Origin: Dillenia suffruticosa
Taxonomy: Eukaryota > Streptophyta > Magnoliopsida > Dilleniales > Dilleniaceae
Assembly (NCBI GenBank): GCA_033439265.1
Contig: JAVTVX010000002.1
Coordinates: forward strand, 7,104,174-7,168,173
Reading direction: 5' to 3'
DNA: 64,000 nucleotides
The translations under genes were made by a program, and so were the position numbers. The notes under the pieces are model-generated. The model did not search any database, was not told where the DNA came from, and saw nothing but the letters and a program-made list of their open reading frames with translations. Positions 1-64,000 of the stretch are shown here, one piece after another. Positions within the stretch are counted from its first letter, which is position 1. Every line of letters starts with the position of its first letter.

Positions 1-16
1 CATCTTATGGGCATGC

Positions 17-2036
17 TGATGTGAACCCATTGGGTATAAAAACCCTAGAACCCACGAACAAGTTAATTTAGCCCAAAAATTGTCCCAACGAATTATTTGA
101 ACCGGTGGAATTTAAAACCTCAACCCTTGCCCTAAAGGAGGAAGAACCTAAGGTATATGACCTTAGACCCGTTTCTCACTAGATCAAGAATCTTGGTATA
201 AAGATGGAATGAATGACGCTACAATCTAGATGGTTCGAAATCTAGATTGATAAGTCAAAGAACTAAACAAGACTCATATCTTGAATAAGTTCAAGTTCTC
301 AAAAGAACAAGACCTGTGTGAAGAATCCTCACAATTTTATTAATTCTCTCAAAAGTGTTGTTTTACACAATGTATAATGTTCTATTTATAGCCTAAAGGT
401 AAAAATATAATTGGCAACTAAAAATTTAGTAACTCTCCAAACAATAAAGAATTAGGAAACTAAACATAAGTTACAAATAAAAATTAGGAAACTAAATAAA
501 TCAAACTATTTTGACCAAATCTTGCTGTTATTTTTCTTTATTTTCGTCCTCCCTTGGTTTTGGATAGTTTTGGGCCTTTTATTCTTCCAACTGGGTTTGC
601 ATGAGCATAATTGATTCCCCTTTTGGTTCTTCACTCATTTGGGTTCCAATTTCTTATTGTAAAACCCTTTAAATTAAGTTATTCAGTACTTTTTTGGACA
701 TTTTAACTCGAACTTTTGTTATTGGCCCAACTGAAATTTGAGTTGAATGTTGTAAATTTCTTGCAGTCTTGATAATCACATCATTCCCCCCTTCTTGACA
801 ACGATTTGTCCCCAAATCGTCACCTGTGTGAATATGCATCCGCAACCGCATTTTGCTTGGAAAAAGTCTCGATGAATTCAATCCCTCGAACATGTCTCTT
901 ACCATCTTAATGAATCAACAACTCTTTGAATTTAACTTACAAATAATTGTCTTGTGAAATTCAAAGAAAGAATAACAAGAAAAATAAAGAAGAAAAATAA
1001 GTGAGAAATAAGAAAGTCGCAAATTTGAAAAAATTCCAAATTAAGAAAGAAACAAATATGGAATGAATTGAATCAGAAAGGTGAATAAAGAAAGAAAATA
1101 CGGAAGGTGAACAAATAAGGAAAAAAGAAGAAATAAAGAAGAAACAACAAAAGAAAAGAAAAAAATTGGAAGCTGCCTTTGTTTTATGAAAAATTATAGA
1201 CAAATATGAACAATTATAGACAAATATGAACAACTCGAAGGGTAACCCGAAATTGCTCTGATACCAACTGATGTGAACCCGTTGGGTATAAAAACCCTAG
1301 AACCCACGAACAAGTTAATTTAGCCCAAAAATCGTCCCAACGAATTATTTGAACCGGTGGAATTTAAAATCTCAACCCTTGCCCTAAAGGAGGAAGAACC
1401 TAAGGTATATGACCTTAGACCCGTTTCTCACTAGATCAAGAACCTTGGTATAAAGATGGAATGAATGACGCCACAATCTAGATGGTTCGAAATCTAGATT
1501 GATAAGTCAAAGAACTAAACAAGACTCATATCTTGAATAAGTTCAAGTTCTCAAAAGAACAAAACCTGTGTGAAAAATCCTCACAATTTTATTAATTTTC
1601 TCAAAAGTGTTGCTTTACACAATGTATAATGGCCTATTTATAGCCTAAAGGTAAAAACATAATTGGCAACTAAAAATTTAGTAACTCTCCAAACAATAAA
1701 GAATTAGGAAACTAAACATAAGTTACAAATAAAAATTAGGAAACTAAATAAATCAAACTATTTTGACCAAGTCTTGTTGCTATTTTTCTTTATTTTCGTC
1801 CTCCCTTGGTTTTGGATAGTTTTGGGCCTTTTATTCTTCCAACTGGGTTTGCATGATCATAATTGAGGCCCCTTTTGGTTCTTCACTCATTTGGGCTCCA
1901 ATTTCTTATTGTAAAACCCTCTGAATTAAGTTATTCAGTAACTTTTTTGGACCTTTTAACTCGAACTTTTGTTACTGGCCCAACTGAAACTTGAGTTGAA
2001 TGTTGTAAATTTCTTGCAGTCTTGATAATCACATCA
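17..2036 (-). mobile_element. Compact non-autonomous LTR retrotransposon (TRIM/SMART-like), complete
   Basis: Two long direct repeats, 17-783 (767 bp) and 1269-2036 (768 bp), start TGATGTG and end CACATCA. They flank only 485 bp of internal DNA. The primer-binding site TGGTATCAGAGC, complementary to initiator Met-tRNA, is on the - strand at 1255-1266, two bases from the right LTR. A purine tract (AAGAAGGGGGGAA on -) abuts the left LTR at 784-800. A 5 bp target duplication CATGC lies at 12-16 and 2037-2041. The internal part has no gag or pol, so it depends on another element. By eye the LTRs differ at about 25-30 sites (about 96-97% identity), so insertion was fairly recent. It lies upstream of the first visible helicase exon, probably in an intron. 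Confidence 0.92.
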
Positions 2037-2041
2037 CATGC

Positions 2042-2698
2042 CAACGGTCAAATGGGAATTTAATCCCTTGCCATGTTGCAACTGGTTTCCTTGGTGTGAA
2101 TTGAATGCGATATGAGAGCTTCTGCAAGAATGGTGATGCCATTATTTCAGATTTTTTGCTCAAGTCTCTGATTTTCAAGGATTGAGTATGGGCAAGGTGA
2201 CTTTCATTGAATGGATTTATTGCACCATTGCATTGATTCTTTTTTGCGGTCTTGGATGTTAGCTTGGTGCCTTTTAAATGAACTTCCTCTTGCTGCTATT
2301 AAGAAAAAGAGAAAATTGTGTAAGAGTGAAGGCTGTGTTAGTGGTTTGTTTTCCTTTTTAGTTTCTAGTTATGGAACTTGGTGAAGTTTCTTTCTTATAG
2401 GTACCACATAAATGGTTGGTAGTCATTCTTATGGTGTGGTAAGTGACTTGGTTTTTGCATTTTAAGGTGATGATGCGATGTGATGTTGAAATTGACTATG
2501 TATGCCTTTTTGGCATGGCATTGAAAATATTTAAGTCCTATGATTAAGCTATTTTCTTCGTCATAATTGTGAATTGATAGAAACTTTAGATTTAATTTCT
2601 TTCGATTTTATGGAATGACTTGACAATTTTTGAGCTTGCAATTTGCTTTTTTAATTAAAAAATTTTCATTTCTCTTCATTTTTCATTTTTTTTTTTAG
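2042..2698. other. Unique intronic or 5' flanking DNA, no feature seen
   Basis: Between the LTR element and the exon at 2699 I find no frame matching the N-terminal part of FGT1. A T-rich polypyrimidine tract with AG at 2697-2698 forms the exon acceptor. The stretch is most likely intron. Confidence 0.5.
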
Positions 2699-5184
2699 GT
2701 TGCCATTGATGTAGAGCGAGAAGAGGATGAAGGTGGCATGGTAGGAGAAACATTTACAGACTATGTAAGTATTTTTGAATTTTCTAACCTGCTATTTTTT
2801 ATTCATCTGTGTCTTTTCTCTGATATGGGCTCTTGAGATATTAATGCCATTATTGTTCATATATCATGCATAACAACTTATTGATTTCTGTTATTGTTTT
2901 ATTTTATTTTATTTTTAAATTTCTTCCATCTAATATTTGCTTTTGGGGGCTTTATCTTCTGGATGCGTTTATCTTTCCAAACGAGTCTATCATGAAGTTT
3001 TCTTTGAACTTGTCCAAAGTTTTTGTAGCTTGTTATTTGTAATTTATCCTCAATCAAAGGTGATTTTAGTTTTTTCAATATGTATTGTTCACTAATCAGG
3101 TTTATTTAGCCATTCCCACTTAGGCTCTTGAGATATTAATGCCATAATCGGTCATATATGGATAACAACTTACTGCTTCCTGTTGTTATTTTATTTATTT
3201 ATTTTTGTTTTTTCCTTTCCAATAAATTTTTTATTAGGTGTTTATCTTTTGTATGCCATTTTCTCCAAACTAATCCATAATGAAGTTTGTTTTATTTTGT
3301 TTTGTTTTGTTTTCCCCCACAAGTCCAAAATTTTTGAAGTTTGTTATTTGTGATTTTATCATGAATCAAAGGTCCTTTTTGTTTCTCCAAAATGCATTGT
3401 TTGCTAATTGTGTTTGTTTAGCCATTTTTTTTGGTTGAGAAACTATTATATTTTCAACATCCTCATTTAGCCCGAAATGTTCTCTCAACTTGGTTGCCTA
3501 TCAAAGTGTACTTACAGATTGGTTGCAGTTGTTCTCAAATATAAAAAGCAATATGAATCCCACAAATGCCTTACAAGTACTTACTATTTTATTTGCCTAG
3601 ACTTTTCTTACACATAACATGATTTTTAATCTTCGCATTCTCTGTCGTTTTGAGGACAAATTTTAAATAGTGTTGGTATAAATAGTTTTTTATGGTTGGA
3701 AAGGCAGTTCTTCAAAAAGGAAGTTCTCGCTTTAAAGGATTCTGAGGGGTGAAACCTTCGGGGCGTGATGGTTTTGTATGGAGATCTTCAAATAGAATTA
3801 GGAGACTATTTTGAGATATGTTATGCCTTTGTTTGAGGAGTTCAATGTTAGTGGCGATTCTCTCCGCAGTATAAGTGGCTCTAGTCTTGAATCCAAAAAG
3901 AAAGGAGCTACAAATTTAAAAGATTATCACCTATTTGCTTGGTGGGGACATCCTTACAAGCTTTTAAACAAAATTTGGGCCATCCTAGAGGGAGTGGAAT
4001 ACTAGATTTTTTTGAGAAGATTTGAAGAGGGATTGGAAAGCAATTATATGTTAGTTTTCTTTTTTTTTTCTCGAATGATCCTTCTTACTTATAAGGTTGT
4101 TATCCATAGGAGTTTTTATTTATTCTTCCTTTATTTAATCTATCATTCCTTTTCTATTTGAAAAAAAAAGATTGAGCAATATGCTTGGGAAGATGGTGGG
4201 AATGCATACCCATGGTTTTGCAGAAGGGAGAGATATTTTGGGTGTGGCCTCGATTGCTAGTGAAATGGTTGACTTGAAGTTAATGGGAAGGGATAAGGGA
4301 GGGATAAGTTTTTTGATAGAATAAGGGAGTGAAAAGTTAGTTATGGAAAAAGCTTACTGTTTGTTGGCTAGGATCTTTTGCATGTTATGGGAGGAGACGG
4401 GCTCTAGCAAAAAACTAGGAAGGTGGATTTAACAAACTCTATCTTGGTGCAAGGGTTTAAGTGGTTATTTCAAGCTGACCTGAAGTAAAGCAAGGAGACT
4501 CTCTCCCCTCTCTTGTTCTTCTTGGTGATGGATGTGTAAGTAGACTGTTGAATAGGGCTTTATAGCTAGGACAGACCAGAGGTTCTAGTGCAATAGGGAG
4601 GAGAGGGGCTCCCAGACATCTCATCTGTGTTTTCTGGATAGCGATTTGCTAGGATATAATAAAATAAAAAATGCAGTTGACAAGATCGAGCTTTTGGAGT
4701 GCTTAGTTGCTTAGTTGCTCTTGGAGAGGGGCTCCCAGACATCTCATCTGTGTTGGAACTGTCTTATGAATGGTCACAGGCCTTGCCTGAGAAGTGTGTT
4801 CAGATATAGAATAATAAAATACGGCTTCATCCACAAGTTTGAACTTGTAGTGATTGGTTATTATCCAAAATTTACCATTGATTGATTTCAAATCCTTACA
4901 TACTCATTAACTCCATTTAATATTTAGGTGTCAGGCTCCTCTGATAAGTGTTAGGGGGCCACATGTGAGGGCGTCTTAAGATATAAGAAAATAAAAAGAC
5001 ATACTTCCCTCTAGATTGTTCTTTTGAATAAATTGGTTGTTTTGTATCACAAAATCTATAACTATTATCTTTTTTGGGGGTAGATATTAGGCATATTGTT
5101 GTTTCTTAGATGTGTCTCTTTTTGTTTTTGTTTTTGTTTTTGTTTTGTTTTTTTTTTTTTTTGGTTTTTTTTGGTTTTTTTTTT

Positions 5185-5223
<39 letters not shown>

Positions 5224-8200
5224 AGTATTGAGGCAGTTTAAGCTTGTGGACTATTTTGTCCAAGAGTGAGCTTATTGGAGTGGAGCCTGCTGTTAATTGA
5301 CTAATGGCAAGAACATTTCTATTCCTTTTTTGGGGCTTCCACTTGGAGCTGACCACAATGAAAAATCTATTTGGGATGGTGTGGTGATGAAGTTTGAAAA
5401 AGGTTGGCAGGTTGAAACTTAGGTTTTCTCTCATAAGGACATTAGTGCTTAACAAAAGCACTTTGTTAAAGCTTCTACTGTATTTTATGTTCCTGTTCCC
5501 AATTCCTGTGGATTTGGCTAGTAGAATTAGGAACATTGGGAGGAGGTTTCTTTGGGGAAGTGTGGAGGTGGAAGGGAGATTTTATTCGGTCAAATGGGAA
5601 GTGGTTAAATTCCCAATTCAAGTTGCTGGTTTGGGTAGTAGATCCTTAATACAATAGAGCTATATTGTTGTGGAGATTTTTACTGGAATGAGATATATTG
5701 TGGAGAGCTATAATATACATCTAGGACATGAAAATCCTGATGGGTGGACAATTGAAGCCCACGGAACTGATTGTGTTGTTTGGAAGGAAATCAGAAAGAG
5801 TTGGAAGTTATCAATAAGAGAGTGAGTTTCAAAGTGGGTAATGGATCGAGGGTGCCTTTCTGGAATGATGTTTGGTGTGGCTTGTGCTTTATGGAATGAT
5901 TTCCCTGATTTGTTTGAGATAGCTTCTAATGGGGAAGCCATGATTAAGGATCTGCGGTTTCTCAAGTGGGTAGGCATCATCAGAACATGATTTTCGGTGA
6001 GGCAGCAATGATTGAGAGTTGGAGAGTTTCTTCAACCTCTTTTTGACTTATTGGAGGGGGTTGTCCATTGATAACACTACTGACAAGGAATCTGCAGTAC
6101 AGATGCAATCATCCTAGAGAACTTCTAATATGTAGCTTTTATAAAGCCATTTGGAAAGGAAAATTGATTGAGGAGAGCTCTCTCTCCCTTGGAGAACTAT
6201 TTGAAGGACTGTGGCCCCTTTGAGGCTGGTTTTCTTTGCTTGTTACTCTGGGAAGAATACTGACCATAATACAATTCGTTAAGGAGAGTCAATGTCTTGG
6301 TTAATATGTTTGTCTTACAGGTAAGGGAAATGAAATTGATGGATTACATCCTTGTTCATTGTTCTTCGATGCGAGGGGTGTCGGAGATGTTCATGTTGCT
6401 TCATTTATGTTGGGTGACCATTAAGTCCTTTCAAAGCCTGTTGAGGGCATGAAGTGGTTTAAGGGTCTCTTCAGTGAAGAGGAGAGACTATAGTTTGCCC
6501 TCGCTATTGTGGTTGGTTTGGAAGGAGCACAACAAGAGAATTCTTGAAGGAGTTGATAACACATTAGTCTTTTAGTAGATGGTTATCTGAAGCACTAGTA
6601 TTTTTGGTTCTCTGCTAAGTCCTGTGACTCTGCTGTCGATGTTGCAGATTTTGTGGCCATTTTATATAATTTTTTCTGAGTGCACCTCCTTGGTGTCTTT
6701 GTGAATAAATTTTCCGTTCCTATAAAAAAATTAACCTACCTTGTGTAAAACATTACAAAATTATTTGTTATGCTTGTTTCAAGTCTAGACCTTTGTCTCA
6801 TTTTTCTCACCAAGTCTTTGTTTTCTTGTTCTCATATTTATTATTTTTTATTTCTTATTTTAACTTGTTGAAATCATTCTAAACAGACAGCTGGTGTGAT
6901 TTTAAAATTGTTTAATCAGAAGTATTTATTTATGTGTTCTATTATCCACTGGGCATATGCTTGCAAATAGATTAATTCTCCTCATTGGTGTTTTCTCCTT
7001 TTTTTATTACTTATTATGATTTTATTGAACACGCAAATTATAGACACAATACTGAAGCTACACCCGTTGACGATATGAATTGATTTTTAATTTGCTTTGT
7101 TTCTTTGTCAAGCGCCCCCCGAAACTATCTATTGGGCCCCCACATCCGGATCCTATCGTAGAGACATCTTGTTTATCTGCAGTGCAGCCTCCTGAGCCGA
7201 CATATGATTTAAAGATCAGGAACGAATTGGAAACTTCAAAAACATTGTCATGCTTGCAGATTGAGACATTGGTCTATGCCTGCCAGGTTGGAGTTAGTTT
7301 TGGACTCATGTCACAGCAATGCTATGCATTTTGGTTTTTCCTTGCATGATTTCCTTTGTATCCTTGCTATGCAGAGGCACCTTCATCACCATCAAAATGG
7401 TACCAGGGCTGGATTTTTTGTTGGCGATGGTGCTGGTGTAGGTAAAGGTCGAACAATTGCAGGATTAATATGGGAGAATTGGCAACATGGGAGGAAGAAA
7501 GCACTGTAAGTTCGATGTTCAAATTACTGCATACATGCATACTCTTGGGTTGTATTTTCTTGTTCTTTTTTCTTTGACCCGGAATATGCTGCGCATATTG
7601 TAGTGCGGGTCTGTGACTCCTGATTCTAATACCTTTTCGTACTTCATGACAATTATATGTAGGTGGATTTCTGTTGGTTCAGATTTGAAGTTTGATGCAC
7701 GAAGAGACTTGGATGATGTAGGCGCCTTAAGTGTTCAAGGTAATAGTGTTTTGCTACCAGCTTAGAAAATGACGAAATGGAATAATGTTGCTGTAGTTTA
7801 AATTAGATGTCACAAAAAGGAAATATTCTGTTATGTCTTGCTTTTTTCCTTGTTTAGTTGTTTTTTTTTTGTTTTTTTTTTATTAGAAAGTTGTTTTGGT
7901 TTTTATATTTCCTTGTAATTTGTATCCTCCTGTGAATTGCCATGGCTTGAACTTTTCTTGATGTTTCCAATTGGCATATTAATTGTAAATTTTTTGCTGA
8001 GTGCATTTTCCCATTTAGAAGGTAAAAGTTAGTGCTTTGTAGAAATTTATTTGTTATTTTTATTCAGCGCTAATTCTTGAAAGCATGAGTTCATTTTCCT
8101 TAGTTGATTTTTGGTGTTTCGGGATACAATGCCTTTTCGATTCATGACAGATGCCTATATATATATTGTTGAAACTATGAAAAAAATTGAATAAAAAGAA

Positions 8201-11200
8201 AGTATAAAACTAATAGAAACTTGATTGCATTTCAAAGTGAGAATTCATAGAGATTTTTGAGCACTTGTTCATATTTTACAAGGGAAAAGGTCCTAACTAT
8301 TTATAGAATACAAAAGATACAAAAGAGAGAGAGAAAAGAGAGAGGAGAGGCAGGAGAGGGCACTGCCCTCTCCTGCCTGCCAGTTTCCAATGGCTAGTGG
8401 AACCTAGCTGTTGGAAACTCCAACAGCTAGTTTTCCAAAACTAGCTGTTGGAGAGCCCAGCTGGGCCCTTTCTCAAGGGCCAAGCTGGGCCTATTTTGGG
8501 GTCTCAAGGACCCCATGCTTGGCCCCATTTAGGGTCTGTTAAGGATCCCTAAATGGGCTTAAATTCTGTTTATTTTTAACATTTCCCCTCAAGTTGGGTG
8601 CGAATATTTCTATAGTGCCCAACTTGCCCATTATATCTTGAAGATGAGCCGATGCTCCTCCTTTGGTGAAGATGTTTGCCAATTGATCATTTCCTTTGAT
8701 ATGAGATGTGGCAATAAACTTTTCTTCTTCCTTTTGTCGAATAAAGTGACAATCAACCTCTATGTGTTTGGTGTGCTCATAAAAGACCGGATTAGAGGCA
8801 ATATGAATTGCGGATTGATTGTCACAATAAAGCTTGATTGGTGTTGAGACTCTAAACCCTAGCTCTTCTTCTAGGTCCTTTGACTATACTATCTCACAAG
8901 TGCCTGCTGTTGTGGCCTTATATTCGGCTTCTGCACTTGATCTAGACACAACCCTCTGTTTCTTGCTTTTCGAAGCAACAAGATTTCCTCCTACGAATAT
9001 GCAAAACCCAGTGGTGGATCTTCTATCCTTAGAATCACCTGCTGAGTCTGCATTACAGTATCCCTCAATTTCTGAGCTTTCATTTTTCTTCATCCAAATT
9101 CCTAATTCGGAGGAACCTTTGATGTAGTGAAGGATTCTTTCAACTGCTTTCCAATGACCCTTCTTAGGAGCATGCATGTATCGGCTTATTTGACTCACGG
9201 CATAGGCTATGTCCAGTCAAGTGATAGTAAGGTAGATCAACCTTTCTACAAGCCGCCGGTATCTCTCAACATTCTCATAGGGTTCCTCATCATCTTCTAA
9301 GGCTTTGGAGGTGGAGACGGGACAACAAGCCGATCTAGCTCCTAACTTTCTTGTTTGCTGCAATAAGTCAACAACATATTTTCTTTGGGATAGAATTAGC
9401 TCATTGTGGCAATAAGCTAGCTCAATTCCTAGAAAATACTTTAGTCTCCCTAAATCTTTAATTTCAAATCTAGATTTTAGGAAATTTCTAACAATATTAA
9501 TGAGATGTATGTCATTGCCTATTATTATAATGTCAGTTACGTAAATTAAGGCAATTATTACTTTATCATTGTTTCTTCTAATAAATAAGAATGAATCGTT
9601 ATTACATTTTGTGAAACCGTTACTAAAAAGAGCAAGACTTAGTTTTGCATGCCATGCTTTTGGAGATTGCTTGAACCCATAAATTGTTTTATATAGCCTG
9701 CATACATTTTCTTCTTGATGTCGGAGACCTTGAGGATGTTGCATATACACTTCTTCATCTAAATCTCCTTGAAGGAATACGTTTGCTACATCCATTTAGA
9801 ACATATTCCATCCATAACTGGATGCAAGCGAAAGTAATACTCGAACGGTGTTCATCTTAGCAACCGGTGTGAAAGTTTCCTTGTAATCAACCCAATATGT
9901 TTGGGTGTATCCTTTTGCTATTAGCCTTGCTTTGTATCTTTCGATGGAACCATCACTTTTATATTTGATTTTGAATATCCACTTGTATCCTATGGCCTTC
10001 TTTCCTTTTGGTAGAGGGGTGATCTTCTAAGTGCCATTCTTAGTTAAAGTTTCTAATTCCTTATTCATTGCTTCCTTCCATTTAGGATCCTTGATAGCTT
10101 CTTCGAACGTTCTTGGTTCTAATTCCTTATCTGTGCTACTCAAAAAAGCTTGATGGCTCAAAAAAATGTGAGAGGTAGTGTAGTAATCATAAATAGGGTA
10201 TCTCTGGTTGACCAATTCTAACGGTGGAAGTCTAAGTTTTGTTGATCTCCTAAGCTGAACGGGAGGGTCACTCGGCTCTTCTGAACTTGGTGTGGAATTC
10301 TCATCCTCACTTGTTCTTTGATCTCCCCCTGAATCAAATGGTGAGTCTTCATCCGTAGGGTTTGATCATTCTTCCTCATTTTGAGAACTTCCTTCGACTA
10401 CTGGAGAATTAATTGGATTTTCAACTTTTTGAGTAGCATTGAGAGTCACTAGAAAATCCCAAGTGGTTGTTTGAGAGCTTTTCTTTGGAATTTCGTTTAC
10501 TTCTTTTCTTGAAAAGTAAAACTCATTCTCCAAGAATATCACATCTTTCGATGTGTATGTGCGGTTAGTTGAACAATCATAGCATCTATAACCTTTTTCA
10601 AAGGATGCATACCCAAGAAATACACACTTTCTTTCTCTATGTTCTAATTTGTTTCTTAAATGCGTAGGAATATGAACATAGAATGTGCAACCAAATGTTC
10701 TAAGGTGAGAAAGCTTTGGTTTTCTTCCTAAAAGGAGTTCTAAGGGAGATTAGCCTTTTAAAATATCGGATGGCATGAGATTAATTACATGAACCGCAGT
10801 TTTAACCGCGTCACACTAAAATTTCTTAGGGGTGTTTGCATGAAACATCATAGCTCTAGCAATTTTTAGTATATGTCTATTCTTACGTTCGGCTATCTCA
10901 TTTTGTTGGGGGTGTGTAGACATATGATAGTTGATGGATAATATCATTGTCCTTAAGGTAATTTTCAAAATTGTGGTTTGTAAATTCATCACCATGGTCG
11001 GCTCTTAGGACTTTAATGTTGGCATTATAAAGTTTGGTCACATATTTCACGTAACTCTTGAGAGTTTCAAGAGCTTTGTCTTTGGTGTTTAAAAGATACA
11101 CCCATGTATATCTAGTCTTATGGTCAATGAATGTGATAAAATATTTATATCCTAAATGTAAAATAATGTGAGAAGTCCAAACATCCGAATGAACCAAATC

Positions 11201-14200
11201 AAATGCATTTTCATATATTGTTTCAGAAATAAGATACATAGTTCGGGTTTTTTTAGACAAAATATAAGCTTTACAATGTTTATTCTCATAGTTTAAGTTT
11301 GACAATAGACATTTTAAAGTTCGGTCACTAGGATGCCCTAGTCGCCAATGCCAAAGAGATGAATCTTTCTTGATATGTGCCGTAAGTGCATGCTGTTTTT
11401 GATAAAAAAAGTAAAGTCTTTTTTTTTCTAGAACCTTTGTCAATCAATCGATTCGATTTGATGTGCTGAAAAGAAATGGAATTTGGGTGAAAAACAACTC
11501 TACACCCTTGATCCTTAGTGATTTTGCTTATAGATAATAGATTTGAGGTAAGTTTTGTAACATATAAAGTATTTGTAGTTTTTCTAAAAATATCAATTTC
11601 CCTAACTTGATTTATCTTCAAATCTTGCCAATTAGCAACTCGTACTATCTTATGGTTAGGGAGATTTTTAAATCTCTTAACTTTTGAAATATCCCTAACT
11701 ATATGGTAGCTGGTGTCTGAATCTATGAGAATTTTCTGAATGCAAATTAGTGAGTGGTTTTTGAATTGTACCTTCAAGAGGAGAGATTTGTTGAAGTCTT
11801 TTTGTGATACTCTCAAGAGTAGTTTTGAGGGCAGCAAGCTCGGCCATTGTTGGATCATGAGAAGTTGCTTGTTGGGCAGTAGCTTGAGCTTCAAAACTTG
11901 GGCCTCCTTGTTGGTGTTTTGGTTTGAAATTTTTTGGTCTTAGGTGAGGATGTAAGAACCAACATTTATCCCTTGTATGTCATTTCTTTTTGCAATGAGA
12001 GCATACCTCCCTTTTGATGATCTTGACAGCCGTGAGGTCTTGAGAAGCCATGAATCCGTGAGCTTCCATCTTTAGCTTGGAGCTTTCGTCAATCCTCATG
12101 CTTACTTCGGCCCTTTGTACCATATTTTGCACTTCCCTGAATGTAGGAAATTCCTTCATGCGTAGAATTTCTTGTCGGAGATGAGTGAAGGAGTCATCCA
12201 ACCCCATTTGAAGTGCAAACGTTTTGTCCTTCTCTCTTCTCTTTTGGATGACTCTAAGATCAATTGAATCCGGTCGGAGAGTCATTAGCTCGTTTCATAA
12301 GTCGGTGAGCTCACCAAAGTATTGAGGAAAAGACTTTTCCTTCTTCTTGATGCTAGCAATTTGTTTCTTCAACTCAAAGATCTTCCCTAGATTAGATTCT
12401 TGGCCATATAGGGAGGACATTGTGTCCCGCACCAATTTAGCATTGGGAGCACAAGTCACCATGGCTTTATGAGTTTCATATAAGGAGTTTAGTAAGATGA
12501 TAAAAACATGATTATCTCTTTTTTTCCATTCCCTATATGCGAGATTGTTCTCATCAAGAATATGCTCCTCTAAATTTTGAAGATTGAGTGCTTTCTTCAT
12601 GATATTCACCCATTGATAGTAATTTCCTCCTTTTAATTGTATAAGAGGAAACGTTTTGAATTTGGATGAGGTTTATGGAAGGAAGAGGGTCACCCAACCT
12701 TAAAGAGGATGTGATCGTTTAATGCTCTGATACCAAGTTGAAACTATGAAAGAATTTGAATAAAAAGAAAGTATAAAACTAATAGAAACTTGATTGCATT
12801 TGAAAGTGAGAATTCATAGAGATTTTTGAGCACTTGTTCATATTTTACAGGGAAAAGGCCTTAGCTATTTATAGAACACAAAAGACACAAAAGGGAGAGA
12901 GAAAAGAGAGAGGAGAGGCAGGGAAGATTGATTGTTCAATTTTCATGAACATGTGCGCAGGGAAGAAGAAGACTAAGATAGAATGAAGATAAAAAAAGCC
13001 TATGTAGACATGCATACAATGCGTATAAAGTGATTAGAAGAAACTTTATTTATCAAATTTTCACATTTTACATGAATGAGGCATATTTCCAAAAATTATA
13101 GAACAATTTAATAGCACTTATAGAACTTTTAAAAATCATCTAAACAAATACGGAATCATACTAGAACTCAAACCTTATTAAAATGGAAAGTTTTCAAACT
13201 CTAAGACCCTAAAAGGACGATGATTTTCAGTTTGACCAGAATCAAATAGATACAAAATTTCTAAATCCGACCAGAAAACTCAACAAAATAGAATGATCGT
13301 CAATTGAATCAACACATTGTATAAACAAAAACCCAATTGCAATCTTCAGCTTTAACATTGAAAGTTGTCTGTTGGAGCAAAGCGAACTCTCTTCTACCCA
13401 ACACGAAGGAGTAAGTATTTTCGTAGGTATCATGCTTCACTCTTTGATTATTTAACCATCAACATCATCATATGATATGACGAATTTTGAGAGGGATGAC
13501 ATCATATTGCACTGTGTCAATCAAACCTCCAATGTAGTAGGTGAGCAAACACCTCACGTATTTTCAGATTTGTAATGTTAACCCAAGAAAACTTATGTGG
13601 ATTAGGTTGTTTTTTTTTTATTACTTTCAAATGCCATTTCTTCCTATGCAGAAGGTGAAGAGAAGGTTTCTAGCAGTGGTTTCTTTGTCTATTTTTTGCT
13701 TGTGTGGTGCGAACACAATACTAGTGCTTTGAGGGTAAAGAGAGTTCTATTGATTCTTTGTTGTTAATAGGGAGACTTTGGACGTAGATGTAACCCTTTG
13801 TCTTGCTTTGAATTATTAGTTTGTAAATTTTTGGATTGTCACCTTCCTATTGCTTCTAGTAAAGTTTTTATTCATAAAAAAATCTAGTTTCTTCGTGGCA
13901 TCTTCGAAAATCATATTAGTGCAACTCCCTCCATCAATTACTATTGTGCATAATTGGCCATTTCACTTGACCTGTGAAAATTGCCGGTTGCCTCCAATCA
14001 TCTTTCTCATCAACATTATGTGTTGAATGTAAGGGTTTAAGCACTAGTCATGGCTGCTTTTCATCACTATCAGTTTGTAGTTCTCAACCCTCTTGCTTGG
14101 TTCCACAAATTGCTTTTTCTATGTGCTTTTCACTTTCCTTCAGATTCACATTGGCTTGTGTAAGATATTGGTTATATTCGAGACCAAAACCTTTGCATGG

Positions 14201-17200
14201 AAAATGTTGGCGAATTTCTTTGGCTGTGGAATTACAAATCATGCTACCTTGTGCATTAGATGAGGCAAAGGTATTCATAGATTTAGGAACAAAAAATCCA
14301 GATGCATTCTCATAACCTTAAACTTCTTTTGCTCTACTTAATTTGGATGAAATCTCATCATTTTTTTTTCAAGTTAGCTTGAGTGGATTTTTACTGCAAA
14401 TCCTCCTTAACTTGGTATGCTGTTTGAATTGCATCTCCTATTGTTTGTAGTTGACAAGTAGCTGAAGTTGAATCTATTTGTTGTTTCAAACCATTATGAT
14501 ATATACCAAACATAACAACTTTGTTCCAGGCACAACCAGCAATTAACCTAATTATAGAAACGACTAGTATATTCTTAAATAAACACACCTCCTTGTCAAA
14601 AATTGCTCAATCAAAGAAAATCTGCCGCTTGTTGGTGGTGCAAAGTATCTCATAGTACTTTCTTCATTTGCTCCTAAGTTCAAACATTGCCGAAGCCATT
14701 TCTTTTGCCAAATCCTTGCAGTCCCTTGGGTTTAGCCTGGGCAAATTAGATTTTTATTTTTTTTTTATTTTTTTTATGCCATTCATGCTGTACCAACATA
14801 AATAATGCTCCAAAATTATATGTCCAATTTCAAAATTTTCAGAATTGCAATCTCCATGAAACTCTGGAACTTGCAAGTCCATACCTTGATTGAAAAGTTC
14901 AGTCCTTGCCTCTCCAATATAAGGATTGGGTGTGTTGTTGGGCTGAAAATTTGAGGTTTTCATGATGGAATATGATGCCGAAATTTACCATACAAAGCTC
15001 CATTTTGATTCATTGGAAGGTTCGTTGGCTAAAACTATCGTTGGCCCTATAATACGGCTGGCAGTGGATGCAACCGTCTGAGAAACATGTGGAATGTCGT
15101 GCTGCAAATTAGGGTCTGGTTGTATGGGGAAGGCAGAGGCTCAACCACTTGCAAGTCTGCCATGACATTTTATCACTTGAGATCTTTTTTAAGCTTTGTT
15201 ATATCTCCAAAATAGACTGTATTGGAGACTCTAGTCTTTCAGATGGAGATTGCTTCTTTGGTTGTTTCTTGATCTTTCTAGAAGGTCTCAAATTTGGATG
15301 AAAGCTCAAGATTGGTAGCCATTGTGACAAAAGATACTATGAGCTTTTGCTTCGCTCATTTAGGACAAGTTGGATAAATTGTGTATAATTTGAAGAATAA
15401 CAGTTGTGGTTAAAAAGGGCTGAATTTGTATAGAAGTAGAGAAAATGAGCTCAAAATTATAGAGATTTGAAGAACAAGTGCGTAGGAGGAGGAGGAGGAG
15501 ACACGCATGTTTTCAGCACAAATCATTAAACAGAAATCTTTATTTATCAATTCATTTTCTCTCTTCGCATTTTAGATTAGAAAGACATATTTAGAGATGA
15601 CAGAACGAAAAAATGTATATACACCATAATTAGAAAAAAATTGTAATACCAGATTTTGTTTGTGTGGGGAATACTAAGTGATGGCGGAGCCATAGCTTGG
15701 TAAAAAAACTGTGATGTGTGGCAGCCTAGGGTACATGGCAAAACAAACCCAATCATAGATGCAAACACCGAGGAGCACCGACAATGTGCTTGGCCAAAGG
15801 GATTAGGACAAAAGAGTCTATGGAATCAACAACTACAAAGGATTCAAAAAATTTCGATGTCAACCAAAAACATAACATTTCAAGAAACTATCCATAAAAC
15901 TCATCAATTAACTCTCCGCCTCTAAAAAGTCTTCTATTTCTTTGCTTCCAACCTGATGATAATATGGCTAGAGGAAGCTTCTTGACCACTCTCCCCCTTG
16001 ATCTACCAACCATCACGCTACTCCAAACCCACAATTCACTTTTCATGGTGTTTGAAGTCACCCAACATAAATGAAAAGGAGAAAATTTATCTCATAAGGA
16101 CCTTGTCTATGTGCAATGCAAAAGTAAGTGATCCACAAACTCAAAACTCTTGCATAATGGGCACTTGTTTATGGATACAAAAACCTCTTCCTTGGAGATT
16201 CAGTACAATCCCTGCAAGTTGCCTTCCATGCATGGCAAGAAAATTTCTGAATGAACTTTCAAGGGAAGGAAGTCTTCCTTTCATCCTTATGATTAGATCT
16301 AAGCAAATCATAGTATCTCTTTATCTCAAAAGCTACTCTTGACGATCTCCTCCGAATCACTGTGTCTTCTCCATCCAAATCCTGCATGACATCATCTGGG
16401 AATTCAAAGAAGTTGCAAGCTATTCCAATTTCCAATCATTTGCTTCTTTGTTAAGGTTCATATATCAAAAGATGTGATCTCCTTCAGAGACTAATGAGCA
16501 CACTAGTGCCTGTTTGCCAATTGTCAACTCATAAAAATCTGCGAAACACATCTGGAGTGGAATGGAGCCACACAAGTTGTCTTGCCAAATGGAGATTGTC
16601 GCGCCCATTGCACACTTAAAACTTTGAAACTTTGCTCTTCATAGTTTCTTTAAAGTTTCCCACCCTCTTCTTATCTCCTTCCGAACAGCTACTCTAGAAG
16701 GCCTAATGGTTTCGTTAAACATCTAATCACTATCACAATATTCTCTTGAGTTCTTTTCATCTAACTTCCATAACCACTTCCACAAAAGAGCCTTGTTATC
16801 GATGTACGTTTTATGATGTTCTAAAATAATTGAATTCTTTGTCAGTAAAAATTGCAAATAATCCCGTTGAACTTTAGACTTAGTTTCCAACAATTATTTA
16901 TTTAAAAAGTTTTTGAAATAGGTTTCAATATGCTAGTGACTCCACAGTGTCAAAAAGTCTGTATCTGGTCTCTCCCAGATTTTTTGCTAGAAATCTGATT
17001 ATGGGCTCACTCCGTGATTCTTTTTCTTTCCCTTTTTACTCTCTTCGGCTAAAGTTGGCTAAAATTTGGGAATAACTAAGGCAACTTTTTAGGTTTCAAT
17101 TTTTCTATGTTCTGATGATATTTCACAAATTTAACCCTATCATCCGATTTTTATTTTATTTTATATTTTTACAAGAATTTCATATTTGATCTCCAAATAA

Positions 17201-20200
17201 ATCCTTGGCTCTTCTGTTCCTCTTGTTATCTATCTCTTGTATGTGTTTTGTCATTGATAGCAAGAAGAGAAAGAAATTGGTCAAGTGTCTTACATGTGAC
17301 ATTGATCAAGTGCATTACACGTGATTTAAGTGGCAAGAATTCTACATTCATCCATCAATGGGCTGGATGATTCTTATTTTTGGGGGGTTATTCGTGATTT
17401 TGGCTCATTTTTATTCCGCACTTTCAATATAACTGAACCAAAATTTTCACTTTTAGAAAAAATAATTTTACTGAGAGAAGAAAGAGAACAATATTGCAGA
17501 GAGGATGTAAAAACCTCAAGGAGAAATACACAAAACAAAAGCTGAACACTCTACTGCATCATCCAAAGGGAAAGCATAAAAAAATCTTGTCCCATAAAGA
17601 GTGAAAAGTCGACAAACTAATTTCTAAAGATCCTATCTTGAACCATGTCATTATAGCACTCCTACAAATCAACCTCCTTGATCTTCGAAACTAAAAATGT
17701 TGAATTGCTCTGGTGGTTGTGATGGACCTTTCTGTATTTCCTTTTGATCTCTGAACCACTAACTTTCATCATTGGTAAATTTGGCAAAGTTTTAGGGCAA
17801 AACCCAAATATAACCATAGGTTGCAAAGAGGCAAATTCTTATCTATGAACAATGATCTTTTGTTTCAGATCCCTTGAAGTACATATCATAAGTATACAAA
17901 GGTATCTTTTTCTGCAATAAATATTTCTGTTGATCTTGTTGTGCTGCGTAGCCCAAATAAAAGCCTTAACTTTGAGGAAATTTTTGCTTTCCAAATTAAT
18001 TTGGTTAATGTTAAAGGGGGATAATGTGGAAGGCAAATAAGATGAGATTAAAAGGGCAAGAATTTACACATGAAGCATTAAGGTTCCAAACCTTAATATG
18101 ATTACTATCACAAGGGTTATTCCCTTGCAGTAGCTTAAGTGATGGAAATTCTAAGAGAGAATTAACCTGCCAATAGTAGCAATCATTGATAGCGGCATAA
18201 ATACAATTGAGTTCATTGTGAACAAACTTTATAAAATTGAAGGAGAAAAACGTTTGCATGTATAATTTAGATAAGCTTATGCATATACATCTAACCCCCC
18301 ACCCAAAAAAAAAGAAGAAAAAAAGATTGAAGTGTTCAAGACTTTTGGGCATTGAGCAGTCCATTTTTTATAGAGTTCTGTAATTTTCTAATTTTGATAT
18401 ATGCTTAGAAACACATGCTAAAAAAATTTAAATTTTCATTACAGATTGCTAGAAAACTATTAACTTTAGTAATCTGATGTATGTGGTAAGTTTTAATCAC
18501 CAATAACGGTGAATTAAGATGTTGAGTGCAGGCTTGGCACTTGGTTCGCACAGGATTTTCTTATTATTCCTCAATTTGTATGCAAATTGAGCTTCAGCAA
18601 AGTTCCTAGGCTTGTATGACATACCATGTTCACCAGTGGTTTAGCCTTGTTAAGAGCTACAACTTGTTCAAATTTTTTTAGTGGTAAACGATTGAAACAT
18701 GAACACTATCTTGTGCCACTCTTATGTAAGAGTGCTGTCATAACGTCACTGCATGTGTGCACCTGATGTCATTTCCAGATTAAGCGATTTTTTCAGTTCT
18801 TGGAGTTCTTGTGGTCTCTTATATTTGAATGAAACTAGTGCTATAATGTTACTGACGATTTTATAGTCCTTTGTGATTTTTGGTCAAATGCATAACTCAA
18901 CTTATGTTAAAGTGAGAACTGTAGCTTTTGAGCTTCTGTCAAATTGTATTTTTTCACTCTTTAGTTCTTTGCTAGATTTATAAAAACAAATGAGCTAAAT
19001 GAAACAAAAAGCTGGAAGCACAGTTTGGTTATTAAAGGATTGGATCTCTTAAATATGGTTTGGGGTTCTTGTGGTAGAGGATTCTGTTCGACACGTTTAA
19101 CTTTTTTGGTTTTGGTTCCTATTATGCTTGTTTGACAGCTAAAATAGTCTGATTTAACCACTTATATATGCATTTGACTTCAATTTTCAGTTCACGCTTT
19201 GAACAAATTGCCTTATTCTAAACTTGATTCGAAGTCTGTCGGGATAAAGCAGGGGGTTGTATTTCTAACATATAGCAGCCTCATTGCATCTTCGGAGAAG
19301 GGCCGCTCCCGTATGCAGCAGCTTGTGCAATGGTGTGGACCAGAATTTGATGGACTTGTCATCTTTGATGAGGTGCTGATTTCATTTTGTTGACAATAAT
19401 CCAAAATTAGTAGTTTAAGTTACTAGTCTCATCAAGTCCACATAGACAATTTAAGATCGGTACCAACAGTTAATCGTGGAAGAAATTTAATTGTAGTGCC
19501 ACAAGGCTAAAAATTTGGTACCTGAAGTCGGGAGTCAACCGACGCGAACTGGCGAAGCAGTTCTTGAGATCCAGGTTCATCCTTCAACGCCTATTTCACA
19601 GTATATTTGTGTGCTTTATTGTGATTAATTTACTTTCCAAAACTGAAACTGCTTTTGTCTTCCACTCTTCTGAAATGTACTATGCTAGAGCAGGTACCAT
19701 TTGCATACATCAGATGACCAGTAAATGGCAGTCTAGAATTAGTTTCATGAAATGTAATAGTTAGACTGTGGTATGTTCCTCCTCTTATTGTCCTGTAGCA
19801 GGTAGCAACTTCTTTCTTTTCTTTTCTCCTTTTTTTTGGGGGGGGGGATGTTATTTTCTATTTCCTTCATTAGTAAATTTTGCTTCATTGTTGATAGTTT
19901 TCTGGCACTTGTGAGATTCTTCAAGTTCCAAACTAAAGTGGATCTGGAGCAGTGTTGGTTGGAACCTGCCAATATTGTAGTGCTGACATTAGCAGTTGTT
20001 TGCCAGTACCTGATTTAGAAATTGTCGTTTTTTTTCCCTGACATGAAGGGCAGTGATTTGTCTATTGTTTTTTCTATCCCCCCTCCCTTTTGGCTTGACC
20101 TGGAAAGTCTAGTGCTGGTGAAAGTTTTGTTACTGTACCACTAAGCTGTATGTTCCTTTATTGGTATCAATAGAACTTAAAAGGATAAAGTCATGAAAAA

Positions 20201-23200
20201 ATAAAAAATAAAAACTACAAAAAAAGGAGGCTTAAGGAGACCCATAATCTGTGCCATATAGCATATATATATATGAGTTTCAAAAATGTAGAAATCAACC
20301 AAAAAGCCGATCTTGAGTAGGGGTTTTTCTCTGGAGTTGATTTCAGAAATAAGAATTCCAAAGCATAGCAATAAAGGTTTTTTCCCCCTCCCATTATTGT
20401 TGGTTTTTTGATGAGAAAATAATTTGAGTGATAAAGTTTACACACCCTTATTTTTGTGACCTACTTGGCTTGGTTTAGCTTGGAGGGAGAGGATCGGAGT
20501 GGAATAGGATGGTTTGATAGGTGCAAGAAAACCTATGGTAGGAATTGCTGTTTTGCCTAAACATCCTCTCTTTTTGGCTTTGTTTTTTGGAATTTTTTTT
20601 ATTTGCCCCTTACTCAATGTTGTTGATGTTGTAATTAAGTAATAAGGTTATCAAAGCTATCATATGTAAATGTATACTCAGTTGAGTAAACCTCATTTCT
20701 TGTTCTGGTCATTGTTTTATGATTGATCGGCATCTCATTTAGGTAATATATCTTATTCAAATGCTTGTCTTTTACTTTTCTATAGTAACAGAAGCATCAT
20801 TTTCTATGCTGGTCCCATGTGTAGCTGCCAGTGTGCTACCCTTTTCTTCTGGCCTTTTTGTCTCTAATTTTTGCCACTCTTCTGCCCTCCACTTATCTCC
20901 CTTGGAAATTGTGATCATTGCATAAATTTGCAGAAATTCATGGGTGGTAGCACCAAGTAATTTGTTATGCATGTATGGGTTTACATGCATGTACGAGGGT
21001 GGAGTGAGCCATCTTTACCATCTGTTGTCTTGAATGGTGTAGGATGGACATTGTTTTTAAATCTCACACATTTAAATATAACAGGCTCGTCTTCCTGAAG
21101 CTCGTGTTATTTATTGCTCTGCAACTGGTGCATCAGAACCACGTAATATGGGTTATATGGTCCGGCTTGGCCTTTGGGGTGCAGGGACATGTTTCATTGA
21201 TTTCCGAGATTTTCTAGGTTCGTATTCCTTCCATTATCGAGTCTCTCTTTCTCTCTCTCTTGCCCACCCATGTGTGTTCATGCACACATTCTGTTTCTCA
21301 AGCACTTAGACATTACTTTTATATAGAAAGGTTGATTGATTAATTGATGTGACATAGGCAAAATGTTTCGCAAATGTGATAGAAGATAGTACCATTTGGT
21401 CTTATTTTGTGGCTTGTCACAAATTTATCCCTCTTGATCATTCCAAAGTTTTGCTTGCCTGAATACTTCATCCCCCTTCTGGGATTATTAAGATTTTTTC
21501 CCCCTCTGAAACAGTTATCGATATCTCCTGAAGTTTATGCTCGGTTATTTCTTAAGTATGTTTCTTAATGTGTTGTGTATAAAATCAAGATGTCCTGGGA
21601 TGTAATTTTGTAAATTCATTTATTGCCATTCTGCTTTGAACTAACTGAACTTTGTAATGTTATAAAATGTGGGCTTTACCGTCATAAAAAGGTATAAGTT
21701 TCCAAAATTTGCACTTGCAACTCCTGAAATCTTGTTCTGGGCTTTATAAGCTGTGCTGATTATCTGTCGTGCCATACTTTTTTGGGCTTGCTTGTTCTCT
21801 ATTATGGGTCATTTTTGGGTGCTGTCAATGGTAACTCATGTCTGTTGTGCTTGGGTGCTTTTTCCCCTAATGTCTGCCTTACAATCTAAGGTGGCATTTG
21901 GTTTGCATTTAAAAATCGGAATTGAAATGGGAATTAAAAACTTTAGGAATCGGAATCGGAATCGGAATCGGAATTGGATTTTGATATCAACTGTTTGGTT
22001 CAAATTTTGAAATCGATATGATTACCATTGTTGATATTTGGTTTATATATATCTTTCAGAATGAGAATTATATAATTGTCAATTTTGCCCTTGATAAAAA
22101 ATATTTTAAAATTAACCTTTTTTAAATTTTATTTTATTTTATTTTCTAAAACTAAAACAATAATTATCATCTATTTTATTTTATTTTCTTTAATTTTATG
22201 ATTATCAATTTTACCCTTTATAAAAAATTCATTTCTATAATTGGGTTGTATATATTTTAGTTAATCTATTACAAGATTGAAATGACATGCAATATATATT
22301 CGCAACATAAAAATTATGATCTAAAAGGAAAAAAAAAATATAGTTTTAATTCCAATGGCTGCATCAGTTATTGAACAAGACAAGAAACATAATACACAAC
22401 CAGAAATCAACATTAATCAAAACCTAAAAATGATAAAAGCACATTCAGTCTACACATGGTCATCACTGTACAAGCACAAGCACAAGCCTTTGGGCACACA
22501 ATAATCCCAAATTTTACAATACAAGCACAAGTGTCATCCTCCATCATTATCTTTAAGAACTCCCTCTCCTTTGGGCATAGTCACAACCAGCTCTCCATCA
22601 CTGTACACCACATTCACCATCTCCAACTTTGTGCTCATCAGAAGCCAAAACTGCCACTGTTCGAGCTCCAGCTCGTCCAAGGGCAGAGATTCAACAGAAA
22701 AATCCCCATCTCTGATGACGATCCTGATTACTGAGTTAAGCTTAAATTTCTCTCTCTCATCTACCTCTCTCTCTCCCTTCAAAATCTCTCTCAAATCAGT
22801 GAGTTTTGGAGCATTGCCAGAGGAGTGAGAGAGATCGGAGAAAGATGATGGAACAATGAAATCAGATCGAGTTGAGAGAGAGTATAGAGAGATAAATAGA
22901 GAGTTATATGTTTAGTGGTAGGGAGTGTCGGTTGGAAGGGCAAAAATGGCAGTTAATTTCCTTGGGTTTCAGGCATGGGTTTGGAATGAAACCCATCATT
23001 TTATTTGAATTTCATAAAGCCCATATCTTGATGGTTTCATTCCCATACCTTCATTCTCATTCCATTAACCCAAACAACACATATAATTTTCATTCGTGTT
23101 TTTGATTCCCATACCCTTTAATCAAACACCCCCTAAGAGCAATATCTTTTTCAAATAGAAAAAAAAAAAAAGAAAAATGGTAAGATCAATAGTTTCATGA

Positions 23201-26200
23201 AGACCATCTAGAATTCTGGATCTTATTGTGACTAACTTTAGGTAGCATGGATGCTTCAAAGGGGAAGCCGTGTCGCGGGACAAGTGTCAGATACGAAACT
23301 TGACAACTGGATATGAGTGGCATTGTCTTCTTTTTAAATTATTTATTCAATTCGGATTACTTTTCAGATACTAGTTGGAAACTTGAGGGATAATCTCACA
23401 TGAACTTGAGACAAATGTATTCACTAATAGTGCGTGTAATATTTTCTATCCTTTATTTTTGCTTACTAATGATACAATTGAGAATCCAATAAGTTAACGA
23501 GGAATCCACAATCGTAATTCATATTAGTCATATCTCATTCTTACTTTTAGATTTTTAAATAATCAATTTTTTAAAATACATATGAATAAAAATAAATTAC
23601 AAAATCTTAACAGTATAAATATATTCACATTAATTATTTTAAAATTGGACCTTAGCTGTATTGTGATCTCGCTTTTGAAAATTTGGTGAGAATATTTGTC
23701 ATAATGGCAATAAAGTATCGTGTTGTTTATAATTTTGTACAATTTTCCCTCATATTTGCTGTTGGAGCATGAGCACATGCCTTCACCTATTTGCTTGTAA
23801 GTATCAAGTTTGGCTTTTTACATATATGTTATTATACAAGTTCGATTGACAAATAAGACTAGCTTCTTGTCTGACACCACTTTCCTATTCCTGCTGCCGC
23901 TTCAGTGAAAGTCCAATTTATTTATTTTATTATACAAGTTCGATTGACAAATAAGACTAGCTGCTAGTCTGACACCACTTTTCTATTCCTGCTGCCGCTT
24001 AAGTGAAAGTCCATTTTATTTATTTTTGATATCAAGCCTGGGCTTTAAGATGGTTTCTTCATGTTAGGGAACAACCTAGGGCATTAGTAAAGAGAAGTGG
24101 TAGCTTACAAATTGAAAGTGCTCTAAGAAGTGGTATCTGATAAAAGAAAATTTTTTTCCCCTGGACTTCATTTTGCAATACTGTTTGTAGGTTCTCTAGA
24201 AAAAGGCGGAGTTGGAGCACTTGAGCTTGTTGCTATGGACATGAAAGCAAGGTATAAATTGTTTGCTCCCTTTTTCTCATATATATATTTTGTAAACATA
24301 ATAAGGTCTTGTTGATCACCTTTCAGGGGAATGTATCTATGCCGTACACTTAGCTATAAAGGGGTCGAGTTTGAAGTTGTTGAAGCACCTTTAGAGGAGA
24401 AAATGATGGTATTGTGCACTCTATTTGCCGAAATATATTAAAAGCCCAGTCAGAAGATTTGCTTTGTTGTCATTATCTTGGAAAGGAACTTATTGACACT
24501 TTGCCCAATTGCCCTTCTTTCAGTGTTCCGTGTAGCAAAGCTCACTGCATTAATATATTGTTCTTGAATTAAGCAAGTCATGATTTCTGAACATTTGTTG
24601 TTGCACACAATGTTTAAATAACTATTTTGTTTCTTTTTTCCGGAATAACTTTAGTGCTCTTCTATTTGATGTATTACCTCACTATTGTAATTCTGAACCA
24701 ATATTCTGTTCATAGAGTAGTACTGTCTCTGTGAGATAATAAGTTCTTATCACTATTCTTGAAGATACCTGGCATTTGTATGTGAACATATGCATCGATA
24801 TTCTCAATCATTAAATTATTTGCTTCTTTGGACAAAATCAGAAGATCAAACATTTGATGTAGCTAATCCTTAAATGTTTAAACAATTTAATATCTTTTAT
24901 ATCTTTATTGTGATGCAATTGTATCTGATGGCGAAGAAGGATGGTATACTCTGGATTTGTGGCACATAGCTTGCTTAACTTGGATTTGGGGCCTTGCTAA
25001 GGAGGTGCCTAATTATTTAATCATTGAAGAAAGATTAGAAACTATATTCAATATCTGCTTCGTGTGGGATGTATGCATGGTATTTTGGGAAAAAGTTTCT
25101 CTGAAAATTCTTCTGTGGACAATGAGTTAAAATTTGCAACGGTCCATGGCTACAAATTTACCCCCCTCTCTGGTTATCTCTTTGAGAAGAAGGAATATGC
25201 CTTTAAGTTATATAAGAGTGCCTTTAAGTTCATTGACATAAATAATAATTGATCTTTATGTTTTCCCACATTGTGGTCTCTGCATCAATTTCAATTTGTG
25301 ATGATGATTGTTGGGGTAGACCTCAATCTTCATTGTTGTTTCCAATTGCATTTTCTTATATGTTTATTTTTGGGATCGTTTTCCTCATTCATTTCAAATA
25401 TCTCCACAATGTTATTGTTTCTTAGGACATGTATAAAAGAGCAGCAGAATTTTGGGCTGAGTTGCGAGTAGAACTGCTCTCAGCAAGTGCATTTCTTACT
25501 GATGAGAAGCCTAATTCAAGTCAACTATGGCGGCTGTACTGGGCAAGCCATCAGGTAAGAGTCCAAATTTAAAAAACTTATCTGCTCTGGTTTGGCTAAC
25601 TTATTTACTAATTTGTTTAGTTTTTGCTTGATGTATCATGGTAGCGCTTCTTTAGGCACATGTGTATGTCAGCTAAGGTGCCTACTGCCGTAAGGCTTGC
25701 TAAGCAGGCCATGATGGAGGATAAATGTGTGGTCATTGGCCTTCAAAGCACTGGAGAGGCACGGACCGAGGAAGCTGTGACAAAATATGTTCGTATATAA
25801 TGTTTTTCCTTGTGCGATTATTTGAGTTCCAACTATTTTGTTCCCCATAGCTTGTACTCATGATATGCCTGTTTCCTTTTTCTCAATGTATTTGTAACAA
25901 TTAGGGACTTGAACTTGATGATTTTGTCTCTGGACCCCGTGAGCTGTTGCTGAAATTTGTGGAAGAAAATTACCCTTTACCTGAGAAACCTGAATCACTT
26001 CCAGGCACATATCTAACTTTTACCATAGGTTATTAATGGCATTAGAATGAGATAAGTTAAACCTTGTCAGAAGTTGCCTTATGCTCAAGTTGTAAAAATT
26101 TTGTTGTTGCTGTTGTTTCTTTGAACTTGTTAGCTTTTCCTGCTACTGTGTAAAGTCCACTTTTAATTCTTCACATAGGAGATGAAAATGTAAAGGAACT

Positions 26201-29200
26201 TCAGCGGAAGAGGCACTCAGCAACACCTGGCGTTTCAATGAAGGGAAGAGTTAGAAAAGTTGCAAAATGGAGACCTGCAAGTGATGATGAGAGTGAAGAA
26301 GAATTAGAAAGTGAGTTTCTTGAAACTTTGTTGTCATGATTTTACTGCATCTAACCCCATCTACTTGTCATGGCTTTCTGCTGCTTAGGGCCATGACTTT
26401 GGAATAAATACCCTTTTCAACCGCCATGTGTGTTGTGCATCTTCTTTGTCACCTTCAAAGTAGTTGATCCCTGTCTTGTGATTATTCACAAGACTGTCTT
26501 TCGACAGTAGACAGTGGTTTATTTTATATATATATGTATGATTGTGTAAAGTGGTCCAAATCAGATGCACCCCTTTGAAAGATTTTGCTCATTTTATTGG
26601 TTTTTATTTTTTTTCCTCCCAATTTCGGAGTCTATTCATTTTATGTTTCCCGTTTAATGTAATGGATAATAATACTTCTGTAAGATTTCTATTTCTCTAT
26701 TGCTAAGTTTCTGTAGTGACTGCAGCTGATTCTGAACAAGACTCCACTGAATCTGATGATGAGTTTCAGATCTGTGAGATTTGCAACAGTGAAGCGGTAA
26801 TTTTTCTGGCATAGTTGGATAATTTACAAATTGAAAACCTTGTGATGGTACTGTTAATTGGATTGTCCATGATTCAGGAGCGAAAGAAATTGCTTCAGTG
26901 TTCCTGTTGTGGTCAGCTTGTTCATCCTGATTGTGTAGTCCCACCTGTTCTGGATTTAGTCCTTGAAGATTGGTTGTGCCATTCTTGCAACTTAAAAACA
27001 GATGAATATTTGCAAGCCAAAAATGCCTATATTGCAGAACTCAAGAAGAGGTATCAAAACTTCCTTTCTTCTCTTAACGATTTTAAGTGTTTTACTACGT
27101 TTAGTGGTTGCATGGAGTTTGGTGCTGGTAGTGGTCTTTTTGTGCATAATATCAATTATTATTCTGACTCGATTAATTGTATGCCAGATATGAAGGTGCA
27201 GTAGAGCGCAAGTCAAAAATTTTGGAGATTATTCGTTCCTTGGATCTTCCAAATAATCCATTGGATGATATTATTGACCAGGTCTGGACAGCACTTGTGG
27301 TTTCATCCTCTCTTTCTTGGTGCATACTTAAAATATTTTATGCATCTTTGTACTCTTGAGAGAGTAATGTCTAAGTTGAATGACTCTTCTAACCTTAGGG
27401 CTCATATTATGCACATTTTATTTGTAGAAAGATGCTTATATATGAGGACATTTGGAGGGAGTTAGTGCACAATACCATGCCTTTGTTTATTGGTGTCGTG
27501 CCATTTTCAATGATGACATTTGGAGGAACAGTGAATGCTTATCTATGAGGACTATATCATGTATACAAGCTGATAAGTTTCGTTTTGCAGTCTCAGTTAA
27601 AGGTCATAAATAATTCAAAGGCTTTGACACTCTAGAGGATCTGAGGATCTGTAAAGCACTAATTTGATGAGACAATGATTTTATGGAGTGAACATTTGTA
27701 GATTTACACAAGGGATGCTATATAATTCTAAACAGTGCAAAGTGATTCCCTTTGTTGGTGAAGCAAACTTTTGTATGCTTTAGTTAGATGATCTGATCTG
27801 GGTGTAGAAAGCCATAGATTTGAACCATTAAACTTGCTGATGTTAGTGCATGACCCTAGTATGGTTTTCTTTGAATATTTATTTTTGAGTATCATCTCTT
27901 CTTGAGTAAGCATTGTCATACATGTTCCTAAGCATCATTGATTCTTCATTCCTTTGGTTATAATCTTCATACTAATGGCTATACGACCATAGATTTATTG
28001 AAATGAATTTTGACTTAAATTTTTCTTTGAAGTATCGTATCTACATATATTAATTATTTTTAAGAAGGCATAATTTCTGCAGATCTGACGCTTAATTGTT
28101 AAATGTCCACATGCTGTATTTGCAGCTTGGAGGCCCCAATAAAGTTGCAGAAATTACAGGTAGACGTGGCATGCTTGTGCGGGCCTCTAATGGCAAAGGT
28201 GTAACTTATCAGGCACGCAACACGTGAGTTAGGAATTTCTTTCTTTTAGGTGAAACTGTTATTCAATTTGGTTCCATTTGTTCTAAATATCTCCTGATTC
28301 TTTATTCATTAGAAAGGATGTGACAATGGAAATGGTCAATATGCATGAGAAGCAGCTTTTTATGGATGGTAAGAAGCTGATTGCCATCATCTCAGAAGCT
28401 GGTTCAGCCGGTGTTTCTCTACAGGCTGATAGAAGGGCTCTAAATCAGGTACAATTTGTCTTGAAACGAATTTGCTGCCTGTCTGCTAGGTTAATTTGCA
28501 TAAATACGCATTCATGAAAACCTTTGTTTATTTTTCTTCTTGTTTACAAGTATTCCCTCTCTCTCCCCCTTCCTACGATGAAGGTTACTTCTAAGATTTG
28601 GTACTAAAGTATCCTTTGCATGAAGTAATCATGTAGTATAAGGTTTTCACTTACTCCCTGGGTCCCAATATATGTGATGTAAGCTTTGCTTTTTCTTGTC
28701 CCACAATAATTCTGATACCTTTCTTGGTCAATAAAACGGATTGATATTTCTCTTATTTACCTGTTAAAAGTAGATGAAGCAGCTTTATTTAGTGCTATCT
28801 GGAAAAACCTTTTTTATAAAGTTAAAGAAATTAATGCTCTTTTATTAATGTGTGTTGGGCATATTTATCAATCTATCTGGGTCCAAGGGAGTACTATTTA
28901 TGGATTTAATTAAATGACTTTTGTAGTTACAGTTAAGAAGTATCCTGTGGAAGAGATGGCATGTACACGTGCTGTGAGTGCTGTTGCATGATAAATATAG
29001 AAAACTGTGCATCTGAAGAAAATTTCTATTTGAAATGGTGAACATACTAAGCTTATACCACTGTGCAATTCTCTGAGTAGATAATTTAGTAAGGATCCCA
29101 TTGCTGAAATGACCATATTCCAGGAGTAGGTACAAAACCGAATCTGCACTGGAGGGTCCAACTGGAAGATGATGAATAAGATGTTTAATCAACTTTAGTT

Positions 29201-32200
29201 GCATAAATGTCTGGGAATATACTAAAAACCCAGTCAGACACCTCATGTTTTGAATAACCTGTCTGAATCATCTGTCTGCTCTTGGCTGATCCAGCTGGGT
29301 CACAGAAAAGGGAAAAGGAGAGGAAAGGGAAAACCAAATGCCCACTTTAGGACATTCACATTCAGAGAGTGAGTCTGCAAGTTTTTAGGAGAAAAACTGT
29401 AGCTTAACTCCTCCATTTCACTATATTCAAACTCAAGTGTCAGCATTCAACTCTCAAAGCACAGATTGAAATTGATCCCACCAGTGGCTGTTTATTGCAG
29501 CACGATCTCCTCAAACCAACTCATAGCCTCTTTGGTTTTATGTGCAGTGTTTATGCTTTTACATCCTATCAGAATCTTGATCCAGGACATTCCACTCAAG
29601 TATAAGATATTAATTTGGCTTCAATTTGTGGTCTTCTTTCTGCCTTGGGGAAAGTGCTTTTCTCAATATTTTATTTTATTTTTACTTCTGTTTTGATTTT
29701 TTTTCCCTCGTTGAGCATGCGCTTGGTAAATTCCAACTGAGGATAAATGATTCTTTGAAGTTTCTAAGGACTGGATCTTCCATTTTGTGACCAATTTCCT
29801 TCCTTGCTTCTTGGTGGGTCCTTGATACTACATGTCTTCGTATTATTTCATTTTTTATTTGATGAGGTGATGCAAGCTTCAAATGATTATAAATTTTGAC
29901 TATTAAAACTTCCATTAAACTTTGTTTATTTTCCATATGTACATATCTATTTGGTTCAATATTTATTTTTTCCTAGTTTCTTGTACCATATTCCCAAAAA
30001 CCAAAACAACAGAAAATGGAAGTGCTCCGGGAAAATGATCAACAACAAGAACTACAAAGACAAGGAATCTACAAAGTTAGCCACCTCTGCAAAGGATTCA
30101 AAAAGGCTTAAGGGAAGACATAAGCAATAGACAATTCAAAAAATTGAATAACGAATAAAGTAAAGGCTTCTCTATGGCCTAAAAAAAATGCTCCTCATCC
30201 ATCCCTTCCAAGCCAGCCAATAGAAGGAGCATTCTAATGACTCTCCTTGATAGTTAAACTCTAACACCACTCGTTGCTATTCATAATTCCCACCTTAAAG
30301 CCCACACGACCCAACAGAATTAACCGTCTTTCTGGTTTTCTTCCTCACAGCTAACCCCAAAGGATCCAGCAGCCTCTTTAGATATCCACCATGTTTGAGT
30401 TTTCTCAATATCTTCAATAATTTATAAGAATTCTTAATTGGTAAGATTTAACCTGTAGTTTGATTGGCGACTCATCAGTTGAACCACTGACCCTGATGCC
30501 ATGGGGACTTCACCTGGTTGATTATTGGTCCGAAAAATCCATCAATGATGCTATTCATTTGCAAAATAGTATTATCATTTATTTAGGACCATTGCATGTC
30601 TTCTAGGCTTTCAAAGTGGCAATTCCTGCCCTCAGAGCTGAAGGGAGTTATTTCTTATACAGCTAGACTTGTGTCATCTTCACAACCACCATGGTTGGCA
30701 TAATTATTTCTTATACAGCTAGATATCATATCATATCTAGACAGTTTATATTTACTCCTACAATGTCACAATCTTTTGCTTCTTGAACTGGTCACATGGA
30801 TATACATGGCTCAATATCTTTAAGCTATCACTAGACGTGCAAGTGCAAAGTATCTATTGTAAAACTTTTATCTTTAATATACAAGACCTACTGTCAAACG
30901 GTTAGGTTAAATTGAGTTGTTGATGAAAATTGTTCCTGCTAAAAATCGGTTGAGCCAAACTCAACTAAATAAATTGGAAAGAAAGAAAGAGAGAGAGGAG
31001 GAAAGAAAGAAAACCAAAATTGTACGCAAACATTTTGAGTTGGTTCAGGTTGCAATTTTTTATTTTTATTTTCTTTGGAAAGAAAAAAGATGATATTTAT
31101 TGAGAAGGGGGTAATAGAGTGGAGAAGGGGGCAATAGAGTGGTTGCCCTTTTTAAATGGCAGGCCACTTATGTTCCAAAATGATAGATTGGCAAGCGTAT
31201 TATATATTATAAATTGGATTTCTGGTCTTCGATGATTTTCCTTTTATTGTTGCCAGAAGAGGAGGGTTCACCTAACTTTGGAACTTCCCTGGAGTGCTGA
31301 TCGTGCCATTCAACAGTTTGGGAGAACCCATCGGTCAAACCAAGCTTCTGCACCTGAGTACCGGTAAGCTATTCGTGGTGGCTCTAGTTTCACCTGATTG
31401 AATGAAGGTGCTACTCATGCATTAGGACTGCACATTTAGTATAATTTTCACAACAATTTGACAAAGCTAGTTGTAATTTGGTAGATGGTGTTAGTCTTCT
31501 CCTAGAGTTATAATTTTGTGCTTTGCATTTGGACACCCATTGTTTCGAGGTTTTGTATCTAAATTGTGGAATTACCTTATTGAACGTTGAACTACTCGGA
31601 AACTGGTTGAACTTCTAAAGCAAGGTATATCTCCTGTGTAATAATTGAACTTTGCTGACCATGTGATCAACTTCTATATTTAGAAAAAATGCAGATGTTC
31701 TGGCAAGAAATAAAAACTGTTCTTTCTTATGCTTGCATGTCATTCAAATTGCTTTGTCTTAATTTATTTAAGGTAAAAATTTGTAGAGATTTATGAACAC
31801 GTAAATTAGATCTCCATTATTTTGAGGACTGCACAGTACTAGCCAGCTGGTTGCTAAGTTGACTATTACTTATCTTTTCACTCCTTTTTTCCTTTTTTCC
31901 CCCTTTTTTTGGGGGGGGGGGGCGGGGGTTGGAGGGTAAGTGAACTGCCTGTGTAACTAACCTATGATCAGATTATGTAGATGCTACTCTCTACTTAATT
32001 CAGTGTACATATATAACAACAAAAATAACAATAACAACCTGAACCTTAATCCCAAAATTTGGAGTCGGCCATTTGAGAGACAAGTACAACAGAGATAAAA
32101 AATATATATACTGTACATATATAAGTTATAGAAATAAATATACCGTAAGAATATCCTTAGGACATGGCACAAATAAAAATTCTAAAAGTACTACTAAATG

Positions 32201-35200
32201 TCAAAGTCATACCTAATCTTGTTCTCTATTAGTTGCTCTGCTGTTTGATCCCAAACCTTGCTTTAGTAGATGCAGTGGGTTTTTCTTATACTTCGTTGTG
32301 GCTCTAATTGTTTTGGCATGGAACATTTTGCTGTCAAAGATTGTAATAAATGATCTGTTTGCCAATGAACAGTCTGCTATTGAGGCTTTTCAGTGCAGCT
32401 TCACAAAATCTCAGTCCTTTATAGATTATAAATTATTGTTGAATTAATGTAACCACTCGCAAATGTCACTCCAACTGCTGTCACTTAAGCTCAAAATATT
32501 AAGGTGCTCAGTCTGAGTCTAGTGTTGGCCTTTCTAAGCGGTGGCATTCAATTAATTGTGTTATCATAACCTCAGGCTACTCTTTACCAATCTTGGTGGT
32601 GAGTGTCGGTTTGCATCAATTGTTGCCAAGAGATTAGAATCCCTAGGAGCACTCACACAGGGAGACAGAAGGTAACTAAAGGATTTCTTCTTGTATTTTA
32701 TCCTGTCTTGTTGAGTTTCCCCTGCCAAAGTGACTGTGCATGGTCTGAAAAATTATTTTCTGTCCTTTTAATCAATGGTGCAATATGACATTGGATGTGA
32801 TGCAGGGCTGGTCCATCCTTGAGTGCATATAATTATGATAGTTCTTATGGAAAAAGGGCTCTAATGGTGATGTACAGAGGAATTATGGAGCAGGTTTTGA
32901 GATTTTCTTTTTATGATATTTGCATTTTATTGATTATACTTGTCAAGTGCAAACAGCTGTATTTTTGGTTAAATAACTGATTTTCAATTTTTCAGGATTC
33001 TCTTCCGGTAGTACCTCCAGGGTGTTCACCTGAAAAGCCACATACAATCCAAGAATTTATTGTCAAGGCAAAAGCTGCTTTGGTATCTGTCGGAATAGTT
33101 AGAGACTCTGCTCTTGGTAGTTACTTTTTAACATAATTTTTGCACTACGAATGCAGATTATATAATTGACTGATATTATTCTGTTTTGTTGTTATTGGTG
33201 ACCATAAAGCATGTTTCCTTGACTCTTGTAATGATTAAACTTTTTTAACACTTAGGGCTTGGTGCTTAATTATATCAGACATGATTTCCAATGCTATTTC
33301 TAGTTTATATTTTAAATATCATCCAATGGTGTCCTTTGCTCATACCAGACTGCTTCCTTTATGCCCCAGGGGCTGGAAAGGATTCTGGAAACGTTTCTGG
33401 CCGTATAGTTGATTCTGACATGCATGATGTTGGTCGGTTTCTCAATCGGCTATTGGGTCTACCACCTGAGATCCAGAATAGGTTAATAAGTTATTTATTG
33501 AAAAGTAATTTACATTTGTTCCATCTGAACATGGCCTGAGGGGCAAAACCACAATGATGTTGCAGGCTTTTTGAGCTATTTGTTAGCATCCTTGGTCTCC
33601 TCATTCAGAATGCTCGCATCGAGGGTCATTTGGACACAGGCATTGTTGATATGAGGGCAAATGTTATTGAACTAAATGGGACACCAAAGGTAATAATTTC
33701 TGCTAGATCTTTTGTAGGTTTTTTGCATTATGATGGCAATTACATGGATTATCATGCAGACTGTTCATGTTGATCATATGTCGGGGGCATCAACTGTATT
33801 ATTTACTTTCACGTTGGATCGTGGGATTGCATGGGAGGTATCTTTTTTATCACATCTTAAGATTCACTAAAATGCTACTCTCAACTGGGCTAAACTTTAA
33901 TTCTATTTGTTTCTTTGTAGTCTGCCTCTACCTTGTTTGATGTGAAGCAAAAGGATGGACATGGCTCATCAAATGATGGATTCTATGAGTCCAAGAGGGA
34001 ATGGTTGGGAAGAAGACATTTTCTTCTAGCTTGCGAAGGGTAAGGTGGTCTCTTTGTGTCAAATTTGCATATTGCTGTACACATTATTTTGATCGTGTTG
34101 AAATTGTGACACGGAACTTATCTATTTCTTGTCCTTGTCTTATATTAATGAATTTGAGCTCATTAACAATCTGTTCTCTGAGATTTTTTTTTGGAGAATT
34201 AGAGGTAAGTCAATGTTGTAATGCATTATCGGGGATAATTCATTAAAAGGGAAAGTGCGAGGTTTTTTGGTTGGGAGGGGGGGGATCACTAAAAGATTAA
34301 CTGGAAATCACAAAAAGATTAACTAAGTTATGAATTCGAGGCTTGGATGGGTATCCTAAGATGTATAGATGAGACCAAAGAAAGGTGCCTTGATTCCTCT
34401 CACCATTTTTTGGGTTCATGCCGCATAGGGGGTTGGAGGGGATTGGTGAGGCCTTTGGTAGAGAGAGGTGAGATGTGTTGAGATAGCTCAACCAGCGAAT
34501 TTTGAGTCTCACTGTTGAGTCTCCTCTTGGGATGCACTGTGGCTCAATAATTGAGACTCATGTTTTTACTCCATCTATCTTACAAAGTTTCAGCAGCAAT
34601 TCGTTCGAGCGAAACTGGTAGACTTCTCTCAGAAAATCCTCCCACTATGAGTAGACGTGACTAACAATGAAATCTCTAATACCAAACTGATGTGTGACGA
34701 CTTTGGAGTATTTTAAACAAAAGGAGTTATGTCTTTTTTTTTCTTTTTTTTTTCTTTTCTTTTCTTCTCTTTTTTTTTTTTAAAACTTAATAGGAGAAAA
34801 ATTTGTAAATACTCAAAAATTTCTTTGGGAGCAAACTACAAGTACATTAAAAGGGAAAATAGCAATAATGAGAAGAAAGAGAATAGAGTTATTAGCATCA
34901 CACTAGTAGATTGTTAGTCATGATACCTGAGAAGAAAGCATCACACATTCTAGAGTTTCGGAGAACTTTGAGCAATTTTATTCAGAAACTGAAATCTTTA
35001 TTTAACTTCCTTAATAGGGTTACAAGTCTCTAAATAGATAATTAACCTTAAGAAAATAGGAACTACTTGTAAAACTATAATTTAGAAATTTCTAGATAAT
35101 CCCAAGTTAACTTTAATAATTAGGAAAAAAAAAAACTTCCTAAATAACTAGAGACCAAATATAAAAACTAATTTAAGTAGTAAACTTGTAAAGCGGAAAG

Positions 35201-35551
35201 ATCCTACTGTTAGAAAAGTACTACCATACTCATGAAAAATACTCCCCAATTTCTAGCTCTTAAAATCTTTTTCAAGCTCCCACACAAGGGATCATCAAAT
35301 GTTGGAGCTTTGATCCTTATCACAGGTTTAATTGGTGACAAATTTCTGGATATTATGCTTGTGAACATCTTATATTCTTGATCTTAATATTTTGAACTCC
35401 ATTGTTTATTGCCATCCAAGAAGAGATTTTCTATATTTGGATCCCAATGTTCTAGTTGTCTGTTAAGGGCAAACTTGTAGGCTGATGGCAAAGATTTTTG
35501 CATCTTTTCTGGAAGTCCTAGTTTTAGTCTGTTTCATGATTTTTTTTTTTC

Positions 35552-35600
<49 letters not shown>

Positions 35601-38600
35601 CATTGGCTGCACCCATGCATATTACCCATTCTGGACCCATGTGTTTGTTGGGTAGTTTAAACACCAAGTGAGCTTTTTCTATTTAGTTGCCGACCTTATA
35701 CCACTGTGCTTGGTGGATGATGTAATGGAATTAGTTGTCACAAACCTTAAAATGTTTACTTTGCTTTTGTAACTGTCATGACTTAATGTCCAAGACTTAA
35801 AAGCTGTTATACTAAACAGTGGTACATCCTTTATTCCCCCGTCTGTTGGAAGCACAGGGATTGACAAGAGTAAAACTTGACACAGAGATACCAACACTCA
35901 AAACAACAGAACACAACATGGTATAGATTCACATGTTGAAAGTTTGTGTATATTTCACAGTATATTGGTATATAAGCATAAAGCAAACTACAAGGTTCAA
36001 AGAAATTAATAAACTTATATTGTACGCATGCTACTCTCTATTATCTATAGAAACCTTATTCATATGATCATTCTGTTCATACAGGAGTATTAGATCGAAT
36101 TGTATTTCACCCTTCGTTAGGTTTCTTGGTTTATAACTCCTTAAATATATAAATCATTATGTTCACCAACAGATCTGTATAAGGAAGAGCCTAGTTGTAA
36201 GGAAAATGTCTTAAAAGCCAACGTGGTTGAGTTGAGTCTAAAATGTTCCTTAATAGGGTTGTATGAGTGTAGTGTTGAAAAATGTGGCTGAACCTGGCTT
36301 ATTTTTAGAAGTTTCAATAAAACAGGGCTAGTTATAGAGTTGGCATATTGACCACTATGTCGGCCACACTGGCTGTGGCACCTGTTTATACAGATGCTCA
36401 TTGGTTGAAATATACTGGAATCTGCTTTCCTTGGTGCTTCTAAATTACTTTTTTTTTTAAAGTAATAATAATTATGGCTTCAAAAAGAAATACCACAATA
36501 TAAATGTTTTACTATTGGGGGGAGGGTTGTTGTGGGACAAGGTAGATTTATTGTTCTAATAATTTTTAGTTCATTATCTTCAGTTTTCAATTTTATAATC
36601 TGGAGCATGGGAGCTTTGTGTGCTGTGCATGAAGAGAGGATTTTAGAATTGCTTTTATGACTTTTATTTTGAGTTACCTCAATAATTGGGTTACCCTTCA
36701 TATTAATGGAAGTCTTATGTTGTACCAACACTTATAAGGATGCATGTTCATCTCGTGCACTTCTCAAGCTCAGCCCACACCACAAATGGCATTTGCAATA
36801 TGCACACTGTAGACATCTTAGTTACTCACACATTTTTTAATGTATTAATTTTTATTACATGACACTTATTTGACATTTCTCTCTTGTTGACTACACAATG
36901 GGGAAGTTGAATTTATGACACAGGAACCCCTCACCTCTGTCAAGGTTTCCTCCCTTCACAGACTCCGCCTACAATGGTGGGCGATCACCTCTTTGACATA
37001 CAAACACCACTTAATAGACATTAATATTTGAAAAATTCAACCTAAGTGACCAGATACCTTATTTTTCTTTATAATTTTTTTTTCTCTCTACTATATTTCT
37101 CTCAAACGGTCGATCCCAAAATTTGGGATTAAGGCTCTGGTGGTGGTTGTTGTTATTATAAAACTCAATATAGAGCTAATGTGTACATATTTTTTTCAGT
37201 GAGAGAGGGTTTTAATGTGTGCATGTATGAAGGCATCAATAAGGTCTAAAAGTTGAAGTAAATCAAATGCATGAAATATCAAATTTATCATTTTGTTAAC
37301 ATATTCTTGTGATAATCACATTGTGGAACACACGTCTATGCCATAATGTGTCATACTGTTTCAATCTTTCCTGATTGTGTAATGTCTCATATTGGTCCCC
37401 ATGCTTCAAAGGGTAGCCTAAGCAAATATAAGAATTTCTGATGGTGAACAGTATAATTGAGCTTAACAATAAAGTTGGTTGTGAGATGGAACCAATTTTT
37501 CCACTCATGTTATTGGTATAGGTCTTGGTAGAATTTGGTAAAATGAACACTTCTTTTACCTGAAACCTAATATTGGAATACTTATGCTCATCTTCTTAGA
37601 GCTAAATTAATGTTCTGCATTCTCAAACCACCTTCCTCTCCCAGGCCTACACACACACAGGCACAATTTTTGTTTTCGACATTGCATGTATGTCTATTGG
37701 TGGTGGTGTGGAGGTCGTTTCTATGTGGTCAAGAGAATGGATCAAAATAAAGATTTGTCAAGATCTTTCATGGCCACTGGATGTGACCTAGATGGTGTGG
37801 TTACTGATATAGCATCATGTACAGTGACATCTTTTTTCTATAAATCCATATTTATTCAGAAAAAGATGGTATTATTCACAAAATCCTTATTGTTCCCAGG
37901 GAGAGGCTCTGTTCAGAGTGAGCTGTGGGATTGGAGTGGGATGAGGGTATGCACAAAAGACAATTTGTTAGGTTGCTCCCTCTAGTTGTGTTTTGGATGG
38001 AACAAAATAAGAGGATTTTTGTGGGGTTGGAGAGACCCTTGTTTAAACTTTATGGACATTGTCTTCCAAGTGTATATTTTTTTTTATCATTTTCCAAGTT
38101 ATTTCTATCCAAGATAGAGGTAAAATCTTGGTCATTATAGTCTTTGAGTGGGTTTGCAACCCTTGGTTCTTTAGCCCTCTTGTTTTACTGATTTGTTGTT
38201 GATAAAATTTGTTTTTTCTTTTCCTGATAACAATAAGCATAATAGCAAAAAGGGAAGAGCACCACAGAAGTGTTCAATCATAAGAACTATAAAGATAAGA
38301 AATGTGAGCAACCTCTACACAGAAGTGTATATTTTTTTATTGTTTTCCAAATTATTTCTATCCAAGATAGAGGTAAAATCTTGGTCATTATAGTCTTTGA
38401 GTGGGTTTGCAACCCTTGGTTCTTTAGCCCTCGTGTTTTACTGATTTGTTGTTGATAAAATTTGTTTTTTCTTTTCCTGATAACAATAACCATAATAAAA
38501 AAAATGGGAAGAGCACTACTGAAGTGTTCAATCACAAGAACTACGAAGACAAGAAATGCGAGCAACCTCTACAAAGGATTGAAAAGATTTAAATAAGACA

Positions 38601-41600
38601 GAGAAAATGCACTTCAAAAAATTGTCTACAAAATTAAGGGCTTCCCTGTACACTAAAAATTATGCCATTCTGTTCCCTCCAAACTAGCAAAGATATGGCT
38701 GCATGGAGCATCTTAGTGACTCTCCTTACTATACAAACTTTTACACCATCCAAACCCATGATTGACCGTGCATCTTATGCTGTTTTAGCAATTGCAATCA
38801 CCGGTTCCATTATGTAGTGTAGATATATGACCCCGTACTGATGTGCTAGACTCGGTACTCTAACTTGATATCTGGAGATATCGACAAAATACGTGCCACA
38901 TTGATTGAAATATATATTTTTTAAATCCAATCAGCAAGTATAAAATTCAATACTTTTTTTTTTCTTTTATTTGTTCAGTATTGATTAAAATTTTATTTAA
39001 TATAATTTATCCTTCTAAACCTACATAAAAGCATGTGCAATATTTGATTAAAAGCAAACCATCACCAGAAATTTTTGTCCAAGTGTCTCAACAATCCTTC
39101 CCGCCATGTACTGTGTACTGTAACATACCATGTTCTTATACCTATATTTGGTATGATAAGGTACAATGATTGACATTGCATATGCCTTTGATTTCCAATG
39201 GCCATCACCTCTATTTCTCATTGAGAGTAATGGATTGTGGCCAGAAGAGCAAGCTATTGGCTTGATTACAAATAAATACATTAGCGTTTTTCATATAAGC
39301 TACAGTGCATATCGGAAGATTTAAGGTCTTACATAAGTCACATTACTTGGTGTATACTGGGGTTGTGTTTTATGAGTGCATCGATTTCAGCTGTGTTTGT
39401 TATTCAAGGCGCATTTTTTTTTTTGGATACTTGACTTTGGCTTCTTTTTGCTGTATTTCTTTTCTATCTTATTGTTACTTTAATGGGATGCATGACTTAT
39501 TTCTTCAATTGTGTCTGGATTTTGTCATAGTTCTACTCCCGGAACATATAAGATATTTCGCCCTGCTGTTGGTGAGGCACTCAGGTATGAAAGACAATGA
39601 TTAGTGCAACAAGAATAAGTTAAAGCAAATGCAATTCTTTTACTCTTGATATTGTTCCTACTCCAGGGAAATGCCTCAAGCAGAACTGAAAAGCAAGTAC
39701 AGAAAAATATCTTCTTTAGAGAAGGCCCACAGTGGTTGGGAAGATGAGTTCAAAGTTTCTTCTAAACAGGTGAACTCAACAACAACAACGAACTGAGTCT
39801 TAATTCCAGTATTTGGGGCATAAAGATCTATTGTTTGAAAATTGTTCAATTAAAGTGTGATAAACAGTATTTGTAACTTGTTATGCTTTTCACGTATTAT
39901 TGTTATTTTTTATTGCTGGAAATGGCATTAAAGAAAGGAAGAGGAGCTGTTCTGTGGAAAAAAAGAAATAGCAAAGAGAAAATTTTACTAGCACTCTATC
40001 CAAGGCCAATGAGGAATTGCAATTTATGAGATTAAGAGGCCTACATCACATGGAAAGCCCATTAAACTTTGACATAATGGGGCTTCTGACCTGAAATTAA
40101 ATTTCTCAAGGCATTGCGGACATTTTTCCGGGATAACTTTGTTAGTATCTATGGTAATAAACAATTTTTAAGGAGAGTAGATATATGCAAGAGGGTTGTG
40201 CTGGTTCTACAAGAAAACTGACATGGAGAGTCGGGAAATAGATCCCAGAATGGGGGAGAGGGAGCGTGGATATCTTTGAGGTTTTAGTGATAGCTCTTGG
40301 AAGATTATATTGTGTTTCTTCGATATATCTCGATGGGTCAGGCTTTGTTTCCATAAGGGTTATTATAGATTCTTCTTCCAACACAATTTAGGAGGCTAAG
40401 AAAGTGGTCATTGTCTAGATTTTTTGTTTTTCTTTGTGGGTATTTTCATGATTGTTGAGACTTTGAGACTTTTGTCTTAATTAAGCCTTTTGGATGGTGG
40501 TTACTAGTTTGAATAGTTTAATCAATGTTAAGATTTTTTCTATGTAAGTACTATGGTTTTAAATTTGGGATTAGTATCTTATGTAGTCGTAATAGTATTG
40601 GCCGTGATGGGCCATAACATAACGAAAGTTGGTCTATTGAGTGAGAAAAATTCTTTTCAGTCAAATTACTAGAAAATTAACTACTTTGACTTAAAAAAGG
40701 TGCTCAGTAACAAAAGTATATACGGCATAAAAGAATTGAGATTGCCAAGAAATATGATTCAATAGCATTTACTCACTCTACATGACATATTATTGCATTT
40801 GTCTATATTTTACTTACTCTATTCTCTGTTTTTATCATTTAAATTGTTTTAGATTATGCAGTGATTTAAATTTCCATTGCATTTTACTAAATTATCATTA
40901 AAAATCATTAGATAAAACTTGGACATTAAAAAGATAATTCTTTTGTTAAGAATTAAAAAAATGAAAAATAAAAAATAAAAATTGCCATTGCATGTGTGAC
41001 ATGGCCGCAATAGAACCCGTAATGGCCAATGGTTGATTTTTCCCGTTTAGGGGGAATGTAGGGCTTCCCCTCTAGATTGGCCCATTTCAGTCATGGGACC
41101 AGTGGATATGGATACATATCAACCGATATTGATGATTAAAACTGTTGTACAAATAACATGAGTGATATGGCCGCGATAGATACCATAACGGCCAGTGGCC
41201 CATTTTTCCCATTAGGTCCCCCCCCCCAAAAAAAAAAAAAAAAAATCAGCCCATGTCAGTCATGGAACTAGCTGATATTGATACATATCAGCCAATATTG
41301 ATAGACATTGGCCCTTTTTTAAAACTATTGTACATATAGTTGGATAGTTCGCAAACTTGTTTTCAAAGTTTAGGTTATTAGATTGGGTGGGGCTGTGAAT
41401 ATTGGTGGGCCTTACTTGAGTGGTTGTTGAAGGGAAGAAGAAATGCTAAGTATTTCAAGTTCTAATAACATAAAGGAGGAATTTGAGGAAAGTCGATAGG
41501 ATATAGAGAAAGCTCATAACCATAGAAAATGTGACTTCAGTGGAGGAAATAAGTTAGAAATATATAGTTTAAGTTTTGGTTGTTCCAACTTAGCTTTGAA

Positions 41601-43106
41601 GTTTTTTTTGTAACAAAGTGAAGAGAATTTATATCAATGGGAAACATATTAATGGAAGGTCAAGGGATAGGAAGAAAATCTGATTATCTGTCAAATGGTG
41701 GTAAATTAACTTTATAGCAGCTAAAAGGCAAGGCAACTCTGGAGTTATCTTATGGGGCAATAAGAACAAAGTGTCATTTTGTTAATTGGGGATTTCCTAC
41801 GGTGCCATAAATGAAATTTACGGTGCCTGTACTTTATCATATAATCTTTTGTTGTCCGTGTCTGTCTTTGTATCATCTAAGGCCATATTTAGTTACAATA
41901 ATACGGGTCATTTTTTGTGCAAAACTTGAGCATCTTTTCTGCCAAAGATTATCTTTTTCAATCAAATTTACTTAGTTTGTTCGAGTCTGTCTATTTTCTA
42001 TCCTAATTGTTTACTATCTTTTTGACCAATATGTACCGGTACCATAAAAATAACATGGAATGACCCTGTTAATTGAGATACAGTAAACTTCGAATGAAGG
42101 AGGTTTTGAGCATCAAAATTACCATTCGAAAAATATATGCCTTGGTGAGGAAGTGCTTATGGGATTTTATGGAGGAAAAGGATCACCAAAACTTATCATG
42201 ACTAGGTGTAACTGGTTTGAATAAATCGAGTTTCTTTGATAATATGAGGATTGGTGCATCACTTTCTTTAGTATCAAGGATCAGGAACGCTAATTATTTG
42301 CTAGCTTTATGAAATTATTGACAATATCTGTAAAATTTGGTCAGGGTCTTGGGTCAGGTCAAATCTTTATTTGGTCAAGGTAGTTTGGCTTTCCATATAA
42401 CTTGAAAGACTGTTTCACTTGAACAAATTTAATCTGGGTTAAAATCATTGCCCGCCTTGAATAAACACTATATCAGCATGTCAAATGTGAAGTCTTCTTA
42501 TGAAGAAAATTCCTATATTCATGATCGTGGTTTTAAAATTGTTAGTGAGGATAAAATATGCTATTGAATGGTTCATAACATCAATATAAAAAAGATACCT
42601 GTTTTGGGGGCCAAACAGGAGCTGCTGGCAGCCCCTGATGCTTATTCAGAGCCAACTTGCTCTTAAAGAGTAGCGTTTTCCTAAGGTTAAAATCTGTGAT
42701 GTGTCCTGTCAAACTTTTTTTTTTTTGGGAGGGGAAAATAAATCTCTGAATCATATTTTTTGGTGAGTGCTGAGGCTGAAGATGAGGTAATTTGGAAGGG
42801 ATTATAGAACTAGAGGTGAAAAGGCTTCACATATTGAAAGGAGGTTAAGCAGACTAATTAGCAGCAAGTTGGAAAAGCCTGTGGAAGGTGGACCACTGCC
42901 CAATTTGGGCAGCTTTGCTTTGAAAGTGACATGGGGGACAAGCCTAACCCTTGATAATTCCTCGGGAGCAAGACAGATGAGGTTAAGACTGAACAACTAG
43001 GAGTTGTTCTGTCTTGTAGAACAATTAGGTGATTCTAGACAGTTTTTTTCTTGTAGATAGAGTAAAAGCAGCATTTCAACACTAAACCCACCCGGGGGGG
43101 GGGGGG

Positions 43107-43159
<53 letters not shown>

Positions 43160-46100
43160 TCATAAGGGTGTTTCTTGTTTTCATGCCTTCTCCATGGAGC
43201 AATTTAGTCCCTTTCCACTATTAGCAACAACAAACCGAGACTTAAACCCAATAATTTGAGATTGGCCTAAGAGACAAATTTGGAAATGATTAAGAAAAGA
43301 AAAATAAAATAAATAAATAAATAAAATAATAATAATAATAAATAAAATAAATAAATATAAAACAAGAAAAGAAAAATAAATAAATAAAAAAATAGATAAA
43401 TATATATCCAAAATATATTAGTTTAATTTGTACGGATTCTTTTACGTCACTCATTCTTATCTAAGGTCATCTTTTTATCTAAACCCTTAACTATCATATC
43501 TTTATAGATAATTTATATCTAAGTTTTCAGCGCTCTATCCTTATTTTTTACTAATTTTCTTATATTTAAGTTTTCGGTTCTTCTAACTGGTGTGTTCTTG
43601 GGTCTTCTTTGCATATGCTCAAACCATATCAGGTGGCATTCTTGCATCTTATCCACAATTGAGCTAACTCCTAATTTGTTACGAATCTCTTCATTTCTAG
43701 TTCTATCCCTTCTAGTTTTGCTACACATCTACCTAAACATCCTTATTTCTGCTACAATCATGTTTTGTTTTTATTGTTATTTATAACCCAACACTTAGTA
43801 CCATACAATAACGTAGGTCTAACCGCGATACTATAGAGCTTTCCCTTCAAATGCATTGGCATTGTGCGATCGCAAAGATTTCTGGATGTCTTTCTCCATT
43901 TCATCCGACCCACTTGAATCCTATGGTTAACATTTTCATCTATATTGCTATCATTTTGAATGATGGAATCTAGATATTTAAATCATTCATTTTTAGGTAT
44001 ATCTTGTCCATCTAGTTTAATCGTTTCTTCATCATTCCGTTAATTGTTGCTAAATCTACATCTCATTTACTTAGTTTTCGATCTACTCAATCTAAACCCT
44101 CTGGATTCCAGTGTGACCTTTCGTAACTCTAATTTAGTATGAATACCCTCCATAGTTTCATCAACTAAAACTATATCATCTACAAAAAGTATACACTATT
44201 AGCCAAAAGCTATAAATTTAAATTAGCTATTGAAATTTTTTTTCTTATCATGGTCCTGGCTTCTTCCTTCAAAGTTTGGTCCTAAGTTCTATGTCTTTCT
44301 TTTAATCAAGAACAGTTGTTGACAATCTCACTCATTGGATTAGGAATGTGAAAACCAATATTTGTAGATGAATTTTTTGACTTTATATGGCACCACATTG
44401 ATCATTTCAGCTAAATGAACATACTAAGTGCTTGATTTTCTTAGTTTGAATTGAAATATTCAGAACCAACATATGGGGCAGTTATATAGACACTTGCCTT
44501 TGTTTACACTCAAACTTCTGTAGGGCATGTGGGGTGTCATTAAGGTCCCTTTTCTCTAATTTGTGAACAAACACTTAAGGAGCTTAAATAGTGTTCAAAG
44601 ATGTCCTTAATTAGATAGAAAAGTTAAATTAAACCATAGAAATGAAAAGCTAAACTAATGACTAAATTCAAATACTAAAATACTACAGATTCTCCCAATT
44701 TGCAATCCCAACTCATGAAGATATGTCTGTTTGTAATTAGTTACTATTGGTATAATATTGAGATTTATTGCTGTTTGTATAGAAAATATAACTTAAAGAT
44801 GAAAACCGAAAAGATGTGAAAGTTCATGCACTAAATTATAGTTTTTGTCGACACATTTAGTTTGTGTACGTGTATATTATATATATAATATTTCTTATCA
44901 GTTTTATTTTTGTTTCCTTAACCTGAACCTGAACCCCTTGGTAAGTGGGAAAAGAAAAGAAGGAACAAAAGAACATTTTGCGGTAGTCCTTGGCTAGCTG
45001 ACATTGATCATAGCTTATGTTTGTTGAATCTGCAGTGCATGCATGGCCTGAATTGTAAGCTTGGTGAGTACTGTACTGTTGGAAGAAGACTACAGGAAGT
45101 AAATGTTTTGGGTGGCCTAATCCTTCCAGTTTGGGGGGCAATAGAGAAAGCCCTATCAAAGCAGGTAACCAATTTCATGCACAGCTTAATCTCTTCATTT
45201 CATTGAGCCCATTTGTTATAAGTACAAATGCCTAATTAGGTTGCTTTAAGATAGTTTTTTCGATGTTTGGGACAATTGACTTCATTTTATCCCCGACAGA
45301 TAAAATTTTGATTGTATTTTATCTGGCTGAAAGGCTCTTTGTGGCCTACCATCCTGAATCCTTATGTAGTAGCCTAAGCATCAAATTCCTTTCCGGTAGT
45401 GGAACTGAAGTTTGTTTTCTGAAGAGTCAATATTTTAATCTCAATCTCTGCAGGTACGCCAAAGCCATAAACGGATTCGGGTGGTGCGTATAGAGACTAC
45501 CACGGATAATAAACGTATTGTTGGGCTGCTTATACCCAATGCAGCAGTTGAGACAGTGCTTCGAGGTCCCTCTTTCCTGTACCTAAGCCTTTTTCATCCA
45601 TTTTTATCGAATAAAACCTTTTATTGAGACTTATTTTCTGCCAGAGTTTATGTTATTTGTAGCTCCATTTGTTAAAGGTTATCCTTGAATTGTCAAATTA
45701 ACATAGATATGCTCGTTTTATCAGGGAAAGGGAAAACAACCTAACAAGGAAGCAATAAGAAAACAACAAACAAAATGGATGAGTGGCACTACTAGTACAA
45801 TAATAAAATATACATGGTCAATCGACTAGAAATAGTATAATTAAGTACATATGCTATTTTTCTTCTTTCAATACCTTGGTACGTTTGTTTTCAGTGGTAA
45901 TTTTAGTACCTCCTTTTTGTGATATCGGTTAATGGAGCTATTCAATGTACTACAATGAACATTAATTAAAACTGGACAACGGCAGTGAACAAAAAGGACA
46001 CCGAGCGAAGTAGCTGTACCTGTGTCATTCTCCACCCCCCCCCCCCAAAAAAAAAGGCCTCTCTTGGTTTGGCCTCTCAACGTAGTTGCTCTTATTGATT

Positions 46101-46219
46101 TTCAGTTATGATTTTCTTTGCTACCATATATGTATTGTTCTGTAGAGAAGTTCTGTAAACTGATTCACATAAATCTTCCTATAACAGATTTAGCATGGGT
46201 TCAAGAGATCGATGATTGA
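2699..46219 (+). CDS. FGT1: FORGETTER1/strawberry notch-like helicase with PHD finger, 3' part (31 exons)
   Basis: Chromatin-associated helicase-like protein; the Arabidopsis member (FORGETTER1) sustains heat-stress memory genes with remodelling complexes. The 5' end is outside the window. Exons read by splice sites and homology: 2699-2764, 7113-7286, 7375-7505, 7663-7739, 19191-19372, 19497-19574, 21085-21217, 24191-24251, 24327-24408, 25426-25554, 25645-25788, 25905-26004, 26179-26310, 26726-26796, 26878-27050, 27188-27281, 28126-28223, 28313-28448, 31257-31363, 32576-32671, 32806-32893, 32996-33116, 33370-33481, 33566-33689, 33760-33837, 33921-34039, 39531-39584, 39667-39769, 45036-45164, 45454-45565, 46188-46219. 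Phases join without a break to TGA at 46217, giving 1111 residues in the window. The start and N-terminal segment are missing. Motifs are intact, so the gene looks functional. Exon 12 uses a GC donor (see findings). Its stop faces the metacaspase stop on the other strand. Confidence 0.95.
2828..3425. repeat. Intronic tandem duplication, about 295 bp period
   Basis: The block starting GGCTCTTGAGATATTAATGC at 2828 recurs at 3123. It is followed in both copies by the same order of words (CATATAT, AACAACTTA, GTTTATCTTT, TGAAGTTT, TTGTTATTTGT, AATCAAAGG, TTTAGCCATT). Many substitutions separate the copies, so the duplication is old. It lies in the intron after exon 2699-2764. Confidence 0.85.
4591..4751. 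repeat. 31 bp direct repeat pair inside the LINE relic
   Basis: GAGAGGGGCTCCCAGACATC plus the following CTCATCTGTGTT occurs at about 4591-4621 and again at about 4720-4751. The two copies are identical and bracket about 100 bp. This may be a target duplication or a local slip duplication. Confidence 0.7.
5119..5222. repeat. (TTTTTG)n and poly-T simple repeat
   Basis: Repeats of GTTTTT grade into T runs with scattered G and end in a T run of more than 35 bases. The - strand open frame here (Lys-rich) is only a product of this repeat. Confidence 0.9.
8884..9198 (-). pseudogene. copia RNase H relic
   Basis: [30 protein letters not shown] (normally CDADWAGD; the first Asp is now Asn) and SSAEAEYKA are the copia RNase H signature blocks. 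The frame is separated from the reverse transcriptase by a stop at about 9200-9216. Confidence 0.88.
9217..10215 (-). pseudogene. copia reverse transcriptase relic
   Basis: The frame starts near [20 protein letters not shown] and is interrupted about 9790-10030. It then gives [34 protein letters not shown] and [14 protein letters not shown]. The catalytic YVDD box reads YVTD, so one essential Asp is lost. It is followed by the usual connector ([15 protein letters not shown]). Confidence 0.88.
10898..11760 (-). pseudogene. copia protease and integrase relic
   Basis: The protease-like start [14 protein letters not shown] (D-S/T-G-like, with Gly replaced) is followed by [18 protein letters not shown] frameshift near 11400-11440 precedes the GAG-pre-integrase block [15 protein letters not shown], whose second zinc Cys is changed (CKAY). 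The integrase core HSDVW...[17 protein letters not shown]...LRADHGDEF ends before the third acidic residue. The gene is non-functional as read. Confidence 0.85.
11980..12680 (-). pseudogene. copia gag relic
   Basis: Reading right to left, the frame gives [17 protein letters not shown] (gag start-like), then a UBN2-type gag body ([36 protein letters not shown]). A stop at about 12293 follows and the frame resumes with LGLDDSF-like [19 protein letters not shown] zinc knuckle (CSHCKKK...H...C) sits near 11950-12000 with a stop inside it. In an intact element this protein forms the particle shell. Confidence 0.85.
13890..15330 (-). mobile_element. Ty3/gypsy-type gag-protease relic
   Basis: Reading the - strand from a likely gag start ([14 protein letters not shown] at about 15321), the frames give [15 protein letters not shown] (about 14850) and then [17 protein letters not shown] with [15 protein letters not shown] (about 14400-14500), typical of Ty3 gag. 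The end of the relic reads [13 protein letters not shown] (about 13890-13950), a protease-type active site block with D-G-G. Several stops and frameshifts are present. No reverse transcriptase or integrase was seen, so only the 5' third remains. The flanks at about 12930-13090 and 15460-15600 share words (TTTATTTATCAA, GAACA-GTGCG) and may be degraded LTR pieces. Confidence 0.6.
15800..16810 (-). mobile_element. Antisense L1-type LINE relic (RT C-terminal and zinc region)
   Basis: On the - strand from about 16800: [20 protein letters not shown], then [34 protein letters not shown], and a zinc region [20 protein letters not shown] (about 16140-16190). After that come KLPLAILW and [11 protein letters not shown]. 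This is the C-terminal order of plant LINE ORF2. It has many stops and no 5' part. It lies in the same intron as the copia element. Confidence 0.75.
16811..19190. other. FGT1 intron remainder, no feature recognised
   Basis: AT-rich intronic sequence. Short frames on both strands show no family I recognise and no splice-consistent exon was found. The intron acceptor is at 19189-19190. Confidence 0.5.
19575..21084. other. FGT1 intron, no mobile element recognised
   Basis: Intron with a T-run/G-run junction at about 19829-19848 and otherwise unremarkable AT-rich DNA. Confidence 0.5.
21890..23133. mobile_element. PIF/Harbinger-like non-autonomous element
   Basis: The segment is bounded by TAA at 21887-21889 and 23134-23136, matching the 3 bp target duplication of PIF/Harbinger elements. 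The ends are related inverted repeats: GGTGGCATTTGGTTTGC on the left and the complement of ...ATCAAACACCCCC on the right (GGGGGTGTTTGAT). The element is 1244 bp and has no transposase. It includes a (GGAATC)n run near 21946-21976 and a possible captured gene fragment. It lies in the FGT1 intron between exons 21085-21217 and 24191-24251. The terminal repeats are imperfect, so the family assignment is moderate. Confidence 0.6.
22537..22860 (-). pseudogene. HSP20/alpha-crystallin-like fragment inside the Harbinger-like element
   Basis: A - strand frame open for about 100 codons gives [18 protein letters not shown], then [20 protein letters not shown], ending [16 protein letters not shown] and [15 protein letters not shown] before a stop. 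The end resembles the last strands of a plant small heat-shock domain (FRLP...NGVLTVTVPK type). There is no ATG in a convincing place. It may be a transduplicated host gene fragment. The alternative is chance coding in a low-complexity, GA-rich segment. Confidence 0.4.
23831..24026. repeat. 98 bp tandem duplication
   Basis: ATTATACAAGTTCGATTGAC begins at 23831 and again at 23929. Each is followed by the same sequence through CTGCTGCCGCTT and GTGAAAGTCCA with a few substitutions. It lies in the FGT1 intron just upstream of exon 24191-24251. Confidence 0.9.
26179..27050 (+). other. FGT1: FGT1 acidic linker and C4HC3 PHD finger exons
   Basis: Exon 26179-26310 encodes a basic stretch followed by an acidic one ([11 protein letters not shown]). 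Exon 26726-26796 continues acidic ([14 protein letters not shown]) and begins the finger with CEIC. Exon 26878-27050 supplies CSCC, HPDC and WLCHSC, completing the C4HC3 zinc ligand set of a PHD finger. PHD fingers commonly read histone H3 tails; the ligand of this one cannot be told from the sequence. The finger sits between the two helicase lobes, as in plant FGT1 and unlike animal strawberry notch proteins. Confidence 0.92.
29990..30420 (-). mobile_element. LINE 3'-end remnant, antisense
   Basis: The words AAGAACTACAAAGACAAG, CCTCTGCAAAGGATTC, AAAAAATTG, CTTCTCTATGGCCTA, CCCTTCCAAGCCAGCC and GACTCTCCTTGATA occur in the same order as in the segments at about 38520-38760 and about 15820-15990. 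The latter adjoins a recognisable antisense LINE. The segment therefore looks like the 3' end of the same LINE family. No coding part is seen. It lies in the FGT1 intron between exons 28313-28448 and 31257-31363. Confidence 0.5.
31899..31928. repeat. T-run/G-run junction
   Basis: A T run passes directly into a G run of about 13 bases (then CGGGGG). Similar junctions occur at about 19829, 41219 and 46037. Confidence 0.7.
32015..32110 (-). mobile_element. RTE/SINE-type 3' tail
   Basis: A CAA-rich run is followed by CCTTAATCCCAAAATTTGG and AGTCGGCC, the tail shared by plant RTE LINEs and derived SINEs. The orientation matches the RTE LINE end at 43225. It lies in the intron between exons 31257-31363 and 32576-32671. 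Confidence 0.5.
34673..35240 (-). mobile_element. Possible LTR remnant with degenerate Met-tRNA primer site
   Basis: CTCTAATACCA at 34673-34683, followed by AACTGATGTGTGACG, resembles the GCTCTGATACCA-AC-TGATGTG junction of the intact element at 1255-1275. The following AT-rich, A-run-containing sequence with TTTATTCAGAAACTGAAATC looks like LTR sequence. I did not find the opposite end or a second copy, so this is tentative. Confidence 0.3.
35555..35597. repeat. (AG)n microsatellite
   Basis: A perfect AG dinucleotide run of about 21 units in the 5.5 kb FGT1 intron (34040-39530), preceded by a T run. Confidence 0.95.
37108..37157 (+). mobile_element. RTE/SINE-type 3' tail, sense
   Basis: CGATCCCAAAATTTGGGATT then AAGGCTCTGG and GTTGTTGTTATT is the complement of the CAA-rich CCTTAATCCCAAA tail found at 32015. 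Only this short end is recognisable. Confidence 0.45.
37690..38800. mobile_element. LINE 3'-end fragments with a 255 bp tandem duplication
   Basis: On the + strand at about 37925-38030, [20 protein letters not shown] resembles the C-terminal WKERN block of plant LINE ORF2. The non-coding tail that follows (38071-38325) is repeated at 38326-38580 with high identity (CCAAGATAGAGGTAAAATCT and neighbours). The second copy continues into sequence matching the antisense LINE 3' ends at about 15820 and 30000. Two LINE ends of opposite polarity are probably joined here. Confidence 0.6.
38071..38580. repeat. 255 bp tandem duplication
   Basis: TGTATATTTTTTT begins at 38071 and again at 38326. Long identical stretches follow, including GGTAAAATCTTGGTCATTAT and TGATTTGTTGTTGATAAAAT, down to AGCAACCTCTACA. 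Substitutions are few, so the duplication is younger than most repeats around it. Confidence 0.92.
39776..39820 (-). mobile_element. RTE/SINE-type tail next to a splice donor
   Basis: (CAA)n followed by GAACTGAGTCTTAATTCCAG and TATTTGGGGC begins six bases after the donor of exon 39667-39769. It resembles the tails at 32015 and 43225, with more change. Confidence 0.45.
40998..41340. repeat. 167 bp tandem duplication
   Basis: GACATGGCCGCAATAGA at 40998 and GATATGGCCGCGATAGA at 41165 start two copies. The copies share GGCCANTGG, TTTTTCCC, CAGTCATGG, GATATNGATACATATCA and CCNATATTGAT in order. A C-run/A-run junction sits in the second copy at 41219-41246. A weaker third copy (GGCCGTGATGGGCC) is near 40600. 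It lies in the 5.3 kb intron 39770-45035. Confidence 0.8.
43094..43157. repeat. G16 run fused to (AG)n microsatellite
   Basis: Sixteen G at 43094-43109 pass directly into an AG run of about 24 units (43110-43157), in the FGT1 intron. Confidence 0.95.
43225..44205 (-). mobile_element. RTE-type LINE, 5'-truncated, antisense
   Basis: Reading the - strand from about 44200: [20 protein letters not shown] (FADD-type catalytic box), [42 protein letters not shown] and [20 protein letters not shown]. It continues with [20 protein letters not shown] and [16 protein letters not shown]. This is the C-terminal part of plant RTE-clade ORF2. It contains stops (for example in the KTKYM-QDI stretch). The 5' end is cut just before the catalytic box and the 3' end is the CAA-rich tail at about 43225-43275. 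It lies in the intron before exon 45036-45164. Confidence 0.85.
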
Positions 46220-46668
46220 ATTAAACAACTGGAACAGCATTTTGTAGTCTGATCTAACCTTCGTGAATTTCGCCTCACACATTGGTTTCCCTACCGGCCT
46301 GCTTTTTTCGAAGGGCCAAAGGTGGTTCCTTCCACCACAAGAAGCTCCGTCACCAAGGACAGAATACCCACAGCCCCAATGTAATTGATTTTTGTGCAGT
46401 TTGATCATTATTGATATGTATTTTGATTTGGTTGCTCAATTTTTTTGTAAATTGTGATAATCAAGCAAAGGCAATAGGCTGTACTGATGTTCAGACCATA
46501 AGATCAACAATCTTTATCGGTCACGATACAATTTTTTGTCCATAAATATATAATAGTTTCAATACAAAATCCAGTCTTTTCATCACAGATGGAACACTCA
46601 AATACATAATGCAAACACACCATGAGAAGTTATTTTATTTGGTCTGAACTCTTACTCTCAAAATATCA
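46220..46668. other. Convergent intergenic region between FGT1 and metacaspase
   Basis: The 449 bp between the two stop codons must hold both 3' UTRs and polyadenylation sites. AATAAA-like signals are not clean on either strand, so the 3' ends may overlap. No gene is seen here. Confidence 0.6.
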
Positions 46669-48048
46669 TTAGCAAACAAAAGGTGCATCAGCATGGTGAT
46701 CACCACAATAAAGGCCGGGGCGCTGAGTGAAGCCCTGGCTCTCGAGCATTTTCCTCGCCTTCAGAACGAGTTCCCTGTTAGTAACAACTTCATCTGATTG
46801 TGCGAGTATAGTCTGGATTGCATTGCTCAGAGCACCATAGGATTCACTGGCATTACCCGAGGGAGTAGCATCTGCAGAAGTTTGATCCGTTTGGCAGCCA
46901 CTGATGAGAATCCCACCATCAGGAAGCTGGCGGTTGTTTGCTCCGGCATAGACTTCTTGCTTGCTGCCCACTTCAGTTTCCAGTGCAGGCTTAACATAGC
47001 TTTCATCCTCTTCCAGTTTGTGCTTTAGGAACTCCTGAGCAAGACCTCCAACCATCCCAAGGAAGCCGCCACTGCCACCTTCACCTTCACCATTGCCACT
47101 GTGTTCTTTAAGTTTATGCAAGATGACTTTCATGAACTTCTTCACCTTGGGGCTAGCATCTTCTCCAAAAATGTCGAAAAGGGTTGGCCTCAGCTTGCCC
47201 ACATCGATGTCATCTTTGCCAGTTTTCTGCTTGAGAATCTCTATCAGAGTTGAAAGAGGTAAAGACCTGCTTTTCATGTACCCACTATCTCCAAGTTCCC
47301 TTTCGCCATAATAATCTTCTTCTTCTTCCTGGTGGCGCCCGTGGTGGTGGTGGTGGTGACGAAGTCCAGAAGGCACATGAATTCCCCGCGACTCCAGCGC
47401 ACCTGACACCTTTTGGTGTAAGAACCCTTTCAAGTCGAAACCACCGGAATCAGAGTCTTGACCACCCTCCCTAGTACTGGATCCAATCTGCTCTTTGGCC
47501 TCATCAATCAGACCCCCACTGTGGCACGAATCTGCCACGATGGTAATACAGCAACCTTCAGGGATCTGGTCTACGAAGTCCCTGAAATCATCATCTATTT
47601 CCACAGAGTCTAAACATTAGATGATCCATAACAAAACCCTAATCATGTAATTCTGAGATGTTCATAATTGAAAAGAAAGAAAGAGAATCAATGAAAGCAA
47701 ACCAGTAATAAGATTCATGTCGCAGGGGACAATGCACTCATCATAGCCAGTATCGTCATCTTCGCCGGTCTCGGCAGGGAGGCGAGTGCCATGACCGCTG
47801 TAGTGGACAAAGAGGAAGTCCCCAGGCTCAGCAGATCGGACGAGATCGGTGATAGCTCGGCGGATGTTCTTGCCCGTGGGCTCTGTGTAGGAATCGTCGG
47901 TATCGATGAGAACGGTGATGTCCTCTTTGGAGAAGCCGTAACGCTCCACAAGACAGGCGTACATCCTCCGGACATCGTTTATGCATCCTTTCAGTTCAGC
48001 TTTCGTTCCTGGATAGTTGCAACCGATCAATACTGCTTTCTTTCCCAT
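46669..48048 (-). CDS. Type II metacaspase (MC4-like), two exons
   Basis: Cysteine protease of the caspase-like fold that cleaves after Arg/Lys; plant type II metacaspases act in Ca2+-triggered wound and cell-death responses. Exon 1 is complement(47703-48048) and exon 2 is complement(46669-47594), giving 423 residues, close to Arabidopsis MC4. The ATG at 48048 opens with [14 protein letters not shown] and has no prodomain, as expected for type II. The catalytic dyad is His86 (HYSGHG) and Cys139 (DSCHSGG). The long linker holds a natural run of six His and an acidic stretch. It ends near YMKSRSLP, where Lys223 matches the autocleavage Lys225 of MC4. The C-terminal p10-like part ends in APFVC. 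The exon 2 acceptor has an alternative 15 nt upstream (47609). The intact frame and catalytic residues indicate a functional gene. Confidence 0.95.
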
Positions 48049-48089
<41 letters not shown>

Positions 48090-48130
48090 ATCGGAGTGGG
48101 TGCGACTCTGCGTGTGTAAAGTAATAAAGG
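48049..48130 (-). promoter_or_regulatory. Metacaspase 5' leader with (GA)n tract
   Basis: Directly upstream of the metacaspase ATG lies a perfect dinucleotide run, CT on + and GA on the coding strand, at 48052-48087 (about 18 units). Before it comes a short unique segment containing CACCCACTCCGATCT on the coding strand. Pyrimidine/purine dinucleotide runs are common in plant 5' UTRs and GAGA-type elements. The transcription start is not visible. AT-rich sequence resembling a TATA region lies further upstream at about 48150-48200. Confidence 0.5.
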
Positions 48131-50286
48131 GACGCTTGAGTTGGATCGGATAAATAATTTATTAAAATAATATAATAATATTTTTATAAAAAAAAATTCA
48201 CACGGACTTGCAAAATTTTATATTTTCATAAAAATTTATTAACTAAAAAAAATTATATATAAAATAAAAAAAATAAATTGAAATAACTAAAGAAAGGGCC
48301 AATATCAAATCCTTCACAACAATTAACAATAAAATGATGTCCGGTCAAAAAATAATAATAATAACACAAGTGTATGTGGGGCTATTTACACTCCAATTTA
48401 CCTATTCTTACTCTCTATTTTTTTTTTAAAATTTAAGTGATTTTTATAATTTTTTTACTTTTATTCAATTTCATATTTTAATGTAAAAGACAAATTTTCT
48501 TCTTTTATTATCATACTATTTATTAGCATAACCTATCTGCAATTCATAGTTATAGATATCTAATTAGTTTAGTGGTTGGATATTGATATATTTTAAATAA
48601 AAATTTGAATTTTAATCTCGTGTATGATAAAAATAGTTATTGAAAGAGATTTATCTCTTAAAAGTCTAATCTGGATCGAACCAGATTTAATCAAACTAAC
48701 GTTATAATTAGATACCGGTGATTTATTAAAAAAAACTAATAATACGTTAATCAGTTTTAAAAAGAAAATTTAAAATTATTTAATTTTAAGAGCAAAAAAT
48801 TACTATGCGTAGTTGTTTAAGAGAGTGATTAAATTTTCAAAGAGAAAATGAAACGAATACACTTAATTTTATGGAAAAAAATAATTTTTTTTAGTGAGAG
48901 AACTCAAAATAAAGAGAACTAATATTTCTAAAATTTAAAAATTCTGCATTTAAAAAGAGAAAATGAACTATCAAAATTAAAAAAAAAAATGTATATATAC
49001 AAACTGAAGCACTAATAGCCCCACCCCACGAGGACCCACTCCGATCAGAGAGAGAGAGTGTGCGTGTGTCTGGGAAATGGGAAAGAAAGCAGTACTCCGA
49101 TCAGAGAAAAAGAATTTTTTTTATAATTTTTTTAATATTATTATTATATTATTTAGTAAAAACTTGTGACTTTATATAAAATCTTTACGGTAATTTATAA
49201 ATATTATAAATAAAATAAAATTAAAAAATATCGGATTTATACGAGAGAAATAAAGGGCATCCACCCAAACACCTCACTTTTCAAAGCGAGAAGAAACTGG
49301 CAAGTTGTTAAATACTAAATAAATTATAGGAGCAATGTCTCTTAGCTCTCTTTTGGACATAGAAGTTGACTTTCACATTATTATATTAATTTTTTTTTTT
49401 TGGTTTTTATTATCAGTATTTAAATTTTATTTAATTAATCTGTTTCGAGTATTATGAAATCATTTTTAGGAGTTGGTTCTATCAAATTTTTTTTTTTTTT
49501 ATCATTTTTAAGGTTTGAATTCGAGATTTCTAGTTAAGGGGATAGAGTGTTTAAATATTCAATCTAAAAAAATTTGGTGTTCACTCTCACAATATGAGTG
49601 AAGATCGATTGAGATTGGATTGAATTCTTGCTTATACCAAGGCCGGTGTATACCAAGGTCAAGCTTTATGAGTAGGTGATGGATTACCTTCTCTCTAAAA
49701 AGCACATAAAGAAATTTTCCATTAAGAGACATTAGAATTCTTAATTATAAAAGAATGACAAGTCATGGTTGAAGTGAAGGTGGTTCTAATAGAATCCCAG
49801 AGTCGGATTGACTCGTGGTCAGTAATTCAAAGAACCATTGACCAGTTCATCGCTTAGGCATCGGAATCAAAATCATGTATAAATGTCTGGTTTAGGTTTT
49901 TTATTATTGACGCTTTTCAGTTTGAATCTAATGATTTTTTTTTTATAAATTTGTTGACTATAAAATAAGAGATATGAAAATTAAAAATATTAAAAAATTA
50001 TTATTTTTAGTTTGAAGGTAAAAATAAAAAATTTTTATTTTAATTAATTTTGAATTTAGTATAATTATTAAAATTCAATTATAAAAATGTATATGAGTTT
50101 TATATTACAAAAACTAATTTAAATAAATTATTTTATAAATTTAGTAAGGACAATAAATATTTAATCCTCTTGAGTAGTGATAAATTGAGTTTCAAATGCT
50201 CACCATTGAATCAATTCAAGAATTTTATCAACGAAAAATATATAATAGCTTTCTAATTAAATTCATTTCATCGTTAATGAGTCACA

Positions 50287-50328
<42 letters not shown>

Positions 50329-50495
50329 TACAAAAGAGATCGATGTTTATTTTTCTAATTTTTCTAATTTCAATTTTAAAACTAAAAACGAAATCAAAAT
50401 CATTTGAAATTAGAAACGGTGATTCCAGAAACCAACCAGAATCATGTGATCTCATGTAGGTCGTGGCATATAATATGTATATTATATTATGCTTA
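48131..50495. other. AT-rich region upstream of the metacaspase
   Basis: Mostly AT-rich DNA with no convincing open frame. It contains the inverted metacaspase 5' fragment at 49033-49095 and an (AT)n run at about 50297-50323. The metacaspase promoter must lie in the right-hand part near 48130-48700. Confidence 0.5.
49033..49095 (+). pseudogene. Inverted copy of the metacaspase 5' UTR and first codons
   Basis: On the + strand, ACCCACTCCGATCAGAGAGA (49035 on) parallels the metacaspase leader (CACCCACTCCGATCT then GA repeats, - strand, about 48090-48105). It is followed after a short gap by GAAATGGGAAAGAAAGCAGT at 49074-49093, identical to the metacaspase start region (- strand 48031-48051) through codon MGKKAV. 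Homology then stops. The copy points away from the intact gene, about 1 kb upstream. It may be the remnant of a head-to-head paralogue, since type II metacaspases often occur in clusters, or a small inverted duplication. Confidence 0.75.
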
Positions 50496-50605
50496 CACTA
50501 TAACGGAAATAGTTTATGGAGATGGACGAAAATCGTGAGAAAAAGATGATAAATCCATCAATAAAGTCTTCTCCAACGGATAAAGGTTCAGTCGGCTAAA
50601 AAGGG

Positions 50606-50627
50606 GTCGGGATAGATCTATCCCGAC
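50606..50627. repeat. Perfect 22 bp palindrome near the CACTA end
   Basis: The arm GTCGGGATAGA is followed at once by its exact reverse complement. It lies 110 bp inside the presumed left terminus. It could form a cruciform or bind a dimeric protein; the function is unknown. Confidence 0.9.
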
Positions 50628-50639
50628 ACTTGTGATGAC

Positions 50640-51480
50640 CGTCGGAGCATGTTTAACATTCGGACGGTTAGAAAAGTGTCGGTAAAAATCAACGTTATAT
50701 TATCGATTGTAAAATGAGTAGTAAGAGTTATTACATTTATCACCACTTTTGTAAAGAGATTAGTAAAATTTATTATCTTTATTATCACTTGTAAAGAGTT
50801 AGTAAAAATTATAATTTTTATCATCACCTTATAGAAAGTTAGTAAAAGTTACTATTTTTTATCAGTTTAAGGGTCACGTTTTTACCTTTATCATTACTCA
50901 ATGACTCAATATAACCGTTAGAATTGATATAACTATTTATTGTCACCAATGAAATAATAGTATGTTAGGAAATGTTATAATTTTTATTATCGATAAATAC
51001 AAATGTTAGTAAATATTACTATAATACCGTCGGATTTTGGGATATAAGAAATGTGAATTATTTATTGTCACATTTTACTGTTGGGTTTATAAATATTACT
51101 ATCTTTATTGTCGCTTACAGAAGTATTGGGTTAGTAAATATTATTATCTTTATTATCATTTATTGAGTTAGTAAATATTACTAATTTTATTGTCATTGTC
51201 ACTTATAGAGTTATTAGTCAGTAAATATTACTACTTTATTATCGTTTATAGAATTATAAGTTAGTAAATATTACTACCTTTGATATCGGTTACAGAAATA
51301 ATTTGTAAATAAATGTTACTACATTTATTGTCGTTGGATAGTAAATATTACTACTTTCTACAGAATTATTGTTGGTGAGTAAATTTTACTAACTGAGCAT
51401 ATGTTATTTGTTACTTAATATTGGTAACCAAATGTTACTATTCTTTTGGGTCGGTTATCACAAGGTTAGTAAATGTTAGG
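50640..51480. repeat. Subterminal array of GTTAGTAAATATTACTA-type units (left)
   Basis: Roughly fifteen degenerate units of about 45-60 bp carry AGTAAATATTACTA followed by TTTATTATCG/TTATTGTCG and an AGA/TAGA spacer. The core is close to a palindrome. Adjacent units differ by many substitutions and small indels. Confidence 0.75.
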
Positions 51481-52019
51481 ATATATCAATACAAATAATA
51501 TAAAGAGTTAGGAAATATTATAAATACCGTATCTTAGGAAATGAAATACCTTTTATATCATGAAATATACATGATAATTTTACAAGAGAAAGAAAAAGAT
51601 TGTAACTTTCGGTCGGTACATATCTTCATATCTTCTAAAATGAAATGTTGATGGTAAAAATGTTAACTTAGAGCACCCAAAAAATTCCAACATTCGTAGT
51701 TTCGATGTGTGCTCCCAACATTTTGTATTGGAGGAAACTAACAATATAAATACAAATAATATGGATTATTGTTAAATCCTAAACATCTTGAGAGTGAGTT
51801 GTCTACATTTTCTTTTGATTACCGGTGTAAATTAAAATTAAAAAATAGATAACATAATAATTACAAAGAAATATATTATTAAAAAGAAATGATCTATTTT
51901 AAAACATAAATATAAACAAAACCAAATCTGAAATATCATTTTCGAATAATTAAGTTTCTTCAGAGTTAACTTGTTTTTCGGATGGTTATAATTATTTGTG
52001 TTTAGCTACAATGGATATT

Positions 52020-52260
52020 TTTCGTTTATTTCGTCCCATATTTTTTATTGAAAATTTTTGGTTGAAAATATTTGAGAGATGTGAGAGAGAAAAGTTTTTA
52101 AAGAAAATGAGAAGTTTTGATATTTGTGAAGGGAGGAACGATTTGTAGTATATATATTTGGTTTAGTACCAAATAAATTTTGGTTTGTAGTATATATAAT
52201 TTGTTTAGCGCCAAATAAAATTTTCAAAATCCGTCATTTTCCCCGTTTATCACATTTTAG
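52020..52260 (-). promoter_or_regulatory. Promoter-like segment with duplicated TATATA box
   Basis: On the - strand there is TTTATTTGGCGC, then two 47 bp tandem copies each containing TATATATACTACAAA-like sequence. A pyrimidine-rich leader (CTTTTCTCTCTCACATCTCTC) follows, then ATG at 52040 with a 15-codon frame ending in TAA. This resembles a core promoter with a leader and a broken gene start. No known protein follows. Confidence 0.3.
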
Positions 52261-52370
52261 TTTTTGAATTTTTTACTGTTTAACTCTATTTTTATAGTTT
52301 GAGTAATTAATAAAAAATTTTGAATTTGACGTATTACTATATAACTCCGTAAAGCAGTAGTTAGTAGTAA

Positions 52371-52830
52371 AAATTACTATCATGTTACTAGATCGGGCGC
52401 ATGCCCTGTGCAGCACAACCGTCGGTAGAGCCGATTACTATATAATTCCATGAAGTAGTAAGTATTACTATCATGTTATTAGATCGGGGGCATGCTTGCG
52501 TGGCACAACCACCGGCAGAGCCGCCCAGGCAAAGCGCGCTTGAAAATGCCTACGCATGGCACAACCGGCAGCTGATTCACCCAGGCAAGCGTGCACAAAT
52601 GCCTGCGCGGCACAACCGGAGGCTGAGCCGCCCAGGCAAGAGCGTGCGCAAATGCCTACGTTCGGCACAACCGACGGCTGAGCCGCCCAGGAAAGTGCAC
52701 GCGCAAATGCCTGCGCGGCACAACCGGTGGCTGAACTGCCCAAGCAAAAGCGCGCGCAAATGACTACGCGTGGTACAACTGGCGGCTAAGACACCTAGGC
52801 AAGCGCCCGCAAATACTCTCGTAACATAAC
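52371..52830. repeat. GC-rich tandem array, about 54 bp unit (island 1)
   Basis: About seven units contain GGCACAACCG followed by GCTGAGCCGCCCAGGCAAG and GCGCGCAAATGCCT. Starts are near 52413, 52499, 52554, 52606, 52663, 52714 and 52769. The first two units are longer (about 90 bp) and include ATTACTATCATGTTA-TAGATCGGG. Open frames on both strands are by-products of the GC content. Confidence 0.88.
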
Positions 52831-53599
52831 TTGCGGCTCAATCAGTACCTTATTTTAAAATAATAATTTTATTGTTTTAAATAATAAAATATTTATATTA
52901 TTAATATAATCATATGAAATCTTTAAAGTATATTACTAAATTTGTTATATGAAATTATGTTAGTAAATTTGTTATATACAATCATTAAATATATTAAATT
53001 TATAATTTATATTATATAGTGTCATAATACAATTTATTATCTTTTTTATGAATATATAATTTTAAATAAAATCACATATTTTTTATGTTATTATTACTAC
53101 ATTAGTTACATAATTTTATATGATTATATTATTTAAAATAATAAAATTTTATACTTAATTTATAATTTAAATTTCGTTATAATTAAGGAATGTGAGTTCG
53201 GATCATATGTTTTGATTGATTGCATATGATGAGTATGATGAGTATGAGTATGACTTATTTAAATTAATAATATTAATTAGACATGTTAATGTATAATTTA
53301 TATTTTTGATTTTATAATTAAGAAATATGATAATTATATTTAATATTATTTATTTAGAAATGTAAGGAATTGAAATCAAAATTTGATAACAAACTTTACA
53401 ATAAGAGTCCAAAATATTATCAAAATTATTTAAATTAGTAATAATTTAATTGAAAATAATAATAATAAAAAACTAAAATAATTAAATGAAATATGATAAA
53501 ATTAATAATTAAATGAAATATGAAGAAAATTAAAAAAGCTACCATAAAAATATTATGAGTATATATACTAGTACCATTAAATTTATTATATAAAATGTA

Positions 53600-53850
53600 A
53601 CCCTACCTTAATAATAATATTTAAATTTAATAATTATTTGATATTAGTAATAAAACATGATTATTGAAATTAATAAGTAGTATTATTTAGTAATATTAAT
53701 ATTGATAATTAATTAAGTTGTATGGAATAATAATATTAAATTATAGTAATATAATGTTAATCAAATAAATTTGATAATCATAATTATAATAAATTTATAA
53801 ATTTATATCATGAAACAATATAATTTATAGTTATATTATATTGGCAAATA
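53600..53850. repeat. AT-rich block, copy 1 of 3
   Basis: About 250 bp, including ATTATTTGATATTAGTAATA, ATTAAGTTGTAT, AATATAATGTTAATCAAATA and ATGAAACAATATAA. The same order recurs at 54905-55165 and 57530-57735 with over 90% similarity by eye. Confidence 0.88.
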
Positions 53851-54179
53851 ACATATTTATATTTTGGGCTAATAGTTGTATTATACCGCCAAACAACGTA
53901 TTCAAATATTTTTAAATATTGAGAGTTTATGTTTTACGCGATACCAACACTAAATGTTGAAAATCTTTTCGCGTGTCTTTCTTTTCGCGCGCTTTTTTCC
54001 CTCACTTACAAATTTATTATGAGATTTGAATTTTTAATGAGTTTTTAAAAATTTTTACTTTTTAATGTATGGTTATAGTTTGGAATGGAATAGTTATAGT
54101 TGACATTACATATTATTAGGTCTGTAATTTTTAATATTAGATATTTTCATTAGTATTATTTTTTAGTTTATACAAATTT

Positions 54180-54840
54180 CATACACTTTTAAAAAATACT
54201 TGTTACCAAAATAAAAATACTTATTACTATTTGTTACCATTTCTACAAGAGGAAGTAATTGTCCACTTGTTACCGATTGTTATCATTGTTATGATATTAT
54301 ATTATACAAATTTTATACAATTATTGTATTACCACTTGTTATATTTGACCAAAATCACTTGTTTACATTTATTATCATTGTTATCACAATAAAAATTATT
54401 GTTATCAGAATTAAAGTAATTATTACCATTTGTATGAAGAGAAAGTAGTAATTCTTACCACTTGTTACCAATTGTTACCATTGTTATGATATTTTATTAT
54501 AAAAATTTTATATAATTATTGTCTTACCACTTGTTATATTAGATTAAGATCACTTGTTACCACTTATTATCTCTTATTATTATTGTTACCATAATAAAAA
54601 TCATTGTTATCAGAATTAAAATAATTGTTACGATATTCTATTATACAAATTTTATATAATTATTGTATTACCACTTGTTATATTGAATCAAAATCACTTG
54701 TTACCACTTATTATCATTGTTATTATAATAAAAATCATTATTATAAGAATTAAAGTAATTGTTACCATTTGTTACCATTTATACGAATAGGAAGTATAAT
54801 TCTTATCATTTGTTACCATACGACCCATTTGTTAGATATG
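54180..54840. repeat. TTGTTACCA array with about 180 bp higher-order unit
   Basis: Three to four imperfect units contain CACTTGTTACCA, TTACCATTTGTAYGAAGAG, ATATTATATTATACAAATTT, ATATAATTATTGTATTACCA and ATCACTTG. It sits between AT-rich block copies 1 and 2. A similar array follows copy 3 (57740-58330). Confidence 0.8.
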
Positions 54841-54904
54841 CTAATGTATATTTTATATTTTAGAATTTATAATTAAGGAATATGATAATTAGATAGTCAT
54901 TATT

Positions 54905-55165
54905 TGATAATTAAAATGTAACTCTACCTCAATAACATTATTTAAATTTAATAATTATTTGATATTAGTAATAGAATATGATTATTGAAATTAGGAAATA
55001 GTATTATTTAGTAATATTAATATTGATGATTAATTAAGTTGTATAGCATAATAATATTAAATTATAGTAATATAATGTTAATCAAATAAAATTGATAATC
55101 ATAATTATAATAAATTTATAAATTCATATTATGAAACAATATAATTTATAGTTATATTATATTGA
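54905..55165. repeat. AT-rich block, copy 2 of 3
   Basis: Matches 53600-53850 throughout, with scattered substitutions (for example ATTGATGATTAATTAAGTTG instead of ATTGATAATTAATTAAGTTG). The GC-rich island 2 follows after about 100 bp. Confidence 0.88.
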
Positions 55166-55274
55166 CCAAACAATATATTTTATATATCTTATTATCATAT
55201 ATAAAAATTATTTATTTATATAGTTTTTGCCTATCATTTGTTAAAAAATATACCATATTATACATAGTTTTTGC

Positions 55275-55460
55275 CCACCCGAGTCAGCACGTGCCTGGAT
55301 GGCCCCGCCCACCTAAGCCAGCACTAGCCTGGAAGCCACGTGCTTGGACGGGCCCCACCCACCCGAGCCAGCACCAGCCTGCAAGTTACCCACTCGCCCA
55401 AGCTAGCACCCTCGCCTGCAAGCGCGCCCGCTCCAGCGTCACCCCTCCTCAGCCCTCCTC
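55275..55460. repeat. GC-rich island 2
   Basis: Repeats of about 45-50 bp with CCACCCGAGCCAGCACCAGC, CTGGA and GGGCCCCGCCCACC words. It is sharply bounded by AT-rich DNA. A short unique stretch follows with TTACTGAAAAATGCCGCTTT and a CACACACGCA run. Confidence 0.8.
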
Positions 55461-55560
55461 ACTTAATTACTGAAAAATGCCGCTTTGCCTCCTGCCTCTA
55501 CCGTGATTCGAACTCCTGCACACCTGCACACACACGCATAAGTATAAACCTGTAAACCAC

Positions 55561-56280
55561 CGAGTCAAATGATATTATGTGATATAAATTTTTTTTTTAC
55601 TTATTATCTTTCCTTCACATTTTTCTAATAATAATAAAATAATATATAAAAACAATTTTAAATAATAAATATAATAATTTTTTTTTATTTAAACCACCAA
55701 CCTAAAATAATATTAATTAAAAATATTAAATATGATAATTTTTAATAAAATAAAAAAATAAAATACTAATTTAAAATAAAATAATAAATTAATTAAAAAA
55801 TATATTAATATTATATTTTGTTTTCTTCTTTTTTCTTTCTTTTATTATTTTATTAATCTTTTTCATTTTTATTTTATTTTTTTAATCCATAGTTTAAAAA
55901 TGGATTACGGCATCTCAATAATATAAAATTATAATTATCAATAAATTATAATATATTAATAATTTAAAAAATTTATATGTTTAATCACAAAATATTTTTA
56001 TACGTTTTAATATATAAGAAATTTCAATATAATTATTATATATAAGAAATTTCATTAATGAGAATGGAAAAGAAAAAAAAACGCAAAAATAAAGATGAGA
56101 GTAAGAGGAAGGAAAAAAAAGTGAAAATAGAAAACAAATGAGGAGGAAAAAAGAAAAAAAAAATATATTATCACATAACATTAAGTGGTGGTATTGTGGC
56201 GATATGTTTTCCGTTCAAATCCGAGTTCCAAGATTCGAATCCCTTCAATAGTATTTATAGCAATTTTTTTAGTATTAAAA
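55561..56280. other. AT-rich filler, no feature
   Basis: Over 80% A+T by eye, mostly homopolymer and AAT/TAA runs. No open frame or repeat of note. Confidence 0.6.
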
Positions 56281-56285
56281 CAATG

Positions 56286-56420
56286 AAGGGTGGGCGCCCT
56301 CGCGTGCATGTGCCCTCGCGTGCATGCGCAGGCGCCCAGGCAGGCGCGGGTGCCTGCTCGGGCGCAGGCGCCCGGCGCCCATGCGTGCATGTGCCGGCGC
56401 CCGCGCAGGCTCGCGCTGTC
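56286..56420. repeat. GC-rich island 3
   Basis: GGCGCC, GGCGCAGGCGCC and CGTGCATGTGCC words are repeated in direct and inverted order (for example CGCCCTCGCGTGCATGTGCC and its neighbours). The island is about 80% G+C inside very AT-rich DNA. Several short palindromes make it likely to fold. Confidence 0.8.
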
Positions 56421-56749
56421 AGTCGAATTAATATTTAATTAAAAAATTTGTATTATTGAATAAAATAATATAAATAAAATAAAAGTTACCTATACAATAA
56501 TAAAAAATATTAAATCAAACAAAAAAAGAAAAAAAATAATAAATTAATTAAAAAAAATATATAATTTAAATAAAATAAAATATATGGTTTTTTTTAAGAA
56601 TTAAATAATATTATTCTTCTAAAAAAATGAAATATAATATAATAAATTAAAATGTAAATTGAAATATTATAAAATAATAATATGATTTGTTAATATAAAT
56701 TAATAAAATAAAATAAAAATAAGATAAAATTCTAATTAAACAAAAGATT

Positions 56750-57365
56750 AAATTCAGCGACGGATTTAGAATCTGTCGCTGAAACAACGATGCATTTGGA
56801 ATCCGTCGCTAAATTACCAACGGATAAATTTCGTCGTTGTTAAATTAATTTTTTAATTTAAATATTATATTAATATTATATTTTATTTAATTATATATAA
56901 AAAATTTAGCGACGGATTGTGATTTTTGTCGCTAAATTAAGCGATGGAAAACAAATCTATCGCTAAATTAATTTTTAACTTAAATGTAACATATTAATAA
57001 AATAAAAAGAAAAAAATAAAATTCTATTTAAAAAATATTAAATTTTGTGACGAATTTTAAATCCATGGCAAAATTTAGCCATGAAATATTATTCGTCGCT
57101 AAATAGCGATAAAATTTGCAACGAAAAATTTTTTGTAGCCAATTAGCGACGAATTTAGTCACGAAAATTTTTTCGTCTCTAATTAGCGACGAATTTAGTT
57201 ACGAATGATGTGTCCGTCGCTAATTTAGTCACGACTTCCTTTTCGTCGTAAATTTTGTGACAAATTAGCGATGAAAAAGTTTTTGTCTCTAAATTCGTCG
57301 CAAAATAGCGATGAATTTTTTCTATCACGAAAATCCATGACTAAAGCCGTATTTTTTTTGTAATA
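56750..57365. repeat. GCGACGGA/TCCGTCGC subterminal-type repeats
   Basis: The motif AGCGACGGATTT and its complement AAATCCGTCGCTA occur many times in both orientations. The block ends in GCCGTATTTTTTTTGTAATA, like the TTTTTTGTAGTG right ends of dicot CACTA elements. This looks like the end of a second, nested CACTA family. Its left end was not found. Confidence 0.6.
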
Positions 57366-57529
57366 TAATCACATGACAATTCAATATAAAGTTATTAATA
57401 TTATTAATTTAAATAGTATAAAATTATTAATATTATCAATTTATATGAAATTAGTAATTTATATAATATGGTATTATAGTTTTGAAAATTCATTGACCAA
57501 TTATCAAATAATATAGTATTGTAATTTGA

Positions 57530-57735
57530 TATTAGTAATTATTTGATATTAGTAATGAACATGATTATTGAAATTAGTAAGTAGTATTATTTAGTAATAT
57601 TAATATTGATAATTAACTAAGTTGTATAGGATAATAATATTAAATTATAGTAATATAATGTTAATAAAATAAAATTGATAATTATAATTATAATAAATTT
57701 ATAAATTTATATTATGAAACAATATAACTTATTGT
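57530..57735. repeat. AT-rich block, copy 3 of 3
   Basis: Matches copies 1 and 2 from TTTGATATTAGTAA to ATGAAACAATATAA. The start of the block is shorter than in the other two copies. Confidence 0.85.
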
Positions 57736-58330
57736 CATTTATTAGTTGATATACATTTATTACTATGTTACCATGGTTACCATTTTTTTACCATTTTTGT
57801 TAAAAACACTTGTTATCATTTCTTATTACTTGTTACCACTTCTTACTACTTGTGACCATGTTATATTATACAAATTTTACATAATTATTGCTTTACCAGT
57901 TGTAACGTCCATTTATTTTTTGTTAGTATAATAATAAAAGTACATTTGTTATAGATCATTTGTTACTACTAAACCATTTATTACCATGTTATATTATACA
58001 AATTTTATATAATTATTGAATTATCACTTGTTACGTTAGACCAATCCATGTTACCATTTATTCCTTGTTAGCTATCACTTGTAGATAAAAAATAAAAGTT
58101 ACCATATTATTTATTATTAAACTATAATACAAGTACACGTGGAGTTTATATTTGTTATTTGTTATAAATCAATTGTTATCACATTTTATCATTGTTACTA
58201 TGTTACGATATAAATAGAGAATAAAAGTAATTATTATCATTTGTTACAATTTGTAAGAAGAGAAAATAGTTGTTATTACTATTTCTTACCACTTATTACC
58301 ATACCACATTACAATACATAATACGAAGAA
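57736..58330. repeat. TTGTTACCA array (second)
   Basis: Units with ACTTGTTACCA, TTATATTATACAAATTTTAC, ATAATTATTG and ATTTGTTACAATTTGTAAGA match the array at 54180-54840. Block plus array is therefore a duplicated higher-order unit. Confidence 0.75.
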
Positions 58331-58529
58331 GAAGAATGAAAATAGGGTGATTAAAAATATAAAAAATATTTCTCTTATCCATTGTAAATGAAATATGAGA
58401 AGAGTGAAGTAAATGAAATAAAGAGAGAATAGCAGAAGGAGAAACATTAATTAATAGAGAATATTTTCTTGATGATGGCAAAATCTAAATATTCAATAAA
58501 ACCAATACGTAATAGTATTAATGCCAAAC

Positions 58530-58800
58530 TTTTGACGTCTCTTTATTTGGCGCCAAGAAATGACGTCAAATAAGAAAGAAGAGGAGGAGGAAGTGGGAGG
58601 AAGTGGGAGGAAGCACTATAAAAAATGCGCCATTTACCAACGGCCCCTTTATCATGACAGGGACAACTGCTTATCTCATACAAATCGACAAAGGACGACT
58701 CGTCTCCATACAAATCGACGAAAGTTTTTCTCTCTTCGACCCATCTCACATATTCATCCTCTCTCCCTCTCTCTTCTCTTCTCCACCTTTCTTTTGATCT
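58530..58800 (+). promoter_or_regulatory. Promoter-like segment with palindromic E2F-type site
   Basis: TTTGGCGCCAAG at 58546-58557 is a palindromic match to the E2F consensus (TTTSGCGC). It is flanked almost symmetrically by TGACGT (58533-58538) and TGACGTCA (58561-58568), which are bZIP/TGA-type sites. TATAAAAAA is at 58617-58625. Downstream is an imperfect 33 bp duplication around CATACAAATCGAC (58678, 58710) and a CT-rich leader (58750-58800). The order resembles a plant promoter and 5' UTR rather than repeat DNA. Activity is unproven. Confidence 0.5.
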
Positions 58801-59557
58801 TTTCTCACATGCGAAACATTGATCTGATGGTTTCTTTATCGATTTAGATTTCACCATGTTTTCTCCTCTACTATGATTGATCTCAACGGAACAATTTTTT
58901 CTTTGTTTTTTGATTGTCCGTTCATCTTTTTTCATTGGCCTCTACAGACACACTCTTTCTCCCTGCTTGCAAGTCAACGTTTAGGGCCTTTCAAAGGTCA
59001 GATCTGCTTCCCCCTTTTCTTTTTCTTACATTCACATTTGTTATAAATAAAGCACCATTTTCGTTTATATTTTAGTTGCATCATTCATTTCTTTTATGAT
59101 TAATTAATTATTGATCATTTCTTTTATGGCTAACTACATTTTCTTAGTTTTTGTTTGCGGGGGGAGGATTAAGATGGAAACATAGAATTTTATACGTAGG
59201 GTTAAGTCTCCAATATTTAAAGAAAAAACATGATTTCTATTTTAGTCTCTATGTAGTAATTGATGCATGATTTAAAGTGAAAATCATCATAGTAATGTTC
59301 TCTAAAAAGGTTTTGGGTTGTCCCATTTATGATTTTTAATTAACAGTACTTTCATCCTATAATGAGCTGTCAGCTGTAATATATGTTTTCATTTTTTATT
59401 ATTTTGTTTGGTACTATTTATGGAGGAATTAGAGAATGATATTTCATTTAAGATGAGAAGCATCGCAATATAACTCCTTATGCACTATTCTTTATACCAA
59501 ATCTTGAGTTAATTGCCAATTTCAAGCATTGTAACAACTCTTATTGTGCTATAAATT

Positions 59558-59778
59558 GTTCCAGGTATTTATGTTGCTGGTGTGGAGTAAAGGTGGGCAG
59601 CCAAGTGAAGGAATTAAAGGTTGGCAATGAATTCTACAGTGATATTAGTGAGAAAGAATTGAAGTATCCCAAGCAATTTAGCTCCTTAGCCGAGTACGCG
59701 GTTGTTGAGGAGAAATTGTTCGCACTTAAACCAAAGAACTTGGACTTTGCTAAAGATGCGGGGCTTCCTCTAGCAATG
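59558..59778 (+). pseudogene. Captured alkenal/quinone reductase exon fragment
   Basis: GTTCCAGGT...TATGTTGCTGGTGTGG followed by VGSQVKELKVGNEFYSDISE, KELKYPKQFSSLAEYAVVEE and KLFALKPKNLDFAKDAGLPL matches the NADPH-dependent alkenal/2-methylene-furan-3-one reductase family (medium-chain reductase, often plastid). Relative to the family (GYDVAGVVVKVG) a base or more is missing near 59583-59590. This frameshifts the start, and homology stops after GLPLA. Only about 70 codons of a roughly 330-380-residue protein remain, with no NADPH-binding motif. It lies inside the putative CACTA element next to GC-rich island 4. Confidence 0.85.
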
Positions 59779-59827
59779 TGGCCACTGACATAATTCAATT
59801 TTCAAAACCATACATGGATAATTTCTG

Positions 59828-60090
59828 CACGGTACAGCCGCGCCGCTGCTCACGGTACAGTCATCCAGGCGTACGTACCATGCATTATCGCATGCATGGC
59901 ACAGCCACGCTAGATTTCGCGGTACAACCATCCAGGCGTACCCACGCATGCATTATTGCATGAGCGGCACAGCTGCGTTTGCCTCCGCGGTACAGCCGTC
60001 CAGGTGTATCCACGCATGCATTATTGCATGAGCGGCACCATTGCTCTTACCTCCACGGTACAGCCGTCCAGGCATGAACACACATGATAG
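59828..60090. repeat. GC-rich tandem array, about 75-80 bp unit (island 4)
   Basis: About four units with CGGTACAGCCGTCCAGGCGT, then ACCCACGCATGCATTATTGC and ATGAGCGGCACAGC. It shares GGYACARCCG and CCAGGC words with island 1 (52371-52830). Confidence 0.88.
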
Positions 60091-63000
60091 TAACTTTACT
60101 ATGTAAGCACAACAAAATATAGTAATATTTACTATAATATAATAACAATTAATATTATAATAACGAATATGAAAACTAGTAAATTTATTTCTCTCTCATG
60201 ATAAAAGAATAGTTACATTTACTATTAAACTAACCACAATAGTCGAATTAACAGATAATAATATATAGTAACATTTACTACGTAAGCACAATAAAATACA
60301 GAAACATGTACTATAAAAAGCTAACATTTACTATTATAATAACGGGATATGAAAGATAATAAATTTATTTGTCTCTCATGATAAAAGAATAGTAACATTT
60401 ACTATTAACCTAACCACAATAGTCATATGAACAGATAATAAAATATAGTAATATTTACTATAAAAACTACAACGAACCGCCGGCATGAGGCATGAATCGT
60501 GAGTTTTAACATTAATTTATTTTAATTCATATTTAATTTAACAATATACCATTTTAACATTTCAATTTTAACATTTAAATGAGAAATTCATTGTAACATT
60601 TACTATTAATGTAACCACAATAGTCAAATTAACAGATAATAACATATAGTAATATTTATTATATAATCACAACAAAATATAGTAACTTTTACTATAAAAT
60701 AGTAACATTTACTATTAAAATAGGTACAATAATGTAATTAACAAATAATAACATATGATAATATTTATTATATAATCACAATAAAATATAGTAATATTTA
60801 CTATATTTTATACAATAAACCGTCGGCATGAGGCATGAACCGTCAGTTTTAACATTTAATTATTTTAATTCACATTTAATTTAACAATATATTATTTTAA
60901 TATTTCAATTTTAACATTTCAACGAGAATTTCATAGTAACATTTAATATTAAACTAACCACAATAGTCAAATTAATAGATAATAACATATAGTAACATTT
61001 ATAATATAATCATAACAAAATATAGTAACATTTACTATTATAATAACGGATGTGAAAGGTAATAAATTTATTTCTCTTATGATAAAAGGATAGTAACATT
61101 TACTATTAATCTAACTACAATAGTTCAATTAACAGATAATAATATATAGTAACATTTACTACACAACTACAATAAAATATAGTAACATTTATTATATTTT
61201 ATACAATGCACCGCCGGCATGAGGCATGAATTGTCGGTTTTAATATTAATTTATTTTAATTTACATTTAATTTAACAATATACCATTTTAACATTTCAAT
61301 TTTAATATTTCAACGAGAACTCTATAATAACATTTACTATTAATCTAACCACAATAGTGAAATTAACAAATAATAGTATATAGTAACATTTACTATATTA
61401 TCACAATAAAATATAGTAAAATTTACTATAAAATAGTAACAATTACTATTATAATAACGGATGTAAAAAATAGTAAATTTATTTGTTTCTCCTGATAAAA
61501 GAATAGTAATATTTACTATTAAGCTAATCATAATAATACAATTAATAGATAATAATATATAATAATATTTACTATGTAATCATAATAAAATATAGTAATA
61601 TTTACTATAAAAACTACAATGAACCGCCGGCATGAGGCATGAATCGTCAGACTGTCGGTTTTAACATTAATTTATTTTAATTCACATTTAATTTAATAAT
61701 ATACCATTTTAATATTTCAACGAGAATTTCATAGTAACATTTACTATTAAGCAAATCACAATAGTCAAATTAACAGATAATAATATATAGTAACATTTAT
61801 TACGTAAGCATAATAAAATATAATAATATTTACTTTAAAATAGTAATATTTACTATTATAATAAAGAATGATAAATACAGTAAATTTATTTATCTTTTAT
61901 AATAAAATGATAGTAACATTTACTATTAAATTATCCACAATAGTCAAATTAATTGATAATAATATATAATAATATTTATTGTGTAATCATAATAAAATAT
62001 AGTAACATTTACTATAAAAACTATAATGAACCATCGGCATGAGACATGACCGCTGGTTTTAACATTAATTTATTTTAACTCATATTTAATTTGACAATAT
62101 ACCATTTTAATATTTCAATTTTAACATTTCAACGAAAACTCCATAATAATATTTACTATTAAACTAATCACAATAATCCAATTAACAGATAGTAATATAT
62201 AGTAACATTTACTATGTAAGCGCAATAAAATATAATAACATTTACTACAAAATAGTAACATTTACTATTATAATAGCAAATAATAACGGATGTGTAAGGT
62301 AGTAAATTATTTGTCTCTTATGATAAAAGGATAGTAATATTTATTATTAATTTAATCACAATAGTCCAATCTCAATAAAATATAATAATATTTACTATAA
62401 AAGCTACAATGAACTGCTGGCATGAGGCATGAACCGTCGGTTTTAATATTAATTTATTTTAATTCATATTTAATTTAACAATATACCATTTTAACATTTC
62501 AATTTTAATATTTTAACGAAAATTCTATAATAACATTTACTATTAAACTAATTACAATAATCAAATTAATAGATAATAACATATAGTAACATTTACTATA
62601 TAAGCACAATAAAATATAATAACATTTACTAAAAAAGTTACAATGAATCGACGACATGAGAAATGAACCGTCGGTTTTAACATTAATTTATTTTAATTCA
62701 CATTTAATTTAACAATATATAATTTTAATATTTCAATTTTATCATTTTAACGATAACTCCATAGTAATATTTATTATTAAATTAACCATAATAGTCAAAT
62801 TAACAGATAATAACATATAATAATATTTAGTATATAATCACAATAAAGTATAGTAACATTTATTATAAAATATAGTAACATTTACTATAAAATAGTAACA
62901 TTTACTATTATAATAATGGATATGAAATATAATAAATTTATTTATCTCTCATGATAAAATGATAGTAATATTTATTATGAATCTAACAACAATAGTCGAA

Positions 63001-63830
63001 TTAACAGATAATAATATATATAACATTTACTATGTAATTACAATAAAATATAGTAATATTTGCCATAAAATAATAACATTTACTATAAACTAGTAATATT
63101 TACTATTATAATAACGGATATAGAAGGTAGCAAATTTATTTGTCTCTCATGATAAAATGATAGTAATATTTACTATTAAATTAACCACAATAGTTGAATT
63201 AACAGATAATAAAATATAGTAACATTTACTATGTAATAACAATAAAATATAGTAACATTTACTATAAAATAGTAATATTTACTATTATAATAACGGATGT
63301 GAAAATTAGTAAATTTATTTGTTTCTCATGATAAAAGAATAGTAACATTTACTATTAAAGTAATCACAATAGTCGAATTAACAGATAGTATAATATAGTA
63401 ACATTTACTATTATAATAACGGATGTAAAATATAGTAAATTTATTTGTCTCCTATAATAAAAGAATAGTAACATTTTCTATTAACCTAATCACAATAGTC
63501 AAATTGACAGATAATAACATATAGTAACTGTTACTATATAACCACAATAAAATATAGTAATATTTATAATAAAATAGTAATATTTACTATTATAATAATA
63601 CACGTGAAACGTAGTAAAATTATTTGTTTCTCATCATAAAAGGATACTAACATTTACTATTAAACTAACCATAATAATTAAATTAACAGATAATAAGATA
63701 TGATAACATTTATTATATAACCACAATAACATTTACTATAAAATAATAACATTTATTATAATATAGTAACATTTACGGCAAAATAGTAACACTTACCACT
63801 ATTTATCATTTCCTTTTACACTTATCATTT
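60090..63830. repeat. Large array of ATAGTAACATTTACTAT motifs with a higher-order unit of about 350-410 bp (right)
   Basis: Dozens of copies of ATAGTAACATTTACTAT and variants, in units that also hold CCGCCGGCATGAGGCATGAA, a TTTTAACATTAATTTATTTT block and TTAACAGATAATAACATATA. The CATGAGGCATGAA box starts near 60483, 60827, 61214, 61627, 62036, 62417 and 62652, giving spacings of about 340-410 bp and then 235 bp. After 62.9 kb the box is lost and shorter units of about 120-170 bp dominate. The motif is the inverted counterpart of the left array at 50640-51480. Confidence 0.85.
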
Positions 63831-64000
63831 TTTACTATATTCACTCATCATCACAACAGCTGAAACATCTTTCAAAATCGTGAGTATAAAATCTATATTT
63901 TGTCATCACAACTTATAGTCGTAAGGATATAGGTATGTAAATTCAGGCATTTTTATATACGTAAGTATAGAGTATTGTTTATACAAACGGTTTGCTATCT
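63831..64000. other. Window end, unassigned
   Basis: The TTACTAT motif density drops and mixed sequence follows (CATCACAACAGCTGAAACATC). No terminal CACTA complement is seen up to 64000. Confidence 0.5.

Follow-up and report, generated by a model that had tools for sequence, protein, structure and literature searches.

A family of giant CACTA transposons with long, one-directional subterminal arrays in the genome of Dillenia suffruticosa

The window analysed here is a 64,000-nt stretch of the Dillenia suffruticosa assembly GCA_033439265.1 (contig JAVTVX010000002.1, positions 7,104,174-7,168,173 of the forward strand), and its right edge falls within an element that carries subterminal motif arrays at both ends, GC-rich islands and a gene-derived segment (Table 1). 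At the left border, CACTATAACGG begins at 50496, directly 3' of a TTA. Extension of the assembly to the right placed the other terminus 167 bases past the window edge, giving a span of 50496-64167 in window numbering (13,672 bp), with TTA followed by CACTATAACGG on the left and TTTGTAGTG followed by TTA on the right. An earlier note, made from the sequence of this stretch, had joined these parts into one element of more than 13.5 kb, which the recovery of both termini bears out. It had also anticipated TAGTG followed by TTA to the right; this was found, but the sequence predicted beyond TAGTG was wrong, the right terminus read inward being CACTACAAACTAAA and not a mirror of the left end. Among the 57 occurrences of TAGTG in the 73.6 kb examined, the one at the right end of the element is the only one followed by TTA.

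Table 1. Features of the element and its borders (window numbering).
Feature	Position	Strand	Remarks
TTA target-site duplication, left copy	50493..50495	.	right copy at 64168-64170
Whole element, part within the window	50496..64000	.	both termini, TTA/TTA flanks; termini common to other genomic copies; continues to 64167
Left terminal repeat CACTATAACGGAAA	50496..50509	+	10/14 positions identical to the right end read inward
Left terminal region preceding the array	50510..50714	+	perfect 22-bp palindrome at 50606-50627
Left subterminal array	50715..51520	+	14 motif copies (≤2 arm mismatches), centre mostly R.R
GC-rich tandem repeats within the left end	52396..52835	.	53-bp units
Stretch missing from a second compared copy (C4)	55131..57531	.	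two GC-rich islands and a GCGACG/CGTCGC repeat block
Gene-derived segment, common across the family	58540..59800	+	truncated coding remnant, 59593-59790
GC-rich tandem repeats within the right end	59826..60085	.	68-bp units
Right subterminal array	60081..63800	-	64 motif copies (≤2 arm mismatches, counted over 60081-64000)
Right terminal region, part within the window	63801..64000	-	terminus TTTGTAGTG, last base 64167

The two termini form a short, imperfect CACTA terminal inverted repeat (CACTATAACGGAAA on the left, CACTACAAACTAAA read inward on the right), and the majority termini of the family, CACTACAACGGAAA and CACTACAAACTAAA, are identical at 11 of 14 positions. Beyond this short repeat, no alignment was obtained between the left and right ends of the 13,672-bp copy (136 of 200 shuffles were equally good). 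The folding of the left terminal 300 bases was matched by just 2 of 200 shuffles (19 of 200 for an AT-rich flank control), and hairpin folding of array pieces was at the level of shuffles (40/200 and 75/200 as good).

The subterminal motif is TAGTAA-NNN-TTACTA; the arms are palindromic, and its direction is therefore set by the central triplet only. In the right array this triplet is CAT or TAT in 58 of the 64 motif copies, and two extra copies, at 52365 and 52456, lie beyond the left array. The arrays measure about 0.8 kb (left) and 3.7 kb (right), in line with the 0.85 and 3.7 kb given in the earlier note. Their opposed direction was quantified with the 15-mer TAGTAAATRTTACTA, taken as left sense, and its complement, taken as right sense (ratios are left:right sense). 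Exact matches numbered 4:0 in 50715-51520 and 0:29 in 60081-63800; at ≤1 mismatch the ratios were 7:0 in the left array and 1:52 in the right, at ≤2 mismatches 11:2 and 4:63, and at ≤3 mismatches the contrast was weaker (16:8 and 33:80). Chance expectation at ≤2 mismatches, from 30 first-order Markov re-drawings per array, had means of at most 0.37, and the flank (1-50495) held no matches at ≤2 mismatches and nine at ≤3. These counts confirm a left array and a complementary, far larger right array, as had been claimed. The description of the arrays as inverted holds for the core motif; two further motifs are direct, each keeping to one strand at either end of the element: ACCG[CT]CGG, with nine copies and no occurrence in the flank, and ATAACGG, with eight copies in the element and two in the flank. 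With the motif masked, the left and right arrays were no more alike than shuffles, and the left end and right array shared no excess of k-mers over shuffles.

The ends of this element belong to a family. A 31-base pattern of the left terminus matched 228 genomic places at ≤3 mismatches, some of them internal copies of the terminus, and the reversed-pattern control matched none. The borders recur with precision: among the 40 scored of 826 candidates for the left 220 bp, 38 begin at base 1 and two at base 2, and among the 40 scored of 328 candidates for the right 220 bp, 36 finish at base 220. Within these 40 scored matches per end, eight left/right pairs with the correct geometry were found, and all eight have equal 3-bp flanks (TTA, TAT, TAG, CAT, TAC, ATA, TTA and GTG); cross pairings of the same ends would agree in only 2 of 56 cases. 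In two of the eight pairs the right pentamer is altered (TAGAG, TAGTA) and the right border was set 1-2 bases past the end of the match; in two others the left pentamer is altered. The paired copies are 13.7-37.2 kb long, the window copy being the shortest, and a second copy of 15,591 bp covers 74% of it, both ends included. The proposed check, a search for other copies sharing both ends, thus came out in favour of a single element. Exact CACTA was present at 24/30 left and 27/30 right fetched ends, and the trinucleotides 5' of 30 left ends were of 19 kinds. Viral contigs scanned for an exact 17-base sequence held two matches, both lacking arrays, and for an exact 21-base sequence none; a 33-base pattern had no match in bacterial genome contigs; and a search of the open-access literature found no paper on the family termini or motif, apart from matches on human or mouse subjects.

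The array motif points one way relative to its own end, both in this element and at the further ends compared, 29 of them left and 29 right. The repeated motif is present at most of these other ends, where the central triplets comprise 313 R.R, 1 Y.Y and 24 other on the left and 434 Y.Y, 4 R.R and 43 other on the right; at 2 of 30 right loci no motif was seen inward of the terminus. The arrays of this family are unusually long and one-directional. The structure of the long right array suggests that its length probably arose through tandem duplication, the composite units being ~180 and ~234 bp.

The GC-rich islands and gene fragment reported earlier are present in the interior. Inverted alignment of the two GC-rich tandem arrays was equalled by 3/500 shuffles and direct alignment by 44/500, and their consensus units leave the orientation unsettled (direct 30/1000, inverted 47/1000 shuffles). 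The stretch at 55131-57531, missing from the second copy compared, is perhaps a nested insertion. The gene-derived segment was found again in at least 39 other places among the scored matches, and is therefore not private to the 13,672-bp copy; the earlier proposal of captured DNA stands as to the presence of such a segment, which is, however, an old part common to the family. The segment is likely to be part of an oxidoreductase-like gene acquired from the host by capture; as the donor gene was not found, we infer rather than observe this host origin. A common ancestor would have borne the oxidoreductase-like gene part, probably host-captured, and amplification of this ancestor would have spread the gene piece. 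The shared segment offers a clear case of a single old, probable capture multiplied with its carrier, in principle datable and traceable to a donor.

Of 30 listed ORFs (≥60 aa), 29 were scanned with Pfam and none was recognised as a transposase, in agreement with the initial reading; the remaining ORF, at 50282-50497, is nearly all flank sequence. Inside 115 listed left ends, five opposite-strand Transposase_21 domains were located within 40 kb, where 0.86 were expected and 300 shifts gave at most four; this count rests on 150 scored out of 2257 candidates, and the opposite-strand excess was spotted post hoc. At three left ends (C13:9889044, C18:17957762 and C26:10486464) the opposite-strand domain lies 8.6-9.4 kb inward. 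Only one paired copy (C4, 37 kb) contains a Transposase_21 domain, and there it is in same-strand orientation, for which the expectation was 0.79. The five opposite-strand domains inside other left ends suggest that autonomous relatives of the element likely exist in this genome.

We conclude that the locus very probably holds a complete 13,672-bp CACTA (En/Spm) transposon that has no recognisable transposase gene of its own and is probably mobilised in trans by the enzymes of related elements elsewhere in the genome. If the family works as En/Spm does, the subterminal arrays would be bound by a TnpA-like protein that brings the two ends together, and cleavage at the termini would fall to a TnpD-like transposase. 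The family is a new one of a known kind, CACTA with giant copies.

It is unlikely that the overlong right array of such a CACTA element is chiefly a silencing or anti-silencing platform and not a device for end pairing. In length it exceeds the right border of the soybean element Tgmt* about fivefold. C>T and G>A make up 53 of the 97 changes among its motif copies, a pattern that methylated DNA or a simple AT bias could also produce, and the array has a CpG ratio of 1.36, compared with 0.34 for the flank median. The CpG signal is confounded, however, since high ratios (1.17 and 0.82) occur in the two AT-rich windows of the flank as well, and the opposed motif direction at the two ends suits end pairing. 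Also unlikely is a counted directional platform, in which the motif, arrayed dozens of times, would be held in one direction per end, a dimer would sit on the symmetric arms, the triplet would set the handedness of the paired-end complex, and the right array would in addition act as a VANC-like switch that shields the element from silencing; if true, this would be a separate, CACTA-borne anti-silencing design. Membership of the Mutator-type VANDAL elements, whose non-coding motif arrays are targets of an anti-silencing protein, is very improbable: VANDAL21 is likewise described as having dense, one-orientation arrays of a short motif in tandem repeats (PMC5735166), but the Dillenia element has CACTA termini and 3-bp duplications (equal flanks in 8/8 pairs) where the Mutator duplication is given as 9 bp in the relevant passage of PMC4423477, and the VANC21 motif YAGTATTAY has five sites in the 64-kb window, four of them in the element interior and none in the arrays, so that neither a ~9-bp duplication nor dense VANC21 arrays were found. 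A chance neighbourhood of unrelated AT-rich repeats, with the arrays and the CACTA start independent of each other, could draw on the frequency of plus-strand CACTA in the flank (0.73 per kb, which makes it no rarity for a start to fall within ~220 bp of an array), on the unlike spacers of the two arrays and on the want of a motif array at 7 of 8 fetched CACTATAACGG places (the window's own excluded), but both borders are common to dozens of other places and the paired ends with equal 3-bp flanks refute it.

These results describe a CACTA family of giant elements whose left terminus has 228 matches in a single eudicot genome, and its one-directional arrays make the effect of motif number and direction on the pairing of transposon ends testable. 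Among known systems, Tgmt* of soybean is a 20.5-kb CACTA element that encodes a transposase; as described in PMC2613891, it shares with the Dillenia element imperfect CACTA terminal repeats (13 bp, three mismatches), a 3-bp duplication and asymmetric subterminal motifs (4 in 159 bp on the left, 24 in 732 bp on the right). Tgmt* differs in its motif, which occurs in both direct and inverted orientation within one end, whereas the Dillenia arrays, of about 0.8 and 3.7 kb, are nearly one-directional per end and no transposase was recognised between them. The Tpn1 family of Japanese morning glory (339 copies averaging 7,081 bp, the longest 40,619 bp) is likewise described as mostly non-autonomous CACTA whose members have tandem repeats in their subterminal regions, 3-bp duplications rich in AT, and sequence captured from the host (PMC5105172); by the same description it has 28-bp terminal repeats and subterminal units of 122/104 bp, and its interiors are swapped for varied host sequences, whereas the Dillenia family has one recurring gene-derived segment. 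Jozin-type CACTA elements of Chenopodium, one of 16,523 bp, also contain pieces of genes and, close to the 3' end, a long tandem array, but their account in PMC8978399 presents this array as captured satellite DNA, whereas that of Dillenia consists of the subterminal motif, and places a Transposase_21 domain in the Jozin element. The VANDAL elements of Arabidopsis, as portrayed in PMC5735166 and PMC10398659, differ in their degenerate terminal repeats, their motif and their duplications, yet resemble the Dillenia element in their dense, one-directional arrays of a short motif, non-coding and changing by tandem duplication.

The left border of the element, a CACTA (En/Spm) transposon, lies at 50496, where CACTATAACGG directly follows TTA as an earlier note had proposed. 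The single CACTA-like element that the note had running beyond the window does so: the right border reads TTTTTAGTTTGTAGTG followed by TTA, with the last element base at 64167, outside the window, and the element is therefore 13,672 bp long. The expected rightward extension held in part, in that a TAGTG-type end followed by TTA was found (the only one among 57 TAGTG in the 73.6 kb examined), but no mirror of CACTATAACGG occurs in the stretch right of the window at up to two mismatches. Across the family, the majority sequence is CACTACAACGGAAATGG at the left terminus and, read inward, CACTACAAACTAAAAGC at the right; the two are alike at 11 of the first 14 positions in this majority and at 10 of 14 in the present copy.

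The assembly holding the window (G000; 596 Mb, 37 contigs; window at C2:7104174-7168173) contains a family of such ends. The left terminal 220 bp gave 826 candidates, of which 40 were scored, including this copy; 38 of these start at base 1 and two at base 2. For the right terminal 220 bp (328 candidates), 36 of 40 scored matches finish at the last base. When the 40 left and 40 right matches were paired according to strand and order at distances of up to 60 kb, eight pairs were obtained (13.7, 15.6, 16.0, 17.0, 20.9, 29.1, 37.0, and 37.2 kb), with one further neighbouring pair in the wrong geometry. The search for copies having both ends, as the note had advised, thereby yielded equal 3-bp flanks in 8/8 pairs (TTA, TAT, TAG, CAT, TAC, ATA, TTA, and GTG); the pairs with TAT and TAG have a changed right pentamer, and their right border was placed 1-2 bases beyond the match. 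Thirty fetched left ends are preceded by 19 different trinucleotides. A 31-base left-terminus pattern occurs at 228 genomic places at up to three mismatches, some of them internal copies, and the reversed-read pattern at none; matches to the 11-mer CACTATAACGG alone are mostly unrelated, with an array at one of eight fetched places, that of this copy. Internal left-terminus copies reading TACAACAACGG lie at G000 C9:17132330-17132360 and C4:19401746-19401776; each is on the same strand as another left end and inward of it, by approximately 3.4 and 4.0 kb, respectively.

Features of the element and its left flank (window numbering)
Feature	Position	Strand	Remarks
Ty1-copia remnant	8539-12672	minus	reverse transcriptase, integrase core, gag_pre-integrs, and SH3-like domains, in separate frames
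Metacaspase gene	46669-48048	minus	in flank
Metacaspase-like piece	~49034-49094		like gene start and leader; ~1 kb upstream of gene, opposite orientation
Element	50496-64167		
Left array	50715-51520		
Repeat block (three times)	53591-53862, 54912-55185, 57524-57742		up to 274 bp, ~92% identity
Stretch missing from C4 copy	55131-57531		two GC-rich islands and GCGACG/CGTCGC block
GCGACG/CGTCGC repeat block	56757-57345		terminates in GCCGTATTTTTTTTGTAATA
Gene-derived segment	58540-59800	plus	
Coding piece	59593-59790		oxidoreductase-like
Right array	60081-63800		

A left array and a larger complementary right array, as previously described, are present, and the motif TAGTAAATRTTACTA is opposed in direction at the two ends. 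Exact copies number four in left sense in the left array and 29 in right sense in the right array, with none reversed in either. Left:right sense counts in the left and right arrays are 7:0 and 1:52 at up to one mismatch (with an extra 2:0 at 52365 and 52456), 11:2 and 4:63 at up to two, and 16:8 and 33:80 at up to three; the flank (1-50495) has no match at up to two mismatches. The arms, TAGTAA and TTACTA, form a palindrome, so only the middle triplet can give direction; at up to two arm mismatches this triplet is ATA in 7 of 16 left sites and CAT or TAT in 58 of 64 right sites. With the motif masked, the likeness of the two arrays is not above that of shuffles. Two more motifs, ACCG[CT]CGG and ATAACGG, are common to both ends and on the same strand at each; therefore, the ends do not simply mirror each other. 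The right array is built of ~180-bp units (eight aligned, mean identity 76%) and 234-bp units (four aligned, 84%), and C>T and G>A together account for 53 of the 97 changes among its motif copies, which fits old, methylated or AT-biased DNA rather than fresh expansion. CpG observed/expected exceeds 1 in most 1-kb windows of 50496-64000, versus a median of 0.34 in the flank; both AT-rich flank windows are likewise high.

The same direction holds across the family, with triplet counts of R.R 313, Y.Y 1, and other 24 at 29 other left ends (first 1.5 kb), and Y.Y 434, R.R 4, and other 43 at 29 other right ends (last 1.7 kb); at 2 of 30 right loci no motif was found inward of the end. Counted per half, motif directions are 14:3 and 1:62 in this copy and 16:3 and 2:60 in a second copy on contig C4.

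This C4 copy is 15,591 bp long and matches 74% of the present one, both ends included (BLAST, 183 matches, 4 inverted; coverage counted without a low-complexity filter). The stretch that it lacks may be a nested insertion, and the GCGACG/CGTCGC block within that stretch is perhaps a decayed, nested non-autonomous element; the window contains no second copy of its GCCGTATTTTTTTTGTAATA end. The three repeat blocks adjoin arrays of CACTTGTTACC motifs, every one of which is on the same strand.

Of the captured host DNA claimed in the note, the gene fragment stands, as a piece common to many family copies and probably host-derived. The coding piece is similar to the "Ripening-induced protein" of PDB entry 4ida (E 8.2e-14), a strawberry enone oxidoreductase. 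It is cut off at the identical point in this copy and the C4 copy; the piece in the latter contains a stop, this copy is frame-shifted relative to the C4 copy, and an apparent splice acceptor precedes the piece in both. For the 1.26 kb around it, 40 places were scored of 336 candidates, this copy included, and the main matches at the 39 others are 83-90% identical. Of the 40, 25 lie inward of a listed family end and run in its orientation, and none run in the opposite one (shifted controls: mean 0.25, maximum 2); therefore, the segment was already present in the common ancestor of the copies carrying it. The matches of highest identity (89-90%; G000 C19:18074088-18075137 and C17:15565586-15566706) are both shorter, with an extra piece alongside, and may hint at a rearranged copy or at the donor. 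The best match of the flank metacaspase among 120 proteins listed is a Liquidambar protein (76% identical), which suggests a eudicot whose close relatives are missing from the database searched.

The element has no recognised transposase, in agreement with the note: none was matched among 29 of the 30 ORFs with 60 aa or more, a search that shorter exons would escape, and none of 150 scored Transposase_21 domains in the genome (2257 candidates) lies in this copy. Up to 40 kb inside 115 listed left ends, Transposase_21 occurs five times on the opposite strand versus 0.86 expected (300 shifts, maximum 4), three of the five at 8.6-9.4 kb inside the left end, and once on the same strand (0.79 expected); the outer side has three (1.69 expected). 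This excess, with a strand preference spotted post hoc, points to autonomous relatives, short of proof.

We consider the CACTA family with this element to be new but of an established transposon type. Unusual in the family are the long, almost uniformly directed arrays made from the subterminal motif itself, and a gene-derived segment common to many copies. In En/Spm, according to PMC5105172, TnpA binds subterminal repeats and TnpD terminal repeats. By analogy, a family-encoded TnpA-like protein would bind both arrays, bringing the ends together, and the transposase would then cut the element. The array asymmetry is like that of Tgmt*, a 20.5-kb soybean CACTA, and is on a larger scale here.
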